Shown here in pieces: positions 1 to 64,000 of a DNA stretch of 64,000 nt. The position numbers and the translations under genes are program-made. Source of the stretch: an uncultured Clostridia bacterium (GTDB lineage Bacteria; Bacillota; Clostridia; Oscillospirales; Ruminococcaceae); contig CANDVA010000007.1 in NCBI GenBank assembly GCA_947389015.1, positions 1 to 64,000 of the forward strand, read 5' to 3'. Position 1 is the stretch's first letter, and each line of letters starts with the position of its first letter. The notes under the pieces are model-generated. The model was not told where the DNA came from and did no database searches. It was given only the letters and a program-made list of their open reading frames with translations.

Positions 1-29
1 TTCATTATAATTCTATTACATGGATTGTG

Positions 30-673
30 TCAAGTTTTATTATACAACATCATTGGCAGTGAGCTTACTTGCGTTCTCGAATAAGCGTGAATCTGTGCCG
101 CTTTTGCTTCGCTGTAATTGTAGTGATTAGACTTGCACCAACTTTGGTATTTGGCTTTAAAAGCCGATGGGCAGAGCTTGGAATTCGCATTAAGATGTGG
201 GAATTGCAGCACGAAATCGATCCACTTTTCATGCCCGTCGGTTTCCCTGTGAGGAGATGAAAAAAATGTGTTTGCGTTCGGGAAACACGAATCAAGCAGA
301 GCTATCAGATTATACTTCTGCATGATAAGTATTTATTACTGCCTGTTGAGAACCTTGAGCGTTTTGCGCGTACCCTTGGAGAGTATGTACTCACGAAGTT
401 GAGTCCATTTATCAAGGGCGTAATTTGCGATCTTAAACGCGTCCTTTTTATCGGTCTTAACTTTTCTAACACGGTTTGTACCGTAGTCGTCAATTAGTAA
501 AGGGGTGTCTACGGAAACAAATATTTCCGCGTTGTGGGGGGCGTTGGCGATTGGATCATAATATGTGCTAGTGTACCCCCATAACAACTTTCGTTTCGCA
601 CGATAATGCCAAAGGGCTGCACAATCGCAACTATACTTTTGCCTTTGGATACATCAATACCTATTGCGTTCAT
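30..673 (-). pseudogene. IS110-family transposase remnant (frameshifted, C-terminally truncated)
   Basis: Three minus-strand pieces read as one IS110-family transposase. The start is at 673 with MNAIGIDVSKGKS, the first part of the DEDD nuclease domain. A second piece contains IFVSVDTPLLIDDYGTNRVR and KTDKKDAFKIANYALDKW. A third contains ANTFFSS and GHEKWIDFVLQFPH. IS110 transposases are about 400 residues; this one is split by frameshifts near 590 and 325 and stops near 30, so the C-terminal transposase-20 domain with the catalytic serine is missing. It is a dead element, at the left edge of an accessory region. Family assignment is from the recognisable DEDD and KTDKKDA motifs. Confidence 0.8.
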
Positions 674-962
674 AAATATAATCTCCTATTATAGAATTTG
701 TGATCGAGTAATTCCACACTTTACTCATTACCTATTCTGTTTACCGAGTGATACGAGCGCTTATGATTGGCTTTACCTGAAAAATCGAACGCTGTAATGA
801 AAGCATGGATGACAGTCTTTCAAACGGGTGTGGCGTCCTAAAGAGGAAATCGTCAGTCCAATTATTGCTTCCATTATAGTCCAAGTATCAAAGTTCGTGT
901 AAACCATGGTTGGCTTGCCGTGGGTTTATCCGATAAAGATATTATAGAAGGAGAATAATGTC

Positions 963-3572
963 ATGAGGGAAACTAGAAAACTTACTATGAAAACAAATTT
1001 TGAAGGGCTTATCCGTTTGCTTGCGGATGGACTTTACAGCACTTCTGATATTTTTGTCCGGGAATTAGTCCAAAATGGACACGACAGCATTGTGCGTCGT
1101 GAAGCTTTGAAGGAAACCTTTTATCAAGGGGAAATTTCCATCACCTATGACAGTTCAGAAAAAAGCATTACCTTTACTGACAATGGAATCGGGATGGATG
1201 CGTCAGATATTGAAAACTTCTTATCTGTTATTGGTTCTACTGGCACTGGTATATCCAAAGGGGAACTGGATGATATTTTTTCCGAGGAACTGATTGGTCA
1301 GTTTGGAATTGGGATGCTGTCCTCTTTTCTTGTGGCAAACAAGGTGTGTGTTCAGACCCATAAGGTCAACTCGGATACAGCGTACCAGTGGGTTAATTAT
1401 GGTTCAACTGAGTGTGAGCTTTCTTTGATTGACAGAAAAGAGGTCGGCACCGCTGTCACGGTATTTGTGCGCCCAGATTTCACATATTTATTAGATCGGC
1501 ATAAACTGGAAGAAATCATTTGCCGCTACTGCGACTTCATCTCAGTTCCTATCAAAATAAATGGCGCTGGTCCTGTTAATGCAATTTTCGCTCCCTGGGA
1601 TAAGGAATATCAGACTGCAGAGCAGGAAATTGATGCCTATAGCACATTTGTCAACCGGCGTTTCCCTGATATGTCTATGGATGTATTCCCTATCAACATC
1701 AGCAAACAGGCAGAGGGAAAGTTCTATCGGGCACAGGGGGTTCTGTATATTTCTAATCAGCATTTGGCCGGTCTGAATTCTACCGGCACGCTGGACATCT
1801 TTGTGCGGAAAATGCTTGTCAAGGAAGGTGATACCTCTTTGCTTCCTACATGGGCAAAATTTGTGCGCGGTGTTGTGGACAGCCCTGACTTGAGTCCTAC
1901 TGCCGGACGTGACAATATCAACCAGGAGAACATGGCGTTCAAAGTTATCCAGGCTGAATTGGGTGCAAAGATTATTGAACGGCTGGAATACCTTGCAGTA
2001 AACCGTCCAGATAAGTTTTCCTATATTAACCAGTGGCATCATGACCATCTTAAAGGCATGGCTATGGTTAATGAAGACTTTTTTGGCCAGGTTGCAGATC
2101 TTTTGCTTTTTGAGACAAACCAGGGAGATGTATCACTACAGCGGTATATCCCCATGAACCCCATGATAGAAGGCAGGAATCCTATCTACTACTTTTCCCA
2201 TTATGACAGCGCGGCACAGTATTACCGCATGGCAAACGAAAAGGGGCTTGTTGTCATCAACGCAGGACGCAATTATGATGAAGAGATTCTGGAAAAATAC
2301 GGGGAGCACCATCCGGAAGTTATGCTGGAAAAACTCAATGTATTGGATAAAGGGATTTTTTTTGAGGAGCTTTCAGCTGAAAACCGACTGCCGTTCCGCC
2401 GTTTGGAGGAACGGATGAGTTACCATCTTAACCATGACCTGGGGTTAAATATCGTGCTTAACACGAAACTTTATGACCCGAAAGCCGTCCCAGCCGTCAT
2501 TATTGAAACAGAAGTCTCCAAGACAGACAGGGAACTGCAGGATCTTTTGAACATGCCTTCTTTACGTATGAGTTTTGGTGATGCATTCCGCAGCATACAG
2601 GAACGTATTCATAATCGTCCTATGCAGTTGGCTTTGAATGGACGGAACACCCTTATCCAGCTTCTTTCAAAGGCAAATCTGGATTCTATCGTGACTGCTA
2701 CTGTGATGACGCTGCTTTACAATAATGCCTTGATTTATTCCCACCGGTTGGACGAACGCAATATGAGTATTGTACATGACAATGTTGCCCAGATCATGAC
2801 GATGCTTATAGAAGCACAACATGAGAACCTTGCCTTGCGCGATGAGCTCCTGAAACTGAGAAAAGACATGCAAGTAATAAACGCCAGCAGCATGGTCAAC
2901 GGCAGTAAACATATCCTTATGTTTATGATCACACCTTTTGCTGATGAGTATAAATCTGTAGAGTTAGCTGTTCGCCGGGTCTTTGAACGGGCACCGTTTT
3001 GTTTTGAGGTCTGCTTGGCCAGGGATAAATACAGTGCAGACACTTTGGTTGAGAATGTTAAATCGCATATTGCCTCTGCACAGTGTTTTATAGCGGAAAT
3101 CAGTGACTTGAATCCCAACGTCATGATGGAAGTTGGCGGAATCTTAATGAGCGAGGATAAACGACCTGTTTTCGTACTTTGGGATACGCATTCCACGCTA
3201 AGAAAACCCGCTGACTTTGGGGATTGGCTTACCTTTTCTTACAGCGGCAGGACTGCTTCACCAGACGAACTAGTAAATGAGATTACCAGCCATCTTATTG
3301 AAGGAGGTCGGATTAAGAATGCTCGTATTGAAGAACTTATGCACTGTAGGAAAGAACTCTTTCTGTCGCATACACTGCTGTCAAGTCTGCCGGAAATACA
3401 ATTGAATGACTCTCAGAGAGCCAACATCTGCAATAAGTTTAAGACTGTTGACAGCTATGTGTCCGCAAAGGAGGATGTACTTTCTACACTCGGTGTCAAT
3501 ATGCACATTTTGCTGGGACTCCAGGATGAGTTGAAAAAAGTAATGGAGGAGTGCCGCCGGTATGAGGGGTGA
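963..3572 (+). CDS. Hsp90/HtpG-like GHKL ATPase fused to a TIR-/nucleotidase-like C-terminal domain
   Basis: 869 residues. Residues 1-130 hold the three GHKL/Hsp90 ATP-site motifs: N-box ELVQNGHDSI (E34, N38, D41), DNGIGM (73-78) and GQFGIGM (112-118). The middle segment, up to about residue 330, matches the HtpG middle domain (FVRGVVDSPDLSPTAGRDNI). A helical linker follows, then an independent alpha/beta domain at about 648-780 with HILMFMITPFADEY at its start and LNPNVMMEVGG (N717, E723), the pattern seen in TIR-like and nucleoside-deoxyribosyltransferase-like folds where the Glu is catalytic. HtpG itself is about 620 residues and lacks this domain. AGAAGGAG at 946-953 supports the start at 963. 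The stop overlaps the TPR gene by 11 bp. Inference: an ATPase sensor driving an NAD- or nucleotide-hydrolysing effector, possibly in phage defence. The fold of the C-terminal domain is the least certain part. Confidence 0.72.
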   Translation: MRETRKLTMKTNFEGLIRLLADGLYSTSDIFVRELVQNGHDSIVRREALKETFYQGEISITYDSSEKSITFTDNGIGMDASDIENFLSVIGSTGTGISKGELDDIFSEELIGQFGIGMLSSFLVANKVCVQTHKVNSDTAYQWVNYGSTECELSLIDRKEVGTAVTVFVRPDFTYLLDRHKLEEIICRYCDFISVPIKINGAGPVNAIFAPWDKEYQTAEQEIDAYSTFVNRRFPDMSMDVFPINISKQAEGKFYRAQGVLYISNQHLAGLNSTGTLDIFVRKMLVKEGDTSLLPTWAKFVRGVVDSPDLSPTAGRDNINQENMAFKVIQAELGAKIIERLEYLAVNRPDKFSYINQWHHDHLKGMAMVNEDFFGQVADLLLFETNQGDVSLQRYIPMNPMIEGRNPIYYFSHYDSAAQYYRMANEKGLVVINAGRNYDEEILEKYGEHHPEVMLEKLNVLDKGIFFEELSAENRLPFRRLEERMSYHLNHDLGLNIVLNTKLYDPKAVPAVIIETEVSKTDRELQDLLNMPSLRMSFGDAFRSIQERIHNRPMQLALNGRNTLIQLLSKANLDSIVTATVMTLLYNNALIYSHRLDERNMSIVHDNVAQIMTMLIEAQHENLALRDELLKLRKDMQVINASSMVNGSKHILMFMITPFADEYKSVELAVRRVFERAPFCFEVCLARDKYSADTLVENVKSHIASAQCFIAEISDLNPNVMMEVGGILMSEDKRPVFVLWDTHSTLRKPADFGDWLTFSYSGRTASPDELVNEITSHLIEGGRIKNARIEELMHCRKELFLSHTLLSSLPEIQLNDSQRANICNKFKTVDSYVSAKEDVLSTLGVNMHILLGLQDELKKVMEECRRYEG

Positions 3573-4680
3573 TGCAGAACGATGGAATCGGTTGGATGAG
3601 GCGGAGGCGCGAAGGCGGAAACAAAAGAGCGTAGATGAACTGCATAACGACGGATATCAGTTATCCTGCCAATGTCGTTATGGACAGGCCGCAACTCTTT
3701 TTTCTCAGGCGGCATCATTGGCAAGGCAGAAAGGGGATTTGCCAGCGCAATGTGAGAATCTCTATTGGGAAGGCCACTGCTATCAACAAGATGATCAATT
3801 AAAAAAGTCCCTGGCCTGTTTTTTAAAGGCAGAGCAGCTTAAAGGTCTGGATGCCGTCACCCAGTTCTACAATCTTATGGATTTGTTTAATGTTTCCATG
3901 AGCTTACATTTGCCACAGGTAGAAATCCAATCCATTTTGGATAGGCTTGGCCCTTATAAAGACACACGGCAGATCGGTGGCTCCAAGAGCATGGTGCTGA
4001 ACGCTGAATATTCTTTCCTTTCATCCTGTGATAAGGCTGCGGAGGCGCTGGCAAAAGCCCAGGAGGCATTTGCTTCCCGGATAGATAAGCCACCTAGCTA
4101 TAATGACAACGTTTATTTCAGAGATTTAGTGACAGCTTATCGCCTGAATGGGCAGATTCCTGACGCATGGGCTGTCCTGCGCCGCTGGCGAAGAGAAGGA
4201 AGCACTAAATTCGCTGATACAAAGCGCAAGCAACTTATGGCAGAACTCGAGTTATATTATTGTGAGGATAAGCTTGATGACGCATGGGATACACTCCAGC
4301 ACATCAAAGCGGAAGAACAATACCTGGGCAGGGCAGGGATGTATGTCGACACATTGGAATGGGAGATTTTAATTGGGACGAAGACAGACCGTATGGAACA
4401 GGTTAAACCTGCACTGGGTATTTTTTTCAAAAAGTACCGCAATTCAGAAGACCTCGCTGACCGTTATATGTGCTATAAAGCGTTTGCACGTTACTGCTGT
4501 GCTTCTTGCCGTATTGTACCACCGGGAAACCGTGGGCGGATGGAACGGCACGCAGAGTTCTGGCTGAAAAAAGCTGAGCAAATGGCAGAGCATTTAGATG
4601 GACTGATGCATGTTACTTTTCGAACAAAAGAGATTAAAAAAATCCAGAAAGGCTTTAATAGATCACCTACCGAAATCTGA
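3562..4680 (+). CDS. TPR-repeat protein, partner of the Hsp90-like ATPase
   Basis: 372 residues, no signal peptide or membrane segment. Helical TPR-like repeats begin at about residue 20 (DELHNDGYQLSCQCRYGQAA, then AQCENLYWEGHCYQQDDQLK and a third at SLACFLKAEQL). More degenerate helical hairpins run to the C-terminus. The gene starts inside the end of the upstream ATPase gene (11-bp overlap, different frame), so the two are translationally coupled and almost certainly work together. Eukaryotic Hsp90 uses TPR co-chaperones. Here a TPR protein next to an Hsp90-fold ATPase could be a target-recognition or regulatory subunit, but that is an analogy and not shown by the sequence. No specific TPR subfamily recognised. 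Confidence 0.7.
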   Translation: MRGDAERWNRLDEAEARRRKQKSVDELHNDGYQLSCQCRYGQAATLFSQAASLARQKGDLPAQCENLYWEGHCYQQDDQLKKSLACFLKAEQLKGLDAVTQFYNLMDLFNVSMSLHLPQVEIQSILDRLGPYKDTRQIGGSKSMVLNAEYSFLSSCDKAAEALAKAQEAFASRIDKPPSYNDNVYFRDLVTAYRLNGQIPDAWAVLRRWRREGSTKFADTKRKQLMAELELYYCEDKLDDAWDTLQHIKAEEQYLGRAGMYVDTLEWEILIGTKTDRMEQVKPALGIFFKKYRNSEDLADRYMCYKAFARYCCASCRIVPPGNRGRMERHAEFWLKKAEQMAEHLDGLMHVTFRTKEIKKIQKGFNRSPTEI

Positions 4681-5517
4681 ACTTCCAAAGTGCGAACAAC
4701 GATTGTAACCTTGACATAATCCATTTCCCCATGCGATTTTACGGTTGCTCCATCTGGATTTCAAAATAGACACCAAATCCATAACAGCTTAAAATCGGAT
4801 AATAAACATAAAAAATGGCGGAATCCAAACCCATAGAGTCCCATTTGAGATGTCGAAAATCCACATAATAGAGATGAGCAAAACGCAAATTCCTTAAAGT
4901 GTTAACGCCTTATATGGCTTGTTTTATGCGGTGCACCGCTAAATATTGTGTTGCTGCATTCGCGAAACCGAGTTTTGCACATCTCTATCCACATAATATA
5001 AAGGAGTGTTAAGATAGTGCCTATTTTTAGCGTGACATATTACATATCCATGGATGCCAACACTTCAAAATCTCCGCGAGTCTCCAAATCTATTTGTCCA
5101 ACGCAAAGAGTTCGAATTGTTCTAACAGCAATTTGATTTTGCCTCGCGAAATACTTTCAAAACAACGTGGGGTGTAACGCGGATCTTGGCGAAAATCTTT
5201 TTGGTAACAATGTCACAAACTAAATCTTGCGAGAAACAGGATTCACGATACACAGATATTTTCGACACGAAAATGGATTCGAACATCCCCCCCCTATAAA
5301 ATTTTTGGGTTGTTTTTGTTTAAGTCGCACAAAAGGCTTATGAATTGCTTTTCTCAATCAAGAAGTGAATCATGGACTTTTTTTGTTACGCAGGGTTGTT
5401 ACCAAAAAGATGTAGGCGGGATTCGAACCTTTTTCGCAACAAAATTTTTGCTGTTGAAATTCGTGCACGGGTTGTCGCAAGCGACAACACTAGCACATAT
5501 TATTAATATACAAACAT
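4681..5517. other. Gene-poor AT-rich spacer between the Hsp90/TPR pair and the prophage remnant
   Basis: About 840 bp without a credible gene. The only open frame, at 5310-5588, has no ribosome binding site and no recognisable content. Visible features are a run of eight C residues near 5288, a perfect 8-bp inverted repeat GTTGTCGC-AA-GCGACAAC at 5471-5488, and an AT-rich stretch just after it. The inverted repeat lies about 30 bp before a strong hairpin and could be an operator or a short stem. No promoter of good quality was found. Confidence 0.5.
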
Positions 5518-5574
5518 GGGCGCCTGTAAGTTGCTTTCCTATTTATGGAAAGCGATTTACGGGCGCCCTTTTTT
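5518..5574 (+). terminator. Strong hairpin with T-run upstream of the DpnD/PcfM-like gene
   Basis: GGGCGCC at 5518-5524 pairs with GGCGCCC at 5562-5568. The inner part continues as TGTAA/TTACG and CTTTCC/GGAAAG around a TATTTAT loop, and six T follow at 5569-5574. This is a textbook rho-independent terminator. It sits about 75 bp before the next start codon, so it may terminate an upstream transcript or act as an attenuator for the small gene. Confidence 0.75.
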
Positions 5575-5650
5575 GTTTTCCGGCGTAATTCGGAAATATA
5601 ATCGCTCATCAAGCCGTTACGGGCTTGAAATAAAATACGGAGGTAACACA

Positions 5651-5971
5651 ATGCGCAACGAAAGCAAGCAGACCAAACCCGACTGCCCGCTGATCGGGCA
5701 AAATGGCAACATCTATAACCTCGTCGGGATCGCGGCAAAAACCTTGAAAAGAAACGGCTTATCAGCCGAAGCGACCAAGATGTCGACAAGGGTCTTCAGC
5801 AGCGGCAGCTACGATGAGGCGCTGGGTATCATCGGCGAATACGTCAACATTACTTCGGTCGATGAACCCAATGAGGATACAGCGTCTTGGATAAAGGCTC
5901 TGCCTGTTTGGTCGGAGTTTGCCTCAACCGTTAAACAGGAGTTCAACTCGGAATTCACGTCCGAAATATAA
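5651..5971 (+). CDS. Small DpnD/PcfM-like mobile-element protein, 3' end replaced by antisense portal DNA
   Basis: 106 residues from the ATG at 5651, preceded by ACGGAGGT. Residues 1 to about 73 (CPLIGQNGNIYNLVGIAAKT, then EATKMSTRVFSSGSYDEAL and IIGEYVNITSV) match a short protein I know from Clostridial conjugative elements and plasmids, called DpnD/PcfM-like and of unknown function. The last ~33 residues do not belong to that family. They are the antisense reading of a phage portal gene on the other strand. The ORF is therefore a chimera created by a recombination joint near 5870. A longer in-frame start at 5516 lies in the terminator hairpin and is rejected. Confidence 0.6.
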   Translation: MRNESKQTKPDCPLIGQNGNIYNLVGIAAKTLKRNGLSAEATKMSTRVFSSGSYDEALGIIGEYVNITSVDEPNEDTASWIKALPVWSEFASTVKQEFNSEFTSEI

Positions 5972-6195
5972 CGTCCGTTTTTGTCCAGCTTGACATGCCG
6001 TATTACAATAGCGGCTGCATCCAAAGCTATTCGGTTGAACACCGATGTGACGATAGAACGTTCGTTGCCGCGGCTAAACCTTGGTCGGTCGGGTCGGTAC
6101 ATATAACCCGCTCCGACATTTCCTCGGTATGTGGGGTCTTTGTTTCGGAAAGCGTCCCACGCTCACCTTAAGCGGTCGCCGAAATTAGAGTTCAC
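5875..6195 (-). pseudogene. Phage portal protein N-terminal fragment
   Basis: Reading the minus strand from a GTG at 6195 gives an N-terminus with AWDAFRNKDPTYRGN, then MYRPDRPRFSRGNERSIVTS, FNRIALDAAAIVIRHVKL and LTVEANSDQTGRAFIQDAV. This is the conserved beginning of an HK97-type phage portal protein, which is normally 400 or more residues. An in-frame TGA lies near 6163, and homology ends near 5875 where the DNA joins the DpnD/PcfM-like gene on the opposite strand. The rest of the portal gene and all downstream head and tail genes are gone. It lies directly downstream of the other minus-strand prophage genes, as expected for a packaging/head cluster. Confidence 0.65.
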
Positions 6196-6207
6196 GTTTT
6201 GTTTCAC

Positions 6208-6647
6208 CTACCTTTTTGGGGGCTCGTACATGTCCATTCTCAACGCATTTTTTACCCAATCTTTCCCATTGTTTATTGGGTCTTTCACGAAATAATCGAT
6301 TAGGGTTTTTGCGTATACGTTTTTCCACGTTTTGTCTACTTCTGCCAGATACGCCCTTCCTCTTTTATTGTATTCTCCGTTTGGAGACACGAGGTTTCCG
6401 CTGTATTTTTTGTTAATATTTTGCAGCCGAGAATTCATTTCATCGGAAGCCGAGTTGTAGGCTTTTGTCCAGTTTTTTTGTAATTCTTTTCAAAGGTCTT
6501 CACTGCCTTTTTTCCCTCTCGTGTAAAAGTTCCATCTGATTTTTTGTACCTTTGTTTACCGGCAGTGGTTAAAGTTCCGTCTTTGTTCTGAAATCTCCGA
6601 ACGCCCCACTTCTGACCGATGATGCCGTGATGATAAAGTTCTTGCAT
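6208..6647 (-). pseudogene. Phage protein with HHGI-GQKWG N-terminal motif, frameshifted
   Basis: The start at 6647 follows GAGGAGAG. The N-terminus is MQELYHHGIIGQKWGVRRFQ followed by NKDGTLTTAGKQRY, a motif found at the start of many Firmicutes phage head-region proteins (I believe catalogued as DUF7211). A one-base shift near 6480 separates it from its continuation KNWTKAYNSASDE, which runs into MNSRLQNINKKYSGN and WVKNALRMDMYEPPKR. Repairing the shift gives one protein of about 146 residues. It lies between the portal fragment and a larger protein with the same N-terminal motif. Function unknown. Confidence 0.65.
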
Positions 6648-6674
6648 TTTAAGCTCTCCTCTCATTACCAAACT

Positions 6675-6704
6675 AAAAAGGGGTGTTTTTTTACAGCCCC
6701 TTTT
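6675..6704 (-). terminator. Terminator after the 268-residue phage protein gene
   Basis: AAAAGGGG at 6676-6683 pairs with CCCCTTTT at 6697-6704 around a 13-nt loop. On the minus strand the stem is followed by TTTTTAG, so it can terminate transcription coming from the gene ending at 6732. Confidence 0.5.
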
Positions 6705-6731
6705 CATAAATAGATATGTGATTTCTGTGCA

Positions 6732-7538
6732 TCAAGATATAAGTTCGCTTACTTTTAATTTTTCCAAGCTTTTTACATACATCCTTGCGTCTTTAAGAAC
6801 CTCTTTGGTTATGGTCGTTGTTGATGTGATTTCCATTTTGTCAGGGTTAATCACAATCATAGCGGTTTTTGAAGTTCCACTCAAACGGTCGCTCAAATCC
6901 GGCAAAACATCGTAACCCTGCTGTCGAAATTCTTTATATAGCGATTTTGCGTCATTTGAAAATTGGGGGTCTGCCAGTATTCCGCTAATACCGTATGCCA
7001 GTATTTGACCTTCCTTACCTTTGGGATTAGCCAGTGCTCCCTTAACGTTTTCTATGGTTACGTCCTTACCCACCTCTCCAGAAACAATTCTTGAATAAGG
7101 AGACTCGTTAAACTTTTTAATACGCTTTTCGTCTGACAATAAGAACTTAGCTATTTCTTCGGCAAAAGATTTATCGGACGGCATTTTCAAGTTTTGTTTT
7201 ACCGTGATGTGCTGCACTGCTTCCGCTGATAGCTTCAGCAATTTATTTAACGGCGTAGGACCCATATACTTTATATATCGTGAAGCGTCGTCTTTCCCAT
7301 AGCTCACATATGTAGCTCCGGAAATATTCACATCTTGTGTTGATTTTCCCACCCTATTAAACGTAAAGCCAACGGGAACGGTTTTTGAGCCATCAGCATT
7401 TACTTTTATTTGTTTTCCTGAATCCTCGTAATATCGTTTTTTCCCAGCAGATGTGAGAGAGCCGTCCTTGCGTCGAAAGCGTCTAATACCCCACCTTTGT
7501 CCAAGAATTCCATGATGATATAATTCATTGTTTATCAT
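6732..7538 (-). CDS. Phage protein with HHGI-GQRWG N-terminal motif and unknown C-terminal domain
   Basis: 268 residues, start at 7538 after GGAAAGGAGCG. The N-terminus ELYHHGILGQRWGIRRF and KDGSLTSAGKKRY is the same tag-like motif as in the neighbouring genes at 6208-6647 and 10596-11123. The rest differs and ends in a well-conserved-looking segment (YKEFRQQGYDVLPDLSDRL, then KTAMIVINPDKMEIT). I recognise the N-terminal module as typical of prophage head clusters, but I do not recognise the C-terminal domain, which could be structural or a virion-delivered enzyme. Intact, although its neighbours are broken. Confidence 0.6.
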   Translation of the reverse strand: MINNELYHHGILGQRWGIRRFRRKDGSLTSAGKKRYYEDSGKQIKVNADGSKTVPVGFTFNRVGKSTQDVNISGATYVSYGKDDASRYIKYMGPTPLNKLLKLSAEAVQHITVKQNLKMPSDKSFAEEIAKFLLSDEKRIKKFNESPYSRIVSGEVGKDVTIENVKGALANPKGKEGQILAYGISGILADPQFSNDAKSLYKEFRQQGYDVLPDLSDRLSGTSKTAMIVINPDKMEITSTTTITKEVLKDARMYVKSLEKLKVSELIS

Positions 7539-7617
7539 CGGTCACGCTCCTTTCCAAAAATCAAGTCATTAAAGTCGGGTTCTGCATCGAAAATTATTTA
7601 CATTGTGTAAAAAATGC

Positions 7618-7646
7618 TTGACAATGCAAGAAAAGTATGGTATAAT
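7618..7646 (+). promoter_or_regulatory. Consensus promoter of the plus-strand cargo genes inside the prophage block
   Basis: TTGACA at 7618-7623 and TATAAT at 7641-7646 with exactly 17 bp between them, a perfect vegetative promoter. It is followed by AAAGGAG at 7652-7658 and ATG at 7668. It points against the surrounding minus-strand phage genes, as in phage moron loci. Confidence 0.85.
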
Positions 7647-7667
7647 TTAGCAAAGGAGATGAGCTTA

Positions 7668-8636
7668 ATGAACGCTCCAACACCCTATGCGTCAACTAAC
7701 GATGAATGGGAAGAATTTTTCGACGAAGTGCCTAAAATTGCCCAGTCACTTTTAAACGGGGCTAAATCATCAATTCAAATCATAGAAACAATACTAAACA
7801 ATGCTCCGCAGTTTTTAAAAATCCTTAAAAAGACTGTACCGGAAGTAACTTTGCAAGCCGTTTTAACAGACGAGTAAAAGAAACAGATTGCTAACGAGGC
7901 ATTAAAGCTAATGCACAAGAAAGACGGATCCATACTTGCTGTGCTTATCAACCCTAAAAACAAACAAATTGTTACTCAAGTCCCATTGAAATATATCGAA
8001 AATCCGCCGAAAGAGCTTAACAACGAGATGGTGAATTTTGCTATTCAAATGCAATTAGCGCAAATCGCTGAACAAATCCAAGAGGTTCAAATATGTGTTG
8101 AAGAAATCCTACAAGGACAGGAACTTGACCGCTTAGCGTTAGCATATAGCTGTCAACAAAAATTCCTTCAGGCTCAAAAAATAAGAAATCTCGAATTAAA
8201 AAAGCAAGCTCTTCTGCAAATCGCCTTTTCAGCCGAAGATAGCAGAAATGCTCTTATGCAGAGTCAAACAGCTAATTTGGAATTTATAAAAAATCAGCCG
8301 AAAGATTTTTGGGGAAAAATGCTCAAAGGAGCTAAACCCGAAAAAATCGACACTAAAATGTCTCAAATTCGAGAAAGCCTAATTGCGATAAATTTAGTTT
8401 CAATGACCGAAGCTTTAGCATATCAGGAAATGGGAGAATATGAGTCTGCCAGACAAAGCCTTATTTATTATTCGGAATATCTAAACCAATCTTACTTATC
8501 CACAGAGAACTTCGTAGAACGCTTGGATTCTATTGATCCATCTCCAGATAACTATTGGTCAGAAACATTACCAAATATAAATGAAAGCATCCTAGCTTTA
8601 CCGTGCGCTGATGAGGGGCTGACGTTAAATGTTTAG
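7668..8636 (+). pseudogene. Conserved ~322-residue protein split by one in-frame TAA
   Basis: Translation from 7668 gives 69 residues (MNAPTPYASTNDEWEEFFDE to QAVLTDE) and a TAA at 7875-7877. The same frame continues without another stop through KKQIANEALKLMHKKDGSIL to 8636. A single C-to-T or G-to-T change in a CAA or GAA codon explains the stop. The protein is soluble, helical and rich in Q and E (IQMQLAQIAEQIQEVQ), and ends with DSIDPSPDNYW. I recognise it as a conserved hypothetical of Firmicutes accessory regions without known function. The 8-bp overlap with the following zinc-ribbon gene implies coupling. The downstream part might still be translated from ATG 7911. Read-through or a sequencing error cannot be excluded. 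Confidence 0.65.
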
Positions 8637-8817
8637 CAAAAGGAAATGCGAAAAATGCGGAAAAATATTTCCAAAAGGTTATTCTGAACCGCTATGCGAA
8701 AATTGCAAAGGAAAACGGGCCGCAGGCATCAAAAAAGTTGGCGTTGCAATCGCAGGGCTGGCAGTGGCTGGCAGCGGCGTTGCTCTCGCCGTGATTAAGG
8801 GCGTTTTGAAAAAATAA
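8629..8817 (+). CDS. Small zinc-ribbon protein with C-terminal hydrophobic helix
   Basis: 62 residues. Two CxxC pairs (C7, C10, C23, C26) in KCEKCGKIF and PLCENCKGK form a zinc ribbon. Residues about 37-57 (VGVAIAGLAVAGSGVALAVI) form one probable membrane or membrane-associated helix. The start overlaps the upstream gene by 8 bp, so both belong to the unit driven by the promoter at 7618. The partner gene carries an internal stop, so the unit may be inactive. Function unknown. Confidence 0.7.
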   Translation: MFSKRKCEKCGKIFPKGYSEPLCENCKGKRAAGIKKVGVAIAGLAVAGSGVALAVIKGVLKK

Positions 8818-8820
8818 TGT

Positions 8821-10566
8821 CTAATCAAACGCCTCACGATTTAACTTGAATGCGATAAATGCATCCATCATAGAGGCAACGTGGTCGATTTTCGCTTCAT
8901 ATCGCTTTTTTAACAGCTTTCTGTTGCCGTTTGTGTCTTCCATAACAATGCAGTTACCCATAGCAAAAGACATAATGTCCTCGTCAAAGAGCAGCATTCG
9001 TTCCTCGGATAATTTTTTCAATTCTCCAAGTGGAACAGACTCGGTTTTTGCACCCTGTATGACCTTTTCAACCCCGAAAGGACCGTTTTCGGCTATCCAA
9101 CGCTCTACAAATTCTCTGGCGTTGTACGGGTCATATCCAAAAGACCGAACGTCATATCCACATGAAACGATGTGGTTGTCCAAGTCCTCATACACCTGCA
9201 TCATATCAAGGACCTCACCATCGAAGACAATCAAACTGCCCTCCGCCATAAACGTGTCATATTTTGCGCGCATTGCGGTTGGCAATTTCATCAGAGTTAA
9301 ACTGGAAATATAATTTCGCGTTTTTATTCCGAAATAACCGTTACTAAGCGGAAATAGGAACAGAAAAGAACAGAAATCGTCTCCTTGAGACAAGTCGCCG
9401 CCAAGTGAACAGGGCATTTGCCAAAAGTCACGTTTTCGGTGAACCAGCGTTTCTTCATACGTAAAGTAATATGTGTAGCCTTCCATAGGAAGTCCGAAAC
9501 GCTTAGCCAGAATATCATTTCTTGCGGCGGGGGACCTCTCCGCTCTTTCGACATCTAGCTGATACGTTTCATAAGAAACGGTTTTACCGAGATTTGGGTT
9601 GGCTTTAATCCACATTTCGGGATAAGCCACCTCATCAATCGAGTCAAGCTTATACCAAAATATCGAAACATGCGGATTTATGTATTCTCCGTTAAGTATG
9701 TGCATCAGCTCCATTTTAATGGAGTCTCCGATGCCGTTACGAACTGTTCCCTCGGAACTTACCGCAATAATGATGTAGTCCTTGTTCTTCGACGCGCCCT
9801 GTTCTAATGTTCCGATTACGTCTTCCCGAATATCTCCCGAAAGCCATTCGTCAACGGTGTTAATTCGGCTGTTTAAACCTTGAAGCTTGTCAATGCTCAT
9901 CGGTCGAATTTCAAGCAGCGAGCCTGTCAAAAAGTTCTCGATGCCCTTTTTTGTTGAAGCTAACTTTATGCGACCCGCTTTGGAACCCGTTGTATTTTGC
10001 AACGATCCATCTGTCAAAAATTGAAACAGCGGTCCTCTCGCCCTTGTTATAGCGGTTCGTATCGGAGAAAAAAATTCCTCCGCTTGTCTCATTGTCGGAG
10101 CGGTAGTTACTTGGTGTGTTGTTGAGGTATCGACATTCAGATAGTAATTCTGAACGCCCGAAATATACATAGACTTAGCAGCACCTCTTGAAACTATTAG
10201 GTATTGCTTGTTTATCAGCCACTTCTTTATTGTTTTAGTAACATACCGTCCGCCGTGTCCGTTTGGATTTGGTTTATAAACGCTTCGTTCAATAAAGTAA
10301 TACCAACCGAAAAGCTGTTCTCCCCAAAGCTTAAAGCTGTCCAGCAAATGTAAATCCGAGCCGTCCGTTAGTGTCATTTCGGATTCGCAGAAGCGTATCC
10401 ACCCTTCGACGGTTTCATCATCGTAATAAATTCCGGGGTTAGCAATCAAATCGTCTATGCGGTTCATCTCCATAGAGATTTCCTTGCATACGGGAATGTC
10501 GCCCCGAAGCACGGCGTCTCGAAACGCGCCGTAATACCTCGGAACGGCCGTGTTCGATAAACCCAT
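8821..10566 (-). CDS. terL: Phage terminase large subunit
   Basis: 581 residues, start after AAAGGACTGAACT. ATPase half: Walker-A-like VSRGAAKSM (about 125-133) and Walker-B-like TVDEW (D239, E240). Nuclease half: the acidic residues of an RNase H-like fold at GGDLSQGDD (D391), FGYDPYNA (D479) and IDHVASMMDAF (D561, D568). Terminases cut concatemeric phage DNA and pump it into the prohead. Length is normal and no motif is missing, so the gene looks intact although the portal fragment further left and the upstream genes are truncated. It converges with the plus-strand zinc-ribbon gene, with only 3 bp between them. Confidence 0.88.
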   Translation of the reverse strand: MGLSNTAVPRYYGAFRDAVLRGDIPVCKEISMEMNRIDDLIANPGIYYDDETVEGWIRFCESEMTLTDGSDLHLLDSFKLWGEQLFGWYYFIERSVYKPNPNGHGGRYVTKTIKKWLINKQYLIVSRGAAKSMYISGVQNYYLNVDTSTTHQVTTAPTMRQAEEFFSPIRTAITRARGPLFQFLTDGSLQNTTGSKAGRIKLASTKKGIENFLTGSLLEIRPMSIDKLQGLNSRINTVDEWLSGDIREDVIGTLEQGASKNKDYIIIAVSSEGTVRNGIGDSIKMELMHILNGEYINPHVSIFWYKLDSIDEVAYPEMWIKANPNLGKTVSYETYQLDVERAERSPAARNDILAKRFGLPMEGYTYYFTYEETLVHRKRDFWQMPCSLGGDLSQGDDFCSFLFLFPLSNGYFGIKTRNYISSLTLMKLPTAMRAKYDTFMAEGSLIVFDGEVLDMMQVYEDLDNHIVSCGYDVRSFGYDPYNAREFVERWIAENGPFGVEKVIQGAKTESVPLGELKKLSEERMLLFDEDIMSFAMGNCIVMEDTNGNRKLLKKRYEAKIDHVASMMDAFIAFKLNREAFD

Positions 10567-10595
10567 AGTTCAGTCCTTTCGTTTAGTCTACATCA

Positions 10596-11123
10596 TTACT
10601 TTTTGACGAGCTGCTTGATAGCAAGGGCGATAGTTAAAGCCGATCCCGTTGCGGCAAGAACGTCTCCCGCAATGGTTAGTGTTTTATTAACTGCTTTTTG
10701 CCCTTTTGTAACAGTGGAAATATCAGGAGCGAACAGACTGTTGTACTGTCGCTCAAGAAGTTCGCGGTTTATTCTGTCACGCATTTCTTTGTCGGTCATG
10801 TTTTGTAAATTGAGTTTGTCCTTTTTCACTCCATTACGAATGGTTTCGTCACTCATCTGTTTGGCGGTTCGGACAACTTTTGCAGACTCATCGACAATAT
10901 CTTTTGCAAACTTTGTCCTTGAGTTTTCAGCAAGAGCCCTTCGGTATGCTTTTTCCAGACCCGCATTTTTGACGTATTGCTGTTTTTCGGCATCAGTTTT
11001 CTCAGCCGCTCCCTCGGAATATCTCTTTCTTCCTGCCGGTGTAAGCGAACCGTCCTTATTTTGAAATCTCCGAACGCCCCACTTCTGACCGAGGATACCA
11101 TGGTGTTTAAGTCCGTTGCTCAT
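10596..11123 (-). CDS. Phage protein with HHGI-GQKWG N-terminal motif and C-terminal hydrophobic helix
   Basis: 175 residues, start after AGAGGAGAG. Residues 6-20 are the HHGILGQKWGVRRFQ motif shared with the genes at 6208-6647 and 6732-7538, followed by KDGSLTPAGRKRYSEG. The middle is charged and helical (residues ~45-130). The C-terminus has one hydrophobic helix (LTIAGDVLAATGSALTIAL). It overlaps the connector-like gene by 17 bp and lies 30 bp before terL. Function unknown. Confidence 0.65.
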   Translation of the reverse strand: MSNGLKHHGILGQKWGVRRFQNKDGSLTPAGRKRYSEGAAEKTDAEKQQYVKNAGLEKAYRRALAENSRTKFAKDIVDESAKVVRTAKQMSDETIRNGVKKDKLNLQNMTDKEMRDRINRELLERQYNSLFAPDISTVTKGQKAVNKTLTIAGDVLAATGSALTIALAIKQLVKK

Positions 11124-11499
11124 TGTTGTTGCTCTCCTCTTTGTCGCTTGATGATGTATCTTTGAGACCTGTTATAGCGGTAATTCGCCACTCCAATTCC
11201 TTAATGGTTCTGTCCATTGCCTCTAAAACCGCCGAACCTAGAGGTGGGTCAAACAGCAGTTTCACTCTAAGATGAACATACGATTTCACAAGATTTAGCC
11301 GAGGGTCATCGCCCATAAATTCCGTCCAATCTGCAAATCGGTCTTCAATAAAAAAGCCGTTATCGGGTCTCACACCGAGTTGATGCAGCGTCGCTAAAAC
11401 AGTGTTGATGTGCATTACTAAATCGATGTCAAACTGCTCATAATCCTCAGCGATACCGAGAAGCTTCTTTATTGATGTCAATATGCTTTCGCTTCCCAT
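11107..11499 (-). CDS. Phage connector-like small head protein
   Basis: 130 residues from the ATG at 11499, preceded by AAAAGGAGG; a longer frame back to 11589 lacks a ribosome site. ESILTSIKKLLGIAEDY, then FDIDLVMHINTVLATLHQLG and KSYVHLRVKLLFDPP resemble the short all-helical phage head-tail connector/packaging proteins that sit beside terminase. Assignment is by general resemblance and position. Immediately upstream (about 11511-11575) the tail of another phage gene is visible, ending KPNDTCPWKH, cut off by the IS1182 fragment. Confidence 0.6.
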   Translation of the reverse strand: MGSESILTSIKKLLGIAEDYEQFDIDLVMHINTVLATLHQLGVRPDNGFFIEDRFADWTEFMGDDPRLNLVKSYVHLRVKLLFDPPLGSAVLEAMDRTIKELEWRITAITGLKDTSSSDKEESNNNEQRT

Positions 11500-11599
11500 A
11501 GTTTGCCTCCTTTTAATGTTTCCACGGGCAGGTGTCGTTCGGTTTTCGCACGATCGGCTCGTTCCTTTTAGCCAAGTCGGCATCTCCATAATGTATCGC

Positions 11600-11960
11600 G
11601 TTCCGTAAATCGATGACAGAAGTTATTACTCAGTGTTGTGAAATGCGGTGTTCTTTCCATCAACGAATACCCAAGAAACCATCTGTATGCGATGTTTAAG
11701 CTAATTTCCTCAGCTGTTCTCCGTAACGATGATATGCCATACAAATGTTGTATTATTGCCGCCTTAAACAGCACAACAGGATCTGTACTTGGTCTGCCGT
11801 TGTTTTGACAGTACAAGTCCTCTACTATCTCATATATTTTTGTAAAATCCACAGCAGCATCTATTTTCCGCAGTAAATGATCTTTCGGCACTAGATCTTC
11901 TATACACACTATTTCACTTTGAACTCGGTTTTCGTTACTTTTCGTCAACACTTTCATCAC
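11600..11960 (-). pseudogene. IS1182-family transposase, N-terminal fragment
   Basis: Starting at 11960 the minus strand encodes MMKVLTKSNENRVQSEIVCI, then LVPKDHLLRKIDAAVDF, NNGRPSTDPVVLFKAAIIQ and AYRWFLGYSLMERTPHFTT, the conserved first ~120 residues of IS1182 transposases (normally about 450-500). Homology stops at about HRFTE near 11600, where it joins the prophage remnant, so the DDE catalytic core is absent. A 15-bp terminal repeat lies upstream at 12011-12025, confirming this as the 5' end of an element. Confidence 0.8.
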
Positions 11961-12010
11961 CCTACTATATTATACCACATTAAATAGAAAAAGCCCAGCT
12001 TTTACTGGAT

Positions 12011-12025
12011 TTTTTCTACAGTCTG
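12011..12025. repeat. Terminal inverted repeat of the left IS1182 fragment
   Basis: TTTTTCTACAGTCTG on the plus strand (CAGACTGTAGAAAAA reading into the element). The same 15 bp occur at 38023-38037, on the other side of an IS1182 C-terminal fragment. One lies upstream of a transposase start and the other downstream of a transposase stop, as expected for the two ends of one IS family. Confidence 0.7.
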
Positions 12026-12060
12026 AAAGGAGAACCACCTTAGTGGCTCTCCTTTGTTTG
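12026..12060 (+). terminator. Hairpin immediately outside the IS1182 end
   Basis: AAAGGAGAACCAC at 12026-12038 pairs (one mismatch) with GTGGCTCTCCTTT at 12043-12055 around CTTA, followed by GTTTGTTTTTTAC. It is a terminator-like structure that begins at the very base after the IS terminal repeat. Confidence 0.6.
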
Positions 12061-12178
12061 TTTTTTACTTCGGAAAAGCCGTGTTCGGCGTGATTGTTCC
12101 GAGAATGTAAAAGATGTACCGTCCACGGTTTATGCCGTGGGTATTTACTTTTTTGGGCAGCGGTTAGTTTGCGCTAAC

Positions 12179-12207
12179 TAGACAGGAGAGAACAAATGTG
12201 CTATAAT
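12179..12207 (+). promoter_or_regulatory. Promoter of the WYL regulator remnant
   Basis: TAGACA at 12179-12184 and TATAAT at 12202-12207, 17-bp spacing. The remnant's ribosome site GGAGGGA and ATG 12252 lie 40-50 bp downstream. A second hairpin (CCACGG-N6-CCGTGG) followed by T residues lies further upstream, around 12126-12155. Confidence 0.6.
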
Positions 12208-12251
12208 ATATTATAATATGTATAGGCTGATCAAGCGAGGAGGGAAATTTT

Positions 12252-12577
12252 ATGGCAAAGGGCGATAATAAGGCGAGAATACTTTACGTATACAGACTGC
12301 TGCTGCAAGAAACGGACAAGGAACACGATATAACCGTTCGGCAGATAATAGAGCGACTAGAGGGGATGGTATATCTGCTCATAGAAAAACGGTCATCTCT
12401 GATATCGAGCAGTTAAGGGAGTTCGGTGTGGATATTGTCGGGGTGCGTAGCGTTCAAAACAGATACTATTTAAATAACGGCTTGTTCTCCTTGTCCAAGT
12501 TGAAACTGTTGGTTGACGCGGTGGAGTGCTCACAGTTCATATTTTTCACCTTTATTTTTTGTAAAAAATCTTATTGA
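12252..12577 (+). pseudogene. WYL-type transcriptional regulator, frameshifted N-terminal remnant
   Basis: From ATG 12252: MAKGDNKARILYVYRLLLQE, then EHDITVRQIIERLEG. A one-base shift near 12366 is needed to continue as GISAHRKTVISDIEQLREFG and VRSVQNRYYLNNGLF, ending at KLLVDAVECSQF near 12540. This is the DeoR-like winged helix and linker at the start of WYL-domain regulators, which are normally about 300 residues. The WYL effector domain is deleted. WYL regulators often control phage-defence loci, which fits the restriction gene downstream, but this copy is dead. Confidence 0.65.
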
Positions 12578-12602
12578 CAAGTTTTGAAAAATGATATATA
12601 AT
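12574..12602 (+). promoter_or_regulatory. Consensus promoter upstream of the DUF262/DUF1524 locus
   Basis: TTGACA at 12574-12579 and TATAAT at 12597-12602, exactly 17 bp apart. It drives the short HTH-like ORF at 12655 and probably the restriction gene at 12899, since no terminator is visible between them. Confidence 0.8.
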
Positions 12603-12654
12603 GAATAAAGGTTAACAAAAATATTGATTTGATTGCTGCGAAAAAGGTGATGTT

Positions 12655-12783
12655 ATGCAGATGAATCTTGAATTTGGAGCTTATCTTTGTGAAAAGAGAA
12701 AAAACAGAGGACTGATGATAGACGCTGCAATACGTTCGGGTTTTACAAACGTTTATATGTGCGATCTTGAAAATTGTAAATAA
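12655..12783 (+). CDS. 42-residue HTH-like small protein or remnant
   Basis: Begins at ATG 12655 after AAAAAGGTGA and reads MQMNLEFGAYLCEKRKNRGL followed by MIDAAIRSGFTNVYMCDLEN and CK. The first half resembles helices 1-3 of an XRE-type helix-turn-helix domain (FGxxLxxxRxxxGL, a helix, then a recognition-like helix). It is too short to be a complete XRE domain, so either a minimal regulator or the truncated start of a longer one. It lies between the promoter at 12574 and the DUF262 gene. Confidence 0.4.
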   Translation: MQMNLEFGAYLCEKRKNRGLMIDAAIRSGFTNVYMCDLENCK

Positions 12784-12898
12784 AACATTTGTTCGGATGA
12801 TGGCAAGCCCGGGTTGCGATGTTGTATTGACCTACGTGAAAAGCAAAATCGCTACAGAAGTGCAAGTTGGATTATGACAATTACAAGGAGGGAAACTG

Positions 12899-15271
12899 AT
12901 GAAAGCTAACAAAATGTGGCTCTTTTCGGATGTATTAGAAAAGAATAAGCGCGTTTTTAAAGTCCCGGTATATCAAAGGAACTATGATTGGACAAATATT
13001 CAATGTGAAAAACTATATCAAGATATTATGCTTGCCAGCAAGAGAGACTGTCAGCATTTTATGGGAACTGTAGTCTATATTGACGACGTTAACGGTGGGA
13101 GCGGCCTTACTGAAGTTTTGATAATTGACGGTCAACAGCGCATTACAACAATGTACATTCTGTTGAAGGCACTGTACGATGCTGCCAAAGGTATTTCTGT
13201 TCGCATAGAAAGCGAAATCGTAGATGTTATGTTCAACAGAAACTGTGATGAAATACACAAAGTTAAGTTAAAGCCGGTTAAAACCGATAATGAGCAGCTT
13301 ATGTTGCTCATCAAAGGTAAAGTAGACGAAATGGACAGAAACTCTAACGTTTACAAAAACTATATTACATTCAAATATATGATACAGGCAAGTCTTGACG
13401 AGGGTGCAGATTTAAGTGAAATTCTTGCCGGAGTCAAAAAACTGGAAGTAGTTGAAATCATCTTAGACAAGCTGCAGGGAGATGAACCACAGAAAATTTT
13501 TGAATCAATCAATTCCACTGGGTTAGAACTCAGCCTAGCCGACTTGATCCGCAACTACCTCCTTATGGATGATGATAAGCAGGATGACTTTTATGAAGAG
13601 TATTGGTTGGAAATCGAGAAAAACGTTGGATACCGCAATTTAGGCGATTTTGTTATAAACTTCTTGAATTCTCGGGTGACCAAGTCCGTAAACAGTAAGA
13701 ATGCGTATCGTATATTTAAGGAGCATTGTGAGGATGAGAGTCTCAGTCATGAAGATATTTTGATAAAACTGAAAAGAACCTCAAAATACTATGGCGCTTT
13801 TATTGGAGAAAGTAATCACTATAATAACAAGATCTCTAAATATCTAAATTCACTGTGTGCCATTAAGCAAACAACAGTGATACCGTTCTTGTTTAGAATT
13901 TTTGACGATTACGAAGACGGTCATATAATTGAAGAAACTCTGTGCAAGGTTCTTGATTATTTGCTGACCTATTTCGTTAGGATCACTGCTTGCGAAATCA
14001 ATAAGAATCTGTCTAAGTTCATGCGTTCTATGTATGACAGAGTGTATGATGGTACATACGATCATTATTATGAAAGATTTGTTGCTTTTCTTAATGGTTT
14101 AAGAGCCAATGATCGTATGCCGACAGATGAGGAATTTGTCCATGCTCTTACGTACAAGCCTCTTTACACCAAGCCGATATGCAAATTTGTGCTTTCCGTG
14201 ATTGAAAACTCCACTAAGGAACATATTGATGTTAGCGATTTAACGATTGAACACATCCTTCCGCAGAAAGAGAATTCGGCTGTATGGAAAAAGGAAGTGG
14301 GCGATGAATACATCCGCATATACGGAAGTTATCTGCATACTCTCGGAAACCTTACAATTACAGGACATAACAGCGAACTGGGCACAAAGCCCTTTAATGA
14401 CAAAAAGAAAATAATCAGGGAGAATTCAAAAGCCAATATTCTCAACAAAGAAGTTTTGTCAGCGGATAGATGGAATGAGAACGCTATTCTAAAGCGCGCA
14501 AAGGTCCTTTCCAAGAAGCTTATTGAAGCATTTGCATATGTTGATATGCATTCTGCCGTTCCTGAAACATCCGGCTTGAGTTTTGGAGTTAACAGCGATA
14601 CCGACTTTACTGACACAAAACCGGACGGATTTATGTTTATTGGCGAATACATCAAGGTGAGTAACTGGGCGGATCTGCTGACAAAATTTATATCTACCGC
14701 GTATGACTTGAACTCCGATGTGTTCGCAGAACTTGCCCAAAAGGATTATTCTATTCCAAATGCATCGAGGGTATACATTACCAACGATGAAAGGGGGTTG
14801 CGCAAAGGAAAGCAAATCGAGAACAGCGGAATTTACTTTGAAAGTAATTTGTCTGCCAATAACATTATCTCTTTTATTAAGAATCTATTGCTAAAATTAC
14901 AGTTTGATACTGATGATTTTAGTTTTTCGTTAGCAGAGATGCCTTTTAGCACTACCGACGAACTTACCTGGGAAACCGGCGCTGTGGCAAAACTGTTTTA
15001 TAATTTTATGGACACCTTGATCGCTGATGGAAAAATCACATCAGCTGAAATTGAAAAACTTAAAACAAAGGAATATACAAAGACAGTTTTTCCTGTTACA
15101 CACTATCCTGCATTGGCTAATAGCGTGGATGATAACAAGGGTAATTCTTCGCATAGAAGATATCGCACTAAGGCACTCAAGTTTGGGGGAGAACCACTCT
15201 TTGTATGCACACAGTTTTTTGACTCGGAAAGAGAGTCTGTAATTGAGTGGTATAAGAGCCACTTGGACTAA
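12899..15271 (+). CDS. DUF262/DUF1524 (GmrSD-like) restriction protein with extra C-terminal modules
   Basis: 790 residues, start after AAGGAGGG. The N-terminal DUF262 domain has VPVYQRNYDW (about 22-31) and the IIDGQQRITTM motif (D77, G78, Q79, Q80, R81), a ParB-like NTP-binding fold. The DUF1524 HNH nuclease has TIEHILPQ (E451, H452) and LHTLGNLTITGHNSELG. This is the architecture of type IV, modification-dependent restriction enzymes (GmrSD, BrxU). After about residue 540 two further modules follow: one around KPDGFMFIGEYIKVSNWADL and one around IEKLKTKEYTKTVFPV to VIEWYKSHLD, resembling C-terminal domains of other restriction-related proteins. Sequence is intact and flanked by dead regulators and IS remnants, i.e. 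a small defence island. Modified phage DNA is the likely substrate by family. Confidence 0.8.
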   Translation: MKANKMWLFSDVLEKNKRVFKVPVYQRNYDWTNIQCEKLYQDIMLASKRDCQHFMGTVVYIDDVNGGSGLTEVLIIDGQQRITTMYILLKALYDAAKGISVRIESEIVDVMFNRNCDEIHKVKLKPVKTDNEQLMLLIKGKVDEMDRNSNVYKNYITFKYMIQASLDEGADLSEILAGVKKLEVVEIILDKLQGDEPQKIFESINSTGLELSLADLIRNYLLMDDDKQDDFYEEYWLEIEKNVGYRNLGDFVINFLNSRVTKSVNSKNAYRIFKEHCEDESLSHEDILIKLKRTSKYYGAFIGESNHYNNKISKYLNSLCAIKQTTVIPFLFRIFDDYEDGHIIEETLCKVLDYLLTYFVRITACEINKNLSKFMRSMYDRVYDGTYDHYYERFVAFLNGLRANDRMPTDEEFVHALTYKPLYTKPICKFVLSVIENSTKEHIDVSDLTIEHILPQKENSAVWKKEVGDEYIRIYGSYLHTLGNLTITGHNSELGTKPFNDKKKIIRENSKANILNKEVLSADRWNENAILKRAKVLSKKLIEAFAYVDMHSAVPETSGLSFGVNSDTDFTDTKPDGFMFIGEYIKVSNWADLLTKFISTAYDLNSDVFAELAQKDYSIPNASRVYITNDERGLRKGKQIENSGIYFESNLSANNIISFIKNLLLKLQFDTDDFSFSLAEMPFSTTDELTWETGAVAKLFYNFMDTLIADGKITSAEIEKLKTKEYTKTVFPVTHYPALANSVDDNKGNSSHRRYRTKALKFGGEPLFVCTQFFDSERESVIEWYKSHLD

Positions 15272-15289
15272 TAATTGAATACGAAAACG

Positions 15290-15325
15290 CTCCTTACTGC
15301 CTGCGCGGTGGTAAGGAGTTTTTTT
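15290..15325 (+). terminator. Terminator of the DUF262/DUF1524 gene
   Basis: CTCCTTAC at 15290-15297 pairs with GTAAGGAG at 15311-15318, followed by seven T. It lies about 20 bp after the stop codon. Confidence 0.85.
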
Positions 15326-15415
15326 ATACCTATATACTCCTTAATATGCATACGGTATCGTTACGAGGGGGATATTCAAAATACGTCCTGTGGGGATGCA
15401 TAGTTGGGGAGTTCG

Positions 15416-15867
15416 TTATGTTCTGTCACAATTAGCATGACAACCAAACCGAGTATGAGCGTGGTAAATTTTTTCTCTAAAATACCCGAAAAAATCCGCG
15501 GCTTTTCCCCCGCCGGAAACGGTTACGACGATAGTCTGGGAAACGGCGAGCATCACTGATATGCTAAGCTGCATGGTATAATTGAATATAGCCTGCCACG
15601 GCGAAAAGTTAGATATAAAATAAAGGTAAGCATTGCGGGAACAGACAGCGCGGGAACGCACAGCCGCAGCGTAACGGCCAAACCGAAAAGCTTCATTACG
15701 GTAAACGTATAAAAGCATACCCACAACAGATATGACGCAAGAAGAATAACGATAGTTTTTACTTGGCTTTGTATTTTCATGCAGGAGGACATCATGGCAA
15801 GCGTTCCGACCAATACGACCAGTGCTCTTGCCGTATAATAAGCGATATCGTTTTCAAAAGTCGTCAT
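15416..15867 (-). pseudogene. Sensor histidine kinase N-terminal membrane fragment
   Basis: From the ATG at 15867 (ribosome site GGAGGCACG): MTTFENDIAYYTARALVVLV, then SYLLWVCFYTFTVMKLFGL and LTFILYLTFR are consecutive hydrophobic helices. A frameshift near 15590 leads to YTMQLSISVMLAVSQTIVV. This is the multi-helix sensor half of an AgrC/ComD-like GHKL kinase. The kinase half is missing. It follows the LytTR response regulator remnant in the same direction, forming a dead two-component pair. Confidence 0.55.
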
Positions 15868-15894
15868 TGTACGTGCCTCCGTTCAGTTCGTAGT

Positions 15895-16589
15895 CTATAT
15901 ATTTTTCCTTGCTTCGGCATATTTTCTTGTAACCAGCAGAATCGTTCCGTCGGATATGAAAAAGCCCACGGTGTTTACGGTTCGTATATGCTCCATATTG
16001 ACAAGATAGCTTGCTGAACTCTTTACAAAAGAACCTTTTCAATGTACTCCGCTATCATGCTGTCAAACGTTCCCCGGAAATAAACGCTTTCAAAGGTATC
16101 CCCTCCTACAAAACGATATATCATGCGATGATTGTAGTATTAAATATAAATAATATCCTCGGCGCAGACCGAGGTTGTTCCCGAGGCGCACTTTATAACA
16201 AAACGCTGCCGCGGCTTTCTTATATGGGAAAAGCAGTCCGAAAGCTCTGCTGTGATTTTTTCCTTTTTTGCAGGCTTTATAAGGTAGGATAACGCTTTTA
16301 CCGAGTAGGACTCCAGAGCGTAATCCTTTGAGGTAGTGAGGAAGATTATATACGCCTCGGGATTTTTCCGTCTTAGGGCTTGTACCAGTTCAATGCCGTT
16401 CATATCGGGCATGATTATATCCAGTATGTAAATATCCGAGGCGTTTTCCTCCTGCTCGAGAATACACTTTCCTGAGGAAAAGGAGCTGATTTTTGCGGGT
16501 ATGTTATTTGATCCGGCATAGTCGTTGCTCATATCGTATATTTTTTCAAGCTCGGCGCATTTGTCGTCACAGACGGAAATACGGTACAT
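15895..16589 (-). pseudogene. LytTR-family response regulator, broken by a stop and a frameshift
   Basis: Receiver domain from 16589: MYRISVCDDKCAELEKIY, phospho-Asp in DIYILDIIMPDMNG, IIFLTTSKDYALESY, with YLIKP as the conserved Lys region. The DNA-binding LytTR half starts at TTSVCAEDIIYI, where an in-frame TAA interrupts YYNHRMIYRFVGGDTFESV. One frameshift later it ends VNMEHIRTVNTVGFFISDG and LLVTRKYAEARKNI. Restored length is about 230 residues, typical of AgrA/ComE/VirR-type regulators. It is divergent from the large surface protein whose promoter carries a direct repeat. Regulator is dead unless read-through occurs. Confidence 0.7.
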
Positions 16590-16663
16590 CGGCAGATACC
16601 TCCGTAAAAAAGCAATTATTTATTATACTACTTTTATCGATATATTGCAAATGGGGCATATGT

Positions 16664-16730
16664 CAAATAAGTGATTTTTCCGTCATTTAAGTGATATATC
16701 TTGACAAAACCGCCTTATTTATGATATACA
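16664..16730 (+). promoter_or_regulatory. Promoter with upstream 20-bp-period direct repeat (LytTR-type operator)
   Basis: TTGACA at 16701-16706 and TATACA at 16725-16730 (18 bp) form the promoter. Directly upstream are GTCAAATAAGTGATTTTTC (16662-16680) and GTCATTTAAGTGATATATC (16682-16700), matching at 15 of 19 positions with a period of 20 bp. Two direct repeats two helical turns apart next to the -35 box are the known binding arrangement for LytTR response regulators such as AgrA and ComE. The adjacent divergent gene is a LytTR regulator remnant. Confidence 0.65.
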
Positions 16731-16921
16731 AATAATATACTGATATGCCTCCTGTCAAGCGGACAGAGTAAAAAAACAAAAGCAAAGGGATGGTGCGACT
16801 ATGTTAAACCTCATATATATTAGGCTTAGTCTACCCTTTCGGGAATAACAACAGCCCGCCGCTCCGCAGTGAAACTCAACGGTGGACTTTGCTGTATTAA
16901 AATACAGAAAGGATGTATCAT

Positions 16922-19465
16922 ATGAATAAGATTATTAAGAAAATTACTTCGTTAGTTGCGGCGCTTACAGTGACGCTCACCTCAACGATTGTGTTCAATA
17001 TGCCAAAAAGTTTGACCGCGGCGGCTGAGGGAACTCATTCGCATAAAGCTTGCGGCGGCTTGGCGCACGGGGGGTGTAATCACAACGATATAGTTTACGA
17101 GGAATTTCCTACGGATAATAAAGAAGTAATGATATCCTCGGATAAAAACTATTATCTTACGAGGGATTTGAGTAATAACGACATAACCCGTATCTATAAT
17201 TTGGAAAACATAAAATTGAATTTGTGCCTTAACGGTCATAAAATAGTCACTGAAAAAGCGGTGTTTCACCCTGTGAGCGGGGCTGTTTTAAATATCTGCG
17301 ATTGCAAAGGCGGCGGCAGTATCGAAAATACGTTGAATTTACAGGGTGTTGTTCAGATAAGCGAGGGCGGACAAGCCAACATATACGGCGGAAGTTTTGT
17401 AGGACGGATGGGCAGCATATGTATGGGCGACAGTAATGATGTTGTCAACATCTACGATGGAAATTTTATTTCTAACGAGCCTGTTTATATGTATGGCGGC
17501 ACTCTTTCGATCTACGGAGGTGAGTTTACCTCAAAAAAGACCTGCGTTACAGCACAGAGGGGCAATATTTCGGTTTATGACGGAAAATTCATATGCACAG
17601 CCGAGACCGACGATTACAAATATATAATAGACGCTTGGTACGGCGTTATGGTCAACATATTTGATGGAAAAATGACCTGTGAAAAAGCAATGGGCGTTCG
17701 ACTTTTTGACAGCGACTGCATTCTCAATATGAGCGGAGGCAGTATCTTCAGCTACGGCTCAGCCGTCCTTTCCAACGGAAACAACACGCCAAAAGTCAAC
17801 ATAAGCGGCGGTTCCCTCTGCTCCGATCACGCGGTGACTATCAGCGGCGGCGCATTGAAAATGACGGGAGGTACAGTTTCCGGTTTTATGGGAATTGGCA
17901 CGGGTGGCGAAATAACGGGCGGTACAATAAAAGATTGCGGTTATTGCGGAATATCCGTGCAGCAAAACTGTAACGTGACGATTGGCGGCAATGCAAAATT
18001 TGAAAATAACATCTGTGATATTTATCTTGTGACCGCCGACGATATTTTTACAGTAAAGGACGATTTTCAAAATATCGCCGCTGTTCGCGTGGTAGATGAT
18101 ATTTCCGAAGATACCCCGAGAAGGATCACGACCAACGGCACGGACGAAAATGCTTTGAGTAAAATCACTTCCTGCGATGATAAATATGCCGTAAAGTATG
18201 ACGACAGCAGCAAATATCTGTACCTTAATTATCATGTTCACGAATATGACGAGAATTTTAAATATGATGAAAACGGGCATTGGCAGTTGTGCGAAAAGTG
18301 CGGCGAAGTCGGTGAAAAAACATCTCACACTTGGGATAACGGCAACGTGACCAAACAGCCTACTGAAAATGATAAGGGCGTAAAGACCTACACCTGTGAG
18401 ATATGCAAAGCCGAAAGAACGGAAGATATAGATATGCTTGAACACGAGCACACTTACTCTGAGGACTGGACAAGCGACGAAAACAATCACTGGCACGCGG
18501 CGACTTGCGGTCACGACGTCAAAAGCGGCAAAGCGCCCCACATTTGGGATAATGGAACTGTAATTAAGCAGCCCACCGAAAACAAAACGGGTGAAAAGCG
18601 CTTTGGGTGTACAGCCTGCGGCACATTTAAAACAGAGATTATTCCCGCAACGGGCGGAAGCGATACAAGCGATCCCGACATATCCGATAAAGGAAATATC
18701 ATCAAGGACGTTCAGTTGAGCGGTAATGTTCCCAAGACAACATTGGCTACACCGCTTGAAGAGCTGATTGCAGCCGTTCTGACCCCCGAAGAACAAGAGA
18801 TGATAAACAACGGTATCGACATTAAAATAATCCTGACCGTTAACGATGCGACGAACGAGGTTTCCACCGAGGATAAAACGGCAGTTCAAAACAAGATCGG
18901 CGAACTGAAAAATTATAAGCTAGGACAGTATCTTGATCTTAATCTGTTGAAGATTATCGGCGACAGCGAGGGCGTAAAGATAACTCAAACCAACAAGCCT
19001 ATTTCCGTAACCTTTGAAATTCCTGACGCTCTGCGCGGAAAGATCGCGTATTCCGTTATTCGAGTTCACAGCGGCACAGCAACAGCTCTTAATGATCTGG
19101 ACAGTGATTCGAATACTGTGACAATTGAAACCGACAAGTTTTCAATCTATGCGTTGGCTTATCAGGAAAAATCCACATCTACAAAACCGGGCGAAGATGA
19201 TTCAAACTCATCCCGTCCTACTACGAGCGACAATTCGGACAACTCATCAAGTGATACCCCCAACTATACCTCAAGCAACACATCTGAAACGTCCGATAAT
19301 TCCTCCGATGAAGACTCGAGCAGCTACGAGAGCAGTCACGTTCCAAGCGAAAGCAGCACACCAAACAGCGGCGACAACCCCGAAACTGGTATAACGGTTT
19401 CGCTTATTCCGCTAGCTGCAATATTGTCGGGAGTGATTGCCGCAGTAAATCGCAAAAAGGAATAA
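16922..19465 (+). CDS. Sortase-type surface protein with beta-helix repeats
   Basis: 847 residues from ATG 16922; AGAAAGGA is well spaced for this start and too close for the in-frame ATG at 16913. Signal peptide: KIIKKITSLVAALTVTLTST. Residues about 130-350 are short repeats of the type VNIYDGNF, LSIYGGEF, ISVYDGKF, VNISGGSL, LKMTGGTV, which form a right-handed parallel beta helix. Two His/Cys-rich repeats (HTWDNGNVTKQPTEN and HIWDNGTVIKQPTEN, each followed by CxxC) follow, as in other Ruminococcal surface proteins. A Ser/Thr-rich stalk precedes NPETG, a hydrophobic segment and NRKKE, a sortase signal. Binding target unknown. Probably controlled by the direct repeat upstream. Confidence 0.8.
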   Translation: MNKIIKKITSLVAALTVTLTSTIVFNMPKSLTAAAEGTHSHKACGGLAHGGCNHNDIVYEEFPTDNKEVMISSDKNYYLTRDLSNNDITRIYNLENIKLNLCLNGHKIVTEKAVFHPVSGAVLNICDCKGGGSIENTLNLQGVVQISEGGQANIYGGSFVGRMGSICMGDSNDVVNIYDGNFISNEPVYMYGGTLSIYGGEFTSKKTCVTAQRGNISVYDGKFICTAETDDYKYIIDAWYGVMVNIFDGKMTCEKAMGVRLFDSDCILNMSGGSIFSYGSAVLSNGNNTPKVNISGGSLCSDHAVTISGGALKMTGGTVSGFMGIGTGGEITGGTIKDCGYCGISVQQNCNVTIGGNAKFENNICDIYLVTADDIFTVKDDFQNIAAVRVVDDISEDTPRRITTNGTDENALSKITSCDDKYAVKYDDSSKYLYLNYHVHEYDENFKYDENGHWQLCEKCGEVGEKTSHTWDNGNVTKQPTENDKGVKTYTCEICKAERTEDIDMLEHEHTYSEDWTSDENNHWHAATCGHDVKSGKAPHIWDNGTVIKQPTENKTGEKRFGCTACGTFKTEIIPATGGSDTSDPDISDKGNIIKDVQLSGNVPKTTLATPLEELIAAVLTPEEQEMINNGIDIKIILTVNDATNEVSTEDKTAVQNKIGELKNYKLGQYLDLNLLKIIGDSEGVKITQTNKPISVTFEIPDALRGKIAYSVIRVHSGTATALNDLDSDSNTVTIETDKFSIYALAYQEKSTSTKPGEDDSNSSRPTTSDNSDNSSSDTPNYTSSNTSETSDNSSDEDSSSYESSHVPSESSTPNSGDNPETGITVSLIPLAAILSGVIAAVNRKKE

Positions 19466-19528
19466 TTACTCTTTGTTTTAAGGAGTGTCACGTCTATGGA
19501 ATAAAAATGAGTATACGATAACAAACGC

Positions 19529-19569
19529 AGTGCTGACGGGAAAATTTGTTCCGTCAGCACTTTGTGTTT
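19529..19569 (+). terminator. Terminator of the surface-protein gene
   Basis: AGTGCTGACGG at 19529-19539 pairs with CCGTCAGCACT at 19551-19561, followed by a moderately T-rich tail (TTGTGTTTC). Confidence 0.6.
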
Positions 19570-19695
19570 CAAAAATTGAGCCGTATTAAACATAGAAAAT
19601 GTACGGTATGGTCAGATATGTGGTCTTTTTTTGCAAGCATGATGAGATATTAAACAAGCACATAGGCCTTTCCATATTTGCCTTTCTATCCGAGC

Positions 19696-19715
19696 CCTCC
19701 AATTTGAATTGGAGG
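19696..19715. repeat. Perfect 9-bp inverted repeat
   Basis: CCTCCAATT, two bases, then AATTGGAGG. It lies about 100 bp before the promoter of the HTH-kinase unit. GGAGG in the right arm precedes a GTG at 19726 that opens a frame into the HTH gene, but that frame runs across the promoter and is not taken as the true start. Confidence 0.5.
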
Positions 19716-19813
19716 ACATTTTGTAGTGGAAAAACGAGAGCGTTATTTGGAAATACTCGCTAGGCGTATTGCAAATATGGTTTTCCGCCGAAAAACACCT
19801 CAAATACGACCGC

Positions 19814-19842
19814 TTGACTTTTGGCTTTGTTTAGTGTATAAT
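19814..19842 (+). promoter_or_regulatory. Promoter of the HTH-kinase operon
   Basis: TTGACT at 19814-19819 and TATAAT at 19837-19842, 17-bp spacing. Transcription would begin near 19849, only about 10 nt before a 16-bp hairpin that holds the ribosome binding site in its loop. Confidence 0.8.
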
Positions 19843-19858
19843 AAAATTATATTTTTCA

Positions 19859-19903
19859 ACAGCTTTATTTCACGAAAGGGAGGCTTCCGTGAAATAAAGC
19901 TGT
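19859..19903 (+). promoter_or_regulatory. 5'-terminal mRNA hairpin presenting the ribosome binding site in its loop
   Basis: ACAGCTTTATTTCACG (19859-19874) and CGTGAAATAAAGCTGT (19888-19903) are perfectly complementary over 16 bp. The 13-nt loop AAAGGGAGGCTTC contains the only good Shine-Dalgarno sequence for the next gene. The first GTG after it (19889) opens GTG-AAA-TAA, a two-codon frame that is not the frame of the HTH protein. No terminator T-run follows, so a role in translation or RNA stability is more likely than termination. Confidence 0.7.
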
Positions 19904-20316
19904 CCACAAACGATTTGTTTTTGATGATCGAGAACATTTCCGACCTTGGGAAAACATGGGATAATCTCACCCCGCATATGAAAACGCCGATTTTTAAGGA
20001 TTACCTTTATGAGCTTATGAAACAGCACGGTTTGGACGCGGGTCGGCTTGTAGTGAAATCCTTGCTCAGCCGCTCGTTCGCGTATCAGATATGCTCGGGC
20101 GAACGTCAGCCGAGCAGGGATATCGTTTTAAGGATCGCGATAGCGATGGGGGCGTCCGTAGACGAAACGCAGCAGCTGCTTCGGCTCGCGCAGCGCGGCA
20201 CACTGTATCCGCGCGACCCGCGTGACGCGGTCATAATTTACGCGCTTTCGCGGGGGCTCGATCTGTACGAAGCGGACGAGCTGTTATCACAGATGGAGCA
20301 GCAGACCTTGCTATGA
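19900..20316 (+). CDS. Helix-turn-helix regulator paired with the Ser/Thr kinase
   Basis: About 138 residues. The conserved part begins LSTNDLFLMIENISDLGKTW and continues with FKDYLYELMKQHGLDAGRLV, RSFAYQICSGERQPSRDIVL and VDETQQLLRLAQRGTLYPRD. It is a divergent XRE-like domain (SRSFAYQICSGERQPSRD is the turn and recognition helix) with an acidic helical C-terminus, a type often found beside Hanks kinases in gut Firmicutes. The start is unresolved: the promoter at 19814-19842 excludes the GTG at 19726, the GTG at 19889 is out of frame, and the first in-frame ATG (19924) has no ribosome site; a CTG at 19900 follows the loop ribosome site. Its stop overlaps the kinase start by 4 bp (ATGA), so both are co-translated. 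Confidence 0.68.
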   Translation: MSTNDLFLMIENISDLGKTWDNLTPHMKTPIFKDYLYELMKQHGLDAGRLVVKSLLSRSFAYQICSGERQPSRDIVLRIAIAMGASVDETQQLLRLAQRGTLYPRDPRDAVIIYALSRGLDLYEADELLSQMEQQTLL

Positions 20317-22193
20317 CTGAAAACAAGACAAAAACAACGCTGCCCGACGAGCTCGGCGGCGAATATACCGTTTTGTCCGAGCTTAAATCCGGCAAGAGCG
20401 GAAAAGTTCTGTTGGTTTACGACACGGTATGTCGCCGCAAGGCTGTACTTAAAATCGCATATGACAGTTCCAAGCTGCCCGAAACGGAAGCCGCAGTTAT
20501 GTCCGCGATGGCGGGGGAGGGTATACCCGCCGTGTATAACTGCTGTTTGTCGGAAAACAGCGGCTGGCTGCTGCGAGAGTATATCCCGGGCGAAACGCTC
20601 GACGAGTATGTTAAGAAAAACGGCGCTCTCGGCGCCGAAGAGATAATATCGCTCGGGATAGCGCTCTGCCGCGTTATCGGAAGAATGCATCTGCACGATC
20701 CGCAGATAATACACCGCGATATCAAGCCTCAGAATATCGTGCGCAAAAAGGACGGCTCGCTGTGTCTGATAGACTTCGGAACGTGCAGGGAATATGACGC
20801 GTCGTCAAGCTGTGACACGCAGATTATCGGCACGCCCGTTTCGGCGCCGCCGGAGCAGTTCGGCTACCGCCAGACGGACGCGCGCTCGGACGTTTATTCG
20901 ATAGGCGTGCTGCTGAATTTTCTGTCCACGGGTGAATATTCTCCCGAAAAGCGCGCGGCAAATCCGCGCCTAAAAAAGATAATCGGGAAATGCACGAGCT
21001 TTTCTCCCGACGCCAGATATTCCGACGCGGCGGAGCTTCAAAGGGCTCTCGAGGCGCTGGAGCCGTCGGCAAGGCTTCGCAAACGGATATTGCTGTGCGC
21101 GGCTGCCCTCGCCGTTATCGTGGCAGTGATGATTATCATTCCGAACGTACTGCGCGGTATCTCATCCGCGCCGCCACTCGCCGAGCCGGCGGAAAACGGC
21201 GCGTATAAATTCGCAGATCCAACAATCGAAGCGGAGATATGCCGCCGGCTCGGCAAGGACTTGATAACCATCGAGGACCTTAGCGGGATAACCGAGCTTA
21301 TGCTTATCGGTGAAACGCCCTTTGACGAATGGGAGGAGCTTTCCGCCGTCGGTGAGGGAGTGGCGGTAAACGGCGTTGATATAAACGACAGCGGCGATAT
21401 TTTCACGCTTGAGGATATCGCGGCAATGCCGAACCTGCATACCCTCGTGCTGTGCAACCATGAGATATCCGATCTGTCGCCGCTCGCGGACAGTAAGATC
21501 GAACGTCTTGCGCTGCGCGGCAACAATATTTCGGATATTACCCCGCTTGCGCGGTGCGCGTCGCTCTCGGAGCTGTTTATCGGCAACAATCCCGTTTCGG
21601 TGATAACGCCGCTTCTCGAATGTAAACAGCTGTCCGCTCTCGAAATCGGAAAAACGCGCGTGAATAATTTCGACGTTATCCTTAAGCTGCCAGAGCTTTC
21701 GTCGCTCAATATCACCATGTGCGACTATCTGACGGATTTTTCCCCGCTTGCGGAAATGGACGGGCTTAGAGACCTCAGAATTTTCCCCGCGGACAAGGAT
21801 ACTATGGATATCATCTGCGAACTGACGGGGCTTGTGGAGCTCGTTGTGTGGTGCTCGGACGACGTCGAAGATTTTGAGGGTATCGCGAAGCTGAAAAATT
21901 TACAGCACCTTCTCATAGGTCCGCTGGGCGAAAAGACCGTGCTGTCGTTTGACGGCATAGAAAAGCTGCCGAGGCTTTATTATATGCACGTCGGCGGAGC
22001 GAAGGGCTCGGATATTTCCGCGCTGGCAAAATCGCGGAGCCTTTCATGTATAATATTTTACGACTGCGATATAGAGGATTATTCCGCGCTCGCTGAGCTT
22101 GATACGTTATATCGCGTCGAGTGCTCCCCCGCGGAGTACGACAAAATTTCCTCGGCGCTTGCCGGCAAAAGCACGATTATAAACATCATATAA
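20313..22193 (+). CDS. Membrane Hanks-type Ser/Thr protein kinase with LRR-like extracellular domain
   Basis: 626 residues. The kinase domain (about 15-255) has the ATP lysine in AVLKIAY (K47), the catalytic loop HRDIKPQN (H134, R135, D136), DFG (D154-G156) and SAPPEQF replacing APE. One membrane helix follows at about 258-282 (RILLCAAALAVIVAVMIIIP). The outside part (about 310-626) is a series of LRR-like units: LHTLVLCNHEISDLSPLADS, IERLALRGNNISDITPLARC and further copies to the end, the SPL/TPL pattern of internalin-type repeats. So an external ligand, likely protein or cell wall, is read and transmitted by phosphorylation. PASTA domains of PrkC are absent. It is coupled to the HTH gene and followed by a terminator. 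The substrate is unknown; the HTH protein or the dynamins downstream are candidates. Confidence 0.85.
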   Translation: MTENKTKTTLPDELGGEYTVLSELKSGKSGKVLLVYDTVCRRKAVLKIAYDSSKLPETEAAVMSAMAGEGIPAVYNCCLSENSGWLLREYIPGETLDEYVKKNGALGAEEIISLGIALCRVIGRMHLHDPQIIHRDIKPQNIVRKKDGSLCLIDFGTCREYDASSSCDTQIIGTPVSAPPEQFGYRQTDARSDVYSIGVLLNFLSTGEYSPEKRAANPRLKKIIGKCTSFSPDARYSDAAELQRALEALEPSARLRKRILLCAAALAVIVAVMIIIPNVLRGISSAPPLAEPAENGAYKFADPTIEAEICRRLGKDLITIEDLSGITELMLIGETPFDEWEELSAVGEGVAVNGVDINDSGDIFTLEDIAAMPNLHTLVLCNHEISDLSPLADSKIERLALRGNNISDITPLARCASLSELFIGNNPVSVITPLLECKQLSALEIGKTRVNNFDVILKLPELSSLNITMCDYLTDFSPLAEMDGLRDLRIFPADKDTMDIICELTGLVELVVWCSDDVEDFEGIAKLKNLQHLLIGPLGEKTVLSFDGIEKLPRLYYMHVGGAKGSDISALAKSRSLSCIIFYDCDIEDYSALAELDTLYRVECSPAEYDKISSALAGKSTIINII

Positions 22194-22200
22194 TTGTTTT

Positions 22201-22226
22201 CCCGTCTGAATGACGGGGATTTTTTT
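22201..22226 (+). terminator. Terminator of the HTH-kinase unit
   Basis: CCCGTC at 22201-22206, loop TGAAT, GACGGG at 22212-22217, then GA and seven T. It ends the first transcription unit of the dynamin locus. Confidence 0.75.
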
Positions 22227-22237
22227 GTCCCGAAATT

Positions 22238-22281
22238 GTACGCAGACTGCGTACCAAAAGCAAATTGTTATATGGTATAAT
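22238..22281 (+). promoter_or_regulatory. Dyad operator and promoter of the lipoprotein-dynamin operon
   Basis: GTACGCAGACTGCGTAC at 22238-22254 is a 7-3-7 dyad. TATAAT at 22276-22281, preceded by TG at its upstream side (extended -10), is the likely -10 box; the matching -35 position (22253-22258) is poor and touches the dyad. This fits a regulator, possibly the HTH protein upstream, acting at this promoter. Confidence 0.55.
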
Positions 22282-22334
22282 GAATGCAGAAAGTTTATTA
22301 TACGCTTATGTAACGACAGTTTAGGAGGTATGGT

Positions 22335-23306
22335 ATGAGCGTTTCAAAAAAATTAAAGGCTGCCGCAATGGCGGCAGTGGTGTTTGCGGTCGGTTTGACG
22401 GCAGGCTGCAAAAACGGAGTGAGCGAGGACGAACTGAGGAGCATTATTGCCGAGATAAATGCGAGCAGCGATAACAACACCGGCAACGACAGCAATTACG
22501 GTAATAAAGACTATGGTTTCAGCAATAACGATTATGACTTCGGTAACAACGATTTCGGCGGTGCTGACACCGACAATCATTATCAGGAAAACGCGGCTGC
22601 CGGTAATCACCGATACGAGGAAAGCTCATACGGCGAGCAGACCGACGGGATTCAGCCCGGCACGGCTATAGTTGAGTGGAACGGCGTTCAGTACAATGCC
22701 GCGGCAAGCTACGAAAACAACGACGACTGCTTCGGTATAAGAGCTAATTTTGACGGAAAGCACATCGGCATGGTCATATACAAGAACAAGGTAAGCGAGG
22801 GCGACAAGCTTGAGGACGCAAACGGCGACTTTGACTATGACAATAAGGTCGGACTTGTAAGCCTTGTGGATTTTCCGACGACAAACGGCACGGTCTATAA
22901 CGGCGGAACCAACGTGTCCACGATGTACGATCTGCAATATTTTGACGGAGTGACGCTCGAGGTCAAAAAGCTTGACCCGAACGGCGTCACAGAGTTCGTA
23001 TGTGTGGCGTGGGTCGATATGGGTGATTACGGAAACAATACGTTTAAAGTCACCGCGGCAGTCGACGTAAATACCTCCCCATCCTACAGCGGCGGTGGCG
23101 GCACCGTAGGCGGTACGGGCGGCGGCATTGAATACGGAAGCGACAAATGCGGCTACTGCAACGGCGCGGGTACCTGTCAGGTCTGCGGCGGTATGCGCAG
23201 AATATATGTTCCGAGCTATGTGGGCGAGCCCGGAACATATGTGAACTGCGCAAGCTGCAATGGAAATGGAAAATGCGAGTGGTGCGGAGGCACGGGGAAA
23301 CGATAA
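22335..23306 (+). CDS. Lipoprotein with C-terminal DnaJ-like CxxCxG zinc motifs
   Basis: 323 residues, start after AGGAGGT. Lipobox LTAGC with acylated Cys25 follows a hydrophobic signal. Residues 45-110 are an Asn/Gly/Asp/Tyr-rich low-complexity linker. Residues about 110-245 form an unrecognised beta-rich domain (FGIRANFDGKHIGMVIYKN). After a Gly-rich stretch come four cysteine motifs, CGYCNGAG, CQVCGG, CASCNGNG and CEWCGGTG, the repeat type of the DnaJ zinc-finger domain. A DnaJ-like zinc finger on a secreted lipoprotein is unusual. First gene of the second unit; no function known. It could be a partner or ligand of the kinase ectodomain, which is inference from position only. Confidence 0.75.
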   Translation: MSVSKKLKAAAMAAVVFAVGLTAGCKNGVSEDELRSIIAEINASSDNNTGNDSNYGNKDYGFSNNDYDFGNNDFGGADTDNHYQENAAAGNHRYEESSYGEQTDGIQPGTAIVEWNGVQYNAAASYENNDDCFGIRANFDGKHIGMVIYKNKVSEGDKLEDANGDFDYDNKVGLVSLVDFPTTNGTVYNGGTNVSTMYDLQYFDGVTLEVKKLDPNGVTEFVCVAWVDMGDYGNNTFKVTAAVDVNTSPSYSGGGGTVGGTGGGIEYGSDKCGYCNGAGTCQVCGGMRRIYVPSYVGEPGTYVNCASCNGNGKCEWCGGTGKR

Positions 23307-23701
23307 TGGATATTGACTTTACGCAAAGAGTGGTGTTCGGAAGCTTGCACCCGAACGAGGACTCCACGATAATCTTTGTCAACCGCGCGAAGTGCATACG
23401 GCGCACCATCGTTGACCGGTCGGGAGTTATCGTCGGCTTCCCCGGGGTCGAGGGCTTGGAGGATATATCTCCGCAGATATGCTTCCGCGCGAGCATTGAA
23501 ACCGCGCCGAGCGGAAGGTTTTATATGCTTTGGGAGGTAAATCCCGACGGGCGCTTTTACGGCGACGAAAGCGGCTTCGGCATGGAAAGCGGCGAGGAAC
23601 TGAGATTGTACGCCTTTATCGACGGCGAGGGACGCTTCGAGGATAAATTCAGAATATACAATCGCGGAAGCGATCGCTATATTGATCCAAACAAAATGTA
23701 A
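23306..23701 (+). CDS. Unknown 131-residue protein of the dynamin operon
   Basis: 131 residues from ATG 23306, which overlaps the stop of the lipoprotein gene (TAATG). No signal peptide, cysteine cluster or membrane helix. Content is beta-type (FTQRVVFGSLHPNEDSTIIF, FYMLWEVNPDGRFYGDESGF). It does not match a family I recognise. Tight spacing and shared direction put it in the same operon, 20 bp before the C39-like gene. Confidence 0.65.
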   Translation: MDIDFTQRVVFGSLHPNEDSTIIFVNRAKCIRRTIVDRSGVIVGFPGVEGLEDISPQICFRASIETAPSGRFYMLWEVNPDGRFYGDESGFGMESGEELRLYAFIDGEGRFEDKFRIYNRGSDRYIDPNKM

Positions 23702-23721
23702 AACGCCAAAGGAGGTAAATT

Positions 23722-24684
23722 ATGGACGGAAACGAATTGGGAACGGTATTTGAGCCGCAGGCGATAGATATTGACGGCGACGGCTCGATAGACGGGATAA
23801 TAGTCGCCGAGGACGCAAACGGCGACGGTATTGCCGACACTCTGACCGTTATGGCTGACACGGACGACAACGGACTTATCGACAGCGTTCAGACGCTGAT
23901 CGATACCACCGGCGATGGTATTCCCGATACCATAGTCGGCGCGGAGGCGATAGACACCACGGGCGACGGCATAAAGGATTCCACGGTCGTATATCAGGTC
24001 GACGCCGCGAGCGGCGCCATAGAGCATATGGAAATACACGACACGGATGAAAGCGGCTTCCACGATATCTTCTCCCACGAGCAGTATGCAGCCGACGTAT
24101 ATTCGGAGCTTGAGCCCGCGTATGAGCAGTTCGACCCCGACAGCACAGATATGGACAACGTTATCGGCGACCCCGCGAACGACGAGCACGTCTGGGAATA
24201 TCAGGGCGACAGCGGACCGTGCGCCATCTACGCGCAGGCAATGGCGTATCAGAACGTCACGGGCGAGGAGGTGGATATCGGGGAGCTCATCGAAACGGCG
24301 ACGGAGGAGGGCTGGTATAACGGCGGCACCGCGACGGACGATATGGACAAGGTGCTGAACTATCTCGGTCTTGACGCGGACGTTGAATACCGCGGAGACA
24401 TGGAGGATATACGCGAGTGCCTTGAGAACGGCGGCAGAGTGGTCGCCGCGGTAGACGGCAACGAGATATGGCTCGGCGACAACGACACCTGCTATTCCCC
24501 GAACGACCCCAACCACGCGGTGGAGGTCATCGGGATAGACTACTCGGGTGACGAGCCTATGGTCATAATCAACGACTCGGGAACGCCCGACGGACACGCG
24601 ATAATGGTCCCCAAGGATCAGTTCGTGGACGCTTGGCAGGACAGCGATTTCGCGTACGTATGCGTTTATCCGCAATCGGTATAA
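23722..24684 (+). CDS. C39-like cysteine peptidase with N-terminal DxDGDG calcium-type repeats
   Basis: 320 residues, start after AAAGGAGGT. Residues 13-100 hold five acidic repeats of the kind DIDGDGSIDG, DANGDGIADT, DTDDNGLIDS, DTTGDGIPDT, DTTGDGIKDS, the calcium-loop pattern of thrombospondin-3 and dockerin modules. Residues about 155-320 are a papain-fold C39-type domain: YQGDSGPCAIYAQ with Cys167, PNHAVEVIGIDY with His265 and IINDSGT with Asp285, i.e. the complete triad. There is no visible export signal and no ABC transporter next door, so this is not a classic bacteriocin-processing peptidase. Calcium loops normally work outside the cell, so either non-classical export or a cytosolic calcium-triggered protease is possible. 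Its position before the dynamins suggests an effector or activator. Confidence 0.72.
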   Translation: MDGNELGTVFEPQAIDIDGDGSIDGIIVAEDANGDGIADTLTVMADTDDNGLIDSVQTLIDTTGDGIPDTIVGAEAIDTTGDGIKDSTVVYQVDAASGAIEHMEIHDTDESGFHDIFSHEQYAADVYSELEPAYEQFDPDSTDMDNVIGDPANDEHVWEYQGDSGPCAIYAQAMAYQNVTGEEVDIGELIETATEEGWYNGGTATDDMDKVLNYLGLDADVEYRGDMEDIRECLENGGRVVAAVDGNEIWLGDNDTCYSPNDPNHAVEVIGIDYSGDEPMVIINDSGTPDGHAIMVPKDQFVDAWQDSDFAYVCVYPQSV

Positions 24685-24704
24685 CGAGGTGAAAGGGGTA
24701 TTAA

Positions 24705-25229
24705 ATGAATATTTCGATAAAGGAAGTTTTACATAAAATAAACGTCTGCGAGGCGGTGAGGGCGGTCGTTCCCATGGGCATGGGCGCGGGACTGCCCATG
24801 CTTGAGATAGCGGGCGAGCGGCTGCTGGTGTCCGTGTTCTATTTCAGGAGCGCGGCTAAGCCCGACGATAAAACGGAGCTTTCCGCGCCGCAGTATATTA
24901 TTTCGGTGGGATATCCCAACTGCAAGCTCGCGGCGTTCAGGACGCTGCCGCTTGAAACGAAGTACGCCGAAACGGATTTTTCCGCGCCCGCGGGAACGTT
25001 TCGCCACGACGCGGTGAAGCATCTGAACCACAAGCAGTACGCCGACAAGAAAGACGAGCTGTACGCGCTTCTCGACAAGCAGATAGCCTATATCGGAGGC
25101 GAGGACGGAGTTTTCACGGCGGAGGACAGGCTCAAGGGGTTGTACGCTATGCTGGCGGAGCCGTCGCTGCTGCCGTTTTACCGCGATATGTCGCCGAGAT
25201 TTTTTGAGGAATATTTTACGGAGGAGTGA
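24705..25229 (+). CDS. Unknown 174-residue protein of the dynamin operon
   Basis: 174 residues, ribosome site GAAAGGGG. Soluble alpha/beta content, e.g. MGAGLPMLEIAGERLLVSVF and APQYIISVGYPNCKLAAF, ending with LPFYRDMSPRFFEEYFTEE. No motif I recognise. It ends 4 bp before the GTG of the first dynamin-like gene, with that gene's GGAGGAG inside its last codons, so translation is coupled. Possibly a dedicated partner of the dynamins. Confidence 0.65.
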   Translation: MNISIKEVLHKINVCEAVRAVVPMGMGAGLPMLEIAGERLLVSVFYFRSAAKPDDKTELSAPQYIISVGYPNCKLAAFRTLPLETKYAETDFSAPAGTFRHDAVKHLNHKQYADKKDELYALLDKQIAYIGGEDGVFTAEDRLKGLYAMLAEPSLLPFYRDMSPRFFEEYFTEE

Positions 25230-25233
25230 GCGC

Positions 25234-26982
25234 GTGTTTGTTAAAAGAAGCGTTTTTTTCGAGGATAAGCCCACCGCGCCGACAGAGCGATCCGGAAACA
25301 AAAGTGTATGCGCCGACGCAGCCGTGATAAATGATACGGCGCTCTCGGAGCAGCTCCGTTGCTTAAGGGAGATGTGCGTTGAGCTCAACAGAGCAGAGCT
25401 CGTCACGGCTCTTGACAACGCGGAGCGGCGCATAAGCAGCGGCTTTACGGCGGCGGTGTTCGGTCATGGCGCGATCGGGAAGAACGCCCGTATCAACGGT
25501 ATCGCAGGGAAGGAGATATTCCCCGAGAGCCTTTCCGACGAGGAGTACAGGCGGCTGTTCGGCGGTATCCCGACGGTAATAAGAGACGGCGAGGACGGGA
25601 TAACTCTGCGGCACGGCAGAATACCGCAGAAAAAAGCGTCGTTTCCGCTCACCGGGGAGGGCTGGAAAAGCGCCGCCGTATTTGCCGCAAAGAACGCTTC
25701 TCGCGCCGTCGAGGTAAGCGTTTCGGGAACATTTCTTTCCGAGAACGGGATCGGGCTTGTCCGCACCGACCTCGACGGAGATATAAGCGCCTGCGACTGT
25801 GCTGCGGAGCTTACTTCGGCGATCCAGCTTCTCGGCGAGAGAGAAATGTTGGCGCTTCGGAATATAAACGGCAGAGTTCCGTTTATCGCGGCGGCGGTAA
25901 TGCATATGGACAGCCTGAACGATACGGAGCGTGGTCAGATACTTTCCTATGCGGAGAAAAAGCTCGGAGATATAAACGGAGAAATAGCGCTGCTGACGGA
26001 GGGCGATATTGATATGCGCGTGAGAGAATATATCATAAGCCGCAGTCAGAGCGCCGAGCTCGCAGAACGGAAAACGCAGTGTATCCGGCGCGACCTTTCC
26101 GAGATACGCGGCGATATGGCGACGATATATTCCGCGCTGTTATCGGAGCTGACGGAGCGCGGCAGACAGACCGCCGCCAAAGCGGAACGGCGCAAAAGCG
26201 ACGCTGCCGAGGCGACAAAAAAAACGTGGGATATTCTGGAAACGGAAATGATGAAAAAGAGCAGCGAGCGCTTTGAATGGGTGTACAACAGGGTAACCGA
26301 GGCTCGCGACGAGCTGCTCGAGCGCTTCCGCTTTGAGGCGGAGCACACGAACGACCCCAAGGACTGGCTGGAAAACGTCTACCCTTACAGAATGAAGCAG
26401 GAGATGAAAACGCTGACGAGGTCGCTGGAGATAAATCTTAAAAACTCTTATATAAGCGACACCGACTGGCTGAACAGGCAGGTAAAGGCGAAATTCGGCG
26501 CGGAGATAAGCAGCGGTTATTCCACTATCGCCGATATGGGCGCGGTTCCGTCCGAGAGCATGGGCACATCCATGCGCGATATCAAAAAGGTGCGCATCGG
26601 AGCAAGAGCGGTCGCGGGCGCGGCTGCAATTGTAGGTTATTTGGCGGCGCTCGGACCACTCGCGCCCGCCATCAGCATAAGCGGGGGGCTTGTTGCGGAG
26701 CTCTTTCTAGGGAAAAAGATATCCGAACAGCGGAAAGCGCTCATAACAAGGCTTAATTCCGTTATTCCCGCGGAATTGAACCGGCGGCTCGGCGAGGTCG
26801 AAAATAATCTCAGGGAGCTGTACAAAAACGCGGTGTCGTCCGCGCGGGCGGCATATGAGGATACCCTTGAGAAACAGGCCGCCGAGATCGACGGGCAGAC
26901 CGCCGCGAAAAGCGCGAACGATATCGGCGCGGTATACAACAATCGGATAGAACAGCTAAAAAAGCTGAAAACGGAGGAATAA
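25234..26982 (+). CDS. Dynamin-like protein with degenerate nucleotide-binding motifs
   Basis: 582 residues from GTG 25234, 7 nt after GGAGGAG; the ATG at 25204 lies inside the previous gene. The layout parallels the two dynamins downstream: an N-terminal helix pair, a G-domain-like segment from residue 70, a long coiled stalk (about 250-430) and a hydrophobic paddle-like segment (VRIGARAVAGAAAIVGYLAA to AISISGGLVAELFLG). The P-loop position reads FGHGAIGKNARINGI: the Ser/Thr after GK is Asn84. The DxPG switch-II motif is not found where expected (LVRTDLDGD). So it probably does not hydrolyse GTP and may be a regulatory subunit in a mixed dynamin assembly, as in paired bacterial dynamins. Confidence 0.65.
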   Translation: MFVKRSVFFEDKPTAPTERSGNKSVCADAAVINDTALSEQLRCLREMCVELNRAELVTALDNAERRISSGFTAAVFGHGAIGKNARINGIAGKEIFPESLSDEEYRRLFGGIPTVIRDGEDGITLRHGRIPQKKASFPLTGEGWKSAAVFAAKNASRAVEVSVSGTFLSENGIGLVRTDLDGDISACDCAAELTSAIQLLGEREMLALRNINGRVPFIAAAVMHMDSLNDTERGQILSYAEKKLGDINGEIALLTEGDIDMRVREYIISRSQSAELAERKTQCIRRDLSEIRGDMATIYSALLSELTERGRQTAAKAERRKSDAAEATKKTWDILETEMMKKSSERFEWVYNRVTEARDELLERFRFEAEHTNDPKDWLENVYPYRMKQEMKTLTRSLEINLKNSYISDTDWLNRQVKAKFGAEISSGYSTIADMGAVPSESMGTSMRDIKKVRIGARAVAGAAAIVGYLAALGPLAPAISISGGLVAELFLGKKISEQRKALITRLNSVIPAELNRRLGEVENNLRELYKNAVSSARAAYEDTLEKQAAEIDGQTAAKSANDIGAVYNNRIEQLKKLKTEE

Positions 26983-26984
26983 TA

Positions 26985-29009
26985 ATGGATATAAATGTTC
27001 AGCTTCAGGAATTTAAGGCAATGCGGCAGAAGCTCACGGAACTGACGGCAGACGCGGCGTCGGCGATAGGCTCTCTCGACGTGGAAAACTATGCGCGGTC
27101 ACTTGAAAAGCTGCATGAAAAGCTGACCTCGGACACGTTCAAAATAATGGTAATGGGCAGCTTCAAAAACGGGAAAAGCACGTTTATAAATTCGCTGCTG
27201 GGCACGGAGGTGCTTCCCGCCTATGTCACGCCGTGCACCGCCATCATAAACGAGGTCAAGTACAGCGAAAAACCTAAGGCGGTGCTGTATTTTATGGACC
27301 CGCTGCCCGAGGTGTACACCGAGGTTTCGGAAAAGGCGCTCGCGCATATGCACAAGCACGGCATGAAAAATATCCCCCCGCTGGAGATACCCATCGACGA
27401 GATAGAGGATTATCTCACTATCCCGCTCGGAATGGGCGCGGAGGAAGCGGGCAAGCAAAGCGCCTATGAGAAAATGGAGCTTTTCTGGCCGCTGGAGCTG
27501 CTGAAAAACAACGTTGAGATAATCGATTCCCCGGGGCTTAACGAGAACCCCGTCAGGACGCGTATAACAATGGGTTATCTCGCGAACGCCGACGCGATAA
27601 TATTCGTGTTCAATTCGCTGGCGTTCGGCTCGTACGAGGAAATGGAGTACATAGATACAACGCTTGCGCAGAGCGGCTTCAATAAAAAGAGCATTTTCGG
27701 CGTGGTCAACAGATACGATATGCTGCCCAAGGAGAGTGATAAGCTGCGGGTAAAAAATCTCGCGGAGCAGATGCTCGAAAACCGCACGGAGCATATTTTT
27801 TACACCTCGGCGGCGAACGCGCTGGCGGGCAAGCTCAACGGCGACGGCGAGCTGCTTAAAAGCTCGGCTATGCCGGAGGTGGAGGAGGCGCTCGCGGAAT
27901 ACCTTACAAAAGAGCGCGGCAGGATAAAGCTAGCGACGCCCTCGCAGGAGCTGCTGCGAATTATCCGCGACGATATCACGGGCGGAGTTATCCCGCTCCG
28001 CAGAAGCGTGCTGTCAATGGACCTGAACAGCTTTAAGGAGCGCTTTGAAGCCGAAAAGCCTAATATCGAAAAGCTGAGACAGCAGCGCGAGCTTATACTC
28101 AGCAAGGCGGAGGCGTATATCGCGAATATGCAGCCCGACGTGCGGCGGTGCGTTATAAATTATGTCAACGATTTGCCCGCGCGTATAAACGCGTGGACGG
28201 AGGAATTTACGCCGCAGACAAAATTCTCGCTCGTACACCCGAAGCAATCCATGGAGAAGATAATCGAGGAAGTGACCGAGCATTTAAGCCAGAAGCTGGA
28301 CGTGGAGATAAGAAGCTGGACGGCGGAAACGCTTACCGCTCTTATCACCGATAAGATAGAGGAACTGAAAAGCTCTATGGAGGGGTGCGTCGGCGATTTT
28401 TATGTGCAGCTTGACAATATTAACTTTAATATCACCAACAACGAAAAGGTCAAGGCGGTAAACGATAGTGTTCCCGTGTGGCAGCGGGTTGTGGCGGCAG
28501 GCGGAGGATGGTTTATCGCGGGTCCGCAAGGAGTGTTTTCGGGCGCGGTGAATGGACTTAGCAAGAATTTTGTCAAAGAGATGGCAATACAGATGGGATT
28601 GTTTTTTGTTGCGGGATTTTTCGGCTTGGTAAATCCCATAGTAATCGTTGGAATTGTTGCGGCTTCCATATTCAACTCAACTATTCAGCTCGGCAAGCAG
28701 TCCGTAAATACGGCTAAGAAAAAGGTATGCGAATCCTTCTGTAATTCCATAAACGAGCAGTCGCAGAAGCTGACCGAGGATATAGTCGGGCAGGCGATGG
28801 CGAAAATACGCGAGTGCAGGGACTTTGTAGGAAACTCGCTCAACACGGAGATAGAGCAGGTGAACGGCGAGCTGAACAAAATGGTCGAGGAAAAGGAAAA
28901 GGGCGAGGACAACATCAGAATGCTGCTCGGCGAGCTCGACGACAACGAGGCGAAGCTGCGCGATATCGAAAAGCGGCTCACGGGCTTTGTGTTCGAGCTG
29001 CTGCAATAA
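26985..29009 (+). CDS. Dynamin-family GTPase (intact)
   Basis: 674 residues, starting 2 bp after the previous stop. G1: MGSFKNGKSTFINSLLG (GSFKNGKS at 58-65). Switch I Thr in VTPCTAIINEV. G3: DSPGLNE (D181-G184). G4: VNRYD (241-245). A helical stalk with LRQQRELILSKAEAYIANMQ follows, then two hydrophobic segments near residues 505-565 (WFIAGPQGVFSG and MGLFFVAGFFGLVNPIVIVG) as membrane paddle, and a C-terminal coiled coil (EKGEDNIRMLLGELDDNEAK). This is the bacterial dynamin-like architecture of DynA/LeoA-type proteins that bind, fuse or remodel the cytoplasmic membrane. Middle of three consecutive dynamins. Role in phage defence or stress-induced membrane repair is inference. Confidence 0.85.
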   Translation: MDINVQLQEFKAMRQKLTELTADAASAIGSLDVENYARSLEKLHEKLTSDTFKIMVMGSFKNGKSTFINSLLGTEVLPAYVTPCTAIINEVKYSEKPKAVLYFMDPLPEVYTEVSEKALAHMHKHGMKNIPPLEIPIDEIEDYLTIPLGMGAEEAGKQSAYEKMELFWPLELLKNNVEIIDSPGLNENPVRTRITMGYLANADAIIFVFNSLAFGSYEEMEYIDTTLAQSGFNKKSIFGVVNRYDMLPKESDKLRVKNLAEQMLENRTEHIFYTSAANALAGKLNGDGELLKSSAMPEVEEALAEYLTKERGRIKLATPSQELLRIIRDDITGGVIPLRRSVLSMDLNSFKERFEAEKPNIEKLRQQRELILSKAEAYIANMQPDVRRCVINYVNDLPARINAWTEEFTPQTKFSLVHPKQSMEKIIEEVTEHLSQKLDVEIRSWTAETLTALITDKIEELKSSMEGCVGDFYVQLDNINFNITNNEKVKAVNDSVPVWQRVVAAGGGWFIAGPQGVFSGAVNGLSKNFVKEMAIQMGLFFVAGFFGLVNPIVIVGIVAASIFNSTIQLGKQSVNTAKKKVCESFCNSINEQSQKLTEDIVGQAMAKIRECRDFVGNSLNTEIEQVNGELNKMVEEKEKGEDNIRMLLGELDDNEAKLRDIEKRLTGFVFELLQ

Positions 29010-29020
29010 GGAGAGCGCCT

Positions 29021-30937
29021 ATGGAAACGGAATTCGTTCTCGAGCAGCTGCGCGGGCTTGCCGCGGTCGAACCCAAGCTGGAATTTATCCGCGCCGCCGC
29101 GGAAAAATACGAGCTTCCCGAGGAAAGCGCGGCGCGGATACTCGCGGAATGTGACCTTATCGAAACGAGAATAAATGACAAGCGGCTGAAAATGGCTGTT
29201 ATCGGCGAATTTTCCTCCGGAAAAAGCAGCTTTATAAACTCGCTGCTGCGCGAGGAGCTGCTCGAAACGGACGTTTTACAGGGCACTACCGTGCTGTCCG
29301 TTATGATATATTACAGCGACGCGCGGGAAATAACCGTTATAGAAAACGGCATACGCGAGCGCACCGTGTACGAAAGCGCGGAAAGGTTCCGCGAGCGTGT
29401 GCGCGGGCTCAACCGCGGCGTTGACGATAATTCTCCGATAAGCCGCGCGGAGATAGGGCTGCCGTCGGAGTTTCTCAAACGCGGGATATGCATTATCGAC
29501 ACGCCCGGGACGCAGTCCGTCAACGCGTGGCACGATGAAACGACGCGGCGCATTATTCACGAGCAGGCGGACGGCTGCATAGTGCTTACAAATGCCATTG
29601 CGCCGCTGCCGGCGTCGCTTTGCCGGTTTGTCGAAGACAATCTTTCCGATATGCTGCCGGGCTGCATATTTGTCGCGACAAAATTAGACCTTGTAAAAAA
29701 TACGGAGCGTCGGAGGCTGATGGATTTTATAGCGCAAAAAACCGCGTCGGATTTTAAACTCGACGCTCCGCTCGCGCTGCCGTATTCGTCGCTTGATGTG
29801 ATGAACGGCGGCGGCGACGCGGAACTTTCTCGGGCGACGGAGGAAAAGATACTCGAGACGCTGTCGGCAAACAAATTCGCGATACAGCAGCGCGGCGTGT
29901 TGTCGCTGACCCGACAGACGATCGACGCGCTGCTGGAAAATATGCGGAGCCTTTCGGAGGACGCGGAGCGGCGGCGCTGCGCTCTCGAGCAGGCGGCGAC
30001 GGTCGGGCTCGACGAATTTGTGAGCAAAGAGATAGCCGCAAAGCGCGTCGAGTACGACGAGCGTTTCGCCGACGTTTCGCGGAGCTACTGCTCAAAGCTC
30101 GACGATATCTGCGAGCGCATGGAGCGGGAGCTGGACGGCGAGCTGGATTCCCTGAACACGGGCGACGGTGTTGTGAATTTCTTTAAAAATCTTCCCGAAC
30201 GGCTTAGCGAGGTCGGAAACAAGGCGCTTGCGGAGCTCGGCGCGGTTGACGGGTCGCCCCCCGCGGCGTTCGCGGACGCGGAAAATATAAGCGCGGAGCT
30301 GACGGCGGCATTCGAGAGCGCTCTCACCGCGCAGTACCCTACCCTCACGCTGCTTGCGGAAAAAAAGAAGCCGGAAAGCAAATTCAAGGTCGCCGAAAGC
30401 TGGAACACCGACCTTACCGCAAACGAAACGCTGAAAAAGAACGTTCTTGCTGACGGTGAAAAGGACACCAAAAATTTTATGGTAGGTTGGGGGGGCTGTG
30501 CCGCTTCGGGAGCCATTTTAGGCAGCATTATTCCCGGCATAGGCACGGTGGCGGGGCTGATAGGCGGGATAGTCGTCGGAGCATTCGCGGCGGCAAAGGG
30601 CTCCAACAGCCCCAAACGGCTTAAAAAGCTCAGGGAGCGGACGGCTCAGGATTATGCGGCGGTAAAATCCCGTTTTTTCGAGGAGCTCAAAAGCGACCTG
30701 ACAAACGCGATGAGAAAGCACTCCAACGCCTGCCGCTCGGCAATTGACGATACCGCGCGCGAATATCTTGACTTCTACAAGGAAGCGGTGCGCGAGCTTA
30801 CGGAGCGGAACAACGCGGAGCGTCTTGCCGCCGAACGGCGCATTAAGGAAATAGACGATGACGTTCGCAGACTGCGGACGTTCAGCGAGGAAACCGAAAA
30901 CATATTAAGACATCTCGGAAAGGAGAACAGGCTATGA
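29021..30937 (+). CDS. Second intact dynamin-family GTPase
   Basis: 638 residues from ATG 29021 (ribosome site AAGGAG); a frame extending back to 28814 runs inside the preceding gene and is rejected. G1: IGEFSSGKSSFINSLL (GEFSSGKS at 62-69). Switch I in LQGTTVLSVMIYY. G3: DTPGTQS (D160). G4: ATKLD (T220-D223). Stalk helices at 300-420, then a glycine-rich membrane paddle (GCAASGAILGSIIPGIGTVA to GGIVVGAFAAAKG) around 500-535, and a C-terminal coiled coil. It differs clearly from the previous dynamin, so this is a heterotypic set, not a recent duplication. The stop overlaps the next start by 4 bp. Confidence 0.85.
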   Translation: METEFVLEQLRGLAAVEPKLEFIRAAAEKYELPEESAARILAECDLIETRINDKRLKMAVIGEFSSGKSSFINSLLREELLETDVLQGTTVLSVMIYYSDAREITVIENGIRERTVYESAERFRERVRGLNRGVDDNSPISRAEIGLPSEFLKRGICIIDTPGTQSVNAWHDETTRRIIHEQADGCIVLTNAIAPLPASLCRFVEDNLSDMLPGCIFVATKLDLVKNTERRRLMDFIAQKTASDFKLDAPLALPYSSLDVMNGGGDAELSRATEEKILETLSANKFAIQQRGVLSLTRQTIDALLENMRSLSEDAERRRCALEQAATVGLDEFVSKEIAAKRVEYDERFADVSRSYCSKLDDICERMERELDGELDSLNTGDGVVNFFKNLPERLSEVGNKALAELGAVDGSPPAAFADAENISAELTAAFESALTAQYPTLTLLAEKKKPESKFKVAESWNTDLTANETLKKNVLADGEKDTKNFMVGWGGCAASGAILGSIIPGIGTVAGLIGGIVVGAFAAAKGSNSPKRLKKLRERTAQDYAAVKSRFFEELKSDLTNAMRKHSNACRSAIDDTAREYLDFYKEAVRELTERNNAERLAAERRIKEIDDDVRRLRTFSEETENILRHLGKENRL

Positions 30938-31452
30938 ACGTATACGGTGATTTTAAGGCGGTCTGGAAAAGATTTGAGGAGCTTTCTTACGGTAAGCTTA
31001 TTGAAAAAAGCAGACAGGCGTCTTTGACCGCCGCCGCGGCAGGAACGGCGGTATCGACCGCGGCGACAGCGTGGACGGATAAATACGATCCATGCGGAAA
31101 GTGGCTCGGCGATTTGCGAAAAAGGGACGCGAAAAAGGCGGAACAGATAACAAAAATTGTCGAGAGCATAGATTTTATTGAAGCGCCGCCCGCAAAGCGG
31201 ATATCCGATATCAGCGTTATCGGAGTGCCGGTGCTTGGCGCGTTGGTAGGCGCGGGCGTAAGTTCGCGGGTATTCCACGCGGGAATTTTCGCCGGCGCGG
31301 CGTCCGCCATTCTGCCCGCGGCGGCGCTTTATCCGATAATGAAAAAAACACAGAGCGAAATGTGCAAGTCGGAGGAAAAGCGGCTCGTCGGACAATATAT
31401 GGAGCAGTTGGACAGCGTCCGCGGTCTTATTCTTGAGGTACTCGACAATTAA
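30934..31452 (+). CDS. Small membrane protein of the dynamin operon
   Basis: 172 residues, start overlapping the dynamin stop (ATGA). An amphipathic Ala-rich stretch lies at residues 28-46 (ASLTAAAAGTAVSTAATAW), then a pair of hydrophobic helices at about 93-137 (ISVIGVPVLGALVGAGVSS and IFAGAASAILPAAALYPIM), ending in a charged helix. No enzyme motif. Probable membrane anchor or adaptor for the dynamins. Family not recognised. Confidence 0.65.
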   Translation: MNVYGDFKAVWKRFEELSYGKLIEKSRQASLTAAAAGTAVSTAATAWTDKYDPCGKWLGDLRKRDAKKAEQITKIVESIDFIEAPPAKRISDISVIGVPVLGALVGAGVSSRVFHAGIFAGAASAILPAAALYPIMKKTQSEMCKSEEKRLVGQYMEQLDSVRGLILEVLDN

Positions 31453-31462
31453 GGAGGCAGAA

Positions 31463-31759
31463 ATGGAAATAAAGGTAAAGGTCAACGATATTGATTACGA
31501 TATGATAATAAAAAACGCGCTTCCGCTTTTGAGGGAAAAAAGCGACAACAAGATCGTTAAGATTATCGCGGGCATAATTGATATGCCCGGAGAGCTTCCG
31601 CTGAAAATGATCTCGACCATTCCGCAGGATACCAAAAACGAGCTTGTATCGTATATCGTTAATCTTAAAAAGGACGCGATAGCCGAGATAATTACGGAAA
31701 GCCTTGGTAAGAAAGGCTTTCCGATAGAGGTGGGAGATATTGAGGTCGTCAATTTATAG
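31463..31759 (+). CDS. Unknown 98-residue last gene of the dynamin operon
   Basis: 98 residues from ATG 31463 after AAGGAGGC. Charged, helical, soluble: MEIKVKVNDIDYDMIIKNAL and IVNLKKDAIAEIITESLGKK. No motif recognised. It closes the cluster; no clear terminator follows and the DNA turns into mobile-element debris within 40 bp. Confidence 0.65.
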   Translation: MEIKVKVNDIDYDMIIKNALPLLREKSDNKIVKIIAGIIDMPGELPLKMISTIPQDTKNELVSYIVNLKKDAIAEIITESLGKKGFPIEVGDIEVVNL

Positions 31760-31797
31760 CGGAAGCATTATAAACAAATTATGAGAAACTACCGCTG

Positions 31798-32160
31798 TTC
31801 TTGAACGCCGAAACGCTCGCCAAGCTGCTCGGCGTTTTCTTGTCAAGAAGCTACGAGCGGATGCACGAAAAAGACTTTCCCGCGATAAGAATAGGACTTC
31901 GCAAGGCGAGATATGCGTATTGAAATGGGAAGATTTTGACGAGAACCGCAGCAAAAAAAAGCGCAGTGTTGGAAAAACAATAAACGGTGTTATGTTTATT
32001 GGGGAAACCAAAACCGAAACAAGCTCGCGGGAAATTTTATCACCGCCAAGTACTTCAGAGCTTCTTCGACAAAGAAAAGAAAATTCGTGCGGCGAATGGA
32101 TATTCTCTAATCTGCGTGATATAGAAAAGCCGATGAATCCGCAATGTGTATATGGGAGAT
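31798..32160 (+). pseudogene. Tn916-type excisionase-integrase deletion fusion
   Basis: 31798 onward reads LFLNAETLAKLLGV and SYERMHEKDFPAIRIG, the N-terminal winged helix of an excisionase (HTH_17). Directly after, with one base shift near 31905, it continues as GEICVLKWEDFDENRSKKKR, KTETSSREILSPPSTSELLR, GEWIFSNLRD and NPQCVYGR, the core-domain start of a Tn916-like tyrosine integrase. Both genes are joined by a deletion that removed the end of xis and the first half of int; the later catalytic His, Arg and Tyr are also gone. It is the footprint of an integrative conjugative element beside the dynamin operon. Confidence 0.65.
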
Positions 32161-32192
32161 AAAAAACAATATTAAAGTAACTTACGGTATTT

Positions 32193-32432
32193 TTCGAATA
32201 TCCGCAGGAAATCAGGAAGATAATATATACGACAAATACCGGCGAAAGCCGCCATAGAATGGTACGGAAATTCACTAAATCCAAGGTAATTTTTCCTACT
32301 GACGACTCTATCCGCAAGGTCATCTATTTGAGCGTGTTCGAGATATTGAAAAAATGGACTATGCCTGTACGCGATTGGGGCTTGGCTTATGCACAGTTAT
32401 CGATTTATTTCGAGGACAGATTCGCGGCATGA
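32193..32432 (+). pseudogene. IS256-family transposase C-terminal fragment
   Basis: The frame ending at the TGA 32430-32432 reads FEYPQEIRKIIYTTN, MVRKFTKSKVIFPTDDS, SIRKVIYLSVFEILKKWTMP and DWGLAYAQLSIYFEDRFAA, the typical last 75-80 residues of IS256 transposases. There is no start codon and the catalytic domain is absent. It begins about 30 bp after the integrase remnant. Confidence 0.7.
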
Positions 32433-33764
32433 AGCCTATTGGATCTCCGTCCCGAACCCCGGGGTTTATCTGCTTGAAGATACCAGTGAAGTAAGAAAAG
32501 TAGCGTTTTCTCCCGCTGCTCTTCACCGTATATCTTGCAGCTGCGTCGGGTCGCTCCTCAGCGTTGCCCCGTTCAGCTGCGTTTTTAGTATTGCATTGTT
32601 TTTGGGGTTTATTCCTGTTTACACAGTTTGTTTTTCAGACCTACCGAAGTCGAACGCTACACAATTCCCGTTTCAAAAGTGCAGGGCAGGAACGTCTTTG
32701 GGTTCGCGGACTCAACGCCGCTCGAAATTTAAACACTGTTGTTCACATGCACTGCTTGCAGTCGTAGCTGCCGCAGTCATATTCAAAACCAAGCTGTCTA
32801 TCCGTTCCTTAAAATCCGCCAAACGCTCCGCTTGGTCTTTGCTTCCATATCATTCGATTCGCTATAACCTTTTTCGGCTTAGCCGCTTTTGTTTCCTTGC
32901 TTTTGTTATGATATTTAGCAGTTGGCGTGCGTTTTGCTCTTCTCTAGGGTACACTAGTCAAAGTAGCTATAATTCAATAAATATTGTTACTTGATAAGGT
33001 GGCAAAAGAATATTGTATGAATGATAAAATCTCCGAGTATGTTCATATTTAACAAAACGTTCCGCATTTTTTGTTTATATTCAACAAAAAATGTCGATTG
33101 CCTTGAAAAAATCACCTTTTTATGGTATAATAAAAAATACAAAACAAAAATAAACTTATGTGTACGTGCACATATACAAGCAGTTAGACGAAAACAGCAA
33201 TTTCTGAAAGACTTTTTTGCTAGTACATCCTTCTTGTTGTATTATAGCATATTATATATTTGACAAGAGAGAATCTCGGATTTTGGCATTCGTCAGGAGT
33301 GCTTTGTCTTCCCTTTATGCTTGATGGGGTTTGCAGAGGTGTGTTTTATACTCGCTTTGTACAATTGAATTCCTCTGTCACAAGAATAAGCTTTCTGCTG
33401 TAAGAACTTTTAACACGAAAATCGTTGCCGTTTGCATTCAACGGTATGCACAATCGAGTGAGTATTTCGACATGATGTCTGAGCAAACAGGGTAGGAACA
33501 TCAGCCGCAAAATTGGGAAGCTATAAAGAACGGGCGGAGGTGGATGTCCTGCTTTCCAATGGAGAAATCGATTCAAAAAGATTGGAGTGGAGTTCTTATT
33601 GGAAAGCATGAGTATTCCGAATTTGCAAAGGAATACGACTTATGAGCAGATAAAGGAGCATATCGAAGAGTAGTTGTATTACAGCTCAAAGATTTTTCGC
33701 GATGTTAATTTAGTTGTTTCATTATTTAATTAACTTATATGTGTTAAAATGAAGGAGAGTTTGA
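32433..33764. other. Degenerate gene-less region
   Basis: About 1.3 kb with no gene I can support. A 201-codon open frame at 32389-32994 overlaps the IS256 tail, lacks a ribosome site and reads as low-quality sequence rich in Ser, Cys and Phe. A short segment near 33600-33670 (SIPNLQRNTTYEQIKEHIEE) looks like a stray coding remnant. The base composition becomes AT-rich from about 32.9 kb onward. Confidence 0.5.
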
Positions 33765-35333
33765 ATGGAATTTAAAACCGTTATTTTACGATTTAGAGAT
33801 TTGGTTACTGAAAATGATGGTACCATATCTAAACATAAGGATTTGATTAGCAAAAAGGTCATGTTTGGTGGGGGTGGTGGAATAAAGGAAATGAAAAAGT
33901 TCCTTTTGACGAATTTTCCGTTTTAAACGGTGAACTAAAAAATAAACCTGAATATATTTATCTTGTTGATTCGGGTCAAAAGAAATTATTTAAGGCTAAA
34001 TGCCTTAATATCGAATATTTCAAAGAAAAACAGTTATCGCCGGAATCGGAATATACACCTACTTATTATTGAACAAAAGTATTATGCGTGGTTTAAATTT
34101 GATAAAATTGAAGAATGCTATATTAACGAAATTAGGAACTATACATATGTGAAAGTGGATTCACTGTTTGCAGAAAAGAGTTCTAATTACGATAAATTCT
34201 ATGGGAAAAGAGTTTATAACATTGATGAAATGATTCAGCAAAACAGAACAATATGGTTTGTACGGGATTATGATGAGAAGAAAGATTCAGATTATGAAAT
34301 TCAATTAATAAATTCTAATATTGTGGAACCACATGATTTTAGCGAAAAATATTTCGAAGTCGGCAGCGATACTTTGTTGTGGTTATCAGACTTGCATTTT
34401 GGAAAAGATGACGTTTTTAAGGTTAAAGCAGATGAATCAACAGATATTACTTTAACTAAACATATTCAAAATGTTTGTACGGATTTTGAAAATTTGGGAG
34501 GACTGATAATAACCGGGGATATTACATCTTGCTGCAAAGAAGAAGGTTTCACTAAAGCAAAAGAATTTATTTATGATTTAAATCGTCAGCTTTCTAGAAT
34601 ACTTATATCGGAAAATATAATATTTTGTCCGGGAAATCATGATTTTGTTCGTAAAGAAGAAAAACTTGGCGATGATTACCCAAAGAAAGTTTCAGAAAAT
34701 CCCGACAGCATTAAGTATTATAAAGACTTTTACAGCTCAATTCATAATTTATTTCCTAATGAGTACATGGCATGTGGTCGTAAATTGTTGATGTCAACAG
34801 GAATAACTGTAGAGATAGTGGCATTGAATAGCCTTATTTTACAACAATATGAGGATTTTAACGGTCATGGTTTTTTATCAAGTGAACAGTTGGAATATGT
34901 TGCAAAAAGTATGCAATGGGAAAAAAATTCTCAAACAAACTCTGTACGAATTGCCATAATGCACCATCATTATATGCCGACTTGTTTAGTTGAACAGATA
35001 GAGGTGAAAAAGCCAAGCAGTGTCGTTTACGATGCTGAACGGCTTGCACAGTGGTTAGTAAAATATAATGTTAAATTGCTTTTGCATGGACATAAGCATC
35101 AATCTTTTGTCTCAAAAGTAGGACATTTTGATAGTAAAGACGACGAGATTAACGAGAATACAATTAAAAATTTTTATATTGTTGGAATGGGCGGAACGGG
35201 AGCTAAAGATTGTGAAAATAAAATTGCTACTTTAAAATTTTGTAACAATGAAATTGAATTGAAATTTTTCAGAATTTACGCGGACAATACTGAAAAAGAT
35301 AAACCGCTTCAGACAATACATATTCCTATATAA
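33765..35333 (+). pseudogene. Calcineurin-like metallophosphoesterase, N-terminus broken by two frameshifts
   Basis: The start is ATG 33765 after GAAGGAGAG. Three frames are needed: MEFKTVILRFRDLVTENDGT, then WWGWWNKGNEKVPFDEFSVL after a shift near 33870, then EQKYYAWFKFDKIEE after a shift near 34070; the last frame stays open to 35333. The C-terminal phosphoesterase domain has all metal motifs: LWLSDLHFG, LIITGDIT, CPGNHDF, IMHHHYMP and LLHGHKHQ. Restored length is about 520 residues. The N-terminal domain is of the kind found in GAF-less, two-domain defence or toxin-like phosphoesterases, but I cannot name it. AT-rich, unlike the dynamin operon. The following HAD gene starts 20 bp after the stop. 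Confidence 0.7.
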
Positions 35334-35353
35334 AGCCGGATGGAGGATTATAG

Positions 35354-36187
35354 ATGATAAAGTTAGTAATTACGGATCTAGATGATACGTTATATTCCTG
35401 GATCGGTTTTTTTATACCCGCTTTTTATAATATGGTGCAGGAGTTATCTTTATTAATCGATGTGCCTATTGAAGAGTTGCTGAAAGAATATAAAACAATT
35501 CACCAAAAAGTAGGAAGTGTTGAATATCCATTTGCAACTTTAAATCTGCCATCTGTAAAAAAGAAGTATTGTGGGTTTACTGATGAACAAATAAAAAGTG
35601 AGCTTAATTCTGCTTTTCATAAATTTAATTCTTCTCGTAAAAAATTATTGAAATTAAATCCGGAAGTTGAAGACACTTTAAAATTTTTTAATGATAAAAA
35701 TATAAAGGTTGTTGCATATACTGAATCAGCAGAAGAGAACGGTTTTTATTGATTAAAAAAATTAGGAATTGATAATTTCTTTAGGGAAGTATATGTGTCT
35801 AATAGTTTGTATAAGCGCCCTGACACAATTCCATCATCTCCCAAAACACATATAGTGCATGGTAAGAAACCTAATGTAGCATTATTAAAAGAGATTTGCA
35901 GCAGGGAAAATGTTGAAATATGTGAGGCGGTGTATATTGGAGATAGTCTGTCTAAGGATATGTTAATGGCAAAGCAAGCCGGTATTACATCCATATGGTG
36001 TGATTTCCAAAGAGACGATATTCAAGACTTATATAGCAAATTAGTGGCTATATCACATTGGACTGAACAAGATTTTCAGCTTGAACAACAACACAAAAAA
36101 GAGTGGAAGGAAAATGGTTATAGCCCGGATTATACTATTCATTCTTTTGGAGAGTGTAAAGAAATCTTATCTCAAATTAATAAGTAA
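35354..36187 (+). pseudogene. HAD-superfamily hydrolase split by one in-frame TGA
   Basis: From ATG 35354: MIKLVITDLDDTLYSWIGFF contains the DxDDTL nucleophile motif. A TGA at 35750-35752 interrupts NGFY-LKKLGIDNFF. The same frame then continues to 36187 with HGKKPNVALLKEICSRE (motif III lysine) and EAVYIGDSLSKDMLMAKQAG (motif IV). Restored length is 277 residues. A TGG or CGA to TGA change is enough. Partner of the metallophosphoesterase; both are disabled by small lesions. Confidence 0.72.
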
Positions 36188-36739
36188 TAACTATAATAAA
36201 TGTAAAAAATGCTTATATGTAGATTTTTATTGTTATTAGCTGCATATAATTGCTACTTGGGCAACCCTTATAACAACGATAGGTAAAAAACCATTTAGTA
36301 CTTTTTGATATAATCCCCATAAAATAGATGGTTAAAAAGTCTAATCTATGGAGGTATTTTTATGGCATAAACATATATGCAGCGATTGTAACCATGATGT
36401 GCTCATATTAGCGTTAAAGCTAATATGGACTTGAGCCGATGAACAAACGTGAGGAATCCCGAAGTTCATCGGCTCTTTTGTTTTAATGAGTTGTAAAAGT
36501 TACGAGATCATTGAATTTTGCATTTCTTTAAGTCTTTTGTGAAGCGGTATCGCCATAAAGAATGTTACAATCACAGGCAGCAATCCTCTTGACTTCTCCA
36601 AAAATATTTGCTATGCTGAGATTACAAAAGACATTAAACTGAAATGTTTAGGGAAATTTCAACTGCGAAAGGAATGGCTTGTATGTAATAATTTAACGCA
36701 AGAAAGCAGTAATCAAAACAGTAGGGAGGTACAAATACA
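36188..36739. other. Non-coding interval with hairpins
   Basis: No gene seen. CATATTAGC (36404-36412) pairs with GCTAATATG (36419-36427). Close behind lies a terminator, listed separately. Upstream, TGGAGGTATTTTTATGGCATAA at about 36352 is a ribosome site followed by ATG-GCA-TAA, possibly the stump of a deleted gene. Confidence 0.5.
36433..36480 (+). terminator. Rho-independent terminator
   Basis: GAGCCGATGAAC at 36433-36444 pairs perfectly with GTTCATCGGCTC at 36464-36475, followed by TTTTGTTTT. There is no intact gene directly upstream; it may have belonged to a deleted one. Confidence 0.8.
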
Positions 36740-37412
36740 ATGAGAAAATTCAAACAGGTTCACCGTAAAGAGGTCACGACGGCATTGCCGAGTGGGAGAA
36801 AATCGAAGAACGCGCCGCCTCGGTAATGCTGAAGACGGGAACTTTCATCAAACAATCGCTTCTTGAAAATTTTGACGAGTTAGTAACGGTGCGGGGGCTG
36901 ACACAAGACCAACTGCGTAAATTTAACGAAAACGGCAACAAAGACCGCCGCGCGTTTAAGGGAAAATATCACGCGGTGCATTCCAGCGGAAGCACGGGAA
37001 AGCCCGGATATTTTGTTTATGACAACCGCGCTTGGAACTCTATGCTTATTGGAATAATCCGCGTGGCGCTGTGGGGAATGAGTATGCCGCGGCTGCTGAA
37101 ATTCCTCGCGGAAAAGCCGAGAATAGCCATATATCGCTGCGACGGACGGACGTTACGGCGGCGCAATGGCGGTCGGCGACGGAATAGACGGCGTGGGCGC
37201 GGCGCAAATGCACCTCGACGTAAAAACTCCGCTCTCGGAATGGGTGAGCCATATCAAAGAATTCAAGCCGAATATGATAATCGGCTATCCGTCGGCAGTG
37301 AAAATTCTCGGCGAGCTTGCGGAAAAGGGCGAGGTCGCACTGAAAATAAATCGTATTGTCACCTGCGGAGAGCCGCTTGGCAAGACTTTTCCTGAGATTA
37401 AACAAATAGTTA
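36740..37412 (+). pseudogene. PaaK/CapK-like adenylate-forming ligase fragment
   Basis: ATG 36740 (ribosome site GGGAGG) starts a short frame; after a shift near 36775 it continues as EWEKIEERAASVML, LLENFDELVTV and AVHSSGSTGKPGYFVYD, where SSGSTGKP is the ATP motif of the phenylacetate-CoA ligase superfamily. A second shift near 37150 leads to GGAMAVGDGIDGVGAAQMHL, EFKPNMIIGYPSAVKILGEL and IVTCGEPLGKTFPEIKQI. Homology then ends abruptly and IS1182 sequence follows in the same frame. The C-terminal half of the ligase is missing. Confidence 0.65.
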
Positions 37413-37990
37413 TCGACGCCGGTTTCAAGACGCCGTGGATAGCTAAGCAAGTGATTAATGACAACAGATTCCCAGTGCTTCCGTACAAGCGCCCGATGGG
37501 TAAGACCGGCTTTTTCAGACCTCATGAGTTTATTTATGATGAGTATTTCGACTGCGTTCTTTGCCCCGAAAACAGCGTTTTAAAATATTTCACAACTACC
37601 CGCGAGGGTTATCGTCAGTTCAAAAGTGATCCTAATACATGCCAAAACTGTCCGTCAAGATTTAAATGCACTGAAAACAAAAATTGCGTAAAAACCGTTG
37701 AAAAGCACGTTTGGACAGACTATCTTGAGATTGTTGAGGATTACAGACACACCCCGCCATTGCGTGAGCTTTACGAACATCGCAAGGAAACAATTGAGCG
37801 AGTGTTCGCCGACGCTAAGGAAAAATGCGCTATGCGGTTTACATATCTTAAAGGCTTGACTCGCAATCTCGGCTGGGTCAGGCTTAAGTTTGCTGCCATG
37901 AACCTCAAAAAATATGCCATCCACCAATGGCATATTCGCACTTATTTTATCTTTTGCCGGTTTCCACGTCCATTTGCCTTTGTTGCTTAA
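37413..37990 (+). pseudogene. IS1182-family transposase, C-terminal fragment
   Basis: DAGFKTPWIAKQVINDNRF, PVLPYKRPMGKTGFFRPHEF, YDEYFDCVLCPENSVLKYF, CQNCPSRFKC, HVWTDYLEIVEDYRHTP and KETIERVFADAKEKCAMRFT are the conserved end of IS1182 transposases, including the last catalytic Glu in ETIERVFADAKE and the four-cysteine motif. The fragment is fused in frame to the ligase remnant, making a spurious 274-residue ORF from 37166. The element's terminal repeat lies 33 bp after the stop. Confidence 0.8.
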
Positions 37991-38022
37991 CTTTAACCCC
38001 CACTTCCTTTGCGGAAATGGGG

Positions 38023-38037
38023 TTTTTCTACAGTCTG
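38023..38037. repeat. Terminal inverted repeat of the right IS1182 fragment
   Basis: TTTTTCTACAGTCTG, identical over 15 bp to 12011-12025. It is preceded by a terminator-like stem (ACCCC/GGGGT, about 37996-38022) inside the element and followed without a gap by a palindrome. Confidence 0.7.
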
Positions 38038-38038
38038 G

Positions 38039-38155
38039 AGCAGCCGCTTAAGCGGCTGCTTGTGAATAAGATGCGGTTGCCAGACTTTTCAATGCGCCTC
38101 CAGGCGCAAGCCAGTATTGGGCGCTTGAAGCGCCAGTGCAAACCACGCGTGGTTT
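38039..38155. repeat. Cluster of four different short palindromes
   Basis: Within 117 bp: AGCAGCCGCTT plus its reverse complement (38039-38060), TGCGCCT-CC-AGGCGCA (38093-38108), GGCGCTT-G-AAGCGCC (38120-38134) and AAACCACGCGTGGTTT (38140-38155). The stems share no sequence, spacers are 32, 11 and 5 bp, and no T-run follows. It begins directly at the IS1182 end. Confidence 0.7.
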
Positions 38156-38221
38156 TGATTAGACGGCAAATGCGGTATGAAATTCCATTGGAGTCATACA
38201 TCTGAGCCGTTTTTGGTAACG

Positions 38222-38812
38222 CTTTGTGTTAATAAAAACTTATGTAATTTTCAATTGCCGAAATCTGTTCGTCAGCAGAATTGAATGTCCAAGATAATAC
38301 ATCTCGGATTTTAGGATGCCCCAAAACCCTTCCATTGGACCGTTGTCAATATAGCGACCAACACGGGACATGCTTTGTATTACCCCGACGTTCTCGAGCT
38401 TTATATGAAACCTTTTACTTGTATATTGACATCCTCTGTCGCTGTGCAGGAGCGGATGCGCGTTGGGATTCGCGGCTATTGCTTCATCAAAGGTGTCAAA
38501 TACAAGCGGATTGTTATTACTTGCGCTTATTTTAAATGCTACAATGCGTCTGTCATATAGATCAAGGATCGCGCTTAAATACAGCTTTTTTATTTCCGCA
38601 CCGTCGTTATACTTGAATTCCGTCACATCGGTAAGCCACTTTTCATTTGGATTATCCGCGTAGAATTTCCTGCTCAAAATGTTTTCGGCAGTAACCTCGG
38701 GCGCAGTTCTTATATATTTTCTGTGTTTGCGGCGGCAAACGGATTTCAGCCCAAGCAGCCTCATAAGACGATACAATGCAGTAGGTACTGCCGTCCACCG
38801 TGATTGCAGCAC
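38222..38812 (-). pseudogene. IS3-family transposase (OrfB) fragment
   Basis: The DDE integrase core is present: WLTDVTEFKYNDGAE (first Asp), HSDRGCQYTS (second Asp) and MEGFWGILKSEMYYL (Glu). The reading begins in mid-protein (LYRLMRLLGLKSVCRRK) without the upstream helix-turn-helix or OrfA, and near 38275 a frameshift separates it from its tail NSADEQISAIENYI. An IS150-like element truncated at both ends. Confidence 0.75.
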
Positions 38813-39505
38813 CGCTGCTTTAACCCACTAAATAATATCTACCATATTTGCTCCTACAGCCCGTCAAACCGCTTGCTTATTGGTGTTGATATTGAGATTT
38901 TCTATCCGTTTTCTCTAATTATCCTCAGCGATAGTCAGGTCGAGATTGAATAGCTGCTTTTTGGTTGTTCCGTGATAAATTTGGACAATATTCTGAACGG
39001 ATACAATTGCTTTGTTGAAGACGGGCTTGGTTTTATGGAATACTCGCTTGGTCGTGTTGACGAGGATTTTGTGAATGAATACGGCTATGGAAAAAAGATG
39101 ACCTCGGAAATTATTTACTACAGCTCACCCGATTTGATCTTATGAAACTTGATAAAGACGATTTGTCGGCTGAGGACATCACCGACGATCTGCGTGAATT
39201 GAACAACAGCATTTCTTCTTTTTTCGATATTTACATTGATTTTCCGAACGCTCATCTTCAAGTTCATCAGACCTAAAACCTTTTATTCGCGATTGGATTA
39301 ACCACAATAAATAATTTTCTAATTCCGATGAAACCGCGCGTTATTTTACAAAATTTAACTGTTCCAAAGAACTTAATTTTGAATGAACAAAGTGCGGAAT
39401 GCAGTCGTTTGGATATATCCATACTTGATGGGAGCAGTAATTTATTCTATGCGAGTAGATAAAGTTCACCGATGTAGGTTAATTTCTGTATTATGATTTC
39501 TTTCG
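38813..39505. other. Debris region with two coding-like scraps
   Basis: No intact gene. About 38990-39144 on the plus strand reads NCFVEDGLGFMEYSLGRVDE and FVNEYGYGKKMTSEIIYYSS, and 39141-39277 reads KLDKDDLSAEDITDDLRELN. Both look like protein remnants, in different frames, without recognisable family. No RNA gene or promoter seen. Confidence 0.45.
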
Positions 39506-39717
39506 CAGAATCATTACCGCACTGATAACGAGCAGATGCGAAACAAAGCCTCGATGATAAAAGAGTTTATCAATACCCACTTTTTCAGCTCTGACGCTAA
39601 TGTGGATATTGAGGATGAGTATAAGAGGTTCGAGAAAAAAGCGTTGGAAAACAGCGTTGCCGAGTTCTAAAAGAAACACAACCTCGCCACCGAATTCGTT
39701 CAGTGGTTGATGAGTAT
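39506..39717 (+). pseudogene. Possible type I restriction R-subunit C-terminal remnant
   Basis: Plus-strand frame EQMRNKASMIKEFINTHFFS, VDIEDEYKRFEKKALENSVA, stop, then KHNLATEFVQWLMS resembles the charged helical C-terminus of HsdR proteins. No start, one internal TAA, and it runs up to the stop of the antiporter gene on the other strand. Short and weak; assignment by general resemblance only. Confidence 0.35.
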
Positions 39718-39718
39718 T

Positions 39719-40960
39719 TTAATATTCTGCAAAAACTTCTTCAGTTTCGTCAATATCCATTTTTTCGCCCGTCGTCAGGACATGATCGGATTTATCTTCT
39801 CCCCTGTACAGAAACTTAAGCAGTATTGGCGAGGCGACTGACGAGCATAGTATCAGCAATATTACCGATGTAAAGTACTCGGGTGAGACCATTCCAACGG
39901 CAAGCCCCTTTTGCGCGACGATAAGTGCGACCTCTCCGCGGGTCATCATACCCACACCTACCTTAAGCGCGTCCTTGGTACTATATCTCCAAAGCTTGGC
40001 TGTCAGTCCGCAGCCTATGACCTTAGACATCATAGCTACTGCGACAAACGCCAGCGAGAACCACAGCAAATTGAGCGTGAAGCCGTCAAAATTGGTTTTA
40101 AGTCCTATGGATGCGAAGAACACGGGACCGAACAGCATATAACTCGAAATATCCATTTTTCCCGCGATATACTCCGCATCACGCAGGTTACAGAGGATTA
40201 TTCCCGCCACATATGCGCCCGTGATGTCCGCGATACCGAAAAACTTTTCCGCGCAGTATGACATAAAGAAGCAGAGCGCCAGTCCGAATATCGGGATCAT
40301 TCGGTGGTGGAAAAAGCGCTTGTCAAGGAATTTGAACAGCAGATAGATCAAAAATCCCACCACAAAGCTAAACGCAATAAACAACGCTGTCTTGATCACA
40401 ACATCCAGCGGCTTTGCGTCGGCGGAACGGAAGCCCACAACGAATGTCAGCACGATAATACCGATAACATCGTCAATGATCGCCGATGATACGATAATAG
40501 TTCCTACCTTGCTTTTCAAATGACCAAGCTCACGTAGCGTCTGGACGGTTATGCTTACGGAGGTTGCCGTCATTATCGTACCTATGAACAAGCCGCGAAA
40601 GAATTCGTCAGAACCTATGGGCGCAAATCCGAAAAAGCAACCGTACAGCGCCCAACCCATAACCATTGGCACGAACACACCCATACACGCGATAGAAAGC
40701 GCCACGGGACCCGATTTGACGAGTTCCTTCAAATTCGTCTCCAATCCCGCCGAAAACATCAGCAAAACCACACCGATCTCAGCCAGCATAGCGATAAAAT
40801 CCGATTGTCCCACCAGCCCCAGAACGCTCGGACCGATAAGCAGCCCTGCCGCTATCTGTCCAACGACCTGCGGCGCTTTCAATTTCTTAGCTGCCAATCC
40901 CAGCAGCTTTGCGGCAATAATAATTATTGCTAAATCTTTAAAGCATTCATATGCTTCCAC
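39719..40960 (-). CDS. CPA2-family cation:proton antiporter (Kef/NapA type)
   Basis: 413 residues, about 12 hydrophobic helices beginning with LAIIIIAAKLLGLAAKKL. Typical CPA2 patterns: APQVVGQIAAGLLIGPSVLG, MFSAGLETNLKEL, and IIDDVIGIIVL with the conserved Asp pair that carries the exchanged ions. No TrkA-N or TrkA-C regulatory domain follows; the protein ends with a short acidic tail. Predicted to exchange Na+ or K+ for H+ across the membrane. Monocistronic on the minus strand. Substrate ion cannot be decided from sequence. Confidence 0.85.
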   Translation of the reverse strand: MEAYECFKDLAIIIIAAKLLGLAAKKLKAPQVVGQIAAGLLIGPSVLGLVGQSDFIAMLAEIGVVLLMFSAGLETNLKELVKSGPVALSIACMGVFVPMVMGWALYGCFFGFAPIGSDEFFRGLFIGTIMTATSVSITVQTLRELGHLKSKVGTIIVSSAIIDDVIGIIVLTFVVGFRSADAKPLDVVIKTALFIAFSFVVGFLIYLLFKFLDKRFFHHRMIPIFGLALCFFMSYCAEKFFGIADITGAYVAGIILCNLRDAEYIAGKMDISSYMLFGPVFFASIGLKTNFDGFTLNLLWFSLAFVAVAMMSKVIGCGLTAKLWRYSTKDALKVGVGMMTRGEVALIVAQKGLAVGMVSPEYFTSVILLILCSSVASPILLKFLYRGEDKSDHVLTTGEKMDIDETEEVFAEY

Positions 40961-41167
40961 AACAATTCACCTCTCGTCTTATTTACCAAACTTATTATAT
41001 TATTTTTGTGGAATTTATTCAATGCTCAAATTATACAATTTTTATTCTTTCATAGGGAAATTTTTGTTTAATATATTGACAGCAAAAAAAACGTGTGGTA
41101 TACTTATTATAGGTGATCTAATTATGTTTGATAATAATGTAAAATTGGGATTTGTGAGGAAAAAGTA

Positions 41168-41668
41168 ATGATACTAAAATATAGAAAAGCAACTCCAAAT
41201 GATATTGAAGAAATATACAGTATAGTTCACACTGCTATAGATGCTATGGAGCGATATAATATTTTTCAATGGGATGATTTGTATCCTGCAAAAGAAGATT
41301 TTCAGGAAGATGTTGATAAAAGTCAACTCTATGTTGGGTCAGTGAATGGTCAAATAGCGGTTGTATATACCTTAAATCAAAAGTGTGATAAAGAATATGA
41401 AAACGGCAAGTGGAAATATAAAGATAAGCCATTTTATGTCGTACATAGGCTTTGTGTGAAGCCGACTTTTCAAAACAGAGGAATTGCTAAATCTGCGTTA
41501 TTATATATTGAAAAGCAATTAACGGAAATGGGCATTCATGTTATTCGATTAGATGTATTCTCTAATAATACATTTGCATTAAGGCTATATAATTCTTTAG
41601 GGTATTCGGAAGTTGGTTATGCTGACTGGCGAAAAGGGAAATTTTTTTTGATGGAAAAGTGCTTTTAG
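41168..41668 (+). CDS. GNAT-family N-acetyltransferase
   Basis: 166 residues. The acetyl-CoA site is in VHRLCVKPTFQNRGIAKSAL (Q/R-x-x-G-x-A), followed by IHVIRLDVFSNNTFALRLYN and YNSLGYSEVGYADW, motif B of GNAT enzymes. Start after GAGGAAAAAG. More AT-rich than its neighbours, which may indicate recent acquisition. The acceptor (protein, amine or antibiotic) cannot be inferred. Confidence 0.8.
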   Translation: MILKYRKATPNDIEEIYSIVHTAIDAMERYNIFQWDDLYPAKEDFQEDVDKSQLYVGSVNGQIAVVYTLNQKCDKEYENGKWKYKDKPFYVVHRLCVKPTFQNRGIAKSALLYIEKQLTEMGIHVIRLDVFSNNTFALRLYNSLGYSEVGYADWRKGKFFLMEKCF

Positions 41669-41717
41669 CCACAAATTCTAATTTATCCTAATTAAAAATA
41701 GAAAGGAGACCACCTGA

Positions 41718-43193
41718 ATGACAGGCAGAAACTATATAAACCCCAACGACCGAGGACGCTTCGGCTTCAGTGAAAGCGGCGAATTCAGAGCGCCGTACAA
41801 AGGTGCGCATATCTTCACGGCATTGATAATCGCCGCGGCGATAAGCGTTATCTCTATCTCCATACTTGTTGTAATGGGATACTATCGGGAGATACTCCCG
41901 TCAATACCTAACGGGAATCTTCTTCTTGCGCTGATAGGGATCATTATTATAGGAGTAATCGGGGTGGTCTGCATACTTGTCGCAATTCTCGGTATACGCA
42001 CCGTAACAAGCGGCTACAAGTGCCAATATACAGCCAACGACGAAAAAATGGTGCTGACGATAGGCGGCGATACACATACGATTTATTATAAAGAGGTACA
42101 GACTGTTCACTTTATCCCGCATACTTCTTTCGGCAAGGTCCGCGGCTATAATGTCACCATAAGAATAAACGGCGCTGACGAGAGCTACGCAATAACGTTC
42201 GACGGCTTTCTGTCAGAAAAAAACACACCGTTTTACATTATTCAGGAACGCTCGGAAATACTCCGCAACGCCGAATATAATGAACGCGTAAGGCTTGCGG
42301 GCATGAACGCCGTGGGAGAAAACAACAATCCCATACGCGCCGAGGACGTTGCCAAGGCTCAAGAGGGTAAAAAGGACGTATATGACCGAATGGCGGAACT
42401 ATTGGGAAAGGACGCGGAAATGCCCGGCGTAAGCCTTGGCAAGGCCGAACGCAACACCGCCCGCGCCGTCAGAGCATACCGCGCCGAGCAGGAAGCCCGC
42501 GCGTCCAACGCCCCCGTTATTCCCGAGGGCATAGAGTGCGGCTACGACATTTCAAAGGTAATGGAAAAGGTATCTCCGTCGGTCGGCGGCTATGCCGCAG
42601 ATATGCCGACGCTCGGCAAGGACGGCAAGGTACTCGCGCCTGCCGAGACGTACATCAACGAGGAAGGTAGAGAGGTCTCGATCAACGATATTATAGGGCG
42701 CGGAACGTTCCGCGTGGCGCTGCCCAAAAAGCAGACCGTATTGCTATGGCTGATCTCCGCGCCTCTGTTACTTTGGGCGCTGTATGCAGTAATTCTGCTG
42801 CCATTGAACTTTATCAATCTTTTTCTCGGCGATATTTCGGCTGTCGCAACGGTGGTCTCCGCGATACTTTCGTTTGTGATATCCATAGTCATCATCAAGT
42901 GTATACGGCAGGGCAGGGAATACAGCTACAAGGCCAACGGCAGAGAGTTCGTCGTTACGGCGAAAAATATGCCCGAGGAACACATTTACTACAACGAGGT
43001 CGCAGGCGTGTCCTATTCCAAGCTGAAATTCCTTTGGTTTGATAACGGATACAACGTGGAGATCACAACAAACTACGGTATCATCAAATACAAATTCGTA
43101 TACCCGAGATTTCGTCACAATGTAAAAACCGAGGACCTGCCGTTCGAGCTGATACGCAAGGGAGCGGAAAAGCTGAAAACACAAACCAAATGA
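41718..43193 (+). CDS. Membrane protein with internally duplicated helix-pair plus PH-like module
   Basis: 491 residues, ribosome site AAAGGAG. Module 1: two membrane helices (about 32-55 and 66-92) and a beta domain with YKCQYTANDEKMVLTIGG, IYYKEVQTVHFIP and GYNVTIRINGADESY. Module 2: helices at about 340-395, then YSYKANGREFVVTAKNM, IYYNEVAGVSYSKLKF and GYNVEITTNYGIIKYKF. The two soluble parts match each other in order and spacing (IYYxEV, then GYNVxI), a clear internal duplication. They resemble bacterial PH-domain proteins. A charged linker (about 190-310) separates the modules. Function unknown. Confidence 0.7.
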   Translation: MTGRNYINPNDRGRFGFSESGEFRAPYKGAHIFTALIIAAAISVISISILVVMGYYREILPSIPNGNLLLALIGIIIIGVIGVVCILVAILGIRTVTSGYKCQYTANDEKMVLTIGGDTHTIYYKEVQTVHFIPHTSFGKVRGYNVTIRINGADESYAITFDGFLSEKNTPFYIIQERSEILRNAEYNERVRLAGMNAVGENNNPIRAEDVAKAQEGKKDVYDRMAELLGKDAEMPGVSLGKAERNTARAVRAYRAEQEARASNAPVIPEGIECGYDISKVMEKVSPSVGGYAADMPTLGKDGKVLAPAETYINEEGREVSINDIIGRGTFRVALPKKQTVLLWLISAPLLLWALYAVILLPLNFINLFLGDISAVATVVSAILSFVISIVIIKCIRQGREYSYKANGREFVVTAKNMPEEHIYYNEVAGVSYSKLKFLWFDNGYNVEITTNYGIIKYKFVYPRFRHNVKTEDLPFELIRKGAEKLKTQTK

Positions 43194-43208
43194 TAACAAA
43201 ACAAAGAT

Positions 43209-43232
43209 AAGGCGGTGTCTCTGCACCGCCTT
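43209..43232 (+). terminator. Terminator-like hairpin between convergent genes
   Basis: AAGGCGGTG at 43209-43217 pairs with CACCGCCTT at 43224-43232. Flanks are T-rich on both strands, so it may serve the PH-like gene and the spoIIP gene. Confidence 0.6.
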
Positions 43233-43336
43233 ATTCCTATATGTGCTGCCCCTCCGCCCATATGACATCTCCTTTGCAGCATAATATAAATTAGTATTAT
43301 AATACCGTTACGAAAATGTCAATAAAAAACGTCGTT

Positions 43337-44548
43337 TTACTCTCCGCTTTCCAAAGCGTTCGCGATGATATTCCCGAGAAGCTCGCCCGTATACAATGCC
43401 TCGTCAAGCGAGTTTCCGTGACTGCCGACCTCTATTAGCAGCGCCCCCGTCGACAAGCTCTGATTGTAGTTGCGGTAGTCGAACAGCACCGCACGAGCCA
43501 GATCGGGATACGCTTCCTCCGCGCAGTTCTGAAGCAGGCACGCGAGCTTGAAATTCTCCATATAGTCGGGCATATCCATTTCTCCGTCGTCGCAGCCCGA
43601 GATTATCATAAACTGTGCGGCGTTTTTCCCGTCTATCTCGGCGACGGGGGCGTCCAGCGAGCCGTCAGCGTTGATGATACCGTCGCGGTGGATATCCAGC
43701 ACTATCTTGATGCTCGGATACTTTTCGAGAATTTCAAGCATACCGTCCGCCGAGCGGTAATATGCCCCCGTAAACATAGGTGAATCGTACACCGTACAGT
43801 CGTGAACAACGCCTATTCCGCGTTTTGAAAGGCTTTCGCAGATAGCGTCGCCTACCGCGGTCATATTTTTTTCGGGATCGCCCGATCGCAGCGGATAGTC
43901 CGCGTCGAAGCTGTCGCCGTAAGGCAGAAAGCTCTCGCTTGTGTGAGTGTGATAGATGAGTACGGAGGGCTGTTCGCTGTCAAGCTCACCGAACGACGGT
44001 ATGTTCTCCGCCGCCGCGGAAAGCTCGGCGTTCTTCATTTCCGTGCAGTTTCGCACTTGCGCGCCGCTGCTGAGCGTTATGTACTCGGTCGACTTGGACT
44101 TCCCGAAATTATAACGGTATATCTCGCCGTCGTTGTCCGTGAACGCCGAGTAGTCCGTGTCGTCCGTGCTTTCGGGACGGCCGAGCGTTATCACCCTGCC
44201 GAGCTTTTGCGGCGGCTCGTCAACGATGGGCTCGTCCGAGACCGCGGGCGGCTTATTTTCCGCGCTGCTCGTGACCGCGGAGGTGAGCGGGGAACTAATA
44301 GTTGACGAGTTGTCGGTACTTGTTGATGTACTTATAGGATTGGAGACAGTGCTCCCCGAATTATCCTCGGACGTATCGCCTTTATTCGCGTTATCTCCAT
44401 GAATATTCCCAATGTCGGCAGCCGCGAAAGCTCCCGTGGAATAGTAAGCCGCAGAGCGCACCGCCTCTCCGACCGCGGAGCTTGTCCCTGCCAGAAACGG
44501 ACAGCAGAGCGCTGCCGCGCCGATCAGAACGGATTTGATCTTTCCCAT
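43337..44548 (-). CDS. spoIIP: Stage II sporulation protein P (cell-wall hydrolase of the engulfment machinery)
   Basis: 403 residues from ATG 44548 (AAAGGAGTG eight bases before; the GTG at 44557 is part of that ribosome site). N-terminal signal/anchor helix IKSVLIGAAALCCPFLAG, a Ser/Thr-rich linker at 40-110, then the amidase/endopeptidase domain: SVLIYHTHTSESFLP with the zinc His and Glu, VLDIHRDGI, and GALLIEVGSHGN. SpoIIP works with SpoIID and SpoIIM to thin septal peptidoglycan so the mother cell can engulf the forespore. Its presence argues for an endospore-forming host. Lies downstream of a MerR-type gene in the same direction, not obviously co-transcribed. Confidence 0.88.
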   Translation of the reverse strand: MGKIKSVLIGAAALCCPFLAGTSSAVGEAVRSAAYYSTGAFAAADIGNIHGDNANKGDTSEDNSGSTVSNPISTSTSTDNSSTISSPLTSAVTSSAENKPPAVSDEPIVDEPPQKLGRVITLGRPESTDDTDYSAFTDNDGEIYRYNFGKSKSTEYITLSSGAQVRNCTEMKNAELSAAAENIPSFGELDSEQPSVLIYHTHTSESFLPYGDSFDADYPLRSGDPEKNMTAVGDAICESLSKRGIGVVHDCTVYDSPMFTGAYYRSADGMLEILEKYPSIKIVLDIHRDGIINADGSLDAPVAEIDGKNAAQFMIISGCDDGEMDMPDYMENFKLACLLQNCAEEAYPDLARAVLFDYRNYNQSLSTGALLIEVGSHGNSLDEALYTGELLGNIIANALESGE

Positions 44549-44576
44549 GATTTTCACTCCTTTTTGAACATTTTAT

Positions 44577-46241
44577 TCAAAAGGATTTGGAAATATTACT
44601 CAATTCCGCAGCACAATTCAGCTGTTCGAGAAAGAGGTCGTAAACCTGCCACGGCGCGCGGAATACCCAATAATCGCCGCTTATCCACTCGCCGCCGCTT
44701 TGGTAAACGCAGCCCAATTGAGCTGCTTGCATCGTACCGCAGCGCGCCCTCGCCTCAATAATATATGTTTCGTCGGACTTGAATTTATCCCCGAGTATTT
44801 CTTTCAAATTAAGCTCATAAAAATATTTATCGGCGAATTCGGCGGCTTGGCGTTTTTCGCCCGTGTTCCTCATCGCGATAAGGGATTCGCCGTTATGGGC
44901 GGCAAGTTCATTCGCGGCGCTGTCGAACACCTTTACCGAGTACACGCTGAATTCCGCGCCGCCGTCGGTCTCCCACGTTTCAAGCTTGACATAACCGTCT
45001 TCGCATTTTTTCACGTCGTAGTACATAACACGCTCTCCGTTGTCGGGAACGGGCGGTCTGTTTCGGAGATTTATCCACATTCCGCCACTTTCGGGGCGAA
45101 GCCCGGTCTCAAGAGCAAAGCCGCCGAAGTCGCTGTTGTGGGTAAACACATTGTCATTACGGTACCAGCCGCAGCCGAATCCGTTTTCGGGTATTTCACG
45201 CAGATAATTTTCAAGCGGCAGCAGAGCCCCGTCTAAAATCGCCGCGTAGAATTTCGACAAGTCTTCGGAGGTGGTTATTATCTCATTTGGGTAATCTCCC
45301 TCAATGGGATTTCCGTTGGTGTACGCGATCACGTCTGCACTGCCCGAAAACGTTGTATCGGACATACCGAGCGGCTTGCAGATATATTCCCCGAGAATAT
45401 CCGCAAACGGCAAATTTGCGGTTTTTCCCAAAATTAGCCGCAAAATATCATAGTTTGCCATATTGACGCAGAATTCTCTTTTATTACCGAAAGTAATTTT
45501 ATCAATAATATCACTTGGCGTATAAGTGCGCTGAAGCGTTCTGTATTCCGCTGCTTCCCACGGCAAGTCCGAAAACGCTGTATATTGCTCGTTCCACTCC
45601 TCGTAAAGCTTATCGGTCTGAACGTCGGAGGTCATATTCAGAAGATCACGTACCGTTACTCCGCCCGAGCCGCCGATCTCGGGGAAATGCTCCGATACCG
45701 CGCTGTCAAGCGAGATCAGCGCCTTTTCCGCGAATAACAAGACACAGTATGCGGTAAGCTGCGTCGTGACCCACCCCAGCGGGAAACGGCAGCGCGGCGT
45801 AAAACCGATATTGTTTTCAAAGTCTGCGCGTCCCCATGCGGCGAAATACTCGTCGTCTGCGCCGCGGTAATAGGAAAACCCGCTGTAATTATAGTCGCGG
45901 CATATCTTGTCAAACCAAGGCGATACGGCGGCAGTCCGCGAAAGCTCCCCGTCTACGCGCCCGATAAGCCGTTCGATACGCGACCTTTCCTCCTCAAGCC
46001 TGCGCCGTCTCGCCAACAGCTTGCCGCTCGGCATATCCGTCGCGCAAAGCTCCCTCAGCGGAAATCCAAGCTCCTTGTAGTGCAGAATCCTCCTCAGCTC
46101 CTCGAGAGAATGCTCGTCATAGTAACGATACCCGCTTTCGCTCACCTCTGTGGGCTTCAGCAGTCCTATGCTGTCGTAATATTGCAGTGTGCGCACGGTT
46201 ACGCCGCTTTTCTTCGCTATCTCGCCGATCTGCATTTTCAT
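44577..46241 (-). CDS. MerR-type regulator fused to a catalytically dead beta-lactamase-fold domain
   Basis: 554 residues from ATG 46241 (AAAGGAGG). Residues 3-70 are a MerR winged helix (IGEIAKKSGVTVRTLQYYDS, LLKPTEVSESGYRYYDE). A coiled coil at 75-103 gives the dimer. Residues about 125-400 follow the serine beta-lactamase/PBP fold: FPLGWVTTQLTA where SxxK is expected, NMANYDILRLILGK and EYICKPLGMSDTTFSG. But SxxK reads W157-V-T-T160, the YxN tyrosine is Cys257, and the HTG-type motif reads THNSDFGGF. The catalytic residues are gone, so the fold probably binds a cell-wall or beta-lactam-like ligand and signals to the MerR part. The C-terminal 150 residues are a jelly-roll-like extension. 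Confidence 0.75.
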   Translation of the reverse strand: MKMQIGEIAKKSGVTVRTLQYYDSIGLLKPTEVSESGYRYYDEHSLEELRRILHYKELGFPLRELCATDMPSGKLLARRRRLEEERSRIERLIGRVDGELSRTAAVSPWFDKICRDYNYSGFSYYRGADDEYFAAWGRADFENNIGFTPRCRFPLGWVTTQLTAYCVLLFAEKALISLDSAVSEHFPEIGGSGGVTVRDLLNMTSDVQTDKLYEEWNEQYTAFSDLPWEAAEYRTLQRTYTPSDIIDKITFGNKREFCVNMANYDILRLILGKTANLPFADILGEYICKPLGMSDTTFSGSADVIAYTNGNPIEGDYPNEIITTSEDLSKFYAAILDGALLPLENYLREIPENGFGCGWYRNDNVFTHNSDFGGFALETGLRPESGGMWINLRNRPPVPDNGERVMYYDVKKCEDGYVKLETWETDGGAEFSVYSVKVFDSAANELAAHNGESLIAMRNTGEKRQAAEFADKYFYELNLKEILGDKFKSDETYIIEARARCGTMQAAQLGCVYQSGGEWISGDYWVFRAPWQVYDLFLEQLNCAAELSNISKSF

Positions 46242-46348
46242 AATATCGACCTCCTTTCCCATATTGTAAACCATTACGCAGCGTTAAAGTCAATAGCTTT
46301 TTTAAAATAATTCAATGTTTTCTTTATATATAATTATATATTCTTCAT

Positions 46349-46381
46349 TAAAAAACAGGCTGCGATTTTGACGCAGCCTGT
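46349..46381 (-). terminator. Terminator of the groES-groEL operon
   Basis: ACAGGCTGCG (46355-46364) and CGCAGCCTGT (46372-46381) form a perfect 10-bp stem; on the minus strand it is followed by TTTTTTAATG. It ends 23 bp after the groEL stop. Confidence 0.85.
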
Positions 46382-46403
46382 AATGTTAATGCAAATTGCC
46401 GGA

Positions 46404-48044
<1,641 letters not shown>

Positions 48045-48070
48045 CTAATGTTTATGTGAATAATTTATCA

Positions 48071-48550
<480 letters not shown>

Positions 48551-48577
48551 CTAATGAAATAATTTGCAAAACCTATA

Positions 48578-48636
48578 TTAGCACTCTTATTTCCCGAGTG
48601 CTAATTATATTTTAACCCATATTTAAAAAAAATCAA
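48578..48636 (-). promoter_or_regulatory. CIRCE operator and promoter of groES-groEL
   Basis: TTAGCACTC (48578-48586), nine bases, GAGTGCTAA (48596-48604): a perfect CIRCE, the HrcA repressor site. On the minus strand the promoter reads TTGATT (48631-48636), 16 bp, TAAAAT (48609-48614), so CIRCE covers the transcription start. Heat-shock regulation by HrcA follows from the family; hrcA itself is not in this window. Confidence 0.95.
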
Positions 48637-48762
48637 GGGGTATTGTAATTTTTTTGAAAAATTTCGTATATTAGCACAAATATTTATATATATTATTGAT
48701 TTGTATTGGCAATTTTATACAGTGCCATATGAGCAATTTTGGGATATTTATATCTAAGAATA

Positions 48763-48791
48763 TTGCAAAATGTCGGAGATTATGTTATAAT
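48763..48791 (+). promoter_or_regulatory. Promoter of the 113-residue gene
   Basis: TTGCAA at 48763-48768 and TATAAT at 48786-48791, 17-bp spacing. In the leader, ATTAGAATT (48814-48822) and AATTCTAAT (48847-48855) are perfectly complementary and could form a hairpin before the ribosome site at about 48870. Confidence 0.7.
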
Positions 48792-48882
48792 AAATAATGA
48801 GATGACAGTATAGATTAGAATTTACAGAGGTTAGCACATAGCGCCGAATTCTAATTTATTAAGATCATGAAAGGAATTCTTT

Positions 48883-49224
48883 ATGTTCGGACTATTCAAG
48901 AAAAACATAAAATCCGAAGAGGATAAACGCGCCGAGAGTCTGCCGCTCACCAAGAAAGTACAGTTTGAGGCTGTGCCGTTAAAGCAGGTCGAGGCGTCAA
49001 TGGACAACGATCCGCGGTCGGTGCTCGGCTACGTTCCGGTCAACTATTACGCGACCAAGGAAAAATATCTGCTGTGTATCTTTTATTATAAGGAGGATTA
49101 CAGTGAGATATATATGCGGTTCGAGTACCGTGTGGACGATCTCCCCCGCGGCAGAACAAAGCTGTGGACGGTCGACAAGAACCTGATGCGCGACATTCTG
49201 CGCAAGTTCGGACAAAATATTTGA
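48883..49224 (+). CDS. Unknown 113-residue soluble protein
   Basis: 113 residues after GAAAGGAAT. Basic N-terminus MFGLFKKNIKSEEDKRAE, then a beta-rich part: VLGYVPVNYYATKEKYLLCI, YYKEDYSEIYMRFEYRVDDL, ending KNLMRDILRKFGQNI. No signal peptide or known motif. Single gene with its own promoter and hairpin-containing leader. Confidence 0.65.
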   Translation: MFGLFKKNIKSEEDKRAESLPLTKKVQFEAVPLKQVEASMDNDPRSVLGYVPVNYYATKEKYLLCIFYYKEDYSEIYMRFEYRVDDLPRGRTKLWTVDKNLMRDILRKFGQNI

Positions 49225-49399
49225 GAACCTGTCCGCATACGTCCGACTTTTTTACACCTCACATGGGCAAAAATTTCACTAAGCTTTCACAAAAGCAACG
49301 TGCAAATATCATACATAACTGTTAAAATATGTAACACAAGCACAGAATGTGCATTAAAATTGCTAACCACCCTTTTCATATAATTACCAACCAAACCAA

Positions 49400-49437
49400 C
49401 ATTATGCCCCCGCGGAAACGCGGGGGCATAATGTTTT
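49400..49437 (+). terminator. Strong bidirectional terminator
   Basis: CATTATGCCCCCGCG (49400-49414), loop GAAA, CGCGGGGGCATAATG (49419-49433), then TTTT. A 15-bp perfect stem with a stable tetraloop. Confidence 0.85.
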
Positions 49438-49450
49438 ATCCGATAAATAC

Positions 49451-49484
49451 AAAAACACTCTGCGGACCGCGGAGTGTTTTTATT
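49451..49484 (-). terminator. Terminator at the end of the HTH repressor gene
   Basis: AAAAACACTC (49451-49460) and GAGTGTTTTT (49472-49481) enclose a small inner stem. On the minus strand it is followed by T residues and A/T sequence. It overlaps the stop region of the gene ending at 49480. Confidence 0.6.
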
Positions 49485-49812
49485 TTACAATGGAATTCAG
49501 AAATCCCGCCAGGAGCTTCTGTTGTCTTTCGGGAATGCGCTTTATCGCGAACAGCAGCTGCGGGTCTATTTTGTCCGTGTCGTCGGCCGGTTCGGCTTTT
49601 CGTCCATTCGGGGGAAAGGGTTCGTCCGTGAGACCCGAAAGGTAGTCAAGACTTACCTTGTAGAATTTGGCGTAATAAATCGCGGTGTCAAGCGGCATGA
49701 CACGCTCGTTGCTTTCGTAGCGTTCGTAGGTTTTCTTGGCTATATATGCGATTTTAGCGCATTGCTGCTGCGTAAGCGCGTGAAATTCGCGGAGTTCCTT
49801 TAATCTGTTCAT
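49480..49812 (-). CDS. XRE-family HTH transcriptional regulator
   Basis: 110 residues. XRE domain at 1-62: MNRLKELREFHALTQQQCAK, IAKKTYERYESNERVMP (recognition helix), AIYYAKFYKVSLDYLSGLTD. A short C-terminal helix LFAIKRIPERQQKLLAGFLN probably dimerises. It is divergent from a surface-protein gene; the 150-bp gap holds two identical-type palindromes, so this protein is the likely repressor of both genes. Confidence 0.85.
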   Translation of the reverse strand: MNRLKELREFHALTQQQCAKIAYIAKKTYERYESNERVMPLDTAIYYAKFYKVSLDYLSGLTDEPFPPNGRKAEPADDTDKIDPQLLFAIKRIPERQQKLLAGFLNSIVK

Positions 49813-49844
49813 GCTCTCACCTCTTAAAATATTTTAAGATAATT

Positions 49845-49906
49845 AGACCAAATGGTCTTGACAAGTTCGTCCGTCTGTGCTATAATACACATAGACCATA
49901 TGGTCT
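49845..49906 (+). promoter_or_regulatory. Promoter bracketed by two palindromic operators
   Basis: AGACCA-AA-TGGTCT (49845-49858) overlaps the first base of the -35 box, and AGACCA-TA-TGGTCT (49893-49906) covers the start site. Between them lie TTGACA (49858-49863) and TATAAT (49881-49886), 17 bp apart. The operators share both 6-bp arms and are 48 bp apart centre to centre, so a dimer on each could interact and exclude RNA polymerase. Confidence 0.85.
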
Positions 49907-49960
49907 ACTTACAATTATGCCCGATTGGGGGCAAAAAATGTAAAACAAAGGAGAAAAATT

Positions 49961-50794
49961 ATGAACATTTTTAAGAAAACCGTTGCCTGCCTTGCAGCGG
50001 CGACGGTAATGACAAGCATGGCGGTGACGGCTTCGGCGGAGTATAAGGTGAGCGGAGTAAACGGCGACGACGGAAAATATTATCTTCGCATCGTCGGTTT
50101 GCCCGAGCAGTTTACAAACGCTCCCGATCCTGAAACGCACCCGACTGGCGTACTAGGCAGACTATATGTGAACCCTGATACTGGTAATACTTTGTTTTTT
50201 ACCGTTTATATGATTCCCGGAGAGGGTACTGCAACTTGTGTGGCTACTGTTTTTGGTGTGCAGCTTCAGTTGCCGTGCAGTTTGCTGAAATTTGAAGAGT
50301 TTGGCAACGAATGGGGTGTTGAGATCGAGTTTGACTGCAATAAAAAAGAAATTGCAGTTATTCCCGAGGTGCTTTCCGAATGGGGCGTTCTTTATGTGTC
50401 AGCTGGTCTTTGTGATACGGTATCGGATGGAACTAGTATTACTCCAACAGGTGATACGGAATGGCTTTTCAGCGATGGAAGTCCTGCCACAAACGACAAT
50501 GCTTGGGAGGAGGTTTCCGTTACGTTTGAAAAAGTGAACGGAACCGCTCCGAATGAGTCCAACAGTGAGCCGACAAGCTCCGAGCCCGCAAACGAGCCGA
50601 CATCTTCCGAACCCGAAAGCGAGCCTGTTAGCTCCGAACCTGTTTCCGAGCCTGCCGCAAGCGAGCCCGTCAGTTCCGAGCCGACCGCGTCTCAGCCGAG
50701 CAACGTCGATACCGGCACGGCGGGCATAGCCGCGGTATTTGGCACAGCCGTACTCGCGGCGGGAGCCGTTATTGTGACACGCAAGAAAAAATAA
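49961..50794 (+). CDS. Secreted, probably wall-anchored protein with Ser-Glu-Pro repeat stalk
   Basis: 277 residues from ATG 49961 (AAAGGAG). Signal peptide FKKTVACLAAATVMTSMAVT with cleavage after ASA. Residues about 27-190 form a beta-rich domain (YYLRIVGLPEQFTNAPDPE) of unknown fold with three cysteines. The stalk is a repeat of SEP/SSEP units (EPTSSEPANEPTSSEPESEP). The end is NVDTG, a hydrophobic helix and RKKK, a sortase-like anchoring signal. Regulated by the divergent HTH protein through the paired operators. Ligand unknown. Confidence 0.75.
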   Translation: MNIFKKTVACLAAATVMTSMAVTASAEYKVSGVNGDDGKYYLRIVGLPEQFTNAPDPETHPTGVLGRLYVNPDTGNTLFFTVYMIPGEGTATCVATVFGVQLQLPCSLLKFEEFGNEWGVEIEFDCNKKEIAVIPEVLSEWGVLYVSAGLCDTVSDGTSITPTGDTEWLFSDGSPATNDNAWEEVSVTFEKVNGTAPNESNSEPTSSEPANEPTSSEPESEPVSSEPVSEPAASEPVSSEPTASQPSNVDTGTAGIAAVFGTAVLAAGAVIVTRKKK

Positions 50795-50820
50795 ATAAAT
50801 CTTCCTAATTTCCAAACAGG

Positions 50821-50852
50821 CGGAGCTTTCGATTTTCGTAGCTCCGTCTTTG
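50821..50852 (+). terminator. Terminator of the SEP-repeat surface-protein gene
   Basis: CGGAGCT (50821-50827) pairs with AGCTCCG (50840-50846), followed by TCTTTG. Short T-run, so of moderate strength. Confidence 0.55.
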
Positions 50853-50942
50853 CTATGCCGTTTTTGATATGCGGTCATATCAATGTTTGTATATTATTAC
50901 CATAATTTCAAGTGAAAATTTTGCAAAAAATGAGAAATTTCC

Positions 50943-50971
50943 TTGACAACTTGAAAATTATCGTGTATAAT
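50943..50971 (+). promoter_or_regulatory. Promoter of pckA
   Basis: TTGACA (50943-50948) and TATAAT (50966-50971) with 17 bp between them. The leader before the start codon is about 80 nt and contains a GC-rich run (GCCGCGGCGCGG) able to fold. Confidence 0.85.
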
Positions 50972-51055
50972 AGTATTTGGTGAAAGGTTTTCGCGTACGG
51001 GATTTGCCGCGGCGCGGGATCCTTGTAAAAATTTTATGAAACGAGGTAATTTCCA

Positions 51056-52660
51056 ATGAGCAAGATCGATTTGACTAAGTACGGTATTACCGGCACTACC
51101 GAAATTGTTTACAACCCCTCTTACGAGGCGCTGTATAAGGCGGAGCTTGATCCCTCTCTCACAGGCTACGATAAGGGTCAGGAGAGCGAGCTGGGCGCGG
51201 TAAACGTTATGACGGGAGTTTACACAGGACGTTCGCCTAAGGATAAGTTTATCGTTATGGACGAGAATTCAAAGGACACCGTTTGGTGGACCTCGGACGA
51301 GTATAAGAACGACAACCACCCCGCCACTCAGGAGGCTTGGGACACTTGTAAGGAGATCGCGAAGAAAGAGCTCTCCGGCAAGAAGCTGTATGTAGTAGAC
51401 GCTTTCTGCGGCGCTAACAAGGACACGAGAATGGCTATCCGCTTCATTATGGAGGTGGCTTGGCAGGCTCACTTTGTTAAGAATATGTTCATCAGACCCA
51501 CCGCGGAGGAGCTTGAGAACTTCGAGCCCGATTTCGTTGTTTACAACGCGTCCAAGGCTAAGGTAGAGAACTACAAGGAGCTCGGTCTTAACTCCGAGAC
51601 CGTCGCTATGTTCAACATCACTTCCCGCGAGCAGGTAATTATCAACACATGGTACGGCGGCGAGATGAAGAAGGGTATGTTCTCGATGATGAACTACTAT
51701 CTGCCGCTCAAGGGCATTGCCTCCATGCACTGCTCCGCGAACACCGATATGGACGGCAAGAACACCGCTATCTTCTTCGGTCTGTCCGGCACGGGCAAGA
51801 CCACGCTCTCGACCGACCCCAAGCGTCTGCTTATCGGCGACGACGAGCACGGCTGGGACGACAACGGCGTATTCAACTTCGAGGGCGGCTGCTACGCAAA
51901 GGTAATCGACCTCGATAAGGAATCCGAGCCAGATATTTACAACGCTATCAAGAGAAACGCGCTCCTTGAGAACGTTACTCTTGACGCAAACGGCAAGATC
52001 GACTTCAAGGACAAGAGCGTTACCGAAAATACCCGCGTATCTTATCCGATCGATCATATTAAGAATATCGTCAGACCCGTTTCTTCCGCTCCCGCGGCTA
52101 AGGATGTTATCTTCCTGTCCGCGGACGCGTTCGGAGTATTGCCCCCTGTTTCCATTCTCACTCCCGAGCAGACGCAGTACTACTTCCTGTCGGGCTTTAC
52201 CGCTAAGCTCGCGGGTACTGAGCGCGGCATTACCGAGCCTACCCCCACATTCTCCGCTTGCTTCGGTCAGGCGTTCCTCGAGTTGCACCCGACCAAGTAC
52301 GCAGAGGAGCTTGTCAAGAGAATGCAGCAGAGCGGCGCTAAGGCTTACCTTGTAAACACCGGCTGGAACGGCACGGGCAAGCGTATCTCCATCAAGGATA
52401 CCCGCGGCATTATTGACGCTATCTTGAACGGCGACATCAACAACGCTCCCACCAAGAAGATCCCGTACTTCAATTTTGAAGTTCCCACCGAGCTTAAGGG
52501 CGTTGATACCGCTATTCTCGATCCCCGCGACACCTACGCAAACGCTGCCGATTGGGACGAGAAAGCAAAAGACCTTGCGCAGAGATTTATCAAGAACTTT
52601 GCCAAGTATGAGGGCAACCCCGCAGGCAAGGCGCTCGTTCCCGCAGGTCCTCAGCTTTGA
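51056..52660 (+). CDS. pckA: Phosphoenolpyruvate carboxykinase (ATP)
   Basis: 534 residues, normal length. [14 protein letters not shown] near the N-terminus, the phosphate loop [16 protein letters not shown], the metal-binding [17 protein letters not shown] and [11 protein letters not shown] identify the ATP-dependent enzyme. It interconverts oxaloacetate + ATP and PEP + CO2 + ADP; in anaerobic fermenters it often runs toward oxaloacetate, giving ATP and succinate/propionate precursors. Start after AACGAGGTAA. Codon use is strongly biased (CTC, AAG, GAG), as in a highly expressed gene. Confidence 0.97.
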
Positions 52661-52686
52661 TATAGCTGTTGGTCAATAAAAATAAG

Positions 52687-52721
52687 ACTGCGCACAGACA
52701 GTTGTTTGTGCGCAGTTTTTT
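52687..52721 (+). terminator. Terminator of pckA
   Basis: ACTGCGCACA (52687-52696) and TGTGCGCAGT (52707-52716) form a perfect 10-bp stem followed by six T. Confidence 0.9.
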
Positions 52722-52764
52722 ATGTTTGACAATAATTTTTAATTCGTAAAATTTCACTCGATTA

Positions 52765-53256
52765 TTATCGGTTGTTTATTTTTTTTACAAATCTTAGCAG
52801 CCGTATATTTTTACAGCCCGTTTCGATAACAAAGCTCGATTCCGCAAGCTCCCACTCGGGATCGTGCTCTATGTCCTCGAAGAACACGTCGCCGCCCATA
52901 TTTTCGTACAGGCGTGTTATCAGCGCCTCGTCGCAGTACGGAGCTAGCTGCCTGTATATCTCGCCGCCGCCTATTACGAAAACCTTATTCTTCACCGTCT
53001 TGACGTATTGCATAAGGCTTTCGATATCGGAAAATACCTTTGCGCCCTCTAAGTCCTTTGCGCTCCGCGAAAGCACAAGATTTTCACGATCGGGCAGCGG
53101 ACGTTTCGGGAAACTCTTGTATGTTTTTCTTCCCATTATCACGGTCGAATTCAGCGTCACAGCACGGAAATTCTTCATATCCTCGGGCAGGCGGCAGAGC
53201 AGTCCGCCGCTTCTCCCGATAGCGCAATCGTTGTCCATAACCAATATAAGTGTCAT
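52765..53256 (-). CDS. folA: Dihydrofolate reductase
   Basis: 163 residues, typical length. Family motifs: ILVMDNDCAIGRSGGL, LPEDMKNFRAVT with the substrate-binding acid, TVIMGRKTYKSFP, LVLSRSA and VFVIGGGEIYRQL. Reduces dihydrofolate with NADPH. Odd point: the near-invariant PW before the LPxDM motif reads LC here (C21 in place of the folate-loop Trp), so inhibitor and substrate contacts may differ. Start overlaps the stop of a 42-codon ORF (TATGA), and a terminator hairpin lies directly before the ribosome site. Confidence 0.93.
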   Translation of the reverse strand: MTLILVMDNDCAIGRSGGLLCRLPEDMKNFRAVTLNSTVIMGRKTYKSFPKRPLPDRENLVLSRSAKDLEGAKVFSDIESLMQYVKTVKNKVFVIGGGEIYRQLAPYCDEALITRLYENMGGDVFFEDIEHDPEWELAESSFVIETGCKNIRLLRFVKKINNR

Positions 53257-53381
53257 AAGCCCTCCAAAAAAGCCGCAGATCCTTTTGTGTGACCTGCGGC
53301 TGATAATTCATTCCCGTACAAACGTTGTCTATTGAAAGACTGTCGTCCAAGAAACTCTTGAAACGTCTGTACGGTCTTCAT
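53253..53381 (-). CDS. 42-codon leader ORF overlapping folA
   Basis: From ATG 53381, after AGGGAG, it encodes MKTVQTFQEFLGRQSFNRQR followed by 22 further residues ending SAAFLEGL, and stops at TGA overlapping the folA ATG. It runs through the whole structured leader including the terminator stem. It could be a leader peptide whose translation controls the RNA fold, or a real coupled microprotein, or a by-product of a structured RNA. The ribosome site favours translation. Confidence 0.45.
   Translation of the reverse strand: MKTVQTFQEFLGRQSFNRQRLYGNELSAAGHTKGSAAFLEGL
53266..53374 (-). ncRNA. Structured folA leader: three-way junction plus attenuator-type terminator
   Basis: On the minus strand CCGTACAGACGTT (53374-53362) pairs over 13 bp with AACGTTTGTACGG (53326-53314; one G-U). 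Inside are two small hairpins, CAAGA-GTT-TCTTG (53360-53348) and GTCT-TTCAAT-AGAC (53340-53327), giving a three-way junction. A terminator follows: GCCGCAG (53300-53294), CTGCGGC (53278-53272) and six T (53271-53266), then the GGAGGG ribosome site of folA. It does not match the tetrahydrofolate riboswitch consensus I know. Confidence 0.6.
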
Positions 53382-53547
53382 ATTGCGCTCCCTATTGGGG
53401 GCACTTTTCAATAAGAGAAGAACCGTAAACGTACAATTCTTACCTCTTACTCTAATTATCGGCAGATTTCTTCCAGACTTTAGCATATTTTACGCCAAAA
53501 AATCGAAATTTTAATCGTTCCGTTTTGTGAAAATCGTCAAGAAAATA

Positions 53548-55890
53548 TCAAACCTTGGTCATCTTGGCATTGTTTTTCATTACTTTTTTCTGACCGCGCG
53601 CGTCAAAGTCTATCGTGATCATGGCGTCGTTGCCAGTCTGCATTACCGCAGTAACCGTTCCCTCGCCAAAGATGTTGTGCTTTATTCTGTCGCCGATTGT
53701 GAATACCTCGTCGTTGGCGCGCGGCATCGCCGCCTTCATCTTCGCTGTTTCCTCCTTGAGGAAGCTGTGGCGCTCGGGCTTGGAGTAGCTGTGTGTTTTC
53801 AGGCGCTCGCCGTGCTTTTCGCAAAGTTCCTCGGGTATCTCGCGGATAAATGATGAGAGCTTATTGTTGCTCGTTTTGCCGAACAGCATACGGTATTGCG
53901 AATGCGTTACAATAAGGCGCTTTTTTGCGCGTGTTATCGCGACATAGGCAAGCCGGCGCTCTTCTTCCATTTCGGTAGGATTGTACTGACACATCGCGGA
54001 CGGGAAAATGTTGTCCTCGGCTGCCACCATAAACACCACGGGGAACTCGAGACCCTTTGCGCTGTGCATAGTCATAAGTGAAACGCGATCCGCCTCGGTG
54101 TCGTAATTGTCGATATCGGCTACCAGCGCGACCTGCTCGAGGAAATCGGGCAGAGCGGCTTCGGGGTTCTCCTCCAACAGCAGCATTGCGTTGGATTTCA
54201 GCTCGTTGATATTTTCGATACGCGGAGTGCCCTCGTCGCCCTGCGCCTTCAGCATCTGCATATAACCCGATTTTTCGGCAACCGTTTCAATAAGCTCGTC
54301 CAGACACATGGTGTCGGCGGCTTCGTCAAGCTCTTCGAAAAGATTAGCTGCCGCCTTGAGCGAATTCGCCTTTCTTTGCAGCGTTTCAAACTGCAGGGAG
54401 TCGCGGCATACCTCGATAGGGCTTATACCCAGTCCCTCGGCAATGCGCACCACCTCGTCTACGGTAGCGTCGCCGATACCGCGCTTCGGTTCGTTGATAA
54501 CGCGGCGGAACCGCACCATATCAAACGGATTATTGATAAGCGACAGATACGCCAGAATATCGCGTATTTCTTTGCGGTCGTAAAAGCGCAGACCGCCTAC
54601 TATTTTGTACGGTATTCCCGATCTTGACAGCGCGGTCTCATAGCTGCGTGAAATGGCGTTATTGCGGTAAAGCAGCGCGTAATCAGAGTATTTCGCTCCA
54701 TTCTGTACCCCCTCCGCGATAATATCCGTCACGCCCTTTGCCTCCATCTGTTCAGAGGGGTAGAGGTTGACCTGAATTTTCTCGCCCTCGCCAAGATCGC
54801 TCCAGAGGTTCTTGTCCTTGCGCTGCGTGTTGTTTTTGATTACGGCGTTCGCGGCGTTCAGGATATTCTCGGTGGAACGGTAGTTCTGTTCCAGACGAAT
54901 GACCGCGCAGCCTTTATACTGCTTTTCAAAACTGAGGATATTCTCTATAGTAGCACCGCGGAAACGGTATATAGACTGATCGTCGTCACCGACAACGCCG
55001 AGATTGCCCGCGTCGCCCGCCAGCAGCGAAATAAGCCTGTACTGCGCGACGTTGGTGTCCTGATACTCGTCCACCATTATGTACTTGTACAGATTGCGGT
55101 AGTGGCGCAGCACGTCGGGGAAGTCCTCGAAAAGGCGCACCGTGAGGAAAATAATATCGTCGAAGTCCACAGCGTTGGCGGTTTTCAGCGAGTTCTGATA
55201 CTCAAGATACACCTCCGAGGTCTTAAGGTCTATAAGCTCGGAGGTCTCCTGCGCCATGGGAACGTAATCCTCCGCGGATATCATCTTGTCCTTGAGCCGC
55301 GAGATGTTGTTCTTGAACATTTTCGCGCTCATCACCTTTTCGCTGATGTCGTGGCGTTTCATTATTTCCTTTATCAGGCGCTTGGAATCGTCGTCGTCGT
55401 AGATCGTAAATCCCGACTTGTAGCCGAGGTGCTCTATCTCGCGGCGGAGTATCCTCACGCACGCGGAGTGGAACGTCGCCGCGCATATCTTTTCCGCGTC
55501 CTCGCCGATCATTGCGGTAAGGCGCTGTCGAAGCTCGCCCGCCGCCTTGTTGGTGAACGTTATCGCCAGAATATTCCACGGGTTCACGGGGTTTACGGCG
55601 ATTATATCCGCGAGCTTCTGCGCCGCTTCGGGGGTCTTATCCATTTTCGGGAAGTCTGCGAGAAAGCTCTCCTGTTCGGAAGTTATTTCGCGTATCTCCT
55701 CGTCGTGGTAGGCGTTGCCGAACCGCAGCATATTAGCTATCCTGTTGACCAGCACGGTTGTTTTTCCGCTGCCCGCGCCCGCGATTATCAGCACCGCGCC
55801 GTTGATTTTGAAGATCGCTTTTTTCTGCATATCGTTCGCGCGGGAAAAGTAACTTTCCAGCGCTGCTTGTTTCAATTCTCTATAATTCAT
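53548..55890 (-). CDS. pcrA: UvrD/PcrA-family ATP-dependent DNA helicase
   Basis: 780 residues. Superfamily 1A motifs in order: Q motif ANDMQKKAI, Walker A IIAGAGSGKTTVLVNR, Ia AITFTNKAAGELRQRL, Walker B MVDEYQDTN, III GDDDQSIYRFRGA, IV RLEQNYRST, V LMTMHSAKGLEFPVV and VI RRLAYVAITRAKKRL. The C-terminus IGDRIKHNIFGEGTVTAVM is the PcrA Tudor-like domain that contacts RNA polymerase. Acts in nucleotide excision repair and removal of recombination and transcription blocks. Insertion of about 35 residues between motifs I and Ia (EEIREITSEQESFLADFPKM) is common in Clostridial homologues. Confidence 0.93.
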   Translation of the reverse strand: MNYRELKQAALESYFSRANDMQKKAIFKINGAVLIIAGAGSGKTTVLVNRIANMLRFGNAYHDEEIREITSEQESFLADFPKMDKTPEAAQKLADIIAVNPVNPWNILAITFTNKAAGELRQRLTAMIGEDAEKICAATFHSACVRILRREIEHLGYKSGFTIYDDDDSKRLIKEIMKRHDISEKVMSAKMFKNNISRLKDKMISAEDYVPMAQETSELIDLKTSEVYLEYQNSLKTANAVDFDDIIFLTVRLFEDFPDVLRHYRNLYKYIMVDEYQDTNVAQYRLISLLAGDAGNLGVVGDDDQSIYRFRGATIENILSFEKQYKGCAVIRLEQNYRSTENILNAANAVIKNNTQRKDKNLWSDLGEGEKIQVNLYPSEQMEAKGVTDIIAEGVQNGAKYSDYALLYRNNAISRSYETALSRSGIPYKIVGGLRFYDRKEIRDILAYLSLINNPFDMVRFRRVINEPKRGIGDATVDEVVRIAEGLGISPIEVCRDSLQFETLQRKANSLKAAANLFEELDEAADTMCLDELIETVAEKSGYMQMLKAQGDEGTPRIENINELKSNAMLLLEENPEAALPDFLEQVALVADIDNYDTEADRVSLMTMHSAKGLEFPVVFMVAAEDNIFPSAMCQYNPTEMEEERRLAYVAITRAKKRLIVTHSQYRMLFGKTSNNKLSSFIREIPEELCEKHGERLKTHSYSKPERHSFLKEETAKMKAAMPRANDEVFTIGDRIKHNIFGEGTVTAVMQTGNDAMITIDFDARGQKKVMKNNAKMTKV

Positions 55891-55909
55891 CTATATCCTT
55901 TTCTGTCAA

Positions 55910-56833
55910 TTACTGTCCGTTATTATTTGCGGGAGCGTTCGCAATTCCCGAGTTGCCCGAATTTCCCGAAATCGCTCCGTCAAGCGCGATAAACGGATTT
56001 ACCTCCGTGCCTATCGCCTGCGGAAGTGTGCCGTCCCAATTCATGATCTTCATATACTCGATATAATTGGGGCTTTGAGTGAGCTGCTTCTGTACCGCCT
56101 CGATAGCGTATGCCTCAGCGTCCGCCTTGATCTTTTGGGAATCCGCCTCCGCCTGTGCCGCGATGACTTTCTGCTTTGCCTCCTCTTCCTTTTCAGCGGT
56201 CTTGTTCTGCATTTTCAAAGCGTCCTGCGCGGCGATCACCTTAGCCTGAATGGACTGCTCGAACGCGTCGTCAAACGAAAGATTCTCGATAGCGAACGCT
56301 GTTACGATAATACCCTGCGGCTCCAAGGTCTCCTTCAGCGAATTGTAGATCGCGTTCTGGACGGTGGAGCGGTTCTGCACCAAATCCTCCGCCTTGACCT
56401 TGCCTATCTCGTCCTTGGAAATTTTTGCCACGTTCGGAACGAGCAGCTTGCTTTCAACGTTGCTGACGCCTATGGTGCGGATTATTTCGGGGAGCTTGGT
56501 GCCGTCGTAGCAGTAGTTCAACTTTAGCTGGAGGCTGTCGACGGTCTGCGTATCCGAGGTGTACGCGTCGGTCGTCACGGGGTAGACCTGCTCACGGGTA
56601 TCCACCTGCTGTATTTCCTCGATGAACGGAATATGGAAGTTAAGCCCCGCTGAGAGGTTCTGCCCGACTATCTTACCGAACTGATACTTCACGCCGATAT
56701 AGCCCTCGTTCACTACCGTAAAGCTGTTAAAAATAACGATAAGCACAGCAAGAACGATCAGAGCAACGATCACTATCGGACCCCATTTCGGCTGTGTTCC
56801 GCCATCTTTGTTTTCTGTTGTAAATTTCTGCAT
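55910..56833 (-). CDS. SPFH/prohibitin-family membrane protein
   Basis: 307 residues. One N-terminal membrane helix (WGPIVIVALIVLAVLIVIF), then the SPFH domain (VVNEGYIGVKYQFGKIVGQN, HIPFIEEIQQVDTREQVYPV), and a long coiled coil rich in Ala, Lys and Glu (KEEEAKQKVIAAQAEADSQK). Such proteins form cage-like rings in membrane microdomains, like HflC/HflK or YuaG. Ends with an Asn/Gly-rich tail. Located between pcrA and the activase gene, with 19 and 49 bp gaps; no functional link is evident. Confidence 0.85.
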   Translation of the reverse strand: MQKFTTENKDGGTQPKWGPIVIVALIVLAVLIVIFNSFTVVNEGYIGVKYQFGKIVGQNLSAGLNFHIPFIEEIQQVDTREQVYPVTTDAYTSDTQTVDSLQLKLNYCYDGTKLPEIIRTIGVSNVESKLLVPNVAKISKDEIGKVKAEDLVQNRSTVQNAIYNSLKETLEPQGIIVTAFAIENLSFDDAFEQSIQAKVIAAQDALKMQNKTAEKEEEAKQKVIAAQAEADSQKIKADAEAYAIEAVQKQLTQSPNYIEYMKIMNWDGTLPQAIGTEVNPFIALDGAISGNSGNSGIANAPANNNGQ

Positions 56834-56882
56834 AATGTTCTCCTTTTCTTTATGTCCGCGGCGTTATGCCGCATTTGCCATA

Positions 56883-59800
56883 TTACTGCATATTGACAAG
56901 CTCGGAATACTTGTTCTCCGCATTAAGCTGCGGAACGACCGCTCTGCGGCTAATTCCAGCTCTCGCGAACGCCTGGGTAAGCATGAGCTTGATACGGTTG
57001 ACCTGATTTACTTCGGACGCGCCCGGGTCAAAGTCCACGGCTACTATGTTACTTTCGGGGTGCTGACGGCGAAGCTCGCCGATAACGCCCTTGCCCGTGA
57101 CGTGATTGGGCAGACACGCGAATGGCTGCATACACACGATATTCGGTACGCCCTCGTGAATAAGCTCCAGCATTTCCGCCGACAAAAACCAGCCCTCGCC
57201 CGCGATGTTTCCGGGAGAAACTATCGGGCGGACGCTCTCGCGCATTTCAAAGATGTCGCCCGGGCAGCCGAACTTGGTGCCCGCGACCGCCTTGCGGTAG
57301 CTGCGCTCCATAAACTTGAACGCCTTTATCGCCGAATTCTCGGCAAACTTTTTCAGCCGCGAGCAATACAGAAGCTCGGACTTGGTCTTACCGTGAGAGC
57401 AGATGTAGTAGAAAAATCCCATAAGGTCGGGAACTACGACCTCGCAGCCCTCGTTTTCGAGCAAGCCTATGATATCATTATTCGCAACCGGGTGGAATTT
57501 AACCAAGATTTCACCGACAAGTCCGACCTTTGGCTTTTCGATCTCGTTTACGGGGAACTCGAGGAACTCCTTGACTATATTGCGGACGTTGTTGTTGAAG
57601 CGCGGCAGCGAAAGCGATTTAAGCTCGTCGCGCAAGAACAGGCGCCATTTCTCGTAGAGCGCGTTCGCGCTGCCCTTTACCTTTTCGTACGGGCGGACCT
57701 TGTACAGACAGCGCTGCAATACGTCGCCGTAGACGATGCCCATAAACGCGCGCACCGCTATGCCCGCCGAGAGCTTGAAGCCGCTTTGCTTCTCCAGACC
57801 GACAACGTTCAGCGAGATGAGAGGTATCTTTTCGAAGCCCGCGTCCTTGAGCGCCTTTTTCAGCATACCGACGTAGTTTGTCGCGCGGCACGCTCCGCCC
57901 GTCTGGGTGATCATAACGGACGTGTTCTCGAGGTCGTATTTGCCGCTCAGCAGCGCGTGTATAAGCTGCCCGACGATAAGTATCGACGGGTAGCAGGCGT
58001 CGTTGTTGACGTATTTCAGACCCGTGTCCACGACGTCCTTGGAGCAGTCCTTGAGGATCACCACGTTGTAGCCGCTGTGCATAAACGCCGCCTCGAGCAT
58101 ATCGAAGTGGATAGGCGCCATCTGCGGACAGAGGATAGTGTGGTTTTTCCGCATTTCCTTGGTGAATTCGGGCTGACGTATGTAACCGACGTGACCGCGC
58201 ACGGGCTTGTACTTATGCCGCGCCCGCTCGTCGACTACCGAGATAAGCGAGCGCAGACGAATTCGCGCCGCGCCGAGGTTGTTTACCTCGTCTATCTTAA
58301 GGCAGGTGTAGAGCTTACCGAAGCTGCGCAGTATCTCCTGGACCTCGTCGGTGGTTATCGCGTCGAGACCGCAGCCGAAACTGTTCAGCTGAACCAGCTC
58401 CAGACACTCGTTCGCGCCGACGACGTGAGCCGCCGCGTACAGTCTTGTGTGATACGTCCACTGGTCGACGACGCGTATCGGTCTCACCACCTCCGCGAGA
58501 TGCGCTACGGAGTCCTCCGTCAGCACCGCGAAGCCGTAGCCCGATATCATTTCGGGCAATCCGTGATTTATCTCGGGGTCGACGTGGTAGGGTCTGCCCG
58601 CGAGGACTATTCCGCGTTTGCCGTTTTCCTTAAGAAAGTTAAGCGTTTCCTCGCCCTTTTTGCGCATATCCTCCTTGAACGCCGCGTCCTCGGCATACGC
58701 CTTTTCAAGCGCGTCCTCGACCTCGCGCTTCGTTATATCCATATCGGGGAGCGCGGAGGAAAACTCCTCGAAAAGGCGCTCCGCCATACGCTTTTCGTTG
58801 AATATGGGCAGGAACGGATTCATAAACCTTACGCTCTCACGCAGCTCGGGAACGGAGTTCTTGATGACCTCGCTGTACGTCGCGACCACGGGGCAGTTGT
58901 AGTGATTGTCGCCGCCGTTGTTATCGGTCATCTCGTAGGGCATTGACGGGTAGAAGATGAGCTTCACGCCGTCGTCGATAAGCGCCTGAATATGACCGTG
59001 AGCCAGCTTTGCGGGATAGCAAACGCTCTCGCTCGGCATAGTCTCGATACCCATATCGTATATATCTCGGGAGGACTTCGGCGACAGCTTCACCGAAAAA
59101 CCAAGCTCGGTAAACAGCTTATGCCAGAACGGGAAGTTCTCGTACATTCCGAGAACGCGCGGAAGCCCGATAACGCCGCGCTTCGCCGCGTCCGCGGGAA
59201 GGCTCTCCCTATCGAAAAGCAGATGATATTTGTAATCGTACAGGTTCGGGAGCTTCTCGCCCGCCGAAACGTTTCCCGCGCCGCGTTCGCAGCGGTTGTT
59301 GCTGATATAGCGCTTTCCGTCCGGAAATTTCGATATCGTAAGCAGACAGTTATTGGAGCATTTTCCGCAGCGCGCGGCGGTCTTTTCGACCTTAAAGCCG
59401 TCGAGCGTATCGGGCGGCGCAATGGCGCTCGGCTTGCCGTCGTCGCGCTCTATCGCGATAAGCGCCGAGCCGTAAGCGCCCATTAAGCCCGCCTTGTCGG
59501 GACGAATAACGTCCTTGCCGACGATAAGCTCAAACGCGCGCAGTACGCTGTCGTTCATAAACGTGCCGCCCTGAACGATTATCTTTTCACCCATCGAAGC
59601 GGTATCGCGAAGCTTTATAACCTTAAACAGCGCGTTCTTGACTACCGAATAGGACAGACCCGCCGAGATATCCGCGACGGTCGCGCCCTCTTTCTGCGCC
59701 TGCTTTACGCGCGAGTTCATAAACACCGTGCAGCGCGAGCCGAGGTCGACGGGATTTTCCGCCGACAATCCGAGTACGGCGAACTCCGCGCTGGTCATAC

Positions 59801-61169
59801 CGAGCGCGTTCGCGAAATTCTCGATGAACGAGCCGCAGCCCGACGAGCAAGCCTCGTTGAGCAGAATACTCTCGATCTCGCCGTTATTGACGCGCATACA
59901 CTTCATATCCTGCCCGCCGATGTCGAGAATAAACTCGGCGCCGGGGAGGAATTTGTCGGCGGCCTTGTAGTGCGCCATAGTTTCGATTTCGCCGAAGTCC
60001 GCGCCTAGCGCCGCCTTTATAAGGTGCTCGCCGTAGCCCGTGGTGCAGGTTTTCGCTATGTACGCGTTCTCGGGCAGCCGCCCGTATATCTCTTTAAGTA
60101 TGCCGATGACCGACTTCAGCGGGTCGCCCTGATTCCCCGCGTAGTGCGAGTAGAGTATCTCGGCGTTTTTGTTGAGCAGCACCGCCTTTGTCGTAGTCGA
60201 GCCCGCGTCGATACCGAGATAGCAAGCTCCCGAATGGGAATTTATGTCGGCGGTGGGAATTATTGACTTTGCGTGGCGGGCGCGGAATTTCTCAAGCTCG
60301 TCCTCGTTCTTGAACAAAGGCGCAAGTCTTTCGACCTCGCGGAGCTGATTTTCTCCGAGTACGGAAACGCTTTGTACGAGCTCGTCGATGTCAAGCTCGC
60401 AGGTCTCTTCGGAAAGCGCGCAGCCGATAGCGACGAACAAATTCGCGTTTTCGGGGAAGATAATGTTTTCGGGCTGCAAATTCAGCGTTTCGATAAAGCG
60501 CTGACGAAGCTCCGACAAATGGTGGAGCGGACCGCCGAGAAACGCGACGTTTCCGCGTATTGGCTTGCCGCACGCAAGTCCGCTTATCGTCTGATTTACC
60601 ACTGACTGGAAAACAGACGCGGCAACGTCGCTTTTTTTCGCGCCCTCGTTGATAAGCGGCTGAATGTCGCTCTTGGCGAAAACGCCGCAGCGCGAGGCTA
60701 TCGGATAAATCGTCGTATGCTTTTTCGCAAGCTCGTTAAGGCCCTTAGCGTCGGTGTTCAGCAGAGCCGCCATCTGATCTATGAACGCGCCCGTGCCGCC
60801 CGCGCAGCTTCCGTTCATGCGCTGCTCGAGTCCTCCCGTGAGGTATGTAATTTTAGCGTCCTCGCCGCCCAGCTCGATCGCAACATCGGTCTGCGGAGCA
60901 AGCGCTCTGATAGCGTCCGTGCCTGCCGCGACCTCCTGAACGAACGGTATTCCCAGCCACTTGGAAACGGAAATGCCGCCCGAACCCGTGACTGCTATAA
61001 GCACGCGTTCGCCTTGTATCTCGTTGCCGACCTCGGAAATGATATCCGAAACCGTTTTGCGGATATCTGAGAAATGGCGCTGATAGCGTCCGAACAGCAG
61101 CTCGTTGTTTTCTCCGACGATCGCCGCCTTGACGGTCGTCGAGCCTATATCCAGTCCTACACGTTTCAT
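56883..61169 (-). CDS. Giant 2-hydroxyacyl-CoA dehydratase activase-like protein (two BadF ASKHA domains plus HgdB-like domains)
   Basis: 1428 residues from ATG 61169 (GGAAGGGATTG). ASKHA domain 1: [19 protein letters not shown] at the N-terminus, [23 protein letters not shown] domain 2 from about 310: [19 protein letters not shown] and [19 protein letters not shown] cysteine cluster follows ([10 protein letters not shown] and RCERG). The second half is a DUF2229 domain ([20 protein letters not shown]) and HgdB-like domains ([20 protein letters not shown]). Activases bind a [4Fe-4S] cluster between protomers and use ATP to inject an electron into dehydratases. These fused giants are widespread in Clostridia, with unknown client reaction. 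Confidence 0.88.
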
Positions 61170-61298
61170 TTTATCAATCCCTTCCAATTTTGCCACATGT
61201 TTACATTTTCTCTCTATATTATAATATCTCTTGCAGTACTATGAATTATAACACATTTTGAGACAAAAGTCAACCGTCAAAATATACTAAACACACCG

Positions 61299-61330
61299 AA
61301 AAAAGGCCGAGAAATGCACTTCCCAGCCTT
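61299..61330 (-). terminator. Terminator of the FapA-family gene
   Basis: On the minus strand AAGGC (61330-61326), an inner stem GAAGTGCATTTC, GCCTT (61307-61303), then TTTT. About 25 bp after the stop at 61356. Confidence 0.65.
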
Positions 61331-61355
61331 AAATATTTTTATTTTGCCTTGCAGC

Positions 61356-62744
61356 TTACAGCGGCTTGAATACTATCTCGCCGTTTTCAACGGTAGCGCG
61401 CGCGTGGTTAGTCGCGGCGTTTACCTGCAATACGCACGCGTTGATCCTGAGCGTGACCCCGGGGTACATAACCCGTTTACACGCTACGGAGAGGTTTTGC
61501 GTGAGCTGAAGCGTGTCGTCGATCTCGCTTATGCGTACCTTGCTCTTTTTGACCTCGCTCTGCATTTTCAGACGGTTGCGCAGCGCTTCGGTCTTGAGCT
61601 GCTCGCGCTCGGGAGAGAGCTTGGCTTTCTTGGAAAGCTCGTTGAGCGTCACAAGCATCTTGCCGAGCTGATCCGCCTTGTCCTCAAGCTCCGCGATCTG
61701 CTTTTCAAGTCTGTCGCGCTCCTCGGATAAAACAGCGTTGTTGCCAAGCGTGATAAGCGTTTTCGCGTATTTTTCCGATCCGATCACCGAAGCCTCGATG
61801 CCGTCAAGCGCCGTATACTTGCCGCCCATTATAACGCCCTTGCCCGACGCGATTATCTTTTTGTCCGCGAAAACCTCGCCGCCGACGAACGACGCGCTCT
61901 CCACGCTGCCCTCCGCGCGGATCTTGGTGTTCTCGCAAAAGCCGAGCTTAACATCGCCCTTGCATTCGATCTGAGAGTTTATGCTGCCGATCTTGATGTT
62001 GATATTGCCGTCGGCGGACAGTTCCGCGCCGTTGACCGAGCCGTTTATGTTGATATCCCGCTTTGAGGTCACACGGAAACCCTCGAATACGCTGCCCTTT
62101 ACGGTCACAGCGCCGATAAAGTCGATATTTCCGCTTGAAACGTCAACGTCGCCGTTTATCACAAGTGTTTCGTCGATCTGGAACGCGCCGTTTTTATACA
62201 CAAGATTTCCGTCGATAGCCGCGATTATTTCCTTGCCGTCGTTGATAAGAGACGTACCCTTGCCGACGTTCACCTTTACGGGAACGCCCTTTTTCTGCAT
62301 AACGACTCTTCCCGTGATATCCTTTCCCGGCTCGCCCTCCGTCGGCAGTGTGATCGCCGCTATCGGAGTACCGGCGGTGATGTTCCTCACTACGCCGAGG
62401 TTTTTGTAATCCACTATGCCGTGCTCGTTCTCGACGGGCGCAGCGTGGCTTTCTATGTTATAGAAATACTTTATCGAGCCGTCTACGCCGTCCTTCGGCA
62501 TATCCCATTTTGCCACGCAGATATTCTCGTCGTAGCGTTTTTGTTCAACGGCAAGATTGATATCGTCATGAAGTATCCCATATGATACGTTTTTCTCGTC
62601 GAGAGCCGCCATGATTCTTTCTACCGTAATATCCATACCGCCGTTCTCGGGTCTTGAAAATGACATAAACGCGGCTGTATGATTGGGGTTTACGGAAACT
62701 TCCACCATAGAATGCACGATGATCTTGTTTTCACTCTCTGACAT
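61356..62744 (-). CDS. FapA/DUF342-family protein
   Basis: 462 residues. The central part (about 150-340) is a polymerising beta-helix: VINGDVDVSSGNIDFIGAVT, VKGSVFEGFRVTSKRDININ, ADGNINIKIGSINSQIECKG and repeats of the same period, typical of DUF342. A coiled coil follows (ERDRLEKQIAELEDKADQLG) and a small beta C-terminus (RVMYPGVTLRINACVLQVN). Members bind polyanionic or lipid surfaces and some are linked to cell polarity or motility. Start after AAAGGGGGCA. No flagellar genes nearby. Confidence 0.85.
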   Translation of the reverse strand: MSESENKIIVHSMVEVSVNPNHTAAFMSFSRPENGGMDITVERIMAALDEKNVSYGILHDDINLAVEQKRYDENICVAKWDMPKDGVDGSIKYFYNIESHAAPVENEHGIVDYKNLGVVRNITAGTPIAAITLPTEGEPGKDITGRVVMQKKGVPVKVNVGKGTSLINDGKEIIAAIDGNLVYKNGAFQIDETLVINGDVDVSSGNIDFIGAVTVKGSVFEGFRVTSKRDININGSVNGAELSADGNINIKIGSINSQIECKGDVKLGFCENTKIRAEGSVESASFVGGEVFADKKIIASGKGVIMGGKYTALDGIEASVIGSEKYAKTLITLGNNAVLSEERDRLEKQIAELEDKADQLGKMLVTLNELSKKAKLSPEREQLKTEALRNRLKMQSEVKKSKVRISEIDDTLQLTQNLSVACKRVMYPGVTLRINACVLQVNAATNHARATVENGEIVFKPL

Positions 62745-62878
62745 AATTCTGCCCCCTTTTTGCTGTAATTAAGACCTGTTACACTATATAAATTATATCA
62801 TATTGTTAAAAAAAATGCAATAAAATATTGTCATTTTTTACAAATATCACAAATTCTCACAGTGCTTTTTGATTATTT

Positions 62879-63799
62879 TTACTTGATTTTCTTTGATATA
62901 TCAAACGGAGTGGTCTGATAAACGAAATAGTTCAGCCAGTTGGTGTACAGAAGCGTGGAGTGAGCGCGCCAACGGAGCACGGGCGGCTTTGACGGATCGT
63001 CGTCGGGGTAGTAGTGTCGGGGTATCTGCGGCTCCATTCCCCTGTCTAGATCGCGGCGGTACTCCTTGTCGAGCGTATCGGCGTCGTATTCGGAGTGCCC
63101 CGTAATGAAGAACTGACTTCCGTCGAGATTGCCCGCGGTGTACACGCCCGCCTCGTCCGACACCGCCATAAGCCGCAGCTCGGGACAATTGAGAATGTCC
63201 TCGGCGCGTGTCTCGGTGTGGCGCGAATGAGGCGCGCAGAACTCGCTGTCAAAGCCGTGGAACAGCCGCGACTTCGGTGTAAGAAGTCTGTGCGTAAAGA
63301 CACCCGACATCTTCTGCTCAAGCGGATATTTCTTTATTCCGTAGTGGTAATACAGCGCCGCCTGCGCTCCCCAGCATATGTGGAGAGTAGAGTGAACGTG
63401 CGTTTTAGTCCATTCCATGATCTCGCAGAGCTCCTGCCAGTAGTCGACTTCCTCGAACTCCATCTGCTCGACGGGCGCTCCCGTGATGATAAAGCCGTCG
63501 AAGTTGACGTCTTTTATATCGGCAAACATTTTGTAGAACGTAATCAAGTGTTCTTCGGGCGTGTTTTTGCTGTGATGGGTAGAGGTCTGGACAAGCTCCA
63601 CCTCAAATTGTAGCGGAGTATTGGACAGACAGCGCATTATCTGAGTCTCGGTGACTATCTTTGTCGGCATAAGGTTAAGTATTCCGATCTTCAGAGGACG
63701 AATGTCCTGGTGAAGTGCGCGGTTCTCGGTGATGACAAATATATGCTCGTTTTCGAGAACGCTCTGCGCGGGCAGTCCGTCGGGTATCTTTATCGGCAT
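62879..63799 (-). CDS. metA: Homoserine O-acyltransferase (probably acetyl-specific)
   Basis: 306 residues from ATG 63799; GAAAGGAT is well placed for it and too close to the in-frame ATG nine bases earlier. The MetA family triad is visible: nucleophile Cys142 in [16 protein letters not shown], His235 and Glu237 in FITGHSEYD. Position 111 in ITGAPVEQM is Glu; in characterised MetA proteins Glu there goes with acetyl-CoA and Gly with succinyl-CoA, so homoserine O-acetyltransferase is predicted. First activating step of methionine synthesis from homoserine. Confidence 0.9.
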
Positions 63800-63869
63800 T
63801 TTTATCATATCCTTTCTTGATAAAGGTGTTTTTTTCGGTTAAAATTTAAGAATTTTATACAATACATCT

Positions 63870-63898
63870 ATTATAAGCCTATTTCGTCTTTTTGTCAA
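63870..63898 (-). promoter_or_regulatory. Promoter of metA
   Basis: On the minus strand TTGACA (63898-63893), 17 bp, TATAAT (63875-63870). The leader is only about 65 nt, too short for a SAM or T-box riboswitch, so regulation must use another route. Confidence 0.85.
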
Positions 63899-64000
63899 GC
63901 CCTGTGTATGACGTCACTGAAGCCGCGCGGGTCGGGACGTATCGTGCGAAGTTATCCGACGGGCGGTTTCGTCTTTGAAAATATTGGAATTTTTTTATCC

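What the first reader, a model, noticed from the sequence alone, without database searches (positions are those of the whole stretch)
19814..31759. HTH + LRR receptor kinase + lipoprotein + C39-like peptidase + three dynamins: a candidate undescribed membrane-remodelling or defence system
Twelve consecutive plus-strand genes with tight spacing. Unit 1 is an HTH regulator and a membrane Ser/Thr kinase with an LRR-like ectodomain, co-translated (ATGA). Unit 2 is a zinc-motif lipoprotein, a C39-like peptidase with calcium-type repeats, two intact dynamin GTPases, one degenerate dynamin, a membrane protein and small unknowns. Known: bacterial dynamins remodel membranes, and LeoA/Eleos-type dynamins have been linked to vesicle release and phage defence. 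Inference: an outside signal read by the kinase or lipoprotein controls dynamin assembly on the inner membrane, with the protease as trigger or effector. ICE and IS debris lies directly downstream, as around defence islands. I know of no named system with this combination.
Basis: partly seen in the sequence, partly recalled or inferred. Interest (0 to 1): 0.88.

Follow-up and report, generated by a model that had tools for sequence, protein, structure and literature searches.

The report
Peptidase-linked triple-dynamin gene cluster
Bacteria of at least two phyla, many from animal guts, share a rare but conserved six-gene cluster that joins three membrane-shaping dynamin proteins to a calcium-repeat peptidase, possibly an undescribed machine that responds to membrane trouble.

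The parts
19814..19842 (+). sigma-70-like promoter TTGACT-17-TATAAT of unit 1
   Evidence: consensus scan, 11 of 12; matches in the whole region are near chance number (13 found, 10.2 expected)
19859..19903 (+). perfect 16-bp inverted repeat with 13-nt loop just downstream of the promoter; possible operator or leader hairpin
   Evidence: RNA fold z -6.8; no Rfam match
19924..20316 (+). HTH regulator (accessory module; start uncertain)
   Evidence: HTH_31 1.4e-5, 25.8 bits, below its cut-off of 27; homologue 49% in L076
20313..22193 (+). Ser/Thr kinase with LRR part (accessory module)
   Evidence: Pkinase 5.1e-29, LRR_4 3.6e-14; 36% full-length homologue in L076
22199..22226 (+). terminator-like hairpin plus T run between units
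   Evidence: number of such hits in the region is near chance
22238..22254 (.). perfect palindrome GTACGCAG-A-CTGCGTAC upstream of unit 2 (TATAAT at 22276-22281), possible operator
   Evidence: 13 palindromes of this grade in the window, so may be chance
22335..23306 (+). lipoprotein-like protein with CxxCxG zinc-type motifs; window only
   Evidence: sequence by eye; no family over cut-off; no homologue in relatives
23306..23701 (+). g4, accessory; homologous domain is fused to a dynamin in L083
   Evidence: 35% identity, 1.2e-21
23722..24684 (+). core 1: N-terminal DxDGDGxxD-type repeats (5 loops) plus C39-like papain-fold peptidase domain, C167/H265/D285, no signal-type hydrophobic segment
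24705..25229 (+). core 2: g6, conserved protein of unassigned fold
25234..26982 (+). core 3: DynX, dynamin-like protein; GTPase motifs lost here, G1 and G3 intact in the other 15 of 16 aligned members
26985..29009 (+). core 4: DynA, intact dynamin, closest solved relative by sequence Nostoc BDLP
29021..30937 (+). core 5: DynB, intact dynamin
30934..31452 (+). core 6: g10, small protein with two hydrophobic segments here (at least one in 8 of 13 homologues by a simple hydropathy rule)
31463..31759 (+). g11, accessory; weak homologue after the core in L064
   Evidence: 23% identity, 1.7e-6 (comparison with two sequences only)

Best explanation
A shared six-gene membrane-response machine. Shown by sequence: a peptidase-fold protein with a tandem calcium-type repeat array and no recognisable export signal, three dynamins most of which have a hydrophobic membrane-insertion-like segment, a small often hydrophobic protein (g10) and g6 are found together in conserved order. 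Inferred: at resting cytosolic calcium the acidic repeat array is loose and the peptidase idle; when the envelope is breached (phage, pore-forming or membrane-active agents) calcium enters, the repeats fold, and the C39-like domain cuts a partner (a dynamin, g6 or g10). This releases DynX-DynA-DynB to assemble at the membrane, perhaps at g10, and to seal, pinch off or rupture the damaged patch. In the window DynX has become a pseudo-GTPase partner, and an HTH-kinase pair has been added as an extra input. The peptidase-dynamin logic resembles mitochondrial OMA1-OPA1 (recalled), built from another peptidase family.
Against: No experiment. Calcium binding and peptidase activity are motif and fold readings; the loop count has no shuffled control, and in L067, L069 and L073 the loops are few and far apart. 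The substrate is unknown. In third-class operons the M48-like protein has lost HExxH in 9 of 10 loci checked, so a non-catalytic role is possible there. L066, L061 and L072 keep dynamins without c39/g6, so the peptidase is not always needed. L058, L062, L065 and L071 lack g10 on contigs that go on, and L062 lacks dynB too. Other multi-dynamin arrays show no recognisable peptidase in the 8 partner proteins scanned. Co-divergence can also follow from host ancestry.
Confidence: 0.38

Rival explanations
1. Anti-phage system of the LeoABC/Eleos type: the dynamins act only after phage infection, delaying lysis or killing the cell, and the C39-like protein is the trigger or effector.
For: DynA scores 70.9 bits with PADLOC LeoBC and 67.4 with LeoA; B. 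subtilis DynA delays lysis after phage infection (passage of PMC9950537); patchy, rare spread (1 of 398 phylum genomes, the window's own; 2 of 297 family genomes including it at orthologue level); GmrSD and phage genes upstream in the window.
Against: Among 104 flanking proteins of 16 relatives no PADLOC family hits more than 2; no orthologue-level match among 50,697 phage and 72,556 plasmid records. Neither excludes it.
Confidence: 0.27
2. Vesicle or inner-membrane remodelling machine for ordinary physiology; the peptidase matures a dynamin constitutively and calcium only stabilises it.
For: leoA and leoB knockouts have about half the cargo in vesicle fractions (passages of PMC4159319); many flanking genes of relatives are housekeeping families.
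Against: Rarity, spread over phyla and fragmented copies (L060, L061) suit an accessory stress system better than housekeeping.
Confidence: 0.2
3. The eleven genes are one unit: the LRR kinase or lipoprotein senses an outside signal and controls the dynamins.
For: HTH+kinase beside the core in L076 (49% and 36% identity) and beside another dynamin class in L081 and L082.
Against: 1 of 19 orthologous loci; the HTH-kinase module is common without dynamins; terminator-like hairpin between the units; lipoprotein in 0 of 19.
Confidence: 0.12
4. Chance neighbours.
For: Only that the accessory genes vary.
Against: Conserved order in 9 of 19 loci, all six genes in 10, and co-divergence.
Confidence: 0.01

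Closest known systems
LeoABC / Eleos (E. coli ETEC; PADLOC LeoA, LeoBC)
   Same: Adjacent dynamin genes; DynA matches LeoBC 3e-20 and LeoA 3e-19, DynB LeoA 1.6e-10.
   Different: Three full-length dynamins, an apparently intracellular C39-like repeat peptidase, g6 and g10; NCBIfam LeoA score 22.5 against a cut-off of 325.
Bacterial dynamin pairs (Nostoc BDLP, Campylobacter Cj-DLP1/2, Streptomyces DynA/B, B. subtilis DynA)
   Same: DynA best solved relative by sequence is the bacterial dynamin-like protein 2j68 (5.8e-32; Nostoc BDLP, recalled), then 5owv (8.7e-12; Cj-DLP, recalled); most bacterial dynamins are paired in operons (PMC6104087 passages).
   Different: Triple array with dedicated peptidase; the passages read describe none such.
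OMA1-OPA1 of mitochondria (stress peptidase cutting a dynamin)
   Same: Peptidase linked to a dynamin (OPA1 cleavage: titles and abstract starts listed).
   Different: OMA1 is an M48 metallopeptidase (recalled); here a papain-fold peptidase domain with calcium-type repeats. M48 itself appears in the second- and third-class bacterial operons.
C39-like peptidases (PF13529; 3erv)
   Different: N-terminal Ca-type repeat array, no signal-type N-terminus, dynamin operon.

Membership tests
Dynamin superfamily (DynA, DynB) | Dynamin_N domain over gathering score and G1/G3/G4 motifs | tested here: met
   85.0 and 75.8 bits against 27; motifs
Dynamin superfamily (DynX of the window) | GTPase motifs | tested here: not met
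   GHGAIGKNA, no DxPG, no TKxD; homologous to intact DynX (518 bits to a family model that includes it; 21% to L039)
Dynamin superfamily | GTP hydrolysis and membrane assembly | not testable with these tools
   needs protein
C39-like peptidase | papain-like fold with Cys-His-Asp | tested here: met
   predicted model and alignment
C39-like peptidase | Pfam Peptidase_C39_2 gathering score (24 bits) | tested here: not met
   window no match; L063 22.5, L039 22.1 bits, L065 none
C39-like peptidase | proteolysis, calcium dependence | not testable with these tools
   needs protein
Eleos / LeoABC | LeoA-type protein over curated cut-off | tested here: not met
   NF041922 22.5 and 21.5 of 325; PADLOC matches without a cut-off, best 70.9 bits
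Eleos / LeoABC | phage protection or vesicle release | not testable with these tools
   needs experiment
Defence-island system | defence or mobile genes repeatedly in the flanks | tested here: inconclusive
   104 flanking proteins (of 139 listed), 16 loci: mad3 in 2, the other PADLOC families shown 1 each; Pfam at most 4 (LytTR); 25 of 31 and 25 of 144 families shown, ordered by members. Different single defence genes could still add up; the window itself has GmrSD upstream
OMA1-OPA1-like pair | M48 peptidase linked to the dynamin | tested here: not met
   own genome has no match to the M48 alignment A9 at 1e-20; C39-like instead

The most novel reading that the evidence does not exclude
Bacteria possess a general class of peptidase-gated dynamin machines, in at least three architectures (C39-calcium repeat with three dynamins and g10; M48 with a P-loop-less dynamin-like protein, two dynamins and g10; M48-like between two dynamins). 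The window's type is a calcium-breach sensor: a bacterial counterpart of calcium-triggered membrane repair and of OMA1-OPA1 control.
Probability: 0.25. Interest if true: 0.9.

Novelty: new variant of a known kind. Interest (0 to 1): 0.72.

Why it matters
How bacterial dynamins are regulated is largely unknown (recalled). A conserved operon that brings its own peptidase, calcium-type repeats and two unassigned subunits makes that directly testable, in an isolate (Bacteroides oleiciplenus YIT 12058, L067) as well as by expression. If the peptidase controls the dynamins, protease-gated dynamins would exist outside mitochondria, and some gut bacteria would have a molecular response to membrane breach.

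Tried and rejected

Weak points: the species-wide scan used only two short patterns, so loci without them were missed. Most relatives are metagenome bins, so the taxonomy of single contigs may be bin error (for example L058, a Prevotellaceae bin grouping with Bacillota; only 3 of 15 inner branches of that tree are well supported). L070 is a near-copy of L069, L081 of L082, and L059 is the contig of L039. Profiles used contain sequences that they then re-find. My first gene picker missed c39/g6 in L071 and L074 and g6 in L076; searches corrected this. hhalign support that the second-class 560-aa protein is a degenerate dynamin is moderate (probability 88%, 3e-6, thin alignment).
Full report
OBSERVATION. 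Open reading frames at 19.9-31.76 kb give eleven plus-strand genes. Pfam identifies a kinase with LRRs and two dynamins over cut-off and an HTH domain just below it; the lipoprotein-like gene, g4, the C39-like gene, g6, DynX and g10 have no family over cut-off (g11 was scanned only with PADLOC and NCBIfam, without a match over cut-off). A terminator-like hairpin at 22199-22226 divides the run into an HTH-kinase unit and a nine-gene unit. Unit 1 starts with a good promoter match followed by a perfect 16-bp inverted repeat (19859-19903) that folds far better than shuffles (z -6.8).

RELATIVES. In 297 genomes of the window's family the DynA query gave one full-length close relative besides the window, G135 (39%, E 6e-150), plus many distant dynamins. 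Samples of 394 genomes of the order (E 1e-45) and 398 of the phylum (E 1e-100) gave only the window itself; they did not show G135, so they are thin samples. The scan of one genome per species (84,980 genomes) with a two-sequence DynA alignment returned 27 loci. Nineteen match at E 3e-86 or better, the other 8 at 3e-30 or weaker; against a DynA profile built from most of the 19 these score above 700 bits and the 8 score 115-227. By record titles the 19 come from Clostridia, Bacteroidales (including the isolate genome B. oleiciplenus YIT 12058) and one Riflebacteria bin; all six genes are seen only in the first two.

CORE. Profile searches of all frames show c39, g6, dynX, dynA, dynB and g10 all present in 10 of 19: L059, L063, L064, L067, L068, L069, L070, L073, L074, L076. 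In L067 g10 precedes dynB; in L068 dynA is short (588 aa); L070 nearly equals L069. L058, L065 and L071 lack g10. L062 has c39-g6-dynX-dynA and then other genes. L080 has the same four and then the contig ends. L060 begins inside a fragmented dynX and has dynA-dynB-g10. L061 has a fragmented dynX, dynA, dynB, g10 and no c39/g6. L066 has dynX, dynA, dynB, g10 without c39/g6. L072 has only dynA and dynB, its contig ending 0.6 kb later. Distances between members correlate for the 15 pairs of the six families (r 0.56-0.89, 0-11 of 2000 permutations; without the window r 0.54-0.82 and at most 24 of 2000). Such correlation can also follow from host ancestry, so the conserved order is the stronger point.

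ACCESSORY GENES. HTH and kinase: beside the core in L076 (1 of 19), with a LytTR gene in between; beside second-class dynamins in L081 and L082, two similar contigs. Of 148 same-family genomes 25, the window's included, carry the HTH. In 11 neighbourhoods read, 9 have a kinase-profile match directly beside the HTH (L113-L121), L111 has kinases several kilobases away and L112 none; no dynamin profile match was reported in them (L120 is only 4.5 kb). So this is a common module that may have been recruited to several uses. g4: a homologous domain is fused to a second-class dynamin (L083, 35%). g11: weak homologue after the core in L064. The lipoprotein was seen only in the window.

A WIDER THEME. 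In the second class (8 loci) 6 show dynamin, g10-like protein and a second dynamin-like gene; L081 and L082 end inside the first dynamin. Five of 8 also carry an M48 peptidase with HExxH and ExxxAD intact (L077, L078, L081, L082, L083). The 560-aa protein before the dynamin lacks a P-loop in the 6 of 6 examined and is probably a degenerate dynamin. In the third class, common in the window's family, an M48-like match lies within 200 bp of the dynamin match in 45 of 46 genomes; in the exception (G213) the dynamin sits at a contig end (the two alignments contain a few of these loci). HExxH is lost in 9 of 10 of those checked, which points to non-catalytic derivatives there. Other multi-dynamin arrays (Lysinibacillus plasmids L054, L055; L049, L050) show no recognisable peptidase in the 8 partner proteins scanned.

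CONTEXT. The window carries phage structural genes and a GmrSD-type restriction gene upstream and a DDE transposase downstream. L039/L059 has an integrase-like gene (by eye) just upstream of c39. But in 104 flanking proteins from 16 relatives (of 139 listed) no PADLOC family hits more than two (mad3) at 1e-10 and no Pfam family more than four (LytTR) at 1e-5. The DynA tree places the window on a long branch and needs two changes for Bacteroidota because of the single bin contig L058; it is poorly resolved, and transfer between phyla is likely but not proven.

MECHANISM. Shown: co-occurrence in order, predicted peptidase fold with conserved catalytic residues, repeat motifs, absence of a signal-like segment, hydrophobic segments in most dynamins. 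Inferred: calcium binding, activation by calcium entry, cleavage of a partner, dynamin assembly, purpose. I favour membrane-breach response (0.38), then dedicated phage defence (0.27) and ordinary remodelling (0.2).

LITERATURE. Eight searches, of which I saw the listings (titles and starts of abstracts; 8 to 20 of up to 1,255 hits, all hits in three of them), gave no paper on a bacterial dynamin operon with a C39 or M48 peptidase. Passages read: PMC4159319, PMC6104087, PMC9950537; a term search in PMC7159879 found no dynamin. The library holds open-licence papers only, so absence there is not proof.

Noticed in passing
window 19859-19903: Perfect 16-bp inverted repeat with a purine-rich loop right after the unit 1 promoter; RNA hairpin z -6.8; may be the HTH operator or a leader switch.
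   Followed up: partly
L077:7236-14304, L083:651-8591, L081, L082, L078: Second dynamin class: M48 peptidase with intact active-site motif, P-loop-less dynamin-like protein, dynamin, g10-like protein, dynamin; HTH-LRR kinase divergent in L081/L082.
   Followed up: partly
L040-L048, L057; 45 of 46 same-family genomes: Dynamin - M48-like - dynamin operon, widespread in the family; zinc-site motif HExxH lost in 9 of 10 checked, so an apparent pseudo-peptidase linked to dynamins.
   Followed up: partly
L055:5718-15975 and L054:4972-11920 (Lysinibacillus capsici plasmids pFN9A, pFN9B): Two other triple-dynamin operons on plasmids with unassigned partner proteins.
   Followed up: partly
L073:9000-10886: DynB of the Porphyromonadaceae locus has lost its P-loop, mirroring the loss in DynX of the window.
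   Followed up: no
window 12899-15271: GmrSD-type restriction gene between phage structural genes and the dynamin locus.
   Followed up: no
window 16913-19465: 850-aa secreted-looking protein ending in a sortase-like NPETG, hydrophobic stretch and basic tail (by eye); no Pfam match at 0.001.
   Followed up: no
L075:3422-6385: Protein kinase joined to a STAND/NACHT-like ATPase part beside a second-class dynamin operon.
   Followed up: no
G000:C4:58430-60371 (L051): The window's own genome has a second pair of dynamin-like genes elsewhere, only distantly related.
   Followed up: no
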